The notes beneath the pieces are model-generated. The model was given only the letters and a program-made list of their open reading frames with translations, was not told the origin of the DNA and did no database searches. From positions 116,235,793 to 116,299,792 of the forward strand of contig CM041776.1 in the NCBI GenBank assembly GCA_023374045.1: DNA of 64,000 bases. The letters run 5' to 3'. Below are positions 1 to 64,000 of the stretch, one piece after another. The position numbers and the translations under genes are program-made. Origin of the DNA: Limonium bicolor (Eukaryota; Streptophyta; Magnoliopsida; Caryophyllales; Plumbaginaceae). The stretch's first letter is position 1. Every line of letters starts with the position of its first letter.

Positions 1-144
1 TGGAGGTGGTGCACCCACACCAGGCTGATAGCCCATGTGCCCTAATGCGGCAGCCACGATCTCGGCGATCGTCTGCCCACCCGGTATCCCTGAAGCATCG
101 TCGCCCTGGCCACGACCTCGGCCTCCTCTAGGACGTCCTGCCAT
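1..144 (-). CDS. Ty3/gypsy gag, N-terminal piece (runs off the left edge)
   Basis: Reading leftward from an ATG at 144 gives 48 residues starting MAGRPRGGRGRGQGDD and continuing into TIAEIVAAALGHM. The Arg/Gly-rich start followed by a TIxEIVAA helix matches the gag start of the better preserved element at 52905 (MSGRGRGRPRGE, then TITEIVAATVAQM), so this is a gag N-terminus of a related chromovirus-like element. Gag forms the particle that packages the element RNA. It lies 220 bases inside a primer-binding site and LTR in the matching orientation. No stop is visible in these 48 codons; the rest is outside the window. Confidence 0.75.
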   Translation of the reverse strand, partial: MAGRPRGGRGRGQGDDASGIPGGQTIAEIVAAALGHMGYQPGVGAPPP

Positions 145-347
145 CTGAACAAGCATAACTCATATTAGATTCGTATCCACCATAGTTTCGGTTAACGAAT
201 TTATAACGTCTGTAGACGGTAAAGACGATCCACACTTATTAGTGGTTATCTCACTCTACTCACACTAACAGCTCACACCCTTAACCCATCACTTATTCCT
301 TAACTTATATCCTAACTCGGTGGTTTCTTATGTCCGGTATTTCTTGA

Positions 348-379
348 TCAGAGCGTAACTACGCTCTGATACCACTTTT
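348..379 (-). promoter_or_regulatory. Primer-binding site (initiator tRNA-Met) overlapped by a palindrome
   Basis: On the minus strand TGGTATCAGAGC (374-363) is the standard plant initiator-Met primer site, five bases inside the LTR end at 380. Positions 348-369 form a perfect 22-base palindrome (arms TCAGAGCGTA / TACGCTCTGA) that includes seven bases of the primer site. Positions 145-347 are untranslated leader with no other feature that I can see. Confidence 0.75.
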
Positions 380-1380
380 TGTAACACCCCGTCCAAAGCC
401 AATCGTGGTTATTGCAAAACTTAACACTTAATCGAATTCGTCGCAGGGGAAATAACAAACACCTGGACCTTGCCACGGTCTGATCGTTAGAACATACCGG
501 CCTTATAATATTACAACACTTATCCAAAATGAACAACCGACCAATCACCACCAACCAAAATACCACCAACCAACCGAGTATAAGTACTAAGTCATAAACA
601 CAACCTTACATCAGTTTCAATATAAACAGACGGAAGCACAAGCACAATCCGTACTAAAAATAAACAACCCATCCTAAGACTAACCGCTCCTACTCTCATG
701 GTGCGTCTTCATGGGCCTCTTACCTGCAAGTGTAAAAACAGCCCCCAAAGGGCGTCAGCACGAATGCTGGTACTCCCTCTCAAGGCCCCCAAGCTAACTG
801 GGCTACAACGACTAATTGTCGATAGCATGGAAATTGATTACATACACAAGCATGATATGAAGTGCAATAACAACAATCCACAGATGAACATACTTAGTTC
901 ACAAACAATGAACGGCACAAGCGTTCCCTTATCAAGTGGGTTAGTAACCCCCTCCTTTGTCCTGAATTCCTTAACCTCAGTTTCTTATCTTACCTTAATC
1001 TTAACCTCAACTTTTCTCAGTATACAAACCGTTCCTGGAAGGGAATGGTTGTAGCTTAATTTCAAACCTGGGATTTAGGTGATCCCACCGCACCATCTTA
1101 ATGCCACCTACCCTGGACGGGAGTCCAGCGTAGCTGAGCCGGCAACCGGCCCTAGGCTACAAGTCCGAAGACAAGTCCTTAAGCGGAGGGCGGATCTGAT
1201 TCAGATACCGTCCCCCTTTCCTTAGCATGCATGACCGGAGTCAGTCCCGGGTTTCCTCACTCAAGTTCCAGTTAGTAGAAATCTTAAACACCATGTGTTA
1301 GTTAAACCTTAACGGGTATTAACCAACAATCACCAATACTTAACTCTTATTCTTAACTCAGTAAGTACTAACAATCACCA
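380..1380 (-). mobile_element. Gypsy LTR, 5' copy, truncated
   Basis: The plus strand begins TGTAACACCCC directly after the primer site, which is the 3' end of a minus-strand 5' LTR. Positions 571-1375 align with 20970-21790 (same order, including the block around 1045-1260 with the phrase ccggagtcagtcccggg). At about 1375-1383 the similarity stops and sequence of a different LTR family begins, so the upstream part of this LTR is missing. The open frame at 698-1054 is LTR sequence, not a gene. Confidence 0.7.
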
Positions 1381-1982
1381 TGTGGCGGAATTTCAAATTT
1401 TTCAAATTTTATGGTTTTTACCAATACATGTCCAGGCCCACAGACACCCTGTCTGTGGCCTCGAACTTTTCAAGTTTACGTTTTTATTTTAATTCCGTTT
1501 TCCTAATCATGTAGTTCAACTAGGGTCCGTGGTCTCGGACATTAGGTCCATGGCCACGGACGGAATCAGAATTTGACCTAATTCTGCGTCCGAAACCCTA
1601 GTTTAGGTAATTTCAATTTTGACTTTTATTTTCTGTCAAAAATGTTAAAAAAATCAGTAGTTTGCGCACTTAGTTTAAAACGACTCGTAATAAGTCGTAA
1701 TAAAAGTAAGTAGAGGAAAAACGACTTCTAGGGGTAATGAAAGTATTTGAACCCTAATTAAGTCGAATATCAAGCCCCCGAACCCGAACTCTCCTTTCCT
1801 AATTTGATCTTGGTTAAAATTAGGTGGCGACTTATAATAGGTTCCAGTGAGCTAATTCCGGATTTAATAATTAGTGTTATATGATATAGTTATTAATCTT
1901 TGGTTATAAGTGGACCTAGAACCCGATCAGATCCTAATCTATCTAATCAACATAGGATAGGGTTTCAGAATCGAGGCTCACA
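1381..1982 (+). mobile_element. Second LTR family (B), 5' LTR, only its 3' third
   Basis: This stretch is the reverse complement of 24865-25480, the end of a complete solo LTR, including the segment with gagttcgggttcgggggctt and the GTCC...GGAC hairpins at 1428-1560. It ends ...GGCTCACA at 1982, immediately before a primer site. The first two thirds of the LTR are absent at the 1380 junction. Confidence 0.75.
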
Positions 1983-1985
1983 GAA

Positions 1986-2003
1986 TGGCGACTCTGCTGG
2001 GGA
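1986..2003 (+). promoter_or_regulatory. Primer-binding site of family B element
   Basis: TGGCGACTCTGCTGGGGA follows the LTR end by three bases. It begins TGG, as tRNA 3'-end complements do. This form is the one I associate with Tat/Ogre-type gypsy elements (a tRNA-Arg primer in Ogre, from memory). The tRNA match was not computed. Confidence 0.6.
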
Positions 2004-3224
2004 CAAATACTTAATTTTAACTTGTTTAATTTTACGAATGAGGGCTTAAGTCAAAAAATTGTTTATTTATGGCTTTACTACTTTGTTTGTTTACTTTCGT
2101 GTGCACTTTAATTTTTTGCACCTTTGCATCATATGAGAGCGAGGGTCCACGTAAACCGATTTTACCCCGGGACCCGTTTGAGGGTCCCCTATCAGGGACT
2201 CACACCTTTTAGGTGATGTTAATAAGTGGGGGAAAAGAGGAGGGTGTCGTCTAACCACACCCCCATAATACCTGGGCTTTAGCCCCAAGCATTTTCTTGG
2301 CAGTTCCCTTACCTAGCCTTGTTTGGTCATTCAAAGACCTGACCGTAGACGCACACCTTCAGGTGATGTGGAAAATGGGGAAGCCCAAAGAGAATAGCGT
2401 GCAAGCCCTTTTCCTTTGTGGTAACCTGGGCCCATGCCCCAAGCTCCTCTCCGGATCGATCCATACCCGGTTTGATTTAAGCGTCTAGTGAGGACATGTT
2501 GAACTTGTGTGGGCCTTACTTTCTTGTATGATCAGCCCACTACCAAGCTTAGAAATTGATAGGATCTTTCCTACATTCACTTAGCCCAACCCGAATTCGC
2601 GGCTTTATTATTTGCAGCCCAAAGGCTCTATTTGGTTTAACATGTGACTTAAGTAGGATTCGGCCCAAAAGTTTAAACTTAGGTGGTTTCTTTTACAGCC
2701 CAATTTGGTTTATCCATTTAGTTCTAGGCCCATTAAAAACCACCTAAAAGTAATCCATGAGATATGTAGACCAATCAAGCCTTCTACTGAAATTCTTCTT
2801 ACCCAAGGCCAATTCCAGTATAAAAGAACTCTTCACTTGGGCTTTAGCCCAAAATCCTAGATCTAGGCATCATCTTTCAGGTTTAATCAATACTACTCAT
2901 TCAGGTTTCGGTCCAAATTCCAATCTAGGGTTTTGTTCAGCAATCATTCCGGCCCAAATACCACACTCATGACTCATTCTATTTAGGGCCCATAGACCAA
3001 TTCATAGTTTCGGTCCACGAACTTCTCTCCCAATCTAAATTTCGGCCCATACCTTAAAACATTTGAATTCAAGATAGTTTGCAAAACTCATCCACTTCAA
3101 TTTCTGGCTCAAAGGCCTAACGAGAATTTCCAATGAATCTTAGACTTCAAAGTTTCTTTCTCAGCCCGGTGGCCCATATCTCTTACTTCTAGCTCAAACA
3201 CTTTTTAGCCGAAGCACCACCTTC

Positions 3225-3545
3225 TTAAAAAATTCCGGCCCAAGTGCCACATCCTCAAATACATTTTGGCCCAAGCGCCACATTTTCAAACACTTTCTAG
3301 CCCAAGTGTCGAATTCTCTCAACATTCCGGCCCAAGCGTCACAACTTCACAACATTCCGGCCCTAGTGCTGCATTCTCATAACATTTCGGCCCAAGTGCC
3401 AACCCACTTATGAATTGTTCTGGCTTGTGCGCCTCACTTTCAATTCATCCAGGCCCAACTACCAATCCACATTCATGAAACCATTTCAACCCACGCACCT
3501 CACATTCAGGCCCAAGTGCGTCATGCGTCATCCATTGGCATTCCT
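3225..3545 (+). repeat. Degenerate 'cggcccaagygccac' tandem repeat
   Basis: Units of about 33-40 bases built on 'ttccggcccaagtgccacat' recur at least eight times, with drift of the spacer. 'ggccca' phrases are already scattered from 2620 onward. The open frames here follow from the repeat and are not genes. Confidence 0.7.
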
Positions 3546-5832
3546 AGTTCACCATTTTGTAGAGCCTAATAAGAGTTCAAGAAGAAGACAATCACAGTCA
3601 TCTTAGCAACATCCCGGCGGTCAAGAGCTCGCCGACGTCAGACGGTTCAGCAAGGTTCAAATTCAATAAAAAGTTTAGGGTTCCCATGCATTCTACTACA
3701 TAACCTGCACTCATCTTTCAAATGCATCACTCATAGTTTTCAAAGAATGATTGTTTTCAAATCACTAATAAAAAGCATCAATTTTTTTAAATCATCAGCT
3801 TTCTCATGTTACAAATAAATGACTTTCTCAAATCTAGAGGGTAAAAAAAGATTTTGCTTCACACAAGTTTCTTTTGAGAAGATGGTTCGTGATATAATCT
3901 TTTCCCGACAATGGAATGCAAAGACTTGTATTTTGATTCCAAAAATTTGAATATGCCTTGCCAAACCCCACAGCTTTTCCTGAGACATCCAAACAACCCA
4001 AAAAGCGGTTTCAAATCCACATCTTTTTAATTGTTGTCAAAAACCCCAAATCAATACTAGGGGCAACCTGAATTTAGGTTTGTCATCTTTCATCTTTCCT
4101 TTAAATGTATGAACAAGTCTCTGAGTGAAAAATTCACAAGAGTGCCTTGAGCGGTAAAACCAAGAGTGAAATAGCGTGTCATTTTTACACGACTCCGGTG
4201 AGACCACATTCAAAGGTGAGGTAAACGGCATAACTCCAACTGAAGGAGATACTTTGTAAATTTACACTTAGACCTGTGAAAAGTAACAAAGAACGGATAC
4301 ACAACTATCAGGAATGACGAAGCACCTAGGTATAGCACCACATGGCCAAAAGCTTGTGAACCCTATCATTAAGCCCTAGGCACCCCCGCTGAGCCTTTCA
4401 TATATCCCATTTCAATATTATGAACTCCACAAAATCACCCAGACAATGGTGAATTACCGACCCGGTGACCAAAGGAAGCGAGGAGCCCGACTCTCAGATA
4501 ACAATCTAATCAATCCAAAGAAGCGATGCCGCTATCAGCATGACGAAGTGATCCGCAAATGGTCCCAAAGTGGCACAGGATCCAGAGACCTCACATCAAA
4601 ACAGCTCTCAAAACTCAAAACCGGGAAACACAAGAACCTCGAAGGCAAAGTCAAGAAAGTATAAAACAAAAAGGGCAAACCCAAAGTGCCTCGAAGAAAT
4701 CCAAAAGATGAAAAGAGAAATGGTGTAAAGGACAACTTCAAAAGTGTAGGTCCAGAAGCTTGAAAACAATGTCAACATGATGCAGCTAGGCGACTTCAAG
4801 ACAAGGAAGATGAATCTGAGAGAAGACGCAAGTTACAGCTTTGGTCACCCATTTAAGCTCCACATACCTCAAATATCCCTCCATGATCCCGTCGTCTTTC
4901 ATCACACCTTATGGCCACGTTATAAGCTTTAAAGAATTCCTACTTGATAGTTGTGTATCTAATCACGTGAAAGTAACAGATCGAATACGTAAATCCACCA
5001 AATGTCAAATTCAATGGTCTATAAGTTGTGACCGTGAGCAGGATACAAGTACAAACATCAAACACGCTGAGTGTAGGTTAAGAGGCACCACATCAAAACA
5101 TAAGCCTTGACCTTATGAGGATGGGACTTGTTCGCACGTTTAATCAAAGAAAATACTAGGGATCAATTGCCATGAAATCTAGCTCAGATTGTCCTAAGGA
5201 TAAAATACTGGGGGCAATTGTTGGTTCCAACAATTGCCATGTCAACACCAATTGAAACTTAAAGCTTGAGCATCACCATCCCACCACAGGCACACTTAAG
5301 CCCTTACCACCACACACACACACTCAAGCCCGTTATTGGCCTTACTTCCACAAAAACATCAGGCCCGTCATAACCCTGACCACCATCCAAAATCACAACC
5401 CAATCACAGGTCTATCACAAATCCTGAACACCGGCAAAAACCTTTAGCATCACAACAAACACCACACACTTCCACCAACGGCATGTTCATTTTCTAAGAA
5501 ACAAATTGCAGATATAAAATGTCTAGTCAGGAAATGATCATTTCACTTTCCTTTTTCAGCAGAGTTTTTCTCAAGCATTGCCATGTTTGGAACATTTTTC
5601 CACAGTTCCTTGTTTTAGGCAAGCTTCCAACAAACACATTAGTTGTATTTTACAACTTTTGCATAGCACCTCAACATTGCCAAGTTTGGCACCTTTTCCA
5701 ATAGTTTCCTGTTTTGAACTAGTATCTTTCACATATTTTGAATGCATACATCATATCATCATTGCCATGTTTGGCACTCCAGTAATCTGTTTTCATCATT
5801 TGCACGAGACCATTATCTTTCAAACTCATTTT

Positions 5833-6150
5833 TAGTTCGAGACCAAAAGTCAGTGCGAGACCCTGCATTTTCGTTATTTAGTCAGAGACCTAGCATCTTC
5901 ATTCAGTGCAAGACATAGAATCAGCGCGAGATCCAGCTTTTTCTTCATCCGTTTAGTACGAGACTTCAGTGCGAGACCTACCATCTTCATCAGTGCGAGA
6001 CCAAACATTTTCTTCAATGCGAGACCATGCATCTTCTTTAGTGCGAGACCCATCATCTTCATCAGTGCGAGACCGAGCGTCAACATCTAGTGTGAAACCA
6101 GTACGAGACCTAGTATCATCTTCAGTGCGAGACAAGTACGAGACAGAGTG
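5833..6150 (+). repeat. 'agtgcgagacc' tandem repeat
   Basis: About a dozen units of 18-36 bases, each with GTGCGAGACC plus a 'catcttcat' spacer. Unit lengths are largely multiples of three, so frames stay open on both strands and mimic Ser/Arg/Asp-rich proteins (5969-6220 plus, 5874-6177 minus). I treat these as repeat artefacts. Confidence 0.8.
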
Positions 6151-6159
6151 TGATCTAAG

Positions 6160-6310
6160 TTGGCGGGGCAGAGGCAATAAGTCCCCTTATTCATGTCAAC
6201 TTTTTGGGAGAAACAACTAGTGGGCAGTGGCAATAAGTCCCCTTGGTAATCTAGAAGTTATCCCAGCACCCCAGTTGGTGGGCAGAGGCAATAAGTCCCT
6301 ATAGTATACC
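6160..6310 (+). repeat. Triplicated 'gggcagaggcaataagtcccc'
   Basis: Three spaced copies at about 6161, 6220 and 6280 of a 24-base phrase around GGCAATAAGTCCC. Confidence 0.7.
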
Positions 6311-6424
6311 AACCAGGAGCATTGGAACGGGTTTTGGTCCCCAGAAGCATCCAAGTATCATCAGCTTATTATATCATCTTCTTCTGCATGACATCTACAT
6401 TTGCATTACAGGTTCCCGACACCT

Positions 6425-6770
6425 TAGAATGTTCAGCATACTTTATTTCACTTTAGGTAGTCAACGTCTTTGAATAGCTTGACATCATTTCATTCGTTAT
6501 AGGTAGTCAACGCCTTAGAGTAGCTTGACATCATTTCATTCATTATAGGTAGTCAACTCCTTAGAAAAGCTTGACATCATCTCATTCATTATAGGTAGTC
6601 AACGTCTTAGAATAGCTTGACATCATATCATCCTTATAGGTAGTCCGCGCCTTAGAATAGTCCGAAATTAATTTATTTTTACCTTTAGGTGGTCGACACC
6701 TTAGAATCGCTCTACATCCTTCCACTTTACTCATAAGTAGTCAGCGCCTTAGAACAGCTCGACACAATTT
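6425..6770 (+). repeat. ~60-bp tandem repeat in the retroelement interior
   Basis: Six units of about 60 bases containing 'taggtagtcaacgccttagaatagcttgacatc'. The first four are close copies and the last two diverge (gtcgacacc, gtcagcgcc). Just upstream of the polypurine tract. Confidence 0.8.
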
Positions 6771-6870
6771 GTTGGATTTCAACTGCATGCAAGGTCTTTT
6801 AAGATCCAAAATATCGGGGTATCACTAAAGCATCAACTAGCCTATTTATTTCCATTACAAAGTCTAGTCG

Positions 6871-6883
6871 ATGGGGGGCAATC
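6871..6883 (+). promoter_or_regulatory. Polypurine tract, family B
   Basis: ATGGGGGGCAATC directly before the LTR start TGTTTAACCC at 6884; it primes plus-strand synthesis in LTR elements. Confidence 0.65.
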
Positions 6884-7927
6884 TGTTTAACCCAAAATTT
6901 TAACGCCCCCCAAAACAGAGTCTTTACTAATAGGCTAGTTTGGTCAAGTAGCGAGGGTTCCCAGTTCGATCGGCTCATTTCAAAGTACTAGGGACAACTT
7001 AGTCATCTACAAGGGCATTTTCATAATTTTTCAAGGCTCCTAAGCCCCCTATGAGCTTTCTCTCTCCTCCAAAGAAGGGTCAAATCAATTCAAAATGCTT
7101 TGAAATTTTAACCCATGATAGAGGATGACAATGTGGGCATAATGGCGTTGGAATTTAGATTTTTTGAACTTCCAATAATTTTCTCACAATTTCTGATTGA
7201 ATTTGACGAGAAATTGAATTTAAAAATATCCCAATATCCAAAAACTTCTATTACACTTTAGCAACATCAGAAATACCATCCCTTACCCATGTTTAAAATT
7301 TCATAGTCAAATTCCTTTTGGAAGCCCTTGAGCTAAAGCGTCGGTAAATCTCGGTTTTTACCGGATTTTTCTATCTTTAAGGAAGCCTATATAAGGAACC
7401 TTATCCCTTGATCAAATCAAAACTCCAAGAACCCTAGACTATCAAAGAAGCCAGCCATCTCATTCTCTCCATGTTTTGAACTCCCGAGTCACAATCAAAC
7501 ACCGAAATCTCACCAAAATCAACACCAAAACACATTCTTTAACTCCCATCACATCCACGATCATCAAATCACCATCAAACCACCACCAAAACATGAAGAA
7601 CACCACCAATTCTCAAAAGTCAGAAGCCAGGTTTGAACTCAATCCAGAACCGAGACCAACGGAACACCAAAAGAATCCCGACGTGAAGAGTCTCGTTGTT
7701 CCAGAAGCCGAAACAGGTTATAATCACACTTTTCTGAAACCTTACGACTTTATTAGTCTTCTGTAAAACTTTGGGTTCAAACCAACCCATTTTGCCTTCT
7801 GTATAGCTAATTGCTTTTGTTTCCGGCTTGTTACTTGTTTGTTAAGTTTCATGCATAATTCAACTTCAACCTGAAAATTTTCAATTACTAACGTCGTTTA
7901 CCTTTCAGGCTACACGTACATAAATTT
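6884..7927 (+). mobile_element. Family B 3' LTR, first part, cut by CACTA insertion
   Basis: Starts TGTTTAACCCAAAATTTTAACG and follows the reverse complement of 26649-25590 through a TATA-like 'cctatataagg' (7387) and the phrase 'tttcaggctacac' at 7904. It stops at 7927, where a CACTA terminus begins. The remaining LTR third expected downstream does not appear in the window. The 96-residue open frame at 7476-7766 lies in the LTR and has no recognisable domain. Confidence 0.75.
7380..7440 (+). promoter_or_regulatory. Probable LTR promoter (TATA box) of family B
   Basis: 'ctatataagg' at 7388 is conserved in the solo copy ('cctatataga' antisense, about 26134-26143), about 50 bases before an 'aaccctagac' segment. 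Position within the LTR fits the U3/R boundary. Inferred. Confidence 0.45.
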
Positions 7928-8625
7928 CACTAGTGGAAAAAATGCTTTATACCATGGCTAAAAAGGGGTCTTATAACACGGCTAATCACCGTGTTATATG
8001 CGAGCGTCGTATATATTTTATACTTTTTAACACGGCTCATACCGTGTTATAAAGTGAGTATATGACACAGCCTGTTATAAATCGTCTTTTGCGCGCCAAA
8101 TGTAAGGTTTTATAACACGACTAGGTCTGAGCCGTGTTATATAATTAGGTTTTATAACACGGCTATGATGGTAACCGTGTTATAAAGTTCCTTGATCCGG
8201 CCAAAAAAATCGTTTTATAATACGGTTAAAATTTAGCTGTGGTATAAGGTCTTGTTATATATCACGGCTTTCCCTTAGCCGTGGTATAAAAGCATGTTAT
8301 ATAACACGGCTACTGCGTTTGCCGTGTTATAAAGATCCTTGATCCTGCCAAAAAAGCGTTTTATAACACGGTTAAAATTTAGCCGTGGTATAAGGTCTTG
8401 TTATATATCACGGCTTTCCCTTCGCCGTGGTATAAAAGCATGTTATATAACACGGCTACTGCGTTAGCCGTGTATAAAGATCCTTGATCTCGCCAAAAAA
8501 AGTGTTTTATAACACGGTTAAAATTTAGCCGTGGTATAAAACCCTTCTATTACGTGCTTTATAACACGCTTAATGATGAGCCGTGTTATAAAGGTACAAT
8601 TTTTTTTTTTAATAATTTTTCCGTT
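7928..8625. repeat. CACTA terminal inverted repeat and subterminal 'ttataacacggct' repeats
   Basis: After the CACTA terminus, at least 20 copies of TTATAACACGGC/GCCGTGTTATAA in both orientations fill about 650 bases. Paired copies form hairpins of roughly 40-60 bases. Subterminal repeats of this kind are where CACTA transposition proteins bind. Two ~125-bp blocks (about 8190-8310 and 8340-8465) are near duplicates. Confidence 0.85.
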
Positions 8626-8872
8626 TTTGCTTTTGTTCCACACATTTGACAGATCACAACCTGTATAACATTCACTTAAGACATCCCAATATCGTATCAC
8701 AACAACTATACCATCTATAGAGGTCATATACCTTATAATTCTCAAACAAAATGCACATTTACAAAAAGTATATTCAAATGTCATCAACACCTCATTCCAA
8801 TATCAACACCTCAACAAGCTTCACTTATATATACTATTCCAAAGATTATACAATTCCTAATGTCTAGTATTC

Positions 8873-9006
8873 ACTTACAAAATCTAGTTGTTTCTTGATA
8901 TAGGTATGTGGTTGGTTGTCAAAATATTGATACACCTACAGAAAAGAAACAAAAGTTGTTAGAATATGAGAGACTTTATTAAATGCTAACAACTTGAAAG
9001 ATACAA
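8873..9006 (-). repeat. Second copy of the peptidase 3' exon
   Basis: Positions 8873-9006 and 9441-9575 are near-identical (about 134 bases), covering the HQYFDNQ exon plus its upstream intron. The duplication spans about 568 bases, so the tail of the C48 gene exists twice. Confidence 0.75.
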
Positions 9007-9405
9007 GATTCACAATCCATTCAAGAAGTAACATATCTCATCATATTACAAAGCAAAGCCTTTCCAGACAATATGTCAACAAGGCCTTGACATTTCAAAA
9101 ATAAAGACAATTTGCCTTATCAATTCTACACAAACAGATGCTGGCACATCATTATAATTCTCAACTAATGTAATAGATTCAAAAGAAAGGCCGGGCCTCG
9201 CGCGCTGGTTCTTTACCAATATGATTGATCTGAGATAACATATGTTTTTAAATGCCGGAGCTAATTAGTGGAAGGTTCAGTGAGACCGGGAGTACATAAC
9301 AAAGAAAGAGACTGAAAAGAAAGAGAATAACTAACAGAATACACAACAGAGAAAATGGGATAGCGTTAACTGTATCACGAAACCATACCTGAGGATACAA
9401 TTCCT

Positions 9406-10634
9406 ACAAGTACGGAAGTAAAAATGATCCCAAGTCTTCTCTTACAAAATCTAGTTGTTTCTTAGTGTAAGTACGTGTTTGGTTGTCAAAATATTGATGC
9501 ACCTACAGAAAAGAAACAAAATTATTGTTAGAATATGAGTCACTTTATTAAATGCTAACTTGAATGATACAATACATACCGCTTTGGCGTCTGCAAACTG
9601 CGCAATGTTAGAACAAAAAACTTGCATAAACTTCAACATGTATTAACCACATGTGTTGTAGTCTGACTGCGTAGGAACCTATTAAATTAAAAGGACACAT
9701 TTCATATAATTGTAGATAAGTGCTAATAAAAATAACATGTAGTGCATATAGTTGAAAAATTAAGAGACACTTACCGGTATAAGAAGCACTTCCCAATTGT
9801 GAGGTGGAATAGGCACCATATCATTTGAAAGCTGAGCATTAATAAAGGAGCTGCAGACAATTTTTTATTTATTAATAACAGTATATATATATAGATAGAT
9901 AAAAGATTTAAAGGATAACCAATCAAATTTATATTTCGTTACCTCCTGATCATGTGTTGAACCTCAATTTCATGAGATAACTGTCCCATAGGGTCAAGCA
10001 CCAACATACCAGGTTTTTGCATTGTGACAACAAGAAGGATCCAGTGGTTACTAAAATGTAATAAGACGTATTAAAGTTAGCAAAATTAAAATAGATAACT
10101 AATATCTATGTGTGAATATACTTAAAATGACTCACATTTGATGATATGGAATCAACACGAATTTACTCTTTCTCATCATAGCGACATTGAGTGCTCTTTC
10201 CACATAATCCATAAAACACGAGCTATCCCTTTTTGCCTCAGCACAAGAAGTTATTTGCGGGCAAAGAAATTGTACTCCTCTACTAGTCCCCCTCTGAGTT
10301 AGCTTCTGACTCAAGTGCCTTACCAAAATTTTAAAAATAATTAACAATATAAAATGAATGATAAACACAAAGAATAAAAGTTGGAGAACACTTACAATAT
10401 ATATGCTTGCACTAAGGTCAACACGATCCACTTCCACTCCATCATATCTCTAAGTTCTTCAAATCCAATTGATGTGTATTGATCTTCCTTATAATGAAAG
10501 AACGGTCCAGGCAATATCAAAGGGATGTTGATCACAGATGGTGGAAGCAACATAATCTTGTCGTAGATCTTCCTCATGTTAGCACTTAGCTTCTTGTAAG
10601 TGGCCTTCATTAGAAGCGGTCTTCTTCGATCCAT
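9406..10634 (-). pseudogene. Ulp1-like C48 cysteine peptidase carried by the CACTA element
   Basis: Minus-strand exons can be read piecewise. 10634-10393 begins MDRRRPLLMKATYKKL. About 10330-10131 includes SSCFMDYVERALN. About 10065-9950 contains NHWILLVVTMQKPGMLVLDP, then QLSHEIEVQHMIRR. About 9845-9776 ends NWEVLLIP before a GT donor. About 9690-9560 contains QSDYNTCG. A last exon at 9505-9406 contains VHQYFDNQTRTYTKKQLDF. His of NHW (10044-10046), Asp of LDP (9993-9995) and Cys of NTCG (9649-9651) match the catalytic His-Asp-Cys order of Ulp1 peptidases, which cut SUMO-like tails. A TAA directly after NTCG (9643-9645) breaks it. Such peptidases are known in plant CACTA and Mutator elements; their role there is unclear. 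Confidence 0.7.
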
Positions 10635-10801
10635 AGTCGGGTCAACAGCTAACTTAGGTTGTGGTTGAGTAGTACTTTACGCAACCTTATTTACTTTTGC
10701 ATATTCCTTAAAAAGTCAAGTTGAAGAAAAAAAATTAATGACTACAACAAAGCAAAAATATTGCAAAGTGAACTAAGTAAATTACACCTTATTGCGTGAC
10801 T

Positions 10802-11709
10802 TCATACATAACCAAGAGGGAAGGTTGCGTGGAAGACATCTATTTTATTTCCAGGTTGTTTTGGTCCAGAGATCAGAAGGGTAAGCATAATGTTGCGTGG
10901 CTTCATACATAACCAAGAGGGAAGGTTGTATATAGCGAACAAAACTGGCCAGGTACTGTGTATGCTACTAAATGTACCGTAAGGGTTCATCCCGTCTGTA
11001 CACAAACAAAGTCTTAAGTTTCTTGCATCCCGACCAAACTCATCAAACATCCTATCGATATTTCTCCACTGTGGTGAATCCGCAGGATGTCTAAGTTTTT
11101 CGTCCTTCTTTCTATTTGTTGCATGCCATCTTAGATTTTTTGCATCTTTCTCAACTGCGAACAAACGTTTAAAACGAGGGATTATTGGCAAGTACCATAA
11201 CACCTTTGCCGGTACTTTAGCTGTCGTCAAGTCACAATCTTTCTGTTTTTGTTTCAGATAATGAGCCTCTCCACACTCGGAACAACTATCAGCATCTTCA
11301 TTATCTTTCCAGTACAGTATGCACCCATTCGGACAAGCATGAATTTTTCTGTATTCCATTCCCATTGGACACACCATTTTCTTTGTATGGTACGTGGACA
11401 CAGGCAATTCATTTGGATCTGGAATAACATCTTTCAGCGGTTCTAGCAAAGCAGTGAAACTTACGTCACTCCAACTGTGCTGCGCTTTTAGATTCATCAA
11501 CTTCAATGCGACATTAAGTTTATTCAACTTCAATGGGTCACATCCGGAGTACAACGGTGTCTTAGCTGACTCTTTTAAATTTTCATACGCACCCGGTTTT
11601 CCTGAATAATGTTGTTCAACATCTTGTAGCATTTCATCAATTAGATCCTCATCTGCCTCACTTAGCTCTGAATCAATATCATCCGCTTCTAAGTTCTCAT
11701 TTAGATCAG
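10802..11709 (-). pseudogene. CACTA transposase (TNP2-like), central part
   Basis: A 276-residue open frame (11632-10802) begins MLQDVEQHYSGKPGAY. Its Transposase_21/TNP2 signatures include a zinc-finger-like CPNGCILYWKDNEDADSCSECG, then FKRLFAVEKDAKNLRWHAT, then LCTDGMNPYGTFSSIHSTWP and ISGPKQPGNKIDV. The acidic run upstream (11709-11633, EADDIDSELSEADED) continues the frame to the solo-LTR insertion. After NKIDVFHAT the protein leaves the family: the remaining several hundred residues of TNP2 are missing. A 27-base phrase (cttcatacataaccaagagggaaggtt) occurs at both 10800 and 10900, on either side of the lost homology, marking the deletion junction. TNP2 would cut the CACTA ends; this copy cannot. 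Confidence 0.85.
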
Positions 11710-14700
11710 TAACACCCCATCCAACAACTACACACTTAACAACAAACTGCAGCAGAAAATATACTTCATCACATTACTTAACTCGTTGGTGTTACACGCC
11801 GTTAACCACCCACGTGGCTAACAAGGCTATTACATATACATTGTATCGGTCTGATGAACTAGATTCCCGAGCGACTACACATTACTATCCCTTTCCATTA
11901 ACAACAAAACATACACATACCTTCCAACTGTACCGAGTATTTACAAACTGATGCCGATAACAATTTCGGTCTTACTACACCTACAATACATACACAAACT
12001 TAAATGGCTACCCATGTACGAACGACTGCCCCGTCCTACTCTCGAACGGCTTCCAACTCCTTGTACCTGAAATAGAATTGGAAGAAAGGGTGGCCCCCAA
12101 GGGGATCAGCACCTTTGCTGGTATGGTAATCCCGCAGCCCGCATGCTACCGGGCCACGCACAACTAATTGTCGTCTTAGCATGCGGTTGATTATATTTGA
12201 ATCATGCATGTAAACTATCAACACACGACACATCACATTCCACCACAATGGGCTCAACAAACAGATAACACATCCATACTTGATAAGTCACTCATTGTGT
12301 TCATTAACCCTAGAGTGTTTCTCCTCTAATGGAGCTACTTCCTTAATAAACGATACTTACCCAATAATCGGGTTATCCATAAACGTCTCTTTCATAAACT
12401 GGGATTCATATCCATGATCCACATACACCACATAACAACACTTTTCACGTTTCAACGTGCACATAACATAACATCGCAAATAACATTGTAGTACATCAAC
12501 AACACATAACATAACGGGCACGGATCTCTCTAGGAACCGCCCCAAACATGGTTAGTTCACTGGGAGAGCCTAGAGGATGCTGTCAAACTCATGCTAAGCT
12601 CGTTTACATAACTCGTTACTGTCCTGTTAGTCGAACGGATAACTTAACATAAAGATGGAACGGGTTTAGTGACCCGAACACAACATACATAATCCCCAAA
12701 AGACGTGAGTCAAGATCCTTGGTTAAGCTCAGGGGTGATCGAAGACCAATGAAGGAAAACAACCAACAGAGAGGAAGCTGAAGAAACTGTATACAACAAC
12801 TCCCAAACAACGCGCGACCGGAACAACCGGATTCCTCACCCCCCCATAATATATAAATATTCACAATAAAGACTCCGCTGTGGAACCTATCACACCAGCA
12901 CACAATACAGTATTACAACTGAGTTAATCACACAAAAGAGGGTCACACATTCACAGTGACATCACACGCAACATCACACAACCAACTCATGCATAGCCGT
13001 GGTTAGAACGTTCCTTAGGTCGGAAATGTTGTTACTGGATACCGTTCTCTTACGTTTACCTAATAGTGGTTAACTAGCCTTTCATGCGCATTCGAGGTTA
13101 CCGGTATCGGCACGTAAACACACAACAACAATAACGACTGTAAACTCGTTTCATGATTTATCTTATAACGTGGCAAACATACAGAAAAACACATTGGCAT
13201 ACAAGCCGGTGTAATCCGGTAGGACACAGGTTGCAAGAAAACCATACCTTGGCCCTTGCTGCATACGAGTCCCGCCAAACGTAGTTCCTAAACATGATTA
13301 GTGATGTCGGTTAATTAACTTATTTAACTTTTGAATAACAAAGTGTTTTTACATGGTTATATGTCATGCTTCCTTACTTAATTCACACTTGATTATCCTT
13401 GTTATACCCACTAGGGTTTACTACTTAAGTCACTCTTGTTTGTTTTTTTTTTACAAGTTTTGGTCCGACCGACCTTACACAAGGTCGGTCCATTCCAGAA
13501 CACATTACCGTCAAAAATTCTACTCCGACCGACCTTGCAAGTTTGGTCCACAAGGTCGGTCCATTCCAGAAACAATTCCCGTTCAAAAATTTAGACACGA
13601 CCGACCTTGCAAGTCCGGTCCCAAGGTCGGTCCATTCCATAAACTTAATCCGTACCAAAAATATAAGCCCGACCGACCTTGCAAGCCCGGTCCCCAAGGT
13701 CGGTCCATTCCAGAAACTCTTTCTGGTAGTGTAAACTGAGCTCGACCGACCTTGCAGGTCCGGTCCCTAAGGTCGGTCGGCTCCAGACCTTTGTTTATAA
13801 ATTCCCATTTGACTCCAAACTTCACCTCATGTATCCTAGTATGTTCTAACCTCATTTGGCCACTTCAAACACACCTTCAAACTTCATTAAACTCCTTAAA
13901 TCACCCATTAAAGATCTTCCTCAAGCATTACACAATTCTTATAAATACTAACACTTGTAGAGTTTTTCCTTAGGTTTCTAAGTGGTGTTTTATACCTATG
14001 ACAATCACTATCCCAAAATATTTCCTTACCACCATTACCACTACTCCAAGGGCACTATTTCACACTTACACCCCCTATACACAATCTCCTTTTATTTTCC
14101 ACTAGTTCACACTTAGTCTTCACAAGGCATTATTTTTCCTTTGATCACCAAAACTTGCACAAGACTTAGCATTTCATACAACATAACTTTGGTGTATTTA
14201 CAACACCCCTTTGATTTCTAAATCCTCCAAGACTATGCCCAAGGCATCATAACACTTAAGAACACCATATTTCACTTGTTTCACCATCTTAACACTTAAC
14301 AAATTCCTAATACCTTCTAGGTCATAAAATCTCATTAGAACACATAAACTCCTTTGTCTATCAACTAAATTTTGCCATAACTTCTCTTGTATATTCTCAC
14401 ATGCAAACACTTAGGTTTTCACCTTTAATCATTCAAGAACATCTCAGTCCACCAAGAACTTTCCCTCACACAAAACTTCACCAAATTTACACTACATCAC
14501 AATATAGTGCATAAACTTAAATTGCTTGGCACTTAGGCCCTTAAATAACATGGCTCTTAGGCCCTTAAATTGCATAAACCTTAAACACTGAATTTCCCAC
14601 ATAACATATTGCCTTTGACCTACAAATTCACTCAACATCACATATGCCCTTTAATAATCTCCTTAATAACAATTCACTAGCTCTTTTCCCATTGGCTCCT

Positions 14701-16242
14701 TAGGTATTTTATTAAGCAAATCAAGCTCATTTTTCCTAAGGCATTTAAACTACATTTAGATAGTTTGTTTACCTCTTTTCCTTCACAAGTTTTTCATTGT
14801 AACCCCTTGCTCCTTCTTTGATAGGAAACCGGCAAGGCTTTGATTGCTTGTCAAACTTCTAATCAATGTACAAGCAAGGTAATGAGTATTCAAGCTTCAT
14901 GCTTAAACTCATTGTAAACCCTAGGTTATATATATTATCTTAACACATTAGGATAGTTGTTTTACCTTGGAAACAAAAGAGAGCTTGAGTAAGCATCAAG
15001 AGAGGACTCCACCAAGCCCTTGAATGGTTGGAATGGAGCTAGAACAAGGCAAGATGAGGGCACCATAAGTGGTGATTTTCGGTCACACACAAAAACAAGA
15101 GGAAACATTGATTTTCTTTGACTTTCCTTACCTTGAAGCAAAGGAGAATGACAAGGCATGAAAAGGTGAGCTCAAGCTCCAACAATGGTGAATCTTCATG
15201 GCAACAAAATGGAGTTCTTGAAGATTTGAAAAGATAGAAGTGTAGGGCTTGCTCCAACTAGAAGAATGGTGGTCTTGAAATTGAATTTGGACCATGAAGC
15301 TAGGAGTTATAAGCATTCAAAGATGGAGAGGGTATGGTTTGCTGTAGCAAACCAAGAATGGAGAAGAGAGGGAGGTTGGAGACGGTGGAAGTGAGTGGGA
15401 AAGGAAGAAATGAAATGAGGTGTTGCTTTTACAAGATATTTACCTTATAAAGTAGCTTTCTTCTTTTTACTTACTTTTCCTTCCTTTCCTTAATTGATTT
15501 TTTTACATGTTGGTGACTCACCATAATAAAAACCGGCCCCCATCATCTACTTAGGGGTATAATAGTCTTTGTTGACCAATTAACTTACTTATATTGACTT
15601 ATGTTATAAACTAGCTTATTTTAGTTACTATTCACAAACTAAGGCACATATTTGTGAAATTTTTTATTTCCCATTGATTTAGACTTCCAAATGTGATACT
15701 AAGTAGTACACATGTTAATTAAAGAGTAATTATGGACATTTAGCCATTCAAAACTCATTTACAAGACAATTTTTCAAAAATGTGCTTTAAGACTCCTTAA
15801 AGCACATTTTGTGTTTTAACTTGTTTTCAAGCTTGGTTTTCTTTAGTATATAATTTAATATGTTCATTAACATACTTATAAGGTATAGGTATGACCTTTA
15901 GGTCTTATACAAATTTATCCCAAGCTTAGAGCACATTTCTGCCCATATTGACTTTATGGTATTTATTTGTGTTTTGTTTGGTTTAATTGTCTACCAAGGT
16001 TTCCTAAGGACTTAATTAGCCTTATTAAATCATAATTGACTATTATTTAGTCTTGGTAGGTTCTTTGGGTCCTAACCAAGTTCACTCCAAGCTTAGAGCA
16101 TGTTTTTGCTCAAGCTGTGTCTTAGTGCTTTATTGTGTTTTACTATGGTTTAAATTGTACACTGATGTTTCTAAGGCTCTTTTTAGCATTTAAATATCAT
16201 AGTTTAGTATTTAAACAATATATCAAGGTTTGGGGTATTTCA
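11710..16242 (-). mobile_element. Solo gypsy LTR (4.5 kb) inside the transposase gene
   Basis: The plus strand runs from AGTAACACCCC (normally TGTAACACCCC) to GGTTTGGGGTATTTCA, the mirror of TGAAATACCCC...GGGGTGTTACA. AGATC stands on both sides (11705-11709 and 16243-16247), a 5-bp target duplication. No interior, primer site or polypurine tract is present, so it is a solo LTR formed by recombination. It is related to the LTRs at 20970 and 48832 and shares their hairpin array. Positions 15341-15420 are GA-rich. Open frames inside (10-14 kb and 14-15.4 kb) have no domain. Confidence 0.9.
13455..13790. repeat. Hairpin array 'GACCGACCTT...AAGGTCGGTC' in the solo LTR
   Basis: Six units of about 60 bases, each with GACCGACCTT, a 12-18 base loop and AAGGTCGGTC, able to fold as a GC-rich stem. 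Separated by AT-rich spacers such as 'ccattccagaaac'. Open frames here on both strands come from the repeat. Confidence 0.9.
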
Positions 16243-16519
16243 AGATCCTCATCTGCCTCTCATCAGACAAATGCACATTATCAGAACTCTCACCGTGCCA
16301 CTTCCACACAGTGTAGTTTTCCATGAAACCGTAACGAACGAGGTGGTCAAATATTTGGAGGTTATTATACTTCAAGTCAAGCTTGCATTTTCTACAAAGG
16401 CATAGAATGTAGCCACAATTCTCAGGGCGCAGATTTTGTTCAGCGACTCTGCAAAATTCCGTTACCCCTTCAATATAGTCATCGCCAAGTTCTTTCTTGT
16501 ACATCCACGAACGATCCAT
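16243..16519 (-). pseudogene. CACTA transposase N-terminal (transposase-associated) domain
   Basis: Reading leftward from 16519 gives MDRSWMYKKELGDDYIEGV, then CGYILCLCRKCKLDLKYNN and HLVRYGFMENYTVWKWHGE. This is the Cys-rich Transpos_assoc domain that precedes TNP2 in plant CACTA transposases. The frame then runs into the solo LTR at 16242. Across the insertion the reading frame shifts by one base relative to EADED downstream, so the gene was damaged independently of the LTR. Together with 10802-11709 it forms one gene broken in two. Confidence 0.85.
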
Positions 16520-17039
16520 TGTTGCCTTTCATATGTGACCAAGATACTTGTCATCATGGATCATGCAGGGTCCTTGTCAACATTATTTGTATTATACATA
16601 TTTTTTCAACCTAAACCCATCCAATCACGCCAGATCCCACTTGTGAGCGAGTTTCTGATAAATTGTTCAATATAAATTTCAGCAGCATTTCGCTACATTT
16701 CTTCAAGTACACGATATTGATAAGTTCATCATCAATATATGCACTCGAAGAAAAGTAGAGAAATAGAACCGAAATTTTATATCTCCTTTACATATCAGAT
16801 GCCCATTCACATCCTAAGTGATAAGATCTAACGATCATGGACAGTCCCAACGGGGACTACCCAAGATATACCCCTATTGGATATATCGTGGATGGGTAAC
16901 TATGTTTGATTTCATCAACCAAAGTTTAACGAAAAAAAATTATCCAGAACCAAAGAGAAGAAGATAAGTTCAAGTATATTACCGGTTTCAGAAGAAGAGA
17001 GTGAAGAACAACGCTAAATCCACAAATTTATCTTTGCAG

Positions 17040-18396
17040 CAGGGGTTCCACAGATCCACAGAGCTCCCAATTTAATTTCTAGAAAGGTGAAAAAGAAGAG
17101 ATGAACTGCAACGCAAATTTATATATGTTCCTTGCTGCAGTAATAGTATGAAGAAGAGCATAAAGAGCATGGTGTAGTAATGTTCCTGGTTGAAAGAGAG
17201 AAGAAGATAATTTCAAGTATATTACCAGTTCCGAAAGAAGAGCATTGATGTTCCACAGATGATGCAGCAGCTCCACAGATTCTAATCTCTAGAAAGGAGT
17301 AAAAAGAAGAGAATGAAGTGCAACACAGATTTATATATGTTCCTTGCTGCCAGTAATAGTATGAATAAGAAATTAAGAGCATGGTGTAGTAATGTTCCTG
17401 GTTGAAAGAGAAGAAGAAATAAGTATATTACCAGTTCGGAAGAAGAGCATTGATGTTCCACAGATGATGCAGCAGCTCCACAGATTCTAATCTCTAGAAA
17501 GGAGAAAAAAGAAGAGAATGAAGTGCAACGCAGATTTATATATGTTCCTTGCTGCCAGTAATAGTATGAATAAGAGAATAAAGAGCATGGTGTAGTAATG
17601 TTCCTGGTTAAAAGAGAGATGAAGATAATTTCAAGTATATTACCAGTTCTGAAAGAAGAGCATTGATGTTCCACAGATGATGCAGCAGCTCCACAGATTC
17701 TAATCTCTAGAAAGGAGAAAAAAGAAGAGAATGAAGTGCAACAGATTTTTATATGTTCCTTGCTGCCAGTAATAGTATGAATAAGAAATAAAGAGCATGG
17801 TGTAGTAATGTTCCTGGTTGAAGAGAGAAGAAGATAATTTCAAGTATATTACCGGTTTCGGAAGAAGAGCATTGATGTTCCACAGATGATGCAGCAGCTC
17901 CACAGATTCTAATCTCTAGAAAGGAGAAAAAAAAGAGAATGAAGTGCAACGCAGATTTATATATTCCTTGCTGCCAGTAATAGTATGAAGAAGAGAATAA
18001 AGAGCATGGTGTAGTAATGTTCCTGTTGAAGGAGAGAAGAAGATAATTTCAAGTATATACCGGTTCCGGAAGAAGAGCATTGATGTTCCACAGATGATGC
18101 AGCAGCTCCACAGATTCTAATCTCTAGAAAGGAGAAAAAAAGAATGAAGTGCAATGCAGATTATATATGTTCCTTGCTGCCAGTAATAGTATGAATAAGA
18201 GAATAAAGGGCATGGTGTAGTAATGTTCCTAGTTAAAAGAGAGAAGATGATAATTTCAAGTATATTACCGGTTTTGGAAGAAGAGCATTGATGTTCCACA
18301 GATGATGCAGCAGCTCCACAGATTCTAATCTCTAGAAAGGAGAAAAAAGAAGAGAATGAAGTGCAACACAGATTTATATATGTTCCTTGCTGCCAG
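17040..18396. repeat. ~207-bp tandem repeat upstream of the CACTA transposase
   Basis: Six to seven units of about 203-212 bases, each with 'ctagaaaggagaaaaaagaagag', 'tatgttccttgctgccagtaatag', 'gcatggtgtagtaatgttcctggtt' and 'gatgatgcagcagctccacagatt'. Diverged single copies of the 'agaagagaatgaag...aaatcc' part occur at 16990 and 18765. Minus-strand open frames repeated in each unit have the same peptide in changing frames and are artefacts. It lies just upstream of the transposase start, where it could act as promoter or untranslated sequence. Confidence 0.9.
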
Positions 18397-20969
18397 TACT
18401 ACTCTGACTGTTTTTTCCGATCATAATAACAATACTCCGACTTGTTAGGTTTCTTGGTTTTGTCTTGTTCGATATTTTGACAGTAGTTGGACTCAGAAGG
18501 TTATTTTCTTATGATGATAGCATATGCATACACAAGGATTTCAAAGAAAAAGAGGTGAAAAGCAGTAGGCAAGTGAAACATTGCCAACTAACAAGATGAG
18601 CTATGAATCATAATATAATTTAACATCAAATTAAACTTACACGTCCTATCATGCTTTAACATTCATGCAGAAGTAACCGGGTATGTGTGGATCTGTGGAC
18701 TTACCTCAGTAACTCTAGGAGTCCACTTTTACTGAATAGGAAGTGTACACTTCAAGTGCTGTAATCAGAAGAAGAGAATGAAGAGTAGCGCTAAATCCTC
18801 AGATTTATCTTTGCAAGAGTGATTATGTAGATTTATCTCTGTAGACGAGCAAACAGAAGAAGAGAATGAAGAGCAGCACATAGTATATTCTCCTTATCAC
18901 AAGTTTGTGTAAAGTCTATCACAACAGCAATAACATTTTAAATCAGAAAAGAAAACAGTAGTTGAGATTGGGTTGCAGTACATATACTTTGTTATTAAAT
19001 AGTAGTAATCTGTTACTTTACTAAACAATTTGAGTACAAGTTGAATAGTTTTGTGTGTGGGATGTGGATTGAGCTTCACATAATTGCACCTTCAGTATGT
19101 GTTATATAACGGTGAATACTACATATAGAAAGAAATGCCTCATAGTCTCTAATGTTGTAGTTACTGTCTTTCATTTTTTAATGTTTTAGTTGATAGTTGC
19201 TATGTTTTGTCTGCATTTCTATCTCTGTTCATGGATTATATATTCAAAACCATTCTCTAAATATGATAGTGCACTAACTGCAGCAGCAACATATAGATAT
19301 GATAGCACGTTAAACTGCAACAGCAACATGTAAACATAATAGCACCACTAAAAAACAGCAGTAGCAGCAACATATTAACATGAAGAGAATGGGTTCTTGA
19401 AGAAGCTCAAATCTGTATTGAAAGGTTCATCTATTTGCACTGTTCTGTCGTCCGCTGAGATTCACTTCCCTCTGTCTGTCTATCCTCAGCTCACTCTTAA
19501 CTTACTCATTAAAGAAAAAAAAGTAGAAAAAAGATGAAAAGTAACCACATAATGCAACGACTCAGACAGTACTACCCACGCAAACTATGGCAGTTTCTGT
19601 AAGATGCATGAGTTAATACCCACAAGAAAGCTAACAGTCCACCAATTGGTCAAAAAGCATGTCCTTTTTTAACCTAATTTTCTAGGAAGTACCCTCCAAT
19701 TGCACATGCACCAATTAAAATGATTTCAGCTGAGTCGATCACTAACTACCAATCAATCTATCTACGTGAAGTATTCTACCTCTTATAAATTTGACTGGGC
19801 ATGACTTATCAAATACAACAGATTGCATCAACCAATAAAGGCCAGAGATGAAGAACCTTTCCTTTTAAGTTCAAATCACGTACCTTAATACTGACAAGTT
19901 CTTGAAGAAATTTGTTCAGCTCCAAGCAACCATCTCTAAAAACTCAGCAAGGACAATATTGTGGAGGACTTAGAAAACCCAAGAAGCACAAAAGAAATCA
20001 AATCTACATGCCTTCTATATGAATACAAACAAATGGTTGAGAAGTTATTAGAAAGCACAAGCAAAAATGTAGGGATATACAACCTAAAATCAAAAGAGCA
20101 TATAAGGATTTCTTTTTGCTTACGTGATTCGATCAGGAAGCACTAGTGTACAGGATATCATACCGAAGTCATACATTGTGTAAGGTTGAACTACTAAAGT
20201 TATAGTTTACGCATTAAAAATGTTCTTGGTTAGAAGATAAATCATTTAAAAAGATCAAAAACAATGAATACAACCTATTCGAACAACCCTTTTCCAATAA
20301 TATAATATTACCAAACAAGAAAGTTTACTGACCAGCAGTGACTTCTTTTGCATTGATATGCAATTAAATTACTAATTACCATATGCTGCACAAATATAGA
20401 AATTGAAGGTAAGTGAGGTTATCTGACAACTGTATGCATGGAGACTACAACTGATTATTTTCTTTGTTCTAAATCAAAGTTTACATGTCATCATTGATCT
20501 TTTTCCCTAAGAGCATACCTACAGGATGATGAATCTATGACAACTAGAGAGATTCATGTTTCCTAGAAGATTTTCTAAAGGCAAGTAACCGCAGCACGCC
20601 TTGGCTGCAAAAGTAAATGAAATCAGAGCCAATAGCATCAATAACTGGACTCGATCGAACAAAGAATCATTACCGACATGGCAATGTCATCAAAATGTGG
20701 AAATATGAGATGAAAATGGGAGTAATAATGCACTAATTCATTAATCATAGAACAGAGGTGAGATGTAAGCAGTAAGCAGAGCTGCAGAAAATAAGACTGC
20801 TCACTGCCTGAAAAGTAAGTCGGCTGTGATTTAGAAGTGAGGAATTCTTTTGGGATTGCTGACCGGTTTCTCGATTGGGATAACATATGTCATGTTTTGT
20901 TGCTAGCCCTTGTTAGTTTTGGACAGGTTAACCCAGAACAGAAAGCAGAGGTGGGAAAATATGGAATTT
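18397..20969. other. Unassigned AT-rich sequence
   Basis: No protein family, RNA gene or element terminus recognised. Contains relics of the upstream tandem repeat near 18765-18875. The 61-residue frame at 19961-20146 starting MEDLENPRSTKEIKS is not similar to anything I know. Probably the remaining distal part of the CACTA element or its former flank. Confidence 0.4.
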
Positions 20970-22264
20970 CAACCGAGTATAAGTATCTAAGTCATAAACA
21001 CCAACTTGCATCAGTTTAAATATAAACAGACGGGCGCACAAGCGCGACCCGTGCTCAAAATGAATAGACCCATCCTAAGTCTAACCGCTCCTACTCTCGT
21101 GCTGTGACTTCATGGGTCTCTTACCTGCAAGTGTAAAAACAGCCCCCAAAGGGGGTCAGCACGAATGCTGGTACGCCCTCTCATGGCCCCCAAGCTAACG
21201 GGGCTATGACGTCTAATTGTCGATAGCATGGAAATTGATTAGATACACAAACATAATATGAAGTGCAATAAATCAACTAACCACAAATGAACATACATAG
21301 TTCACACACAAATGAACGACTCAAGCGTTCCCTTAATAGGTGGGTTAGTAATAACCTCCTCCAGATCTGATTCCTCTTATCCTCAATCCTCTTTAACTTA
21401 CCCCAGTCTTAACCTTATCTTAACCTCAGTATACAAACCGTTCCTAGAATGGAAATGGTTATAGCATAACTTAAACTTAGGATTTAGGTGATCCTACCGC
21501 ACCATCTTAATGCCACCTACCTTGGATGGGAGTCCAGTGTAGCTGAGCCGGCAACTGACCCTAGGCAACAAGTCCGAAGACAAGTCCTTAAGTGGAGGGT
21601 GGATCTGATTCAGATACCGACCCCCTTTCCTTAGTAGGCATGACCGGAGTCAGTCCCGGGTTCCTCACTCCCCCCTTAAGTTCCAGTTAGTGAACATCTT
21701 ACAGAACATGTGTTAGTTAAACCTTAACGGGTATTAACCAACAGATACCAATACTTAACTCTTTTTCTTAACTCAGTAAGTACTAAACTTAGTTAGTAAC
21801 AATCTCAAGTCTCGTGGGTTAGTGTAAAGAAAAAACGTTCACAACGAGAACAAGTATAACCGGTTGCAAGCTTTATCTTGTCTTAGTCATAGCAAATAAA
21901 CAGATAGCATACAAGCCGAGGGACACCTCGTTAGCAAGCAGGTCACAAGAAAGACTGTACCGTTCACCGTCGACTGTCATTTGTTTAACCTTCTCCGGGG
22001 TCCCAATTCACAAACCTCAAACATTCATTCAACTTTAGGCCATTAGTTATTTGCACCTTACTTAACTCACTTAGTCCCTAAAGATTCCCATTCGATACCC
22101 TCTTAAGTCTTTACCACTTAACCTTATAAACTTAAACTTAAGGTTTATACTTAACTTAACTTAATTCCTTAGGTTCTTAGGTTCCTAATCATTATTACCC
22201 TACCAATGGCATACCTTATTACCAATTAACATCTTTAGAATTAAAAATTTATTTTTTTTTTGTT

Positions 22265-22670
22265 TTTGGCTCGACCGACCTTACCCAAGGTCGGTCCATT
22301 CCAGGACATATTACCGTTTGAAAATTTTACCCCGACCGACCTTGCAAGTCCAGTCCCCAAGGTCAGTCCATTCCCGAGAGTTTTCCCCGTGGGAAATTTA
22401 AGCCCGACCGACCTTTCCAAGGTCGGTCCCAAGTTCGGTCGATTCCAGAGACCAATTCCCATACAAAATTCTAGGCATGACCGACCTTGTAAGTCCGGTC
22501 CTAAGGTCGGTCCTTTCCAGAGACTCAATCCTACTCAAAACACAAGCCAGACCGACCTTGCAAGTCCGGTCCCTATGGTCGGTCCATTCCAGAAACTCTT
22601 TCCGGCAGTGTAAACTGAGCTCGACCGACCTTGCAGGTCCGGTCCCTAAGGTCGGTCGGCTCCAGAACTT
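22265..22670. repeat. Hairpin array 'GACCGACCTT...AAGGTCGGTC', second copy
   Basis: Seven units of about 58-60 bases with the same dyad as at 13455, ending with the nearly identical unit 'gctcgaccgaccttgcaggt' found at 13739. Several arms are eroded (ggtcagtcc, agttcggtc). Confidence 0.9.
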
Positions 22671-24864
22671 TGTTTCTAAATTCCCATTTGACTCCAAACT
22701 TCACCTCATATATCCTAGTATGTTCTAACCTCATTTGGGCACTTCAAATACACCTTAAGCCCTCCACCAAACTCATTAAATCACTCACCAATACCCACCT
22801 TAGTCATTATGCATTTTCCTTATAATAATGCCAACACTTGTAATGTTTCTCACTAGGTTTCTAAGTGGTGGTTCATACTTAATATAACCACTATGCCAAA
22901 TGCTTCCTCACCACTATAACATCATATCCCAAGCATCTTTCACCATCTAAAACTCCTTTATGTAACTACTTAAAGTTTCTACACAAGTTTATGCCTTCTT
23001 CTACCAACACATTATTTTCCTTCCTACTTGTTTACCAATATTTGCCTAAGTCCTAACTACACAAGTATATCCCAAGTCATTCATTTGATTCCTAAATCCT
23101 CCATGATGGTGCCTAAGTCATTCTAACTTATAAAACACCTTAAACTCACCCTTCTTCATCAAAACTACTCCTAAAGTTTCTTAGTACTTCCTTAGTCATA
23201 AAATCTCCTTACACATCTTAAACACTTAGGTTCTTCGCTAAATTTTGCCATGGGTTCTTTAGTATATTATTACACCAAAACATTTAGTTTTTCACCATCA
23301 AATAGCTATCAACATTCAAACTCTCATTAAACCTCCTTAACACACATCATACACCAAAACTACACTACATCACAATATAGTTCATAAACTTAAATTGCTT
23401 GGCACTTAGGCCCTTAAATGACTTGGCTCTTAGGCCCTTAAATGCATAAATCTTAAACACTGAATTTCCTCAATATATATAGCCTTTGACCTGCAAATAC
23501 ACACAACAAGGCTCCCATTGCAATTTAAATATTCTTATAATTCACCTTGACATTCTTAATCTATCTACTTTTTCTCATTTGCTCCTTAGTCACAAGTTCA
23601 CAAGTACAGTCATTGTTTCTCCAAGGTTTTTATAACTCTTTCCCAATGTAAACTCTACACTAAACTCATCACCTATCTAAATCCCATCCCCTTAAACAAT
23701 AAAACACCTTAAGGTAAGTAATTTACCTTGTTCTTTTACAAGCTCACAAACTTTCCTCCTTAGCCTTTTCCCTTGAACAATCTCGGTCACCAACCAAGTT
23801 CTCCTTGCCAATGTTCTAACCAATATTCAATGACTCCAATGAGTACTAAACAACACACTAACCTTAAGGAATAAAACCTAGGTTAGAAATGTGTTTTAAG
23901 GTATTAAATTGATTGTTTTACCTTGGTTTCTTAAGACAAGCTTGGATATGAGTAAAGAAGGACCTCCTTTATCCTTTGGAGAGTAGAAACAAGCTAGAAC
24001 AAAGCATAAACATGAAGCCCATGAGTGATAATTTTCGGACATGTGAAGAAATGGTGGGAACTTCATTTTTCTTACATATTCTTTACCTTAAGAGAATGGA
24101 GAAGCTAATGGAGTCTCCAAGATTGAGTTTCCTCCTCTTATGGCGGTTTGCCTTGGCTCCAAAATGAGGCTCTTGAAGTTTTGAAAAGATAGAAAGGAAG
24201 AGCTTGAGCTAACTAAGAGATATATGTGCTTTGTTTTGATTTTGGAGCTTAAATGAGCAAGATGTGGGCAAAAGAAGATGGAGCTAGCATGGAGTTGTCT
24301 TCTTACGTGAAAGAGAAGAAAGAGAGCAAGAGAAATCGATGGAGAAGATGAAGAATGAAGAAAGGAGGAGAGAGGTGGTATAAATGAGATATTTTGATTC
24401 CTTAAAAAGCAAATAGTAACCACTTACTTTTCCGCTTTTTCTTCTAACATTAATTGGCTACTCTTGGTGACTCACACCCTTAGAAAACCTGCCCCCTCAT
24501 TAATTAGGCTAGTCATGGTCTTGTTTGACAAATTAATTAGACTTAATTGATTAAAGACTAAACTAGGCACTATTTGATTACTATTCACAAACTAGTGCAC
24601 ATAATTATGATATTTTTGATTTCCCATTGATTTAGACCTCCTAATGTGATACTAATTAGTACACAAGTTGATTAAGGGGTAATCATGGGCATTTAGCTAC
24701 TTAAAACCCCTTTCTAAGACAATTTTTAAAAAATGTGCTTTAAGAGTCCTTAAAGCACCATTTGTGTTTTAACTTGTTTTTGAGCTTGGTTTTCTTTGGT
24801 AATTGACTTAAAATGACCATTAGGATATTACTAAGGTCTTGGAATGATATTTGGGTGCTCACCC

Positions 24865-26649
24865 TGTGAGCCTTGATTTTAAACCCTATCCTATGTTGAT
24901 TAAAGTTGATTAGGATCTAACCGGGTTTTAGGTCCACTTATAACCTAAGATTAATAACTATGTCATAAAACAATAATTATTAAAACCTAAGCTAGCTCAC
25001 TGGAACCTATCATGAGTCGCCACCTAATTTTAACCTAGATCAAATTAGGAAAGGAGAGTTCGGGTTCGGGGGCTTGATATTCGACTTAATTGGGGTTCAA
25101 TTACTTTCATTACCCCTCCTAGGTCGTTTTTCCTCTACTTGGTTTAATTACGGCTTTCTACAAAGTTGCTTTTTTAACCTAGGTGCGCGCTTCTGTTTTT
25201 TTGTGTTTTCAGCATTTTTAGACAGAAAATTAAAGTGGAAATTAAAACTACCTAAACTAGGGTTTCGGAGGCAGAATTAGGTCAAATTTTGTTTCCGTCC
25301 GTAGCCACGGACCTATTGTCCGAAGCCACGGACCCCAGTTAACCTATATAAAAGTAAAAGTCGAATTAAACAGAAAACAGAAAATCGTAAAGTCCGGGGC
25401 CTCGGACAGGCTGTCCGTGGGCCCGGACATTATTAAAAAAACCTAATTTTTCAATTTTAAAAATCCCGCCGCCGTCCGTGGGTGTCCGAGCTTACGGACA
25501 GGGAGTCCGGGACCCCGGACACGACGTCCGTGGGTGCGGACAGCCCTCGGACGGCGGCTTTGAGGCTTCCAGAAGGTTTTCGGCTCAAATTTTATGGGTG
25601 TGTAGCCTGAAAGATGTACAATACGTTAGTAGTCGAAAGTTCTCAATTTGAATTCGAATTATGCACGAAACTTGGTAAACAAGTTATTGGACAGAAGCTT
25701 GAATAAACAGCAATACAGAAGCGTACGAAGGTTAGTTTGAGCCCAAATTTTGAGGCAAGACAGATAATACCGTGGAGAACTAGGGAAGTGGAGTTTCTAC
25801 CTGTTTTACCTTCGGATTCACAACGTTTCTTCACACCGGATTCGTCGAGTGCTCCGTTGATGGCAGACCCGAAAGGATTTCGACCCAAGCTTCTGGTTGT
25901 TGGTTGTTCTTGCTGTTCTTCACGTTTTGGAGGTGTTTTGGTGGGGTTTTGATGATTGTTGGTGCTTTGGGAATTTGAAAACGTGTTTAGATGGTGATTT
26001 CGGGGGATTTTCGGTATGATTTGGGTGGCCGGGTGTTGGAAAACGTGAGAGAGAGAGAGAGGAGGCTGTGCTTTCTGACTCTCTAGGGTTCTTGAGCATA
26101 TGAGGTTCTGATTTTATCCAAAAACCTATCCCCTTATATAGACTTTCTTAAAGATAAAGAGAATCTAGTAAAAGTAAGATTTTTCGATATTTTAGTTAAG
26201 TGACTTCCCAAAGGAATTTTGCTGTGAAATTTTAACCACGTGTCAAGGATGGAAATTATGAATTTTCTGAAGTGGAATCGGATTTTTTAAATGTTGGAAT
26301 ATTTTTAAATTGAATTTCTTGTCAGATTCAGTCAGAAATTGCTAGAAAATTATTGGAAACTCGAAAAATCAAAATTCCAACGCCATTATGCTTAGAATGT
26401 CATCCTCTAATGGGTTAAAATATCAAATCATTTCAAGCTGATTTGGGCATCCTTTGGAGGAGAGAAAGCTTATAGGAGGTCTCAGGGCCTTTAAAGATTA
26501 CCAAAACGCCCCTGAAAATGACGAAGCTGCTCCTCATGCCATGGGATGTGCCGCTCGAGCCGAATCCCTCACTACTCGATTAAAACGCCCCTCACATCAC
26601 CAGGACCTCGTGGACCCTAACCAGGGGGGTCAAAATTTTGGGTATAACA
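24865..26649 (-). mobile_element. Complete solo LTR of family B (1785 bp)
   Basis: Ends TGTGAGCC...GGGTATAACA on the plus strand (TG...CA in both orientations), flanked by CACCC at 24860-24864 and 26650-26654. This gives the full LTR against which the split copies at 1381-1982 and 6884-7927 can be read. It holds a TATA-like box near 26134-26143 (minus) and a (GA)n run at 26046-26062. Open frames 25643-25952 have no domain. Confidence 0.9.
25380..25560. repeat. GTCCG/CGGAC hairpin cluster in the family B LTR
   Basis: At least five pairs of GTCCGNGG / CC(N)CGGAC within 180 bases, such as 'gtccggggcctcggac' and 'gtccgggaccccggac'. Same idea as the arrays of the other LTR families but a different sequence. 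Confidence 0.75.
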
Positions 26650-26808
26650 CACCCAAGTCTCTCCAAGCTTAGAGCACGTTTTTACTTAAACTGCTCTTTT
26701 AGTGTTTCCTTATGTTTTCTTTGATTAAAAATGTTTCTAAGGCATTATTTAGCCATCTTATACCTTAGTTTATCATTTAAATACCATATCTAGGTTTGGG
26801 GTATTTCA

Positions 26809-28566
26809 ATAACACATTAAGGATAACGAGAAGGGCGAATAAACCCAAGTTATCAGGGTCGCGCAACAGAAGTTAGTGGACCCAGAATTCTAAGGTTTAG
26901 TACACCTAATGAATAAATGGCTAATTATCAATGCCTTGAAGTCTCTAAGGATAGAACCGAACCCGGTTAAGAATGAAATAAACTCCAATGAAAATTCTTT
27001 GTGTAGGGACTAAACCAGTAAATTGGTTAAGACCATTTGACCAGAATACATTGTATAATAGACCGCATGGAAGTTCAACCACTCCATGACGGTTGAATGC
27101 CTTTGACCTATGTCCAATGTTGATACTTGGTAGATTACGTGGGCGTAATCCCTTTTTAAGGGGGGTAGGGCAAAAACCACGAAGTGTATGTTTTACGTTA
27201 TAAGTGTGTAATCTACAATGCGCATAGAGCAAAAGAATTTGTTTTGATGATTGGTACTTATGTTACATAAACATATGTATCCATTCATTGTGATTTGTGA
27301 GATTTGAAGTAGAGAGGAGTAGAGAAACTCCAGGGGAATGAGAACCCCGAATGGTAATAGTATGGGAAATGAGTATGTTCGAAGAATTAGAGGAGTATAA
27401 ATCGGTATGAAACCGATGGTGGACCTAATGGGAAGTGAGTCCCCTAGGTAACTTGATTTGATTGTATTTATGAATAATTTGAGGATAGAAATTGATTTGA
27501 CTGGTGAATGATTTGAGGATAGAAAAACTAATTGGGAACTAACCTTTGAATTTCTTAGGTTTAGTAGTTGAAGAAATTGGGTAACAATTGATGAGATGAC
27601 TAGTAAGTGAGTAAATGGATTCTAGAAATTGTTAAATGTATTGATGGGTGATTATGAGTAGAAACATAAAAAGATAGAAAATGAAATTAATATGTGACTA
27701 TTTGATTGGGAAAAAAAGGGTGGGAGGTGGAACTTGATTTGCTAGCGATCAAGGGAAACCGAACACAAATTGGGGTGGATGGATAGTTCAACACCAATGC
27801 TGATCACATTGGGGTTGAATGACTCTTGAAGCTCCCTATATGTGGCCATAAGTAATCACACTAGTAATAGGTAAAACTAAGATAAATTGGAACTTTGAGT
27901 TGGATTGAGCTTTCAAAATGAATTTCCCAAATTGATTTTGACACAAATGGTTTTCTTTAAACTTGAGAATGAGGATCGGTTTTGAAACCGCTCCCATGAG
28001 CGCTAGTGGATCTTTCATGGCTAGGCACTGGTATCGGGTCGAAACCATGGAGGTGAAGCTAGTTGTGAGTCAGTGGAAGTGGTGATTAGTTTTGAAACCA
28101 TTACAACGGACGAGCAATGGTACTAAGTGATTGGTAGGATGTTTGTAGTGTGTGTTTTGTTTTTTTCCAAGGGCCGCCGGATATGAGTAGTCCGGTCAGG
28201 GAAGAGTACCCACTTTGGAGCCTGAGGAATCTCTAGTTGTGCAAATGAATTTAATCAGAACCAAAGGATCGTAGAGCCAGAAAGCGTAAGTGCTCAATGT
28301 CATGACGGCCGTGAACCAGAAAGCGTAAGTGTTCAAACGTGACCGGTACCTGAGGGATCACTCGATATGGGAGAGGACTGTTGTGCCTTCTTTATCTACG
28401 GATGGACCCCATGGAGAGTTTTGTACAAGGATATTTTTGGTTGCTATGCATGTATGTATTCAGTCAGACATTGGAGTCTATTAGGTTATATGGAGTTTAT
28501 AACCTTTGTCTTGAGTACTTGGGTGACTAACAATATTAGATTCACCAACTTTGAGGGCAAAGTTCT
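26809..28566 (+). mobile_element. 3' interior of a gypsy element upstream of the 28581 LTR
   Basis: Untranslated 3' part: 'aaggggggtagggcaaaaacc' at 27157 parallels 'aaggggggtagagccttttt' at 58444, and 'aactttgagggcaaagtt' at 28548 parallels 58787, both just before an LTR. No integrase or chromodomain can be read, so pol is missing or decayed. Open frame 28367-28570 has no domain. The left boundary coincides with the end of another LTR. Confidence 0.6.
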
Positions 28567-28580
28567 TTAAGGGGGTAGGT
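28567..28580 (+). promoter_or_regulatory. Polypurine tract
   Basis: TTAAGGGGGTAGGT immediately before TGAAATACCCC at 28581; same arrangement as 58810-58822. Confidence 0.7.
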
Positions 28581-30654
28581 TGAAATACCCCGAACTTAAT
28601 TAGGGTGATTAAATTACTCTAATATGATATTTGTGGGCCTATTAGTGCCTAAGGAACCTTGGTAAAGAAAATAAATCCGAATGAAAACAGAAAACGCTTA
28701 AAAAGCGAGAAAAAAAACACTAAAATGAGCGTTAAGTGACCGTAGGAGGAATACGACCTCGACAAGGGTCTTAGAGTGATTTACAAGGCTTAATAAGGCC
28801 TAAATAATATATGGGAACAATTCCCGAAGAAAACGAATCCATAAAACGAATTAAAATGCTAATAAAGCTTTAGCACATGTTTTTCCAAAAAACCCGAAAA
28901 CGTGACTTTGAGTGCTCAAATGAACCCGTAAAAATTATAGTTCATTAAATAACTATAAATAAATATTAATGGGAGTGCAATAGCCATTAAAATTAAAGAA
29001 ACGAGAAAACTTGAAAACGGGCCCGGTTAGTGAGTAGTGTTAAAATCGGGTAAATTAACGAGCGTTTTCTGTAAAAGACGAAAAACGCTCCAGCTGGTAT
29101 ACATTAAGGGGCCGGTTTTTAGCTAGTAAACAGCCTCCCCTCACACACATAAAGCTAGAAAGAAAGAAAGAAAAGAAAGTAACCCCCCCTCTCTTTCCTC
29201 CCTTTCTTCTTCCCTGCTGTTTCTTTTTCCTCCCCTCTGGTCTGGCTGATTTTGAGCTTCCTCCTTGGAAGCCCTTCTTTCCAAGCTTGCCCAAGCCACA
29301 CCAAGGCTCCAAATCAAGAAAAAAAATACTTATTCTTCTCCTCCTCATCAAGAGCTACATTTCCATCTTTTCCAAATCTCAAAATTATGAACTTCATCTC
29401 CATGGGTTTTCCCCATTTGAAGTGAAAACTAGAGATTCTTGAAGCTCGGAGTCCCCTCTCTTCATTAAGGTAAAAATTTCATGGACAAAAACTCACTTTT
29501 CTTCCCATTCCTTGTATGGCCGATTTTTACCCTCTCTTCTGACTTGTTCCTTTCCTTGTTTGAGCTTATTTTCAAGTCATCAATGGTGGTTGGGAGCCCC
29601 TCTTTGATTCATGACCAAAAGCCCACCTTAGGGTTTAAGGTAAATTCGCATTTTTGTACTCTAAGCACTTCCTCTTGCTTCTTAGCTTAATTAATAAGCA
29701 TGGGTGTATTAATTATTGCCTAATTCCCCATTTTGGTGTTAAATTTGAGGTTGGTAAATGGTTGGTCAACTTGACCGATTTTGACCAAGAAGAGGAGATG
29801 AGAAGCTTGGAAACAAAGAATGGAGGAATAAGGTAATTAAGTCACCCTAATGTTATTTTGAATTCTTTAGGATTTGGATGGGTGAAATTAAATAATAAAA
29901 CCAAAATATGTATGATAGTGTGTTTGGTTGAAACTTGGTAGATTTGTGAATTGAGGGTCTTGGAGCCAAATGATTTGAGGCTTGTGTTTATATTGTTGTT
30001 TAATGAAGTTTTGAGGATATATTGTGTGCTGGTACGACCCTTATGGGTGTGGTTAGCTTAGGATTGATTTAAGTGAGAATGATGAGAGATGATGGTTTGG
30101 GATATGTTAGATTTATTGGGAAGTTATGGCGAAATTTCGGTAGAAAATAAGTGTTTTAAGGTGACTTAGTGAATAGGAGAATCTAGGTGTGTATGGGGAA
30201 GAGTAGAGTTGATTAATGACCTTGGAATGGTAAATGGAGAATGGATAGGAGAGAGACAAAAATATGTAGCAAAGGGGTGTTATAGTGCTTTGGAATAACT
30301 AGAAAAGAGTTAGTGTTTATGACTTGTGAAACAAGGAGGGAACTTGGGTTTTAGAAGTGCAAATGTATAGGAATGATTGGGAATTGTCATTAGGTGATTT
30401 GGTAATGTTGGTAAGAGGTAGGAACTATCAAAAAGAAGTAGAAATGCACAAGTGTGCAAAATGCAAAAATGGGAGGATTGATATTTGTGAATTTGAATAG
30501 GAATTGGAGTAAGGATTTGACCAAGGATTTGAAGTGGTTTAGAGCATGTTTTGAGGTGCTAAAATGTGTACAAAACTTGTGGAAAGATTTGGGAAATTTT
30601 GAGGGTTTTAAGGGTTGATTTGGGGCTGAAAATTTACCATCATAGCAGTTTTTA

Positions 30655-30842
30655 GCAGGGTCCGGGACTTAGGATAGGAACCAAGTCCCGGACTGCATCA
30701 CAAATATGGCCAAGAGTGAACACAGGTATTGGTCCGGGACCTAGGTCCAGGACCAAGTCCCAGTCCACTTGTAAAAATTAGCCGAGAGTTGATTTCTGTA
30801 TTAGTCCGGGACCTTGGGTGCGGACCAAGTCCCGAACCACCC
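30655..30842. repeat. Hairpin array 'GTCCGGGAC...GTCCCGGAC'
   Basis: Three units at about 60-65 bases: arms GTCCGGGAC and AAGTCCCGGAC around a short loop (gtccgggacttaggataggaaccaagtcccggac type). The same array occurs inverted at 38957-39145. Confidence 0.85.
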
Positions 30843-32059
30843 CCAAAAATGCACAGAATGTGTTTGAAAGTGCCTAGAGCATAGGGGATTGAATGGTATT
30901 GGTTTTAGATGATGTTTAGGAGTTGTTTGGTGACCTTTAAAGGTCCTAAGAAGTGTAAACAAGTTTGAGAAGTTATTGAGAAAGTTGTGAGTTTAAGAAC
31001 ACTTAAGTAAACCGAGATAACGGGATACGGGGTAAGTACGGGAGTAGCAATTATGTGCATACCGTAACGCCGTAATATTAATAGAACCATTTGACATGTA
31101 ATCAGTGGTTCAAGAGTAAGACACGTGGAACAAGAGTGAACCGAGGAACATGAGAACACCCAGTCTAGTTAACCCTGGTGAAAGGTATAATTTTCTCATG
31201 CCCTGTATCCTAACTTGGTTACTCTGATTTTTGTGATTGTTTGATTGTGTGATCACCTAACAAGATAAAAGCATGAATCGGATTGTTGAACCTTGTAGTG
31301 CTTGTTTTTATTGCTTGTTACTGGATTGTATTTGAATTTAAAGTTTGTATAATTCATGAAATGCGTGATTGTGGATGAATTGCTTTAGTGTGTATGTGCA
31401 CTGTAGTGCGACTCATAGTTGAGTCATGTTTGAGTAGTGACTCATAGAAAGAGTTAAGTTGTGAACTAATAAAAGCGTGGAAACACTCTAAAACTATCGA
31501 ACCGATAAACGATAACGCAAACCTTCGAACTCACTAGAACGTGAGAGAATTCGGGAATTATTAAACTCCCGTTAACGGTTAGAGAACCGAATTGACTTAA
31601 TCCACAAAACAATTAATGGTGGAAGTATTTAAGTAACCTATATTTAGAGGATTGATGAGTGTTCAAACTTGAACCTTGAGACAACTAAAGTATGGTAAGG
31701 GATCACCAAACCCCTTAGAAAGATAGTCGAACCCCAATGAGAGGAACCGACTAAAATGAACAATGTCCCGAACATGAGAGTATTCGATAAGTTGGGCAAA
31801 ACCCTAAATCTTAGAATACTAGACATTGAAAATTCGCTAAGCTAATAGATGTTATCGAGAGATATACTTCTAGGCTAATCCCTGAGATTGTGAAATGACT
31901 CCAAGAGTGGAGTTTTGGGAATTTGAGTAGTCCAGTAGAGAACTGGAGATTTGAGAATTTGAGGAGCTAAATGCATAGCTCCTTTTGTATTTATAAGCCC
32001 GGTGGTGGGTCTTGTGTATGACCCTACCCGGAGGTCATGGCTATGACTTAAAAGATGCC

Positions 32060-32215
32060 TTTGAGGATTGAGTATTGGTATGAGAATTGATTTGAGAATT
32101 TGAGTATTGAGTATTGGTTTGAGAATTGATTTGAGAATTTGAGTATTGAGTTGAGACTTGGGAGACTTGAGAAATTGAGTTGACTGGAAAATTGAGTCGA
32201 GTATTGTAGAACTTT
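32060..32215. repeat. 'gaatttgagtattgagt' short tandem repeat
   Basis: Repeated 'gagtattg' / 'gagaattgatttgagaatttgag' phrases, period about 42 bases near 32080-32150. Produces overlapping minus-strand open frames that are not genes. Confidence 0.75.
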
Positions 32216-32993
32216 CTTGACGATTGAGAGTAAGAGAATTTGAGTAAGAATACCCAAGAGAGTGGGTAAAGCAATGAGTAATTGAATAAGGCATAGTGAG
32301 GTAGAAACCCTCAAGGCCTAAGATTAAGCAACAGTAACTAACGAACTTATTGTGTTAGTGAATTTGCATTCCTTGGTTGAATGTTGAGTGTTGTGTGAAT
32401 GTACATATATAATGTATGTTGTATGCATGTTGATTGAAATAAAATGAATCGCATGCTCTCGACCAAATAGTCGGCGTACCCTCTTTAGCACGCGGGGTAT
32501 GCGAATTTCATATGCAGCAATTTGCTGAGCCCCTAGGGGCACCGTTTTTATTTTCCAGGTACAACGAAGCCGTCAACCGTTCGAGAGTAGGACGGGGTTG
32601 ATATTTGATATGGGTAGATGTTTAAGATTTGTACTTGTAGTATTGTGGACTTGTAAGACCGATGTGTATTGAACAGTTGGGGAATTATAGTAAACTCGGT
32701 ATAGTATGAAATGGTTATTGTATTTGTTTATTACGGATTTGAAGTTGTATTTAAATTGAGATTTGATTAAGGAAAGAAATGTATTGTTGGCGTAGTGTAC
32801 TCGGTATGTTTGACATTAGACCGATTTTGTGATTGTTGTTGTATTTGAGTTTGGATTGGCCTTGTTGGTCACGTGGGTGACCGATGGCATTGTATCACCC
32901 CCCGATTGTATTGGAATTCCACTACTTATGTACTGGTAATTGAGACGGGTTAGGAGATAATTGTGTGATTACCGGTAGGGGTGTTACAAAAAG

Positions 32994-33004
32994 TGGTATC
33001 AGAG
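32994..33004 (+). promoter_or_regulatory. Primer-binding site (initiator tRNA-Met)
   Basis: TGGTATCAGAG, five bases after the LTR end. The following 'agaattatcgctctaa' is a weakened form of the palindrome at 348-369. Confidence 0.8.
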
Positions 33005-35560
33005 AGAATTATCGCTCTAATGGTCTAAATACCGAGTTTAGGAAAATACCGAGTTAGGAATTAGAGACTTAGGGCTAAGGGTTGATTGTTAGCGTGTGAC
33101 GTGCGCTAGATAGGAACTTCCAGTGTGATCTGGATACCTACATAACCAGTCCCTGCCCTCCGCAACCCCCGTTATAAGTTGGGGAAAGAACGCCAGAGAG
33201 ATGGAAAGACCTCTCATACTCGGGAAAAACCAGATCTGGCAATTGTAAAATGAACTTTGTAAGGAGAAAGAACCTGTCATACGGTAGATTCCAAGAACTG
33301 GAAATCCCGGAGTAGTTCCCGTTTGAACGACAATAACCGTACAAAACGGTAGAAGATTGAAGATCCTAAATAGGGGATAATGAAATTTGCGGCACCATGG
33401 GGCCACGTGCTTCGCAGTCGCGAGAACCATGCACAACGACAAGAAGGGAAGTACTACTACACAATGAAGCAAAAAGGCGGAGTAACAAAACTCGAGACAA
33501 GAGAGTCTACGGAGTGCAATGCTCGATAATACCAACAACGGTATACAAACCGACTAAGGACTTAGTCATGGTTGGATAACTCCAAACCTACAATGTCAAT
33601 AGGACTACGACGTAGTTCCTAAGGATTTGTTAAACCGCGGTAACCACTGTAAGGGTGTGGGAACGAGCAGCAAAGCCAGGTACACAACGTACCTCAAGGA
33701 TCGGGAAAGCACCCGAATTAACGACAACCTTGACTAGAACACTGAGATGATACTCAAAAGATTGATCACTAAGATCAAAATGGATGGAAGATCCAATAAA
33801 ACCACCAAATTTGGGTGGAAGCAATACCGTAACCGGTATTTGTTAACCTGAAAACCGACCTGCCCGCGCACTTGCCAAGGCAAGTGCAGCAACTACAAGG
33901 CAAATTGGAAGACGTTAAGCGACTAACAAGTACTTACTAAAGTACCACCATGACAATGGAAGCAAACGAAGGATTGCTAAACCTAAGAACTTGATCAACG
34001 AAGCCTTGGAAAGGCCTAATGGCCTGACCATTTTGTTAACAACATACCAGTCAGTGAAAACCTAGACTAGGTCAAGACCTCAGTCATGGCAACGCCATGA
34101 AGCTTTTCTTTCATAACCCAAGATTTTATTTCAAACCCAAAATTTTCTTTCAAAACCACAAACTTTTCTTTTAAACCTCAGATTTTAAAACCAAACCAGA
34201 GAATCAAGGTAAGCTATCATAGAATGATACAAGAGGAGTTGACAATAGAATACTTCACCTAGGCGTGTGACGAGCACTACGAGTGTACCCAAATATGGGA
34301 TGTGGGACGACCGCACTCCGAAGGAGCTTGTGGGCCTGATAGACCATTTGTGAGTTAGTCGGGTAAGTGGTAACGTACCAATAAGGTACCCCACGTATGT
34401 ATACATGTAGTGTACGAAACACGGGAAGTATTCAGCTCCGTCCTATGGACCATAAGTGAATTCAAACCAGAACAGTTGGACACCTCGAACAATAAAAGGA
34501 ACTCAGATTAGCTTACAAGCTAAAGGAGTCAAGAACTTACTCTAGGAGGATGATTAAGAGTTAGAGAGTGCAAGAAGCACGTCCAATTGAGTAAAGACAT
34601 TAGATGTGCCTGAAGAAATCTTGAAGTAAATACGAGATAGCCGGGATGAATACCCAGGCTAAACCCGGTAAGGCAAAGGCATAAAATGAACACGCCAATG
34701 TTCAATGGACAAAATATAATACCCAGAGTGATCATCTAAGGTATCGGATGATACCGTTCATCACCAAAGAGTATACCAAACCGGTCAAAAACATAAGACG
34801 AGTACCCATGGTCTACCCTAGGAACGGGAGACGTTATAACCCTAAATGGGACAATTTAAAATCCAGGACCACAATGCGGAGTAAACCGATCACACTCATA
34901 AGTTAGCCAAGGTAATGGTGTAACTCAGTAACACCCAGGAGCAATCCAAGAAGGGTGTCGAACTAATGTTGTGATAAAACACAAAAGAACTAGAATGAAC
35001 ACTCGGTTAGAACACCGAAGGGATCCCAGTCACCAAGGGATACCCTAAATTATTAAAAGGTGCCAATCAATACCAAAAAACCTGAAGGGCATCCAACAGA
35101 CGGAAGCGTGATGCGATGATCCCATCATGGAGCCCAGTAAGTACCTCCAAGCCATTTGATGGCATGCAGAGTAATGCAAATATACGTGAACCACCTAAGA
35201 TGAGCAAAGCTCTAGGAAACGTGGCTAGTAAGCCAGGAAGCCATTACAATACAAATTCAACAGTTGCGAAACAATTGTGAACCATATGGAGAGTTGCCAA
35301 GAACGGCACCGGTAAATAGTTTAAAAACTAATAAGCAAAGATACCCCTCGTTGATGTGAGACCGCGAGAGCGGTGAACACATGGACTCCAAGAAGAGGAT
35401 GTATCTCTTTTAGAACTACTAATGTAGTGAAGCTTGAGCATACAATTATCGCCAAGCAATGTCAAATAGGCTTTGATAGCAATTATTGGAAACCGAGGAG
35501 TAATCGGTTAAGAAGAAATAAGTGAAGTATGAACCTGAAGTGTAAAAACCAATAACGCTC
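33005..35560 (+). mobile_element. Decayed gypsy interior, no protein readable
   Basis: The first 100 bases resemble the leader at 52695-52800 ('ggcctaaattaccgag', 'gattaccgagttagg'). Beyond that I cannot read gag or pol in any frame. Sequence has 'ttttctttcaaaacc' repeats at 34106-34190. It may be a non-autonomous derivative or old relic; the listed open frames, e.g. 33089-33538 (minus), carry no family motif. Confidence 0.5.
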
Positions 35561-38026
35561 AAGGGGCTCAGAGATACAAGAGAATGTCATATGCTATAAT
35601 CAGCCAAGTAAATGGCGAACCATTGTCTAATGGTAAAAATGCATGAGCGGAAGCTATTGAAATAGCGGATGCCATGGAAACCAAGTTCGTAAGCAAACAC
35701 GAATATGGTGCACAGCAAGCGACCAATACATGTGAATAAATCACACAATAATATGGAGTTGATGAATAAAGATCGAAGACCAACTACTAAATTTACATTA
35801 TCTATTTTAAACAAGGAGGGATTTCCGACGGTTCCAATACCAATGATTTCACCATGAGTATTATCGTCGAAAGTGACTTTTCCTCCAAAGTGTTAAGAGA
35901 GAGTCGTGAAATTTTCAGGGTCTCCTGTCATATGTCGTGAGGATCCACTATCCAAAAACTAAGAGTCATTGTCCACGGTCTTCTCTCCCTGTAAAATAGG
36001 TAATGTTTAGACTTGGGAACCCAGGTCAACTTGGGTTCCCTCTTTGATGAGTAGGAGATATGATTACGTCGTGCTTTAGACATAGTATATATGCGTTGCA
36101 TATTCAAGGACAAATCACTACCAAGTTTGTGACATGAAGAGTGAATATGTTCATCGTATCCACAGTAACCACAAATCAACAATGAAGGGAGATGGACATA
36201 CTTCTTTTGCCAATGAAATTTGTTCTCAAATTTTTCTTTTTGAATTTTTCTTCGTCGGAGATCGTTTGGTTTTGACGCCATCTTAGGCAAGTTTACCTTA
36301 CCTTTGTTTTTCAGCCAGTGAGGGGGACTCGATGATGAGACTGAATCCAACTGCGCCTTTTTACGCGTGATGGTCAGAGATTTGATCTCCTTCTCGAGTT
36401 TGGTTTGCCTTTTATTTGACTCACAAAGTTTGTATTCAAAGAATTTTGGTTTTTTCGTGGCAGTAACCTCACGAACAAAGGTAATAGGCTTGAGAGATTT
36501 CTTGGGGAAATTAGAGCTATTTTTTTCTTTGAGATTTTTTTGTAGGGACATGACTTGGTCTTTCAAGGAACTGATAGTAGTGTGTGCATCTCGCAACTCG
36601 TTTTCGAGTTTTTTAACATTTTGCTCAGTTTTTTGGAGTTCGAGACGATCATTATTGACATGACCTTTCAGCACATGTATTTCTTCATAGAGTAATGCTA
36701 TTCTCTTCCTCTTCTATTAGATCGAATTCAGGGTGATTCAGATCTATGAAGTAAGTAGATAAATCTAAAGAAGGGACAGTGCATTAGTCTAAGAAGTTTG
36801 ACATTACCTTAGAAGAAGGAATCTTGTATACCTGATCTTTGTGATCCATGTGGCAGATTAATCCCAATGTTCCAGTCTCAAGTTCCTCCGAGTCAAAGTC
36901 TCCTCGTCCTGCATTGGCGACCAATGATGATTGTTCTCAGTCATCTTTCTTCTTTAATGGACAATTATTGGCACAGTGGCCCAGTTTTAGGCACTTAAAG
37001 CATACTCGATCTCCTGCTCTAGTATTTCCTTGTTGATTTCGGTTGTACGACTATATGACCGACTCTAATTTTCACCAAACCTGCTTGGTCAATTCTTGTC
37101 TCATCGATCGCGCATGAATCTCTTAAAGTTTTTGTCCAGCATGGCCATTTCCTCAAAGGTATTTGCTGAGCCTTCTACAATTATGTCATCGATCAGGGTG
37201 CCACGCAGCTGCTGAATTAGATCCTAATTGGTAGAAGTAGTCTCGTAGTAGAGAGAGTCATGCTGTAGAGCTGATGTCTGACTAGGGGTTTTCACCTGCA
37301 AGATCTGATTGACATTAGAGTAAGATACGGTGTGATTGGGGAGAGAAGTGTTACCTTTGTTTTTAATGTTCATCTTATATTTGTTGATGAACTGTAAGAA
37401 TAACCCCAAATCGGTTAAAGTCCATTTCTCTCAGCTTTTTGAAGCTTTTGTGGAGATGACACTTTCTGCTCATTCTTCCCCTAGGCTATCCAGGAACTTG
37501 TTGTTGATGTTTTCATTTGATTCTCCAATCTGAAGCTCTTTCATGGTAGCAGTGAGTTCAGTGAATCTGGCTAGCATGTCGCTGAGAGATTCTCCGGGTT
37601 TTCCTACGATGTTTTCGTAGTCCATCTTCAGTTCTTGAATTTTTGACTTTCGAAGTTCGGTGTTTCCTTCGTGAACAGCTCGAAGGTGATCCCAGATGTC
37701 TTTAGCCACTTTGATGTGATATACTCTTCTTCTTTTTGGTGTAGATCACTCGTACAGCTTGGGCATTTAGCTCGACACACTTTTGCTCTTCAGTAGTGTA
37801 AGAGCTTGGATCTTTGTCTTCAGGTACTGGGAAGTTTCCTTTGGTTACTACGGTCCAAAGTTGTTGGTTGAGCGACTGGAGGTGCGACTCCATTTAATTG
37901 TTCCACATGTTGTAGTTCGTGGAGGTTAACTTTGGGTTCTCCACTTGCATCCTATTATTATTGTTGGAGTTTGAGATTTCCACCATTCTAAGAGATTTGT
38001 CAGCTAACGCAGGCTCTGATACCACT
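35560..38026 (-). pseudogene. Ty1/copia gag-protease remnant
   Basis: On the minus strand from 37893: MESHLQSLNQQLWTVVTKG, then DIWDHLRAVHEGNTELRKSK and YENIVGKPGESLSDMLARFT (37709-37470), the usual UBN2-type copia gag. A zinc knuckle CFKCLKLGHCANNC follows near 37010-36965. Next comes a coiled coil (36674-36400, KKLENELRDAHTTISSLKDQ), a second Cys/His box CGYCGYDEHIHSSC, and the protease site FLDSGSSRHMTGD near 35950-35920. The start of the region before integrase is at 35870-35590 (GEIIGIGTVGNPSLFKIDNV). Integrase, RT and RNase H are absent. Stops interrupt it, e.g. TAG just before FLDSG. It inserted beside or into the gypsy remnants and lost its 3' half. Confidence 0.85.
38012..38026 (-). 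promoter_or_regulatory. Copia primer-binding site (initiator tRNA-Met)
   Basis: Minus strand AGTGGTATCAGAGCC, next to the LTR end TTTCA at 38027 and about 120 bases from the gag start at 37893. Confidence 0.75.
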
Positions 38027-38500
38027 TGAAAGGATCGGGGTGCTGACCGAGTAGTCTGAGGGGTTAGTCTTAGACAAACCTTACTTGGAGACAGTTATTT
38101 TTAAGAAATGATAACGCGGAAGCTTTTGTTTAAAACTAAACAAGATAGGATTCTGCTTATATTGAAATTTGATGTGAATTACAACCTAGCTTCCTATCTT
38201 GGGATTCGACAGAGGTACTCTCTCTCATCCAACACTCACTCTATTCTTGGCATAGATCAATCAAAACAATGAGTAAAGGGGAGTGTTTTGTGTGCTCTCT
38301 AGGTAATAAATACCAATGCTAAAGTGACAAGGTCACACTAAGATCTCTTAAAATGCTTTCTCTCTCAAACTATCTTCTCTCTCTCTAAAGGTTAATCTGG
38401 GATGCGTAATTAACTTATTATAAATGTGAGCTTACATACAGCCTAGAGATTTCCTAGAATATCGGAGCATGACTTGTGGAGAGAGTCTCTAGTTTACATG
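38027..38500 (-). mobile_element. Copia 5' LTR (right border uncertain)
   Basis: Begins TGAAAGGATCGGGG on the plus strand, next to the primer site. The right end is not fixed: gypsy LTR similarity resumes by about 38510-38540. A pyrimidine-rich 'tctctctctctaaagg' at 38381 lies inside. Length near 0.4-0.5 kb fits copia LTRs. Confidence 0.55.
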
Positions 38501-38509
38501 CGCAAGTAT

Positions 38510-39410
38510 CGGATAACCAATCACAATACATAAAGAAATGCAATAACCATATTCGTGCATTCTATCTTGATTAGGTGATTGCATATAAACACACAAACAC
38601 ACAAATCGAGGAAACCTTGTTAGCATACAGGGCATGAGAAAATCATACCATTCACCGTCGTTCTTTGGTCACCGACTCTCCTTCGGAGTCCAACTATTCG
38701 AATCCTATAAAATACATGGAATCGAGCGGTTAATTATCTATAATTAACCTAACTCGTTTCATCTTTAACATTTCCTGACTTATAGTTACTATCTCCTTAC
38801 AATTCACACTTAATCACACAAGTCATTTACTTCGCATTATTTCTTTAGCTTCTTTATACCACTAATGACCATTACATATCAATAATCAAGTCCTAACAAT
38901 CTTATAATATCATCCCCACCTTACAATTCCATTATACACATTTTAAAGCAATTTAGGGTTGGTCCGGGACCTTGTCCGGGTCCCAAGTCCCGGACCAATG
39001 TTGGAGTAAAGTTTCAGCAGTTTTTAATGGCTGGTCCGGGTCCTTGTACTGGACTCATGTCCCGGACCAGGTGCTGAAGAAACTCTCAGTCTTTTTTTGT
39101 GTTGGTCCGGGACTTGGTCCTGGACCTAAGTCCCGGACCCTGCTATATTATGACAGATTTTACTTTTTCAAAACTCTATTTCTACTTCCTTTCTTTGCCT
39201 AATTCTTCCCCCATGTTTACTAACATGTTTTAACACTAATTTGACTCTCTAAACCTTCCTAAATCATTTACTAACTCATTATTCAATTCTTGGTTTCCTT
39301 ACACAATTTTCCCACTCTTGTTTTTCCTAAAACTCTAAAGAGCAGTTTTTGTTCTCTTTCTTTTCACTAACTCAAGGGTCCTTCAACTAATGCATTACTA
39401 GTGTTCATTG
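38510..39410 (-). mobile_element. Gypsy LTR fragment (family of 28581)
   Basis: Reverse complement similarity to 31230-30500: 'catacagggcatgagaaaatcatacc' mirrors 31184-31212, and the GTCCGGGAC hairpins at 38957-39145 mirror 30655-30842. Both LTR ends are missing; its left side meets the copia LTR, its right side a Tat-like LTR. Confidence 0.7.
38957..39145. repeat. Inverted copy of the GTCCGGGAC hairpin array
   Basis: Three units with arms GGTCCGGGAC / GTCCCGGACC separated by about 20-base loops, spaced by ~60 bases. Confidence 0.85.
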
Positions 39411-40175
39411 TGTGGAGGGTGATTTTTCGGTACGAGGGAGGTCTATCTAAACGTGGTCTAACTGAAAACCCTAGATCCTAGAAACTGCCGTTTTGTGGAG
39501 GGTGAAAACCCGTTATTCATGGCAGCCCTCAAATACCTACTAAATCGTCTGTCTTTCCCAGAAAGCATATAGGAGAGTGTTAGTGAACACTACACCCACT
39601 CTCAATGGGCTCCACGCAGACTTATGCCCTAAGGGCGGAAATGACTAGAGTCGCCACCTAGTTTGACCTAAGGAACTAGGAAGGGAGGAGCAGGGTTCTA
39701 AGAACAGTTAATTGACTCTGATGATTTACTGCCTATGGACAGGATTTATCTTATCAAGCTAGAGATTCTATTGTGGGTTCGCACTGGGTTACAGCCCTTA
39801 AAGTGGCAACGTCCACGACTTCGGATTGGTGCCCGAGGAAACCTCGATTTCCAATTGACAGGATTGCCTTCTTTCAAAACCTTATTAAAGAGATTCATTT
39901 AAAAGCCAAGGATAGGATTAGGATGAGAAGAGAGAGAGAGTGGATGAGGTGAGCTTTTCTGCCAAGTCAGCGCCTAGAAGAGGGAATTGAGGAATTCGAA
40001 TTAGTATAGAATGAAGATTTGGGAAAAGTTTGAGGTTGAGTGAATAGACAAGACTTGGAGTCTAATAGTTTGAAGTTTGTGGGAACCGAAGAAGGTTTAT
40101 ATGTTTTGAGAGTTATGAAGAACACCTTAGAGTGGGAAAAAGGGTTTTTTCTTGGAACGGGGTCGCACCCTAGAT

Positions 40176-40225
40176 GGGCTGCCTACGTACTCAACTCCCT
40201 ATTGAGATCAGACCTTTCGTAGTTC
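40176..40225 (+). other. Conserved stem-loop-like block 'gcctacgtactcaa...ttgagatcagacc...cgtagttc'
   Basis: Contains nested inverted pairs (CTACGTA/TCGTAG and CTCAA/TTGAG). A second copy with full CTACGTA/TACGTAG pairing lies at 47755-47805 inside the element interior. Confidence 0.6.
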
Positions 40226-41639
40226 ACAAGTTTTTTGGGTTTTTGGAGATTTTGGGTTTTTGAAGGTTTTTTTTTAGGTGTTTAAGAGGTTAGTCTGTGA
40301 GACGCTTGGGTCTGTGAGACATTTGGGATAGTCATGTAGTGGGAGTAAGAGGATGTCAAGGCTTGTGAGATGCTTGGGTCTGTAAGGCGTTTGAATCTTA
40401 AAATGGTGGAGAAAATGAGATGTTCGAGTCTGTGAGGCGCTCGGGCCTGTGAGACATTATAAGTTAGAGAGGAGTCGAATTTGGGAGATGATTTCAGATT
40501 GGAGTAATTTGGAGTTTGGATAATGATTTGCGTACGCGAGGCAATTGAAGTTTAGGTAGAGATCCAAGGTTGATCCCGGGTTTTCAGGTTTGAGGTTCAA
40601 AAGGGGTTGAGGAAAATCATTTTATTGCAAAAGGGCGGATGATACCGAGGGATCACCCTATGTACCCCCTCGAGCGCGACACTTAATTAATGGTAAGTGC
40701 CAAGGCTCGAAAGATGGGGCAATGTATTTATGTCGAAAACTAGGGTTTAGAGAGAAACACCATGAATGAGATGCCCACGGTCGAACCCTAATAACGTCTC
40801 TAACTCCTGGCTTTTAAAACGTTAAAACCGAAAACATTGAAATCGAGTAGAGGGGAGTTAGACGATTCTAAAATCCCGGATGCAACTAGGAAGTTAGTCA
40901 CATCCCTAGCACCCCGCCTCGTAAAAATCTAGGCGACAATTAGAGGAGGTTTGTCACCCTAATGCCCCGCCTAAAGAGATCCAGACTGTGACAAGGGAGG
41001 TTACGACCCCAGTGCCCTGCCTCGGATTTATATTTTAGAAGAGAGACAAGTGATGTCTAACAAGGAAGAAAACGTTGTTTGAAGGTGTTAGACATCCCAT
41101 GTTCCCCGAAAACGGTTTAGTTTTGAGTTAGAAAACAGAGTTAGAAAATCTTTGAAGTTTTTCGGAATTCTCGATGAAGAAACACTGATTTTGAGAAATG
41201 TTTTTAGGAGAAAACTTTCTGTATATGTGAGAAGAACTTTCCGCGTTTTGAGAAAAGTTTTCTGTGATGTGAGACGAGTTTTTCCTTTAAAATTCCACAA
41301 AATGGTTTCTTTTGAAAACGTATGAAGTTTGAATAAAATGATTGTTTGGAAATTTGAGAAAAGAGATTTTCAGGATTTTTTAATTAAAGCTGAATAATGA
41401 GAAATGTTTTTGGGTTTTTGGATTTTTGGAGTTTGGATGGAATCTACAATTTGAGTTTGAATTGGATTCTGAATGTGAACTGAATGGGATTGGACTGAAT
41501 AGAATTGGACTGAATGAAATGAATTGAAATGAGTTGGCCTTGAATTGGGTTGAATTGACTTCAGGTTGGGGTAGGAAAACGAGTCGGGTCAAAGTTAGAT
41601 TGGGTCAAAGTTGAGTTGGGTCAAAGTTGAGGTTGGTCA

Positions 41640-42065
41640 AAGTTAGACCGAGGCAAAATTGGACCGGATTGGAGCTTAATCAAGGTTTGGGCCGGATTGG
41701 GCCTTGGTTAGGCTTTTTGGTTGAATTGGGCCAAGATGGGCCTTGGTTGGGCTCTGGGTCAAATTAGGCCTTGGTTAGGCTTTTGGGTTGAATTGGGCCA
41801 AAGTGGGCTTTGGTTGGGCTTTGGGTCGATTTAGGCCGAAATGGGCCTTGGTGTAGCAGACTTAATGGGCCGAATTGGATTCAGGCCCAAAATGGGTATT
41901 GGGCTAGATATGGGTATTGGGCCAAGATTGGGTTTTGGGCCGATTAAGTTTAATGGGCCATACTGGGCTTAACGGACTGATGGGCTTAAACGGGTCCACT
42001 GGCCTTTGGACTTGATGGGCCGAATTGAATTAATGGGCCAAGTTGGATGGATCTTGGGCCAAAAT
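41640..42065 (+). repeat. 'ttgggcc(a/g)...gggccttgg' low-complexity block
   Basis: More than 20 GGGCC or GGGCT phrases at 15-25 base spacing. No coding sense. Confidence 0.75.
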
Positions 42066-42429
42066 TGGTCTTTGGGTTAAGTTCGACCCTGGGTTTGGGT
42101 TTGAATGTTGGGCTTGAAATGTTTTTTTTTTTGGTCTTGATTTGTGAGATATTAACAACTGAGATGGATCAATTTATTGATTTATTAACTCTTGATTATG
42201 GGTGTGTTGAAGGCAAAGGAGGGTTCCACCCACATAAAACGAATGAGAGACCCGCTAGGCATGGGGTGGTTTCGCATCCTAAGCCCTCCTAAAATAGCCT
42301 TAAGGGCTTGTTTTTTAAAGTTTTTGTTCTTATAAATATAACGGTGGTTTGGATGTTTTCAGAAGCTATAGGAGATTACTATCCCACGAAACGAATGAGA
42401 GACTCGTTAGGTGTGGAGCAATAATGCAT

Positions 42430-44700
42430 CTAAAGCTTTTCTGTTAGTCAAAAGGTCATAGGGGGAAATAACTAGGGCTTAAGTAAAATACAAGAGCTGG
42501 AGAAAATACGATAAAGGAGAGATAAAACATTATATACATAATGAAAAAATCAATAATCAGGGTAAACAACGAGTCGAGCCAATAAACAAATACACGATAG
42601 AACGTTGCTGGCCAAGTTCTAAGAGTGTTTTCTTGTTTTTATTAAAACCAGTGACCAAACAAAGTTTCTGATTCGACACGGAAATGATAACAAAACCCAC
42701 AATGTATTACTAATTCTCATCTTTTCATTTTTGCTCCTGGTTATTTTCTAGTGCTGTCCCTTTTACTATCTTCATTTGATAAACATGCCTCAAACATGTA
42801 AAGGAAATGACTCTATAAACTAGTTATCAGATCAACAGAATATGCTCTGAAACCTTGATGCATCAAATGACATAGCAGACTCATATACATCCTTTACTTC
42901 CCCGTAGGACTAAAGCAAACTAGTGTGACTAATTAGACATGAACGAAGTTCTATTTTTAAAACATTTAGTCCATCATTTATGTTCAATATCTCCTGGTTT
43001 TGCAAGACCGAACTACACATAAGGTGTTCTACTAAACCACATGTACGTAACAAGATTGCTTTCGGACACAGAGAGTCCAACACACATGAAAAGCTAGAAA
43101 AGAACAAAACAGATGATAAAATCGTCGAGTCTGAGATGAACACGCCAAATCACGAATAAGACAGATAGGCTAAAGTACTCGAACATTTCTATCAAAAGGT
43201 CACAACGATAATCTGAGTTTAGGTCAAATACCAGAGTGTAGATACAAGATTTCCTGCGAGAAGATTAACACAACCAACACAAAACAGGCAAATATATTCA
43301 CGTCAGCTCACAAGTTCTAAAGAGTCGAACAATATAGATAATAAAAAGAATGGAGGTGCTAAAGGTAACAAGAAATCAAATACAACATTGTGATTGCACG
43401 ATAGCCATGAACTCGTTCCTCGTAAGGACTCAGAAATTGAGTCATGAACCCACACTAAAGTCACGCACACCTGTGTAACTTCAACACAAAAGGACCAGAA
43501 GCATTTTTGGTGAATGCAGTCCCTGTAAATGATCTACGAACAGTAGTAGACACTGAGTATAAGGGCAACTCCACATATAAACTTGTAAATGATATCGAGG
43601 TTGACAGAAGTACACATCGAAGGCAACCCACAGAGAACACACTAATCATCTTAATGTTACAGTGGCCTTGAATCTTAAACTCGGCTTAGATTCAACCGAC
43701 ACCAATTAAGGAACACGAAGGTTGAGATATATGTGGTATAAAATCAAAGTTTCAAGAACAGCTCTTGCGGAGGAGACAGAGCATCCCATGTTTCAAAAGA
43801 CAAACTGAACATGTAGTGTGATTTTCTGCACTTTTGAACCCATAGACCATTTTGGGGCCTGGTATTCATCAGAGTATATACATGCAAACATTGAAAGTAT
43901 TAATGATCATAAGGCAAGGAACATTTGTATGACTGGTTCACAACTACAAACCCAGGAACCCATAATGCCAAGTTCCCTTTCAAAGTCGTTGTTTAGGAGT
44001 TTAAAGCGAGAATAAAACAAAACGTGAAGGATTGAATGAGATGAAAAAAGTGAGGCGAATTTTGAAACGTGGGAATTGGTGTTTGACATCAGAAATCAGT
44101 TTCCAGAAAACCAACACTCCAAACGCTTTCCAGAGCCGCCTTCGATCGTTTTTTTTTAAAAAAAATCAAACGAGGAAAACGAAGAAAAAGAAGTAAAGAG
44201 ATGCAGAGACGGGTGAACATGAATTCGGAAGAGATTCCGCTTATGTTTCAAGAACTAAAAACCGACAAGGTGGAAGGGAGGAGCTTTTGTGGTGGCAATG
44301 ATTGAAGTTCTTGGTGGATGAGGAAGATGACGATGTTTGTTGCGGTGGTTCGGGAAGGGAAAAAAGAGACGTTGGAAGATGAAGGAGAAAGCGAGGTGGA
44401 ATAGAAGAATTTTTCGAACAACAGGCCAACGAGAGTGGTTCGAGGTAGATGAGAAGATGAAAGAATGGGAAGGATTTTTGTTTTTACAGAGGAATTAGAA
44501 CGTTGGGATCAGTTCCGGTTGGGTAAAAAATATCTCCCTTACTGTAGGTTTCCTTAGAGTTTTATAATGAAGGGAGCAAACAGATATGAGATTAGGGTTT
44601 TTTTTGTACACGTGGGCTTTATTAAGGTCTTGGAGTAGAAAATCGGGCCCAACTAAGAGGGGCTGGGCTTGGTCCACTCGATATGGAAAACAAAATAAAA
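42430..44700. other. LTR sequence without recognisable feature
   Basis: AT-balanced sequence with no protein family on either strand. A homopolymer-rich tract (tttttttaaaaaaa) at 44151-44164 and GA-rich stretch 44160-44470 are present. I assign it to the long LTR only by position. Confidence 0.35.
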
Positions 44701-44710
44701 AACGAGAATT

Positions 44711-44780
44711 GATCTCACCCAGATTCGAACTCAGTATCGCCAGCCTCTTCACTGCTTACCTTAACCAATTGAGCTATAAC
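44711..44780 (-). other. tRNA-like module 1 (Pol III A and B boxes)
   Basis: Minus strand: TAGCTCAATTGG (44776-44765) fits the A box TRGYNNARNNGG at all 12 positions. AGTTCGAATCT (44731-44721) fits the B box at 9 of 11. The spacing, about 33 bases, is that of a tRNA gene. Acceptor and T stems do not pair well and there is no clear anticodon arm, so it is a degenerate tRNA or a SINE head, not a functional tRNA. Confidence 0.5.
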
Positions 44781-44854
44781 AAAATTCAATAAGTAAAGCG
44801 AAGAAATAAAACAAGAACTAAGTTACGAGTTGAAGCAAAATGAGGAAATGACTC

Positions 44855-44935
44855 CCGCTCATGCCAAGAATCGAACCCATGATCAGTTGGTTGAATGACG
44901 AGAACCTTGACTAGTTGTGCCAGATCGGCATTCAG
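44855..44935 (-). other. tRNA-like module 2 (Pol III A and B boxes)
   Basis: Minus strand: TGGCACAACTAG (44922-44911) and GGTTCGATTCT (44877-44867) match the A and B boxes at 11 of 12 and 10 of 11 positions, again about 33 bases apart. Same orientation as module 1, some 145 bases upstream of it in the direction of transcription. Confidence 0.5.
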
Positions 44936-45600
44936 TTATAAAAATGAAAGAAATAGTACAAGACTCCTAATCCAAGCTGAATAGTTCCTCTAAAAATGTT
45001 ATTATTTTAAAAGAAAATATACAATAAAATGAGAGAGTTAATCTAATGGCATGAAATTATAATAACTGGGAATAACGTACAAATCATAATGAGGTATAAA
45101 CAAATGGAATAACAAAATAACATGTACATAAAATAATAAAGTAGCACCAGTGTAACGGGGATTAAATGCCGGTGAATGCGATAAAAATGAAAAACGGATC
45201 AATTATGTATAAGTGACAAAATGTACTAACAGGCATAAAGAAAATAGTAGTAAATCGTACATAAAATTATAGAAATACTAATGGAAATGATTATGATAAA
45301 ATAAGAAGTAAATACTAGATGATAATAAAAAGCAGCAATAAATATGAAAATAAGAGATAACTTAGTAACTAAACAAATAAGCAATAATAAGATAAGTGAA
45401 TAAAACAAAAGGGACGGGTTTAAAACCGTACTATCGCTTGAAAATTAATTTTCAAAAAATTGTGTTTTTTCTAAAATGCTTTTGAAAAATTGATTTAAGA
45501 ATTTTTTCATAAAATGATGGGTTTGTTTTGGCACGCACGTTAATAAAGAAAGGCGACGACCCCTCCTATTTTATCTATTATTTCAGAATTTGCTTTATGG

Positions 45601-45700
45601 GGTGAGAATTTTTGGTGTCTACAGATGGTGCCCCTTGATTCAATTTTGCAAGCCCTTGCAGAATTGGATCAAGGTTGACGGGGCGCCAAAAATTCTCACC
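45601..45700. repeat. 100-base nested inverted repeat at the LTR/primer-site junction
   Basis: Outer arms GGTGAGAATTTTTGGTG (45601-45617) and CGCCAAAAATTCTCACC (45684-45700) pair at 16 of 17. Inside, GGTGCCCC pairs with GGGGCGCC, and CCTTGATTCAATT with AATTGGATCAAGG (12 of 13). The left half is the last 23 bases of the LTR plus the primer site. Confidence 0.85.
45626..45641 (+). promoter_or_regulatory. Putative primer-binding site of the Tat-like element
   Basis: TGGTGCCCCTTGATTC, two bases after the LTR end TCTACA. Its complement would end GAATC...CACCA, compatible with a tRNA T-loop and 3' end. Primer tRNA not identified. Confidence 0.45.
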
Positions 45701-45739
45701 ACAGTTTATTATTTGTTCTTATGGGTGCGGGCGCACGGG

Positions 45740-46735
45740 GACTTATGACGGGCCCCAACTAGACCTCTTGATATCTAGCTCTAGGACTTATGACGGGCCT
45801 AGAATACAAATGAAAGTGCGAGGACTTAGGACGTGCCTCTATTAGACCTCTTGACATCTAATCGTAGGACTTATGACGAGCCTATAATGCGATTGAAAGT
45901 ACGAAGACTTATGACGAGCCTTAACTAGACCTCTTGATATCTAGCTATAGGACTTATGACGAGACTATAATACTAACAATTAGATTGATTTGGCAGCACG
46001 AGGACTTATGACGAGCCTCAACTAAACCACTTGACGTCTAGCTATAGGACTTATGACGAGCCTATAATGCAATTGAAAGTACGAGGACTTATGACGAGCC
46101 TCGACTAGACCTCTTGATATCAAGCTATAGGACTTATGACGAGCCTATAATACTAACAATTAGATTGGTTTGGGTGCACGAGGACTTATGACGAGCCTCA
46201 ACTAAACCTCTTGACGTCTAGCTATAGGACTTATGACGAGCCTATAATGCAATTGAAAGTACGAGGACTTATGACGAGCCTCAACTAGACCTCTTGATAT
46301 CTAGCTATAGAACTTATGACGAGCATATAATACTAACAATTAGATTGGTTTGGGTGCACGAGGACTTATGACGAGCCTCAACTAAACCTCTTGACGTCTA
46401 GCTATAGGACTTATGAGGAGCCTATAATGCAATTGAAAGTATGAGGACTTATGACGAGCCTCAACTAGACCTCTTGATATCTAGCTATAGGACTTATGAC
46501 GAGCCTATAATACTAACAATTAGATTGGTTTGGGTGCACAAGGACTTATAACGAGCCTCAACTAAACCTCTTGACGTCTAGCTATAGGACTTATGATGAG
46601 CCTATAATGCAATTGAAAGTACGAGGACTTATGACGAGCCTCAACTAGACCTCTTGATATCTAGCTATAGGACTTATGACGAGCCTATAATACTAACAAT
46701 TTGATTGGTTTTAGGGTGCACAAGGGCTTAGGAGT
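45740..46735 (+). repeat. 180-bp higher-order tandem repeat 'ggacttatgacgagcct'
   Basis: Monomers of about 43-47 bases (GACTTATGACGAGCCT plus 'ctagacctcttgatatctagctata') combine into a 180-base higher-order unit. It repeats with exact 180-base register at least four times between 46000 and 46720 (e.g. 'actaaacctcttgacgtctagc' at 46201, 46381 and 46561). Confidence 0.95.
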
Positions 46736-46789
46736 GCCTCAACTGGACCTCTTGACATCCAATCCTAGGGCTTATGACGGGCCTAGAAT

Positions 46790-47040
46790 GTAATTTGGAT
46801 ACCATACTAGTAGCGCAATAGATGCCTAGCGGGTGTAAAACAATAATGCGACCACACTAGTAGCGCAATAGCTGCCTAGTGGGTGTAAAACGATAATGCG
46901 ACCGCACTAGTAGCGCAATAGCTGCCTAGCGGGAGTAAAACGAAAATGTGACTGCACTAGTAGCACAATAGCTGCCTAGTGGGTGTAAAACGATAATACG
47001 ACCGCACTAGTAGTGCAATAGCTGCCTAGCGGGTTTGAAA
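46790..47040 (+). repeat. ~61-bp tandem repeat 'gcactagtagcgcaatagctgcctagcgggtgt'
   Basis: Four full units and one partial of 58-62 bases with few changes. Confidence 0.9.
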
Positions 47041-47314
47041 TGAAGAGAGCGAATCAAATAGTAAAAGAGTTTTGCGAGTGAAAGGCCACCCAAGTGGAAT
47101 GAAAATTATATTTCAAACATGAGTGAAACAATTGATCAAATGACGTGAGTGATTTTGTGGTATCCTTGAAAGGATTCCCATGTGCAAATGAAATGAGATA
47201 TGACTTGGTTAACAAGTGCATTAATCGAATCAAACTCCCAGTTTGTGGATGTAGATTATTGTGTGAGCTGACGGTTCCAGAGTTATTTCAAATTTTGAGA
47301 CGACTTGGGCATGT

Positions 47315-48095
47315 GGTGATGGCTCCGGTGTGGTCGGATTGCTCCAGTGCGGTCGGATGGCTCCGACATGATTCAGGACCCCATTATGAGCAACGACTCT
47401 GGGGTGGTTGGTGGGATTCGATTTGGATTGAGATTTTTGGGATGGTTGGTGGGTTTCAATTTGGATTGAGATTTTTGGGATGATTTATAGGTTTTATTTG
47501 GACTGAGATTTTTGGGATGGTTAGTGGGTTTCGATTTGTTTTGGATTTTGAGTCGAATTGTGGGTTGATGTGATTGGTGGACTGTTGTTGTGTTTCACAC
47601 ATTTTGATGTGGTAAATAACTTCTTGGTCATGGATTGATGGCTTCGGTCTGGTTATGACTTCAGGATTCTCTCATGATGGCTCCAGGATAGCTCGAGATG
47701 GCTCCGGGAAGGGCTACGAGATGGCTCTATTTGGTGATAGTGAGGAACATAGGCGGGCTGCCTACGTACTCAATTTCCTATTGAGATCAGACCATACGTA
47801 GTTCGAAACTCTTTAGGCACGGCCCTGGTGACGAAATGGCTCCAATATGGATTTGAGGTGGCTCCCGTATTGTTCTCAGACTATTGGTATGACCCCTATG
47901 TAGTTCCAAGGATGGTTTCAATGTCTGAAGATGACTCTCATATGGCTCCAGGATTATAGCTCGGGATGGCTCCGGGGTGGTTTTTGTGTGGCTCCGAATA
48001 GCACTTGAATGGGTTGATATAGCTCGAGGATAGCCCAGAATGTCTTCAAGATGATTTGATATAGCTTGATGATGGCCAGTGATGGCTCTAGTTGA
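47315..48095 (+). repeat. Degenerate 'gatggctccgg' repeat
   Basis: About 20 copies of GATGGCTCC at irregular 15-40 base spacing, interrupted near 47405-47560 by 'gattgagatttttgggatggttggtggg' triplicates. Confidence 0.7.
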
Positions 48096-48831
48096 CATCT
48101 TTTGATCGAAAGTTACGCTTCACAACTGCAACTGAAGTCGACTTTCAGCGAGACTAGGTAGAATTCTTACCAGTCGGATGTTGAAGATGAAATGATTATG
48201 GTGCATGCAAATGTTCAATGCTAGACACGATGAAAAATGCATATACAGTTTTTGGAGAAAAGGTACGGTCCTATCTTTATTAATATGAGGTTTACGAATA
48301 TAAGACATCTTCAGTTTGATCTTGAGTGATTGTTGAACCAGAATGCGTAAATCACTTTCCTCTCACGGAGGGATGCGGGTTAATCTCTCGTGAGCATGGT
48401 CGTGTGTGCTAATGGTGTGATGACACTCTCGATGCTCGGAGCAGAAATTTTCCTTAGAATTTCTTTTGAGGTTCTGGACTTTCCGATACTTACAAACTCC
48501 TCACCAGCAATGGGGGAGGCTGTTTATGTTTTGGTGCTTAGATCGAAGAGTCACTCGCACTCGTAGGACATTGTGAAGTAAGGTCGCTCTCATTCGCTTA
48601 TGGTCCCTTTGGGATGACAGGACATGTAGATAACAAGTACAAAGCTTAAGATTCATGTTTTAGATCCGATACTTTTAGTTAACGCTCATTGACTTTTGAG
48701 TCAGATGTCTTTTGTTGGGTTATAACGGGGCTTGAGGTGTGATGTACGTCACATGGGACTAGGGGATTTGTTTGGGAGTTGTGGAGCTTTTGTGCAATAG
48801 AGGATATGTTTCGCCTTCGCCATGGGTGGAA

Positions 48832-51800
48832 TGAAATACCCCGTAATTAAAAATAGTGATTAATTAGGCTAATACATATTTTAGAAGCTTAATTAAGTCT
48901 AAATAAATATTAGGGAACAAATGCCGAAGAAAACGGATCCTTAAAACAGATTTCAAACACAAATGAACCTTAAAGCGTGTTTTTCGAGGAAACCCGGAAA
49001 ACGTGACTTTAAGCCGGTCAAATACACTCGTAACAATTTTGGTCCACCAAATAGTCATTAATAAACAGTAGTGAAGGTCTAGAACCAATAAAATCAATAA
49101 ATCGAGAAAATAGTAAAAACTATCAAAAAACAGGAAGTTGTGGGGTAAAAGCATAAATAAACCAAACTAGTGTGTCCACTAGTGTAAAGACAATTTTAAA
49201 ACCCACATGGGGGCTGTGTGTGAGCCGGCCGATTTGAGCCCCTCTCTCGCACTCTCTTATTTTAATTGTCCCTAATTTGCTAAAGAACAACATAATAAAG
49301 TAAAGCAAAAACAAAAAGTAACTTACCTTTTACCTTCACTCTCTCCTACTCTCTCATTTCCCCACCTCAGTCACGTACAGCACCCTCCTCCCTCACTCTC
49401 TATTTCTCTTCTTCTTCCTTAGGCAATAACAATGGAGAAGTGAAGAAACCCACAAAACCCCACTTCTCTCCTCTTGTTAACTACCCAAATCTCCTCCAAA
49501 AATTACAAAACTTGTACCATTGGAATCCTCTCATCAAGGAGAACACATTCCTCCTTTCAAAATCCAAAAACACTCATTTTCATCTCCATGGGTGTGCTGC
49601 ATTTGGAGCTTGAAGACCACCATTAGAACCACCTTCATCTCCTTGTCATTTTGAGGTAAAAATAATCTTGAAAACTTACCTTTTTCTAGCCCTTGGTGGC
49701 AAAACGAAAATTCAAACTAAACCCTTGTTTGGTGCCTTGTGTTCAAGCCGATTTTGGCATCCTTGGAGAGTGAGAAATCTTGTTCTTGAGCTACTCTAAC
49801 CTTCACCTACTCCTTTGCAAGGTAATATATTTCCTAAACCCTAAAATGTGCCTTAAGCTCTAAAGATGGTTAAGGGTTAGTTTTTGTATTGAAATGTGTA
49901 TACCAATGGGCTGTAGATTTAGAGAATTGAAATTCTATAATCCGTGGGAAGAGAGGAAAAGAGGAAAGAAAGATGAAAGGAGAAGGAAGGAAGAACTAAC
50001 AAGAGAACAAGGTAAATTGCATTCTCTTGTGTAGATTATAATGTATTGTGTAACAGTTTTTGGTAGTTTAAAATGTGTATTGTAAAATGGTAATGAGTAG
50101 TAGTGTAATGTGGAAGAAGAACCAAACTATTTTGAAGCTTAAAAGACATTTTCAAACTTGTTGAAACCTAGAGGGAATTAGATGTTGTGTGTAGGAAATT
50201 TAATGAGTGTTTAATGTTTAGTAGTTGTGTTGGAGAGCTCGGTATATTGTGTTGTTTATAAACAGGTGAATTGGGAAACAATGTGTGAATAGAACATGTG
50301 GTGAACTTAAGAACTAGAAACTAGGTGGGAAATTACTTTGAAAACAGATTTTTATAAGAATCTTGGTAGTGGGTAGGTTAGGAGAGATGGATAATGGATT
50401 ATAAGCCTTAGGAATAACATTAGAAGAGGGAGCTATAGAAGAATAAAGTGAGAATCAAAATCTGTAGCATAACTATGCTAGGAAGAAACAATGTAAGTGT
50501 TGTAATGAAATTTGGGAAGAACAAGTGTGTAAATTAGTGTAGAAATGAATAAGGAGTTAATGGATGAACTAAGGTGGATTAGAAGGTCTAATTAGTGTGA
50601 AAACATGTGGGATTAAGTGTAGGAACAATGCGGAAGTAATGGGTAAGAAGAACGATTGAAAACAGAAATAAAAATGCAATTACTGGACTTGACCGACCTT
50701 GGGACCGGACTTGCAAGGTCGGTCGAGCCCAGATTTACAAAGACGGAAAGCTATTGGAATGGACCGACCTTGCGACCGGACTTGCAAGGTCGGTCGGCCT
50801 AAAAATTTTCCGTAATGAAACCCACTGGAATGGACCAACCTTGGGACCGAACTTGTACAAGGTCGGTCGAGTCCAGAATGTCAAAACCAAAACATACTGT
50901 AACGGACCGACCTTGGGATCGGACTTGCAAGGTCGGTCGGGCCTAAAAGTTTCCAGCATATTACCCAACTGAATTCGACCGACCTTGGGTCCGACCATGG
51001 GTAAGGTGGGTCGAGTCACACAAAAAAAATTATTATTATTATATTATTTTATTATTATATTATTATTATTTTATTTTTATTATTATATATATTAGATTAT
51101 AGATATATATATGTATACCCACATATACATATGTACATATATGTAGAAGTACATCATTGTTAAGGAAGTAAACTTGAAGTATGAAATGGGTTTCATAACC
51201 ACTTAGGACTTGTAAGAATTAGTAAGTATGTCTAAGGAAAAGTAATAGAGTAAGAGTTACATAAATAATAGTTATTAACCATACAACTCCATGTATGTTA
51301 TAGGACTTGATTTGTGAACACAGAAGGAAAGTCGGTTCGAGTACAATGGTATGAACTTCTCATGCCCCGTATGCTACCTTGGTTACTCTGATTTGTGTGC
51401 TGTGTGCTAATTGATCACCAAATAAGATAAACACACGAATCTGAACTATTATGCTTACTCGTGATATTGTGATATTGTTCCTTGTTTGGATATTATCTTA
51501 AAATCATAGTTTGTATAATTCATGAAATGTATGGATGATAATAAGTGTGTGTATGTTTGATGTACTTTGTGATGACCGAATAATATTGTGATTGGACTTC
51601 TAACTAATTCCTAACAAGCTAACCAATCTAACATAATAAATTGGTAAATTGGAATGAGTAGAAGTCCGATATAGTTTCGGCCACACGTGAGGAGGCGGAG
51701 ACACAAGAGGTTGGATCCAATTCCTGGCTTTTAATCTTTTCCACGACCCAAACCCCTTAAATGGGTAGCATCATGGATTAGTGAGCCACCTAAAGCCTGG

Positions 51801-52678
51801 TGGTGGGAAGGTCTAGTCCCTGCCCGGAGGTCATACCGACTTAACATGAGTAATAGTAAGTAAATAAGAGTAAGTAAATGAGAATGGGAAAGTAAGTAAG
51901 TAAAGTATGGATGTGTTTGAGTAAGTATTGTGTAATGAGTAAAAGAGTAATAAACATCCGATTAACCCGGATGTGTAATTGGCTAACCCTTGAGAAGGTA
52001 AGTACTGTGAATGCTATTGTATTACTGTTGTCTTATGTCTTGAAATGTGTATGGATGTGTTATGTATGTAAGGCATGTATGCATGTCTAAAATGAACCGC
52101 ATGTTTAGTCGACCTTAAATAGTCGGCGTGCCCTTGTTAGCACGCGGTATATGCGAAGTTTATATGCAGCTTCTTGCTGAGCCCCTTGAGGCACCATTTT
52201 TAATATTTCCAGGTACGTGTGAAGGGTGAAGACTTGGTGAGAACAAGATGGTTTCATTTTGGATGTAATTAATGAATTGTGAAAGGTGTCCCAAGTTGTA
52301 CATGGCTATAGGCCTTTTTGTTTAGCCGGTGTACCATGGGGTACACCCTTTTTGGATATGGTGGAATCATGATTGGTATAGATGAGTAGATTGTGTGAAC
52401 TCATATTTTTGGAAGCTAGTGAAGGGATGTAATTAAATACACTTAGATACTCGGTAATCACTTTGTAAGTATTTGATATTCGGTATTTGGTAAGTAATGT
52501 GGTAGCTCGGTATTATTTAGACATTAGACCGTTACTGTATGTAGTGCAAGCCTTGCTAGCCGTATGGGTGGTTAGCGGCATTGTATCACCCGCCGTAGTA
52601 GAAGTATTTCTGCTGCGAGTACTAGGATGAATGGGACAATTAGACGGTAAGTAAGGGATTAGCGGTAGGGGTGTTACA
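48832..52678 (+). mobile_element. 5' LTR of the AlkB-carrying chromovirus (3847 bp)
   Basis: TGAAATACCCCGTAATTAA to GGTAGGGGTGTTACA. A candidate pyrimidine-rich leader (49330-49430) is followed by 'aacaatggagaagtgaag' (49427). Contains a hairpin array, an (ATT)n tract at 51027-51075 and 'atatata' repeats. Compared with the 3' LTR it lacks the MITE and about 50 bases present at 60288-60340. Open frames inside are not conserved proteins. Confidence 0.93.
50685..51020. repeat. Hairpin array in 5' LTR
   Basis: Five units of about 64 bases, GACCGACCTTGGGACCGGAC followed by TTGCAAGGTCGGTC; the stem is GACCGACCTT/AAGGTCGGTC. It is the inverse orientation of the arrays at 13455 and 22265, as expected from the opposite LTR orientation. 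Confidence 0.92.
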
Positions 52679-52683
52679 AAAAG

Positions 52684-52694
52684 TGGTATCAGAG
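52684..52694 (+). promoter_or_regulatory. Primer-binding site (initiator tRNA-Met)
   Basis: TGGTATCAGAG, five bases after the LTR. Downstream 'attagttacgcta' is a decayed form of the palindrome at 348-369. Confidence 0.85.
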
Positions 52695-53570
52695 ATTAGT
52701 TACGCTAGGATGGCCTAAATTACCGAGCATAGGGATTACCGAGTTAGGATTATAACCTTTTTAAAACGGAAACTTAGGAACCTAACTAGGAATTACCGTT
52801 GTTAACAACGGATACACTTGATGTTCTTATGAATGATACCTTGCTTAAAATTCGAGACCCAATGGTTACGTGTTACAAGCCTAATGCGAATGTTAAATGT
52901 TCAGATGTCAGGACGAGGTAGAGGCCGACCTAGAGGGGAGACATCTGATGGACCAGGCGCGCAGACGATAACAGAGATCGTCGCCGCCACGGTAGCACAG
53001 ATGCTACCTCAAGTAATCACGGCAACGCAACAAAATCAACAAAACCAACAAACACAAGCGGGACCAATCCCTCCCCCTCCACCCAAAGAAGCAAACTGGG
53101 TAAAAGCAGTAGCGGAACTCCGACCTCCATGTTTCAGAGGCGAGAGTGATCCGGCTAAGTTGGAAGCCAACATCTCCGAGATGGAGACGACATTTCAAAC
53201 CCTCGAAGCTCCTGCTGGAGTTCGAGTTAGAGTAGCAGCTTACTACCTCAAAGACGCTGCCATGAATTGGTGGAAACTAATCAAGAATGAGCATGTCAAC
53301 GACCCCACATTCGACTGGGAATCCTTCTCATCTCTCCTCTGATCCAAATACTATCCAGAACTTGTCAAAACCAAGAAAAGACTAGAGCTTGATGCTTTGA
53401 GAATGACAGACAAGATGTCTGTGGATGAGTACTACCGCACCTTCACTTCCATCCTTCGCCTTCTACCCGACCTTGGGTACACCGGCCAGGTGTTGGTCAA
53501 TCGCTTATATGGCGGTCTGAGCCATCGTCTTCGGTATGGCATGGGCTACACCAGATTTACCTCCCTTCAG

Positions 53571-53622
53571 GTAAACTTTTATCTTTCTAATTAAGAATCC
53601 TGGCTAATACCTGAAACTTCAG
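53571..53622 (+). other. Putative gag intron 1 (52 nt)
   Basis: GTAAAC...CTTCAG, with a branch-like GGCTAAT 20 bases before the acceptor. Exon frame is phase 0 on both sides (TSLQ | ECYHAASRVE). The intervening sequence has an in-frame stop. Short for a plant intron. Confidence 0.55.
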
Positions 53623-53906
53623 GAGTGCTATCACGCGGCATCTCGCGTTGAGATCACTTGCCAATTGAGGGATGAAGAAACCGCGCTTAACCGCAAGACC
53701 AATAACAAGAACACCAGTGCTGAGGAGCAGAACCAGGGGAAGAGCTGGAAAAAGAAAGAAGAAGGGGAATTTCTTTCAGCAATCCCAAAAGAATTTCCCA
53801 AGTGAGAGCAGTGCCCATACTGAGAAGGGCAAACCAGTTGAGCTTCTTCAGCTAGGTTCTTCTGCGCCGGTGGCTGCGAAGCCACTGAGATCACACCCAC
53901 CTAAGG

Positions 53907-53989
53907 GTAAACTTCGAATCTAAATTCATATTTGCATAAGTATCATACCTAGTATTTCCGCACAAAGGTGCTAACACTCTAAGCCTTAG
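53907..53989 (+). other. Putative gag intron 2 (83 nt)
   Basis: GTAAAC...CCTTAG with TGCTAAC 18-24 bases before the acceptor, a close match to the branch consensus. Joining g (53906) to gt (53990) makes Gly and leads in frame into SGSGFTKNY and the zinc knuckle. Confidence 0.65.
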
Positions 53990-54499
53990 GTTCTGGCTCC
54001 GGTTTCACCAAGAACTACTCCGACGGCCGCAGCTATGTATGCAGAAGATGCAACCAAGACCATCCCGGTAAGGATTGCCAAGGGAGAGAAATCCGGTGCT
54101 ACAACTCTCAGAAACTGGGACATAGAGCTAATATGTGCCCAGAAAATGCCAAGCCCAAGGGAACTTCCAGAGCTACAAGTAGAGGGAAGGCAAGAAGGTT
54201 GCATCTGGCGATGCACCAGCCCAGTAGGCGCCGCAGGGACAGGGATCCCGAGGTCCTCAGAGGGGCGCACCCCTGAGGCAGCCTGTCTTGCACGTTATTG
54301 ACCGTGACGGGTCCGGTTCTAAGTCCGGCCTAGGTAATTAATATGAACCTTGAATCCTTGTGAAGCATGTCTAAGTATTGGAGTAATTGTTTGAGTGAAT
54401 GCATGTGTAAATGAATTGAAGTATGTATTGAGCATGAAATGAAGTAGTTGAGACTAGTACTCACCATAGATGAAATTCATAACCATAGGTAGTTTTAAT

Positions 54500-55230
54500 A
54501 TCTGCTACCCAATACCGTCAACCCAAATCAAGGAGAGACCGACATCACCACTTACCACTACTCCAACGAGCAGTGTCAGGTCATCTGACCAGGTATGATT
54601 TTATTAAAGGGATATCTAACACCCGAAGCCCAAATTTTGATCATCCAACGATGCAACGAATTAGGAGCGGGTCCAGGAGGATTTTATACACCCGAATTCC
54701 CCGATTGAGCGAAGATGAAGCTGAAGATGATGTGCTTGGGAAAAGATTAGAACCCTTATACCAAGGCATACCAAGAGACACGGATGCAAATGGAGCGACA
54801 CCACCGACGATACCCCCAGAACTTCAGACGCTTGTTACACAAGCAGTAGAACTTGCACAACGATGCGAACATGATCCGATCCCCGCACTTGAACCGGACC
54901 TTTGTATCGTCATCTTATATGAGAAAGAAGGATGACTTGGGTTGAACCAAGACAAGGACGAGACAGCAGAATCTCTTGAACGAGGAGTGCCGCGTGTGTT
55001 CTTGGTCCATTGGTGATGACGCCATATTCTTGTATAGCGAGCAGAAGCGTGTGGACCTCACAGAGAAACTGGTATTGAGATCAGGAGATGTCCTAATCAT
55101 GGGTGGAAACTCTAGGATGCTGTATCACGGGATCAACAAGATCAAGTTGAATACGGCACCACCGGCAATAATCAATGCCACACACATGAAACCAGGATGC
55201 CTGAACCGTACCTTTAGGAAGTATTAAATT
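54500..55230 (+). pseudogene. AlkB-like 2-oxoglutarate/Fe(II) dioxygenase inside the retrotransposon
   Basis: Reads in three blocks. Block 1 (54500-54770): PGMILLKGYLTPEAQILIIQ, then NELGAGPGGFYTPEF and AKMKLKMMCLGKD, with stops at 54586, 54706 and 54748. Block 2 (another frame): DANGATPPTIPPELQTLV, LEPDLCIVILYEKEG, a stop at 54933, LGLNQDKDETAESLERGVP. Block 3 (back in the first frame): SIGDDAIFLYSEQKRVDLTE, LRSGDVLIMGGNSRMLYHGI, KPGCLNRTFRKY, TAA at 55228. This is the complete order of plant ALKBH1-like proteins: GPGGFY, MMCLGK, HQDKDE, GDxLIxGGxSRxxxHG, LNxTFR. Such enzymes remove methyl groups from nucleic-acid bases. The first iron-binding His is Asn (54945-54947); Asp (54951), the second His (55126) and the 2OG-binding Arg (55216) remain. 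Two compensating frameshifts and four stops make it inactive. Confidence 0.9.
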
Positions 55231-55296
55231 CATAGTATCCTGTAATGTATTAGTAACGTGTATTAGAGACACGGTATGTATGATGGTTGGTTTATC

Positions 55297-55302
55297 AATA
55301 AA
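55297..55302 (+). terminator. AATAAA poly(A)-like signal after the AlkB stop
   Basis: AATAAA lies 67 bases past the AlkB stop codon and ahead of the protease. It could end an AlkB message early. Single hexamer, so weak evidence alone. Confidence 0.35.
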
Positions 55303-55368
55303 GAGCAGTGTTGAGTTAAATTCCACTTGTGTCCACCATCATTACTCATAAACTTGTGAATCCAATAG

Positions 55369-58190
55369 GTTGTGGACTCGGTACCGAAGGTAGCATGAGT
55401 ATCCTCACCGAAGCACAAGCCGGTAAAAGTGGCACCATCTAACAAGAACATTCCCAGTGAACGGCATTGAAGCCTCAGTGTTATTCGACTCTGGTACCTC
55501 TCACACCTTCGTATCACCATCTTTTGTGAAGAGGTTGGGGCTAGGTGCGGATGAGCTACCGAATTTCTTGGTTACTCTCCCATCGAAGGAGCGAGTACAC
55601 TGTACTAAGTATTACAAATCAGCCACGATCCAAATCAAGGGCGAAACGTTTCCCATCTCCTTCATCGAGTTTAATGGGTTGGGATTCGACTTAATCATCG
55701 GGATGAACTGGTTGGAGCGGCACAAGGGACGTATCCTCTGCGCCGAGCATAGATTGCTGCTCAAGGGTCCTTCTGGGGAGATCCGAGAGAGCCCGAGACC
55801 TTCGACAGTCATCTCCGCTATGGCTATGTACCGGGAGCTTAGGAAGGGCAAAGAAGTGTATTTGTGTTATGTACAAGACCTGAAGAGAGACCTAGAGTTT
55901 AGTGATGATGTACCAATCGTATCTGAATTCCCTAAGGAGCTACCCGGCATGCCACCTCAGAGAGCGGGAGAATTTGAGATTGACCTCTTGCCTGGTACCG
56001 GTCCCATTGCTAGGGCACCGTACCGCATGGCACCTGTAGAAATGACAGAGCTAAAAGTGCAGTTGCGCGATTTACTAGACAAAGGGTTCATACGCCCGAG
56101 CCTATCACCCTGGGGAGCACCGGTCCTCTTTGTGAAGAAGAAGGACGGTAGTCTCCGACTTTGTATTGACTACCGCGAGCTGAATGCGGTTACAGTCAAG
56201 AATAAATACCCATTGCCACGCATCTATGACTTATTCGACCAGCTGAAAGGAGCCTCAGTCTTCTCCAAGATCGACCTCCGTTCTGGGTATCATCAGATTG
56301 CTATCAGAGAGCAAGACATAGAGAAAACGGCATTCTGTACCAGATATGGCCACTACGAATTCACCGTCATGCCATTCGGTTTGTCAAACGCACCAGCAAA
56401 ATTCTTGGACCTAATGAATCGACTATTCAGCAAGCAGTTGGACACCTCAGTTGTTGTCTTCATCGAAGACATACTTGTATACTCAAAATCAACAGAAGAG
56501 CATGAAATTCATTTGAGGAAAGTACTCGAGACACTGCGCGAGAACCAGCTGTATGCGAAGTTCTCCAAATGCGAGTTCTGGCTAGATCAGGTATCATTCC
56601 TCGGTCATGTCATCTCGAGCGTAGGTATCTCAGTTGACCCTTCTAAGATTGAAGCTATACGATCATGTCCTAGACCCAAGACTGTTACCGACATTCGGAG
56701 CTTTCTTGGTCTAGCCGGTTACTACTGGAGATGTGTAAAGGACTTCTTGAAAGTTGCTAAGCCCATGACTACACTGATGAAGAAAGATGCACCGTTTGTA
56801 TGGACAGACAAGTGTGAAGTATCATATCAGAGCCTAAAGGACTCATTGACCTCAGCGCTCATCCTTACTCTTCCAGAGGGCACAGAGGGATTTGAGGTGT
56901 ATTGTGTTGCATCCAGCAAGGGAATGGGATGCGTACTCATGCAGCATGGCAAGGTTGTAGCTTACGCCTCCCGCCAGCTGAAAAAGCATGAGGAGAATTA
57001 CCCGACTCATGACTTAGAGTTAGGAGCCATTGTCTTCGCCTTGAAGATATGATGACACTATCTCTATGGGGTAAGCATTACCATCTACTCCGACCATAAG
57101 AGCTTACAGTATGTATTCACGCAGAAAGAATTGAACTTGAGACAGAGAAGGTGGATGGAGTTTCTCTCAGACTATGACATCGACCTACAATATAAGGAAG
57201 GGAAGGCAAACGTGGTAGCCAACGCCCTGAGTCGTCGAGCACACTCGCTCCATTCGCTACTCGCTTCTTCTAGCTTGGTTGACGAGGTGCGAGACGCTCA
57301 GTTGAGCGACCCTTACACGACCGAAATCAGACAGAAGATCACCGATGGTACATTCGAGAAGAAGAAGTATGACTTCAAGCTACATGAAGATGGTCTGATT
57401 CGGCTGAATGGCAGGTTATGCGTTCCCCGAAGCAATGCTGAGATGAAGGATCGCATCTTGCGAGGGTCACACAGTTCTACATTGTCAGTCCATCCAGGAG
57501 CCTCCAGGATGTACAAAGACATGAAGAGGTACTTTTGGTGGTCCGGAATGAAATCAGATGTGACAGAGTACGTATTGAGATGCTTAACATGCTAGAAAGT
57601 GAAGTTTGAACATCGTAGACCGGGCGGAATGGTACAATCGATCCCAGTTCCGGAGTGGAAATTTCACGATATCTCCAAGGATTTTGTTGTAGGACTCCCA
57701 CCTGCTAGGGGAGGACTCAACATGATTTGGGTTGTAGTTGATCGCCTCACCAAGGTTGCCCGATTCATACCGATGAAGGACACTTGGAAGGTAGTGAATC
57801 TCGCAGAGCTATTCGACAAGGAGATTATCAGACACCACGGAGTCCCGAAGACCATAGTATCTGACCGCGACACCAGATTTCTTTCGAGATACTGGAGAGC
57901 TACACGGGAAGCGCTGGGTACAGAGTTAAAGCTGAGTACCGCCTTCCATCCTCAGGACCGACGGTCAGACAGAAAGGACCATCCAGACACTGGAGGACAT
58001 GCTTAGAGCATGTGCCTTAGACTTTCAGGGGAGTTGGTTAGACAAGCTTCATCTTATCGAGTTTTCGTACAATAATAGCTATCATGCTTCGATTAAGATG
58101 TCGCCTTTCCAAGCTCTTTACGGTAGACCTTGCCGTACACCCTTGTGTTGGGATGAGTCAAGCGAAGCGGTCATCATAGGACCGGAGATA
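55369..58190 (+). pseudogene. Chromovirus pol: protease, RT, RNase H, integrase
   Basis: Protease [10 protein letters not shown] (55480s) is intact. RT runs about 55915-56560: [56 protein letters not shown]. Its catalytic box reads FIEDILVYS (56460s) in place of FIDD, losing one metal-binding Asp. RNase [14 protein letters not shown] has Val for the first catalytic Asp, then two TGA stops at 57050-57055. The HHCC integrase finger (HSSTLSVHPGASR...CLTC) ends at TAG 57593-57595. The integrase core keeps VVVDRLTK and IVSDRDTRF; a one-base insertion near 57957 shifts the frame before the Glu region. Near 58188 about 130 residues expected between GPEI and the chromodomain linker are deleted. The start at 55369 assumes splicing; a one-base shift near 55438 precedes [12 protein letters not shown]. 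Confidence 0.93.
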
Positions 58191-58191
58191 T

Positions 58192-58398
58192 GTCCTAGAG
58201 CCTGAGAGACTATCCATTGAGCCAACCATGAGATATGTCGAGACCCCTGTGAGAATCCTTGATAGGAAGACCAGAGACACTCGCCATAAGTCCAAACGAA
58301 TGGTGAAAGTTCTATGGTCAAACCATGATGTCGAAGAAGCGACATGGGAATTAGAAGACGCCATGAAGGTGAAGTACCCACAGTTATTCATAGACTAG
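58192..58398 (+). pseudogene. Chromodomain C-terminus of the integrase
   Basis: Begins [20 protein letters not shown], then RILDRKTRDTRHKSKRMVKV and LWSNHDVEEATWELEDAMKV, ending YPQLFID and TAG. This is the reduced chromodomain of Tekay/Del chromoviruses, which targets integration to chromatin. It follows a deletion that removed the integrase C-terminal subdomain, and its frame is not joined to 57999-58205. Confidence 0.8.
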
Positions 58399-58809
58399 AT
58401 AGTCTAGCACTTAGCGGGTATGGGTACGGGGCGTACCCCTTTTAAGGGGGGTAGAGCCTTTTTGCTTTTGCATTGCTTCGGGTTAGCATTGCATAGTGTG
58501 TAGGTACTGTAGTATGTTTTGATGGCACATGTAGTGTGGAGTGTATTTGGTATGTATGTGTAATGTGCAATGTATGGATGTGTATGTACGATGTGTAATG
58601 TATTGGTGGAATGTGTATTGTGGAATGATGTATAAGGAAGTGTGTATTGTGTATGTGAATTGCACATGATGCCTGATTTGTGTATGCTTGTATGCAGAAG
58701 AATTAAACACCTCGTAGGTGGTACTAAGATGCATTATGGCAATTGGTTTGCCTAATGAGTAGCATTATTAAACCATGAACCTTGAGCAACTTTGAGGGCA
58801 AAGTTTCTT
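58399..58809 (+). other. Untranslated 3' interior of the chromovirus
   Basis: GT-rich stretch (58490-58660, 'tgtgtatgtgaatgt') with no coding motif; a second polypurine string AAGGGGGGTAG at 58444. Minus-strand open frames (58404-58734) reflect the ACA/TAC repeats. Confidence 0.6.
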
Positions 58810-58822
58810 AAGGGGGGTAGAT
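58810..58822 (+). promoter_or_regulatory. Polypurine tract
   Basis: AAGGGGGGTAGAT directly before the 3' LTR start TGAAATACCCC. Confidence 0.8.
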
Positions 58823-60714
58823 TGAAATACCCCGTAATTAAACATAGTGATTAATTAGGCTAATACATATTTTAGAAGCTTATCTAAGTCTATGTAAATA
58901 TTAGGGAACAAATCCCGAAGAAAACGGATCCTTAAAACGGATTAAAAACACAAATGATCCTTAAAGCGCATTTTTTGAGGAAACCAGGAAAACACGACTT
59001 TAAGAGGGTCAAATAGACTCGTAACAATTTTGGTCAACCAAATAGTCATTAATAAACAGTAGTGAAGGTCTAGAACCAATAAAATCAATAAAACGAGAAA
59101 ATAGTAAAAACTGTCAAAAACGGGAAGTTGTGGGGTAAAAACATAAATAAACCAAACTAGTGTGTCCACTATTGCAAATACAATTTTAAAACTCACATGG
59201 GGGCTGTGTGTGAGCCGGCCGATTTGAGCCCCTCTCTCTCACACTCTTATTTTAATTGTCCCTAATTTGCTAAAGGACAACATAATAAATTAAAGCAAAA
59301 ACAAAAAGTAACTTACCTTTTACCTTCTCTTCTTACTCTCTCATTTCCCCACTTCACTCATGTACAGCACCCTCCTCCCTTACTCTCTATTTCTCTTCTT
59401 CTTCCTTGGGCGATAACAATGGAGAAGTGAAAAAACCCACACAAACCCCACTTCTCCTCTTGTTAACTACCCAAATCTCCTCCAAAAATTACAAAACTTG
59501 TACCATTGGAATCCTCTCATCAAGGAGAACACATTCCTCCTTTCAAAATCCGAAAACACTCATTTTCATCTCCATGGGTGTACTGCATTTTGAGCTTGAA
59601 GACCACCATTAGAACCACCTTCATCTCCTTGTCATTTTGAGGTAAAAATAATCTTGAAAACTTACCTTTTTCTAGCACTTGGTGGCAAAACGAAAATCAA
59701 ACTAAACCCTTGTTTGGTGCCTTGTGTTCTAGCCGATTTTGGCATCCTTGGAGAGTGAGAAATCTTGTTCTTGAGCAACTCTAAGCTTCACCTACTCCTT
59801 TGCAAGGTAATATATTTCCTAAACCCTAAAATGTGCCTTAAGCTCTAAAAATGGTTAAGGGTTAGTTTTTGTATTGAAATGTGGATACCAATGGGCTGTA
59901 GATTTAGAGAATTGAAGTTCTATAATCCGTGGGAAGAGAGGAAAAGAGGAAAGAAAGAAGAAAGGAGAAGGAAGGATGAACTAATAAGAGAACAAGGTAA
60001 ATTGCATTCACTTGTGTAGATTATAATGTATTGTGTAACAGTTTTTTGTAGTTTAAAATGTGTATTGTAAAATGGTAATGAGTAGTAGTGTAATGTGGAA
60101 GAAGAACCAAACTGTTTTGAAGCTTAAAAGACATTTTAAAACTTGTTGAAACCTAGAGGGAATTAGATGTTGTGTGTAGGAAATTTAATGAGTGTTTGAT
60201 GTTTAGTTGTTGTGTTGGAGAGCTCGGTATATTGTGTTGTTTATAAACAGGTGAATTGGGTAACAATGTGTGAATAGAACATGTGGTGAGAATGTAAAAA
60301 TATAGGGGAGACCATGTCAAATTTTACCTAGAAACTAGAGAACTTAAGAACTAGAAACTAGGTGGGAAATTACTTTGAAAACAGATTTTTATAAGGAGCT
60401 TGGTAGTGGGTAGGTTAGGAGAGATGGATAATGCATTATAAGCCTTATGAATAACATTAGAAGAGGGAGCTATAGAAGAAGAAAGTGAGAATCAAAATCT
60501 GTAGCATAACTATGCTAGGAAGAAACAATGTAAGTGTTGTAATGAAATTTGGGAAGAACAAGTGTGTAAATTAGTGTAGAAATGAGTAAGGAGTTAATGG
60601 ATGAACTAAGGTGGATTAGAAGGTCTAAATAGTGTGAAAACATGGGATTAAGTGTAGGAACAATGAGGAAGTAATGGGTAAGAAGAAGGATTGAAAACAG
60701 AAATAAAAATGCAA

Positions 60715-61050
60715 TTATTGGACTGGACCGACCTTGGGACCGGACTTGCAAGGTCGGTCAAGCCCAGATTTACATAGACGGAAAGCTACTAGAATGGACC
60801 GACCTTGCGACCGGACTTGCAAGGTCGGTTGGCCTAAAAATTTCCCGTAATGAAACCCACTGGAATGAACCGACCTTGGGACCGAACTTGTACAAGGTCG
60901 GTCGAGTCCAGAATGTCGAAACCAAAACACACTGTAACGGACCGACCTTGAGACCGGCTTGCAAGGTCGGTCGGGCCTGAAATTTTCCAGCGTATTACCC
61001 TACTGACTTCGACCAACCTTGGGTCCGACCCTGGGTAAGGTCGGTCGAGT
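60715..61050. repeat. Hairpin array in 3' LTR
   Basis: Five units matching 50685-51020, with independent changes such as ggtcggttg for ggtcggtcgg and a lost base in 'gagaccggcttg'. Confidence 0.92.
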
Positions 61051-61078
61051 CATACAAAAAAAAATATTATTATTATTA

Positions 61079-61488
61079 GGGAAAATTCACGATATACCCC
61101 TGTTTTCTTTCGTAATTCACAATATACCCCTGTGATTTTCGTAATTCAACTTTAAACATGCTTAAATGTTGTCCAAAATTGATGAAACTTTACATGGACG
61201 ATGCTAATGTGTTATATTTTGGTCCAATATCAAATTTGAAGTTTTTTAAGCTCACATGTGAACTGTGGGATCCAATGAATATGTGATTGTTCATTGGGCC
61301 CCATAGGTCACATGCGAGCTTTAAAAACTTCAAATTTGAGATTGGACCAAAATATAACACTTTTGCATCGTCCATGTAAAGTTTCATCAATTTTGGACAA
61401 CATTTAAGCATGTTTAAAGTTGAATTACTAAAACCACAGGGGTATATTATGAATTATGAAAGAAAAGGGGTATCTCGTGAATTTTCCC
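61079..61488. mobile_element. Foldback MITE (410 bp), probably Mutator-like
   Basis: GGGAAAATTCACGATATACC at one end and its complement (TCTCGTGAATTTTCCC) at the other. The whole element is one inverted repeat with arms of about 195 bases and only a short centre near 61283. TTATTATTA on both sides (61070-61078, 61489-61497) would be a 9-bp target duplication, typical of Mutator-like elements, though it sits in an (ATT)n tract. Absent at the same place in the 5' LTR (51027-51075), so it inserted after the retrotransposon. No transposase. Confidence 0.9.
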
Positions 61489-62690
61489 TTATTATTATTA
61501 TAATAAGTATATATAGATATATATATGTATACCCACATATACATATGTACATATATATAGAAGTGCATCATTCTTAAGTAAGGAAATAAACTTGAAGTAT
61601 GAAATGGGCTTCATAACCACTTAGGAGTTGTAAGAATTAGTAAGTATGTCTAAGAAAAAGTAATGGAGTAAGAGTTACATAAATAATAGTTATTAACCAT
61701 ACAACTCCATGTATGTTATAGGACTTGATTTGTGAACACCGAAGGAAAGTTGGTTCGAGTACAACGGAGAACGGTATGAACTTCTCATGCCCCGTATGCT
61801 ACCTTGGTTACTCTGATTTGTGTGATGTGTGCTAATTGATCACCAAATAAGATAAACGCATAAATCGAAACTATTATGCTTACTCGTGATATTGTGATAT
61901 TGTTCCTTGTTTGGATAGTATCTTTAAATCATAGTTTGTATAATTCATGAAATGTATGGATGATAATGAGTGTGTGTATGTTTGATGTACTTTGTCGTGA
62001 CCGAATAATATTGTGATTGGACTTCTAACTAATTCCTAACAAGCTAACCAATCTAACATAATAAATTGGTAAATTGGAATGAGTAGAAGTCCGATATAGT
62101 TTCGGCCACGCGTGAGGAGGCGGAGAGACAAGAGGTTGGATCCAATTCCTGGTTTTTAATCTTTTCCACGGCCCAAACCCCTTAAATGGGTAGCATCCTG
62201 GATTAGTGAGCCACCTAAAGCCCGGTGGTGGGATGGTGTAGTCCCTGCCCGGAGGTCATACCGTCTTAACATGAGTAATAGTAAGTAAGTAAGAGTAAGT
62301 AAATGAGAATGAAAAAGTAAGTAATAAAGTATGGATGTGTTTGAGTAAGTATTGTGTAATGAGTAAAAGAGTAATAAACATCCGATTTACCCGGATGTGT
62401 AATTGGCTAACCCTTGAGAAGGTATGTACTGTGGATGCTATTGTATTACTGTTGCCTTATGTATTGAAATGTGTATGGATATGTTATGTATGTAAAGCAT
62501 GTATGCATGTCTAAAATGAACCGCATGTTTAGTCGACCTCAAATAGTCGGCGTGCCCTTGTTAGCACGCTGTATATGCGAAGTTTATATGCAGCTTCTTG
62601 CTGAGCCCCTTTGGGCACCATTTTTAATATATCCAGGTATGCGTGAAGGGTGAAGACTTGGTGAGAACAAGATGGTTTCTTTTTTGATGT

Positions 62691-64000
62691 TGTAACACCC
62701 CTACCATTAATACTATCATTACCGTCCAATCTCCTCGTACTTCCAGATTCACGCAGCGGATACATACTTACTTACAATGGGTGATACAATGCCGTTAGCC
62801 ACCCACGTGACTAACAAGGCTACTACTATTACATACAGCATCGGTCTGATGGACCGGAATCCCGAGTACTACACATCTACAATACCTATACCATTCTCCA
62901 GTTCAATACTACTATATTCCGTTCAACACTTTACTCCTTTACAATACCATACCATACAATATACATAACCGAGTTTACTAGGTTCCGAATACAAATACAA
63001 TACTTCTTCCAAGTTCCTATGTACTCATTAAGAGTCTATGATTACCCATTCCTCACAACTATTTACTTCCCAAGTACAAGGGTGTACCACTTGATACACT
63101 TCTACATTCTACTTCTACTATCCGAGTGTAGCCACCGGTCTCTTACCTTGACACACCCGCTTCGGGTACCTGCACACTAAAAAATGTTCCCTGAAGGGGT
63201 CAGCTTTCGCCGAGCATGATAACCGCATACCCCGCGTACTAGTGAGGGTACGCCGACCACTTGGTCGAATACATGCGGTTCGTTTTCATACTAACATACA
63301 AGCATACATGCTCTTATACATGATATTACAATACATTACGCATAACATACACACATACATACACTTCATTACATACAGGAAGTACAACATGAACCATCCA
63401 ATACATACTTACCTTTTCCGGATTACACATTCACACTACATACACAATATACAATACTTGTTAGCTTCATTGGTCCACCCGGGTTAATCGGGTGGAGATT
63501 ACTTTTTTACTCGTTACTTCATACATACACATACATACTCATACATACTTACGGATCCGTACTTACTTACTCTTACTCTTACTCAAGTTAAGTCGTCGGG
63601 ACCTCCGGCCCTGGGGACTACTCCGTCCCACCTCCGGGATTTACTTGACTCACCAAACCGGGATGCTACCCATTTAAGGGATTTGGGCCGCGGACCAGTT
63701 TAAGAGTCAAGAATTGCAGCCAACCTCTTGTGACTCCGCATCCTCACGCGTGGCCGAAGCTATATCGCACTTTTACTCACTTAAGTTAGGAGTTAGATAG
63801 TTAGGAATTAGCACAAGTCAACATCCAAGCCACAATAATACAATGCACATATACACATACATACGAGGTACGATACATTACACAAGTACAATGCGAGGTT
63901 CGAATACCATTCATCATCATTCATATATTTCATGAATTCTACAAACTAGTGCTCAAGACAATAAATATCAAGCGCAACATAAGTCAAGCACGGGTAAGTG
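62691..64000 (-). mobile_element. Inverted gypsy LTR, start only
   Basis: TGTAACACCCCTACCATTAA is the reverse complement of the LTR end seen at 52678. The block 'cgttagccacccacgtgactaacaaggctact' matches the antisense of 52547-52577 and 11805-11830, and 63226-63270 carries the 'agcacgcgg...gtcggcgt' block inverted. Related to but distinct from the LTR it interrupts. The preceding bases GATGT (62686-62690) would be the target duplication if the partner copy lies beyond the window. Confidence 0.8.

What the first reader, a model, noticed from the sequence alone, without database searches (positions are those of the whole stretch)
54500..55230. AlkB-family dioxygenase gene between gag and pol of a plant LTR retrotransposon
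The window's best candidate for a new system. The sequence shows, in family order, GPGGFYTPEF, MMCLGK, LGLNQDKDE, GDVLIMGGNSR, YHGI and LNRTFRKY, inside a chromovirus bounded by LTRs. AlkB enzymes erase methyl groups from RNA or DNA bases, and some plant RNA viruses carry one. A retrotransposon copy could protect or activate its RNA by removing base methylation, or repair its nucleic acid. The present copy is dead, but the domain is complete end to end, which argues that it was kept for some time rather than picked up as a random fragment.
Basis: partly seen in the sequence, partly recalled or inferred. Interest (0 to 1): 0.95.

Follow-up and report, generated by a model that had tools for sequence, protein, structure and literature searches.

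The report
AlkB gene inside a plant retrotransposon
A decayed plant jumping gene carries, in what looks like an intron between its coat gene and its copying-enzyme gene, the remains of a complete enzyme gene of a type that removes methyl marks from DNA or RNA; a different jumping gene in orchids is already known to have done something similar.

Summary
An AlkB-family (2OG-FeII_Oxy_2) coding block, 54489-55227, lies between gag and pol of a chromodomain Ty3/gypsy element (LTRs 48832-52678 and 58823-62690). It aligns end to end with an intact homologue (66.5% identity), but this copy is dead: 4 stops, 3 frame breaks, two cofactor residues lost. It is nearest to rice OsALKBH1 and bacterial AlkB, not ALKBH5. 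It forms a strongly supported clade with four unannotated open-frame proteins (two whole, two cut short), away from the plant host genes sampled. None of the 120 listed pol relatives has it. AT-rich intron-like sequence lies on both sides, with two splice acceptors of equal phase, so a Gag-AlkB fusion by alternative splicing is the likeliest expression mode (inferred). Against selection in this branch: AlkB lesions exceed the LTR clock (5-7 seen, 1.5-1.9 expected, P 0.003-0.02 by reference) while pol fits it, so AlkB was probably failing before this copy jumped. Precedent: Phalaenopsis Ogre-like elements carry a functional ALKBH5-like gene (PMC9289625); here element clade, AlkB subfamily and position differ. 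Copy number, host species, and whether the four relatives lie in transposons could not be tested: the genome search did not complete.

The parts
48832..52678 (+). 5' LTR (TG...CA)
52684..52694 (+). primer binding site TGGTATCAGAG (match to initiator tRNA-Met is from recall)
52905..53570 (+). gag exon 1 (broken; Retrotrans_gag PF03732 on 53343-53594)
   Evidence: matched by 8 of 120 pol relatives
53623..53906 (+). putative gag exon 2, between two AT-rich GT..AG segments
   Evidence: sites, composition; not matched on this strand by any of the 120 pol relatives
53990..54333 (+). putative gag exon 3 with zinc knuckle and linker, ending at a GT donor; frame broken inside
54334..54488 (+). AT-rich (GC 0.32) segment with GT..AG ends: intron before the AlkB exon (inferred)
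54470..54481 (+). left copy of an 11-of-12 direct repeat flanking the AlkB block
54489..55227 (+). AlkB coding block, decayed (4 stops, 3 frame breaks against P0002; His of HxD is Asn, first Arg of RxxxxxR is Cys); TAA at 55225-55227
55223..55234 (+). right copy of the 11-of-12 direct repeat
55228..55368 (+). AT-rich (GC 0.34) segment with AATAAA at 55297, ending in the AG acceptor of pol
55369..58398 (+). pol: protease, RT, RNase H, integrase parts, chromodomain (broken)
58810..58821 (+). polypurine tract AAGGGGGGTAGA
58823..62690 (+). 3' LTR, cut short at 62690 by an inverted LTR end

Best explanation
This is a dead copy of a chromodomain Ty3/gypsy (chromovirus) retrotransposon whose lineage acquired a plant AlkB gene of the OsALKBH1/ALKBH1C-D type. 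The gene sits as a unit inside a pre-existing gag-pol intron. Shown: position, completeness, intron-like composition on both sides, absence from the 120 listed pol relatives, and a clade with open-frame relatives. Inferred: when intact, the gag donor at 54333 was joined either to the pol acceptor (55368), giving Gag-Pol, or to the AlkB acceptor (54488), giving a Gag-AlkB protein that ends at AlkB's own stop; unspliced RNA served as genome. Gag would carry the enzyme to the element's own RNA, cDNA or primer, where it would oxidatively remove methyl groups (m6A, m1A, m3C or 6mA; substrate not known), either to escape a host RNA mark or to repair alkylation. In this branch the gene had probably begun to fail before the copy inserted.
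For: PF13532 above cut-off; end-to-end homology; fold model of the intact relative P0001 is confidently AlkB, nearest OsALKBH1, TM 0.94. Clade of window + P0001, P0002, P0003, P0019 at 100/99 on a long stem (0.86). The segment 54334-55368 matches 0 of 120 listed pol relatives, the protease segment 115 of 120. Coding parts have GC 0.46-0.56, the four intervening or flanking segments 0.31-0.35. Both acceptors are AG|GT and share one phase; P0002 reads LG-PFDICYP where the window reads G-SFNICYP. Taking out 54334-55368 leaves about 103 residues between zinc knuckle and protease motif against 45-101 (median 49) in the 20 of 120 relatives in which both motifs were found. Introns or alternative splicing are reported in other plant LTR elements: EVADE, BARE1, Ogre (PMC12786077, passages).
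Against: No transcript and no second element was seen. The four relatives come from unnamed contigs without known context, and none of the contig lengths of P0001-P0003 recurs among the 120 listed pol hits. Lesion excess in AlkB (5-7 seen, 1.5-1.9 expected, P 0.003-0.02 by reference protein) while pol fits the clock says that AlkB was dispensable for the last jump or supplied in trans. In this broken copy the gag frame that fits the splice phase at 54333 is not the frame of the zinc knuckle, and the pol exon changes frame before the protease, so the phase argument rests on the two acceptors agreeing with each other (1 in 3 by chance). The gag segment of 52 bases is shorter than plant introns usually are (recalled). 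The AATAAA could be chance.
Confidence: 0.45

Rival explanations
1. One-off or short-lived passenger: a host AlkB gene copy was captured by a single element lineage, gave no benefit, and decayed while being carried along.
For: More AlkB lesions than the LTR clock allows, against a clock-like pol; two cofactor residues lost. LTR elements of rice and sorghum are reported to hold captured genes (PMC3726574, title and start of abstract in a search listing).
Against: Still complete end to end and 66.5% identical to P0001; shares a stretch (YSNE.C.VI) with P0002 that the host rows of the alignment do not have; clade with four open-frame proteins.
Confidence: 0.35
2. A processed host gene copy inserted by retroposition into this one element after or shortly before it integrated, so that AlkB was never part of a transposon lineage.
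For: An 11-of-12 base direct repeat (54470-54481, 55223-55234) flanks the block like a target-site duplication; 11 of 2000 shuffles and 16 of 3000 random window pairs do as well. The coding block has no intron inside.
Against: No run of six or more A in 55228-55440. The block begins at an acceptor that shares its phase with the pol acceptor. It is far from host genes (P0020, the best host-like protein's table, 50.4%) and groups with unannotated proteins. The repeat was noticed after the fact, the longest exact repeat of the wider flanks (9 bases) is reached by 89 of 500 shuffles, and an insertion into an ancestor would leave such a repeat too.
Confidence: 0.12
3. P0001-P0003 and P0019 are ordinary host genes of a poorly annotated plant group, and the element simply took its copy from such a host; the long stem is phylogenetic distance, not life in a transposon. 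(Overlaps with the other rivals.)
For: Their contigs are unknown; a host-like relative (P0020) is also a single open frame on unannotated contigs, so a single frame is no sign of a transposon.
Against: No protein with a plant name falls in the clade among the rows of the tree (65 of the 133 fetched AlkB proteins, 57 of them); P0001 stands for four member sequences clustered at 90% identity.
Confidence: 0.3
4. The enzyme removed m1A58 from the initiator tRNA that primes reverse transcription.
For: Primer site fits tRNA-iMet (recall); human ALKBH1 erases tRNA m1A58 (stated in PMC7475180, passage).
Against: In HIV-1 m1A58 is needed as the plus-strand stop, so erasing it would hurt (PMC13191261, passages); this family is nearer to bacterial AlkB than to human ALKBH1.
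Confidence: 0.04

Closest known systems
Gypsy_Pa_2799 family of Phalaenopsis orchids (PMC9289625; abstract, introduction, methods, results and discussion read)
   Same: Ty3/gypsy LTR retrotransposon of a plant that carries an AlkB-superfamily gene; long LTRs
   Different: Orchid: Tat/Ogre-like, two RNase H domains, tRNA-Arg primer, gag-pol in one frame without intron, AlkB in a separate second ORF of 565 aa, ALKBH5-like, enzyme active in vitro. Here: chromodomain element, other primer site, intron-like gag-pol gap, AlkB between gag and pol, OsALKBH1-type, dead copy
OsALKBH1 (5XEG, 5XOI) and Arabidopsis ALKBH1C/ALKBH1D type host genes
   Same: Whole domain, fold (P0001 model TM 0.94 to 5XOI), motifs
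   Different: Many host proteins have longer N-terminal parts, and differ at many sites; the window's clade stands apart on a stem of 0.86
AlkB domains of plant RNA viruses (Alphaflexiviridae, Betaflexiviridae, Closteroviridae; as cited in PMC9289625)
   Same: AlkB acquired by a mobile genetic element of plants
   Different: No reverse transcription; not compared by sequence here
Plant LTR elements with introns or alternatively spliced gag (Ogre, EVADE, BARE1; passages of PMC12786077)
   Same: Intron or splice choice separates Gag from Gag-Pol
   Different: No enzyme exon in the intron is mentioned in the passages seen

Membership tests
AlkB / 2OG-FeII_Oxy_2 (PF13532) | Profile match above gathering cut-off | tested here: met
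   57.4 bits against 31.2 on 54946-55227
AlkB / 2OG-FeII_Oxy_2 (PF13532) | Iron ligands HxD...H | tested here: not met
   In this copy NQD...H; P0001, P0002, P0019 have HQD...H. Homology stands, activity of this copy does not
AlkB / 2OG-FeII_Oxy_2 (PF13532) | 2OG-binding RxxxxxR | tested here: not met
   Window CLNRTFR; P0001, P0002, P0019 RLNLTFR; P0003 ends before it
Plant ALKBH1B-D / OsALKBH1 group | Nearest by sequence and fold to OsALKBH1 | tested here: met
   P0001 to 5xeg E 2.5e-71; fold TM 0.94. Tested on the relative, not on the broken copy
Plant ALKBH1B-D / OsALKBH1 group | Falls inside the clade of host genes | tested here: inconclusive
   Own clade 100/99, attachment among hosts unresolved
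ALKBH5-like m6A erasers of the orchid elements | Closest to ALKBH5 | tested here: not met
   ALKBH5 structures stand far down the fold list, TM 0.53-0.57, and are not among the 21 sequence hits
Chromovirus (Ty3/gypsy with chromodomain) | LTRs, PBS, PPT, gag, PR-RT-RH-INT order, chromodomain | tested here: met
   chromodomain 25.0 bits, just under its 25.1 cut-off, and integrase core 26.2, under 32.6
Tekay/Del clade of chromoviruses | RT groups with Tekay references | not tested
   No reference elements at hand; the label would be from recall
Gypsy_Pa_2799 family | Tat/Ogre type, AlkB ORF apart from gag-pol | tested here: not met
   Chromodomain, AlkB between gag and pol
Accessory gene under selection in a transposon lineage | AlkB in many copies with dN/dS under 1 | not testable with these tools
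   Own-genome search unanswered 15 times; no DNA of relatives

The most novel reading that the evidence does not exclude
A second, independent AlkB capture by plant LTR retrotransposons: a chromovirus lineage present in several plant genomes keeps an OsALKBH1-type demethylase as an alternative exon in its gag-pol intron and makes a Gag-AlkB protein that demethylates the packaged nucleic acid, convergent with the ALKBH5-type ORF of orchid Ogre-like elements.
Probability: 0.35. Interest if true: 0.8.

Novelty: new variant of a known kind. Interest (0 to 1): 0.55.

Why it matters
Whether hosts mark retrotransposon nucleic acid by methylation, and whether elements fight back, rests in plants, in the papers seen here, on ONSEN/ALKBH9B and one orchid lineage. 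A second capture from another AlkB subfamily, by another element clade and at another site, would make convergence a testable claim. It would also show a way to attach an enzyme to Gag by splice choice.

Tried and rejected
Tried without result: the search for related loci in viral contigs with an AlkB alignment (244 stretches, none confirmed) and with the pol frame (3 stretches, none), in genome contigs with four AlkB proteins (170 stretches, none); metagenome contigs had no scans left to use. tblastn of AlkB in plasmids gave 3 records, two Leptolyngbya and one Methylobacterium. No Rfam match at gathering threshold and no tRNA in the window. The attempt to link P0001-P0003 to pol proteins by equal contig length failed. 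The pol search did not name the host: among hits covering 97% or more of the query the best identity is 60% (Cuscuta), others from melon, Asteraceae, elm, Dendrobium. One search returned zeros because of a wrong program option and was redone. A paper search for the rice structure codes gave no paper on that protein among the five listed. Exon counts of host ALKBH1 genes were sought but the passages give no usable number for this subfamily, so 'intronless, hence from cDNA' is not argued. The middle piece of AlkB, compared alone, hardly discriminates (49-53% to the four relatives, up to 49% to the ten others shown).

Rejected: chance motif match (E 1e-66); human-ALKBH1-type or ALKBH5-type enzyme; a bacterial contaminant (LTRs on both sides, plant relatives). 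Set low: tRNA m1A58 eraser.

Full report
What is there. The element has LTRs 48832-52678 and 58823-62690, a primer site at 52684 and a purine tract at 58810. Between them lie gag, then protease-RT-RNase H in one 541-codon frame, integrase pieces and a chromodomain match just under its cut-off. The LTRs differ by K2P 0.051 over 3423 aligned bases, with 14 gap events; at a recalled rate of 1.3e-8 that is about 2 million years, the species being unknown. The AlkB block is 54489-55227. Its C-terminal open piece passes the PF13532 cut-off. Intact P0001 matches it from first to last residue in one frame, the middle third being out of frame. With frame breaks allowed the identity is 66.5% to P0001, 59.6% to P0002, 59.7% to P0019 and 50.4% to the host-like P0020.

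The copy is dead. Stops and frame breaks counted by frame-tolerant alignment: 4 and 3 against P0002 (740 bases), 3 and 2 against P0001 (630) and P0019 (585), 4 and 2 against P0020 (723). The His of HxD is Asn and the first Arg of RxxxxxR is Cys; the second His is kept. Pol: 3 and 2 against P0250 (2592 bases), 3 and 0 against P0153 (2337), 0 and 1 against P0235 (1649). Substitution and frameshift rates from the LTR pair predict 1.85, 1.57, 1.46 and 1.81 AlkB lesions for the four references, where 7, 5, 5 and 6 are seen (P 0.003, 0.02, 0.02, 0.01). For pol they predict 6.6, 6.0 and 4.2, where 5, 3 and 1 are seen (P of as many or more 0.79, 0.94, 0.98). The share of AlkB among 12 lesions (P0002 and P0250) has P=0.007. 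So pol was probably intact when this copy inserted and AlkB probably was not. This counts against selection on AlkB in the most recent branch. It assumes that LTR and internal DNA mutate alike.

What kind of AlkB. The intact relative P0001 finds rice OsALKBH1 first in the PDB by sequence (5xeg, E 2.5e-71), then E. coli AlkB (2.5e-22), then ALKBH1 (2.2e-11). Its AlphaFold2 model (mean pLDDT 94.2, pTM 0.91) matches OsALKBH1 (TM 0.93-0.94), then E. coli AlkB (0.80-0.83), with mammalian ALKBH1 (0.54-0.72) and ALKBH5 (0.53-0.57) behind (first 50 of 1384 rows). The trees used 65 of the 133 AlkB proteins fetched. In the 58-row tree (8 of 66 rows dropped for long branches or redundancy) the window groups with P0001 and P0003 at 100/97, and with P0002 and P0019 too at 100/99, on a stem of 0.86; the attachment among host genes is unresolved. 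In the 66-row quick tree the same clade had 91. The window's row held only the N- and C-terminal pieces; the middle piece, compared apart, hardly discriminates.

Are the four relatives in transposons? Not known. P0001 and P0002 hold the whole domain; P0003 ends before the last motif; P0019 lacks the first residues. They come from ENA contigs of 26,621, 26,561 and 9,956 bases and from a Logan contig of 1,151 bases, without names. In favour: they lie apart from the named host proteins used in the tree, P0001 stands for four members clustered at 90%, and P0002 shares with the window an N-terminal stretch that the host rows do not have. Against: P0020, a host-like gene, is also a single frame on unannotated contigs, and no contig length of P0001-P0003 recurs in the pol list.

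Where it sits. Of the 120 listed pol relatives (7988 were scored), 0 match 54334-55368, 115 match the protease segment, 32 the zinc-knuckle segment, 8 gag exon 1, and one has a short match to the exon 2 segment, on the wrong strand. In the 20 relatives in which both motifs were found by pattern, 45-101 residues (median 49) separate zinc knuckle and protease motif. In the window it is about 1344 bases; leaving out 54334-55368 gives about 103 residues. Coding segments have GC 0.46-0.56. The segments 53571-53622, 53907-53989 and 54334-54488 start with GT, end with AG and have GC 0.31-0.35; 55228-55368 has GC 0.34 and ends with AG. The acceptors at 54488 and 55368 are both AG|GT and share one phase, giving G-SFNICYP and G-CGLGTEGSM. 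In this broken copy the gag frame that fits (SGL-G) is not the zinc-knuckle frame, and pol changes frame before the protease, so only the agreement of the two acceptors counts. AATAAA lies at 55297. An 11-of-12 direct repeat hugs the AlkB block (54470-54481, 55223-55234); 11 of 2000 shuffles and 16 of 3000 random window pairs reach this. Without the block the two AT-rich flanks would make one intron of about 280 bases. My reading is that AlkB came in as a unit into an existing gag-pol intron and became an alternative, perhaps terminal, exon. The repeat was found post hoc, and no splicing was observed.

Mechanism. Likeliest, by inference: splice choice makes Gag-Pol or Gag-AlkB, and Gag brings the demethylase to the packaged RNA or cDNA. 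The substrate is open. Many host relatives are named DNA N6-methyladenine demethylase in databases (names), and bacterial AlkB repairs m1A and m3C (recall). Demethylation of ONSEN RNA by ALKBH9B promotes its mobilisation (PMC12786077, passage), which gives a reason why an element could gain. For m1A58 of the primer tRNA the published role argues the other way (PMC13191261, passages).

Known or new. Alvarado-Marchena and others (PMC9289625; abstract, introduction, methods, results and discussion read) screened 121 angiosperm genomes and found the 2-ODD domain in LTR elements only in two Phalaenopsis genomes, in Ogre-like elements, as an ALKBH5-like ORF with in vitro m6A demethylase activity. 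They note that low-copy families escape their method. Searches for other reports listed no title or abstract on AlkB in a chromovirus; the library holds open-licence papers only. So this is a new variant of a known kind, with the caveat that retention in a lineage is not shown.

Limits. The host genome could not be searched (15 unanswered requests, listed in Tried and rejected), so copy number, host donor gene and selection are untested. Species unknown.

Noticed in passing
window 62691-64000: The 3' LTR is cut at 62690 by the reverse complement of an LTR end (TGTAACACCCC): an LTR of a related family (75-82% identical in the pieces compared), in opposite orientation and probably running off the window.
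   Followed up: partly
window 13458-15894 and 22264-24847: A pair of LTR-like direct repeats containing a tandem unit of about 72 bases that also occurs inverted inside the LTRs of the AlkB element (50681-51017, 60719-60988); seven pol relatives searched against the window gave no match between them at E 1e-5.
   Followed up: partly
window 17062-18398 and 45819-46795: Large tandem arrays with units of 208 and 180 bases, 92-93% matches.
   Followed up: no
window 10805-11773 (-): 323-codon open frame that looks like a CACTA-type transposase region (recalled, not searched).
   Followed up: no
window 35931-36713 (-): 261-codon frame with coiled-coil and zinc-knuckle-like sequence, resembling a copia/SIRE gag (recalled, not searched).
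   Followed up: no
window 53571-53622 and 53907-53989: Two further AT-rich GT..AG segments inside gag of the same element (52 and 83 bases); plant LTR elements generally lack introns (PMC12786077, passage).
   Followed up: partly
P0199, P0232: Plant-like chromovirus pol proteins filed under Corynebacterium sp. MC-10 and Labilibacter sediminis: probable plant contamination of bacterial assemblies.
   Followed up: no
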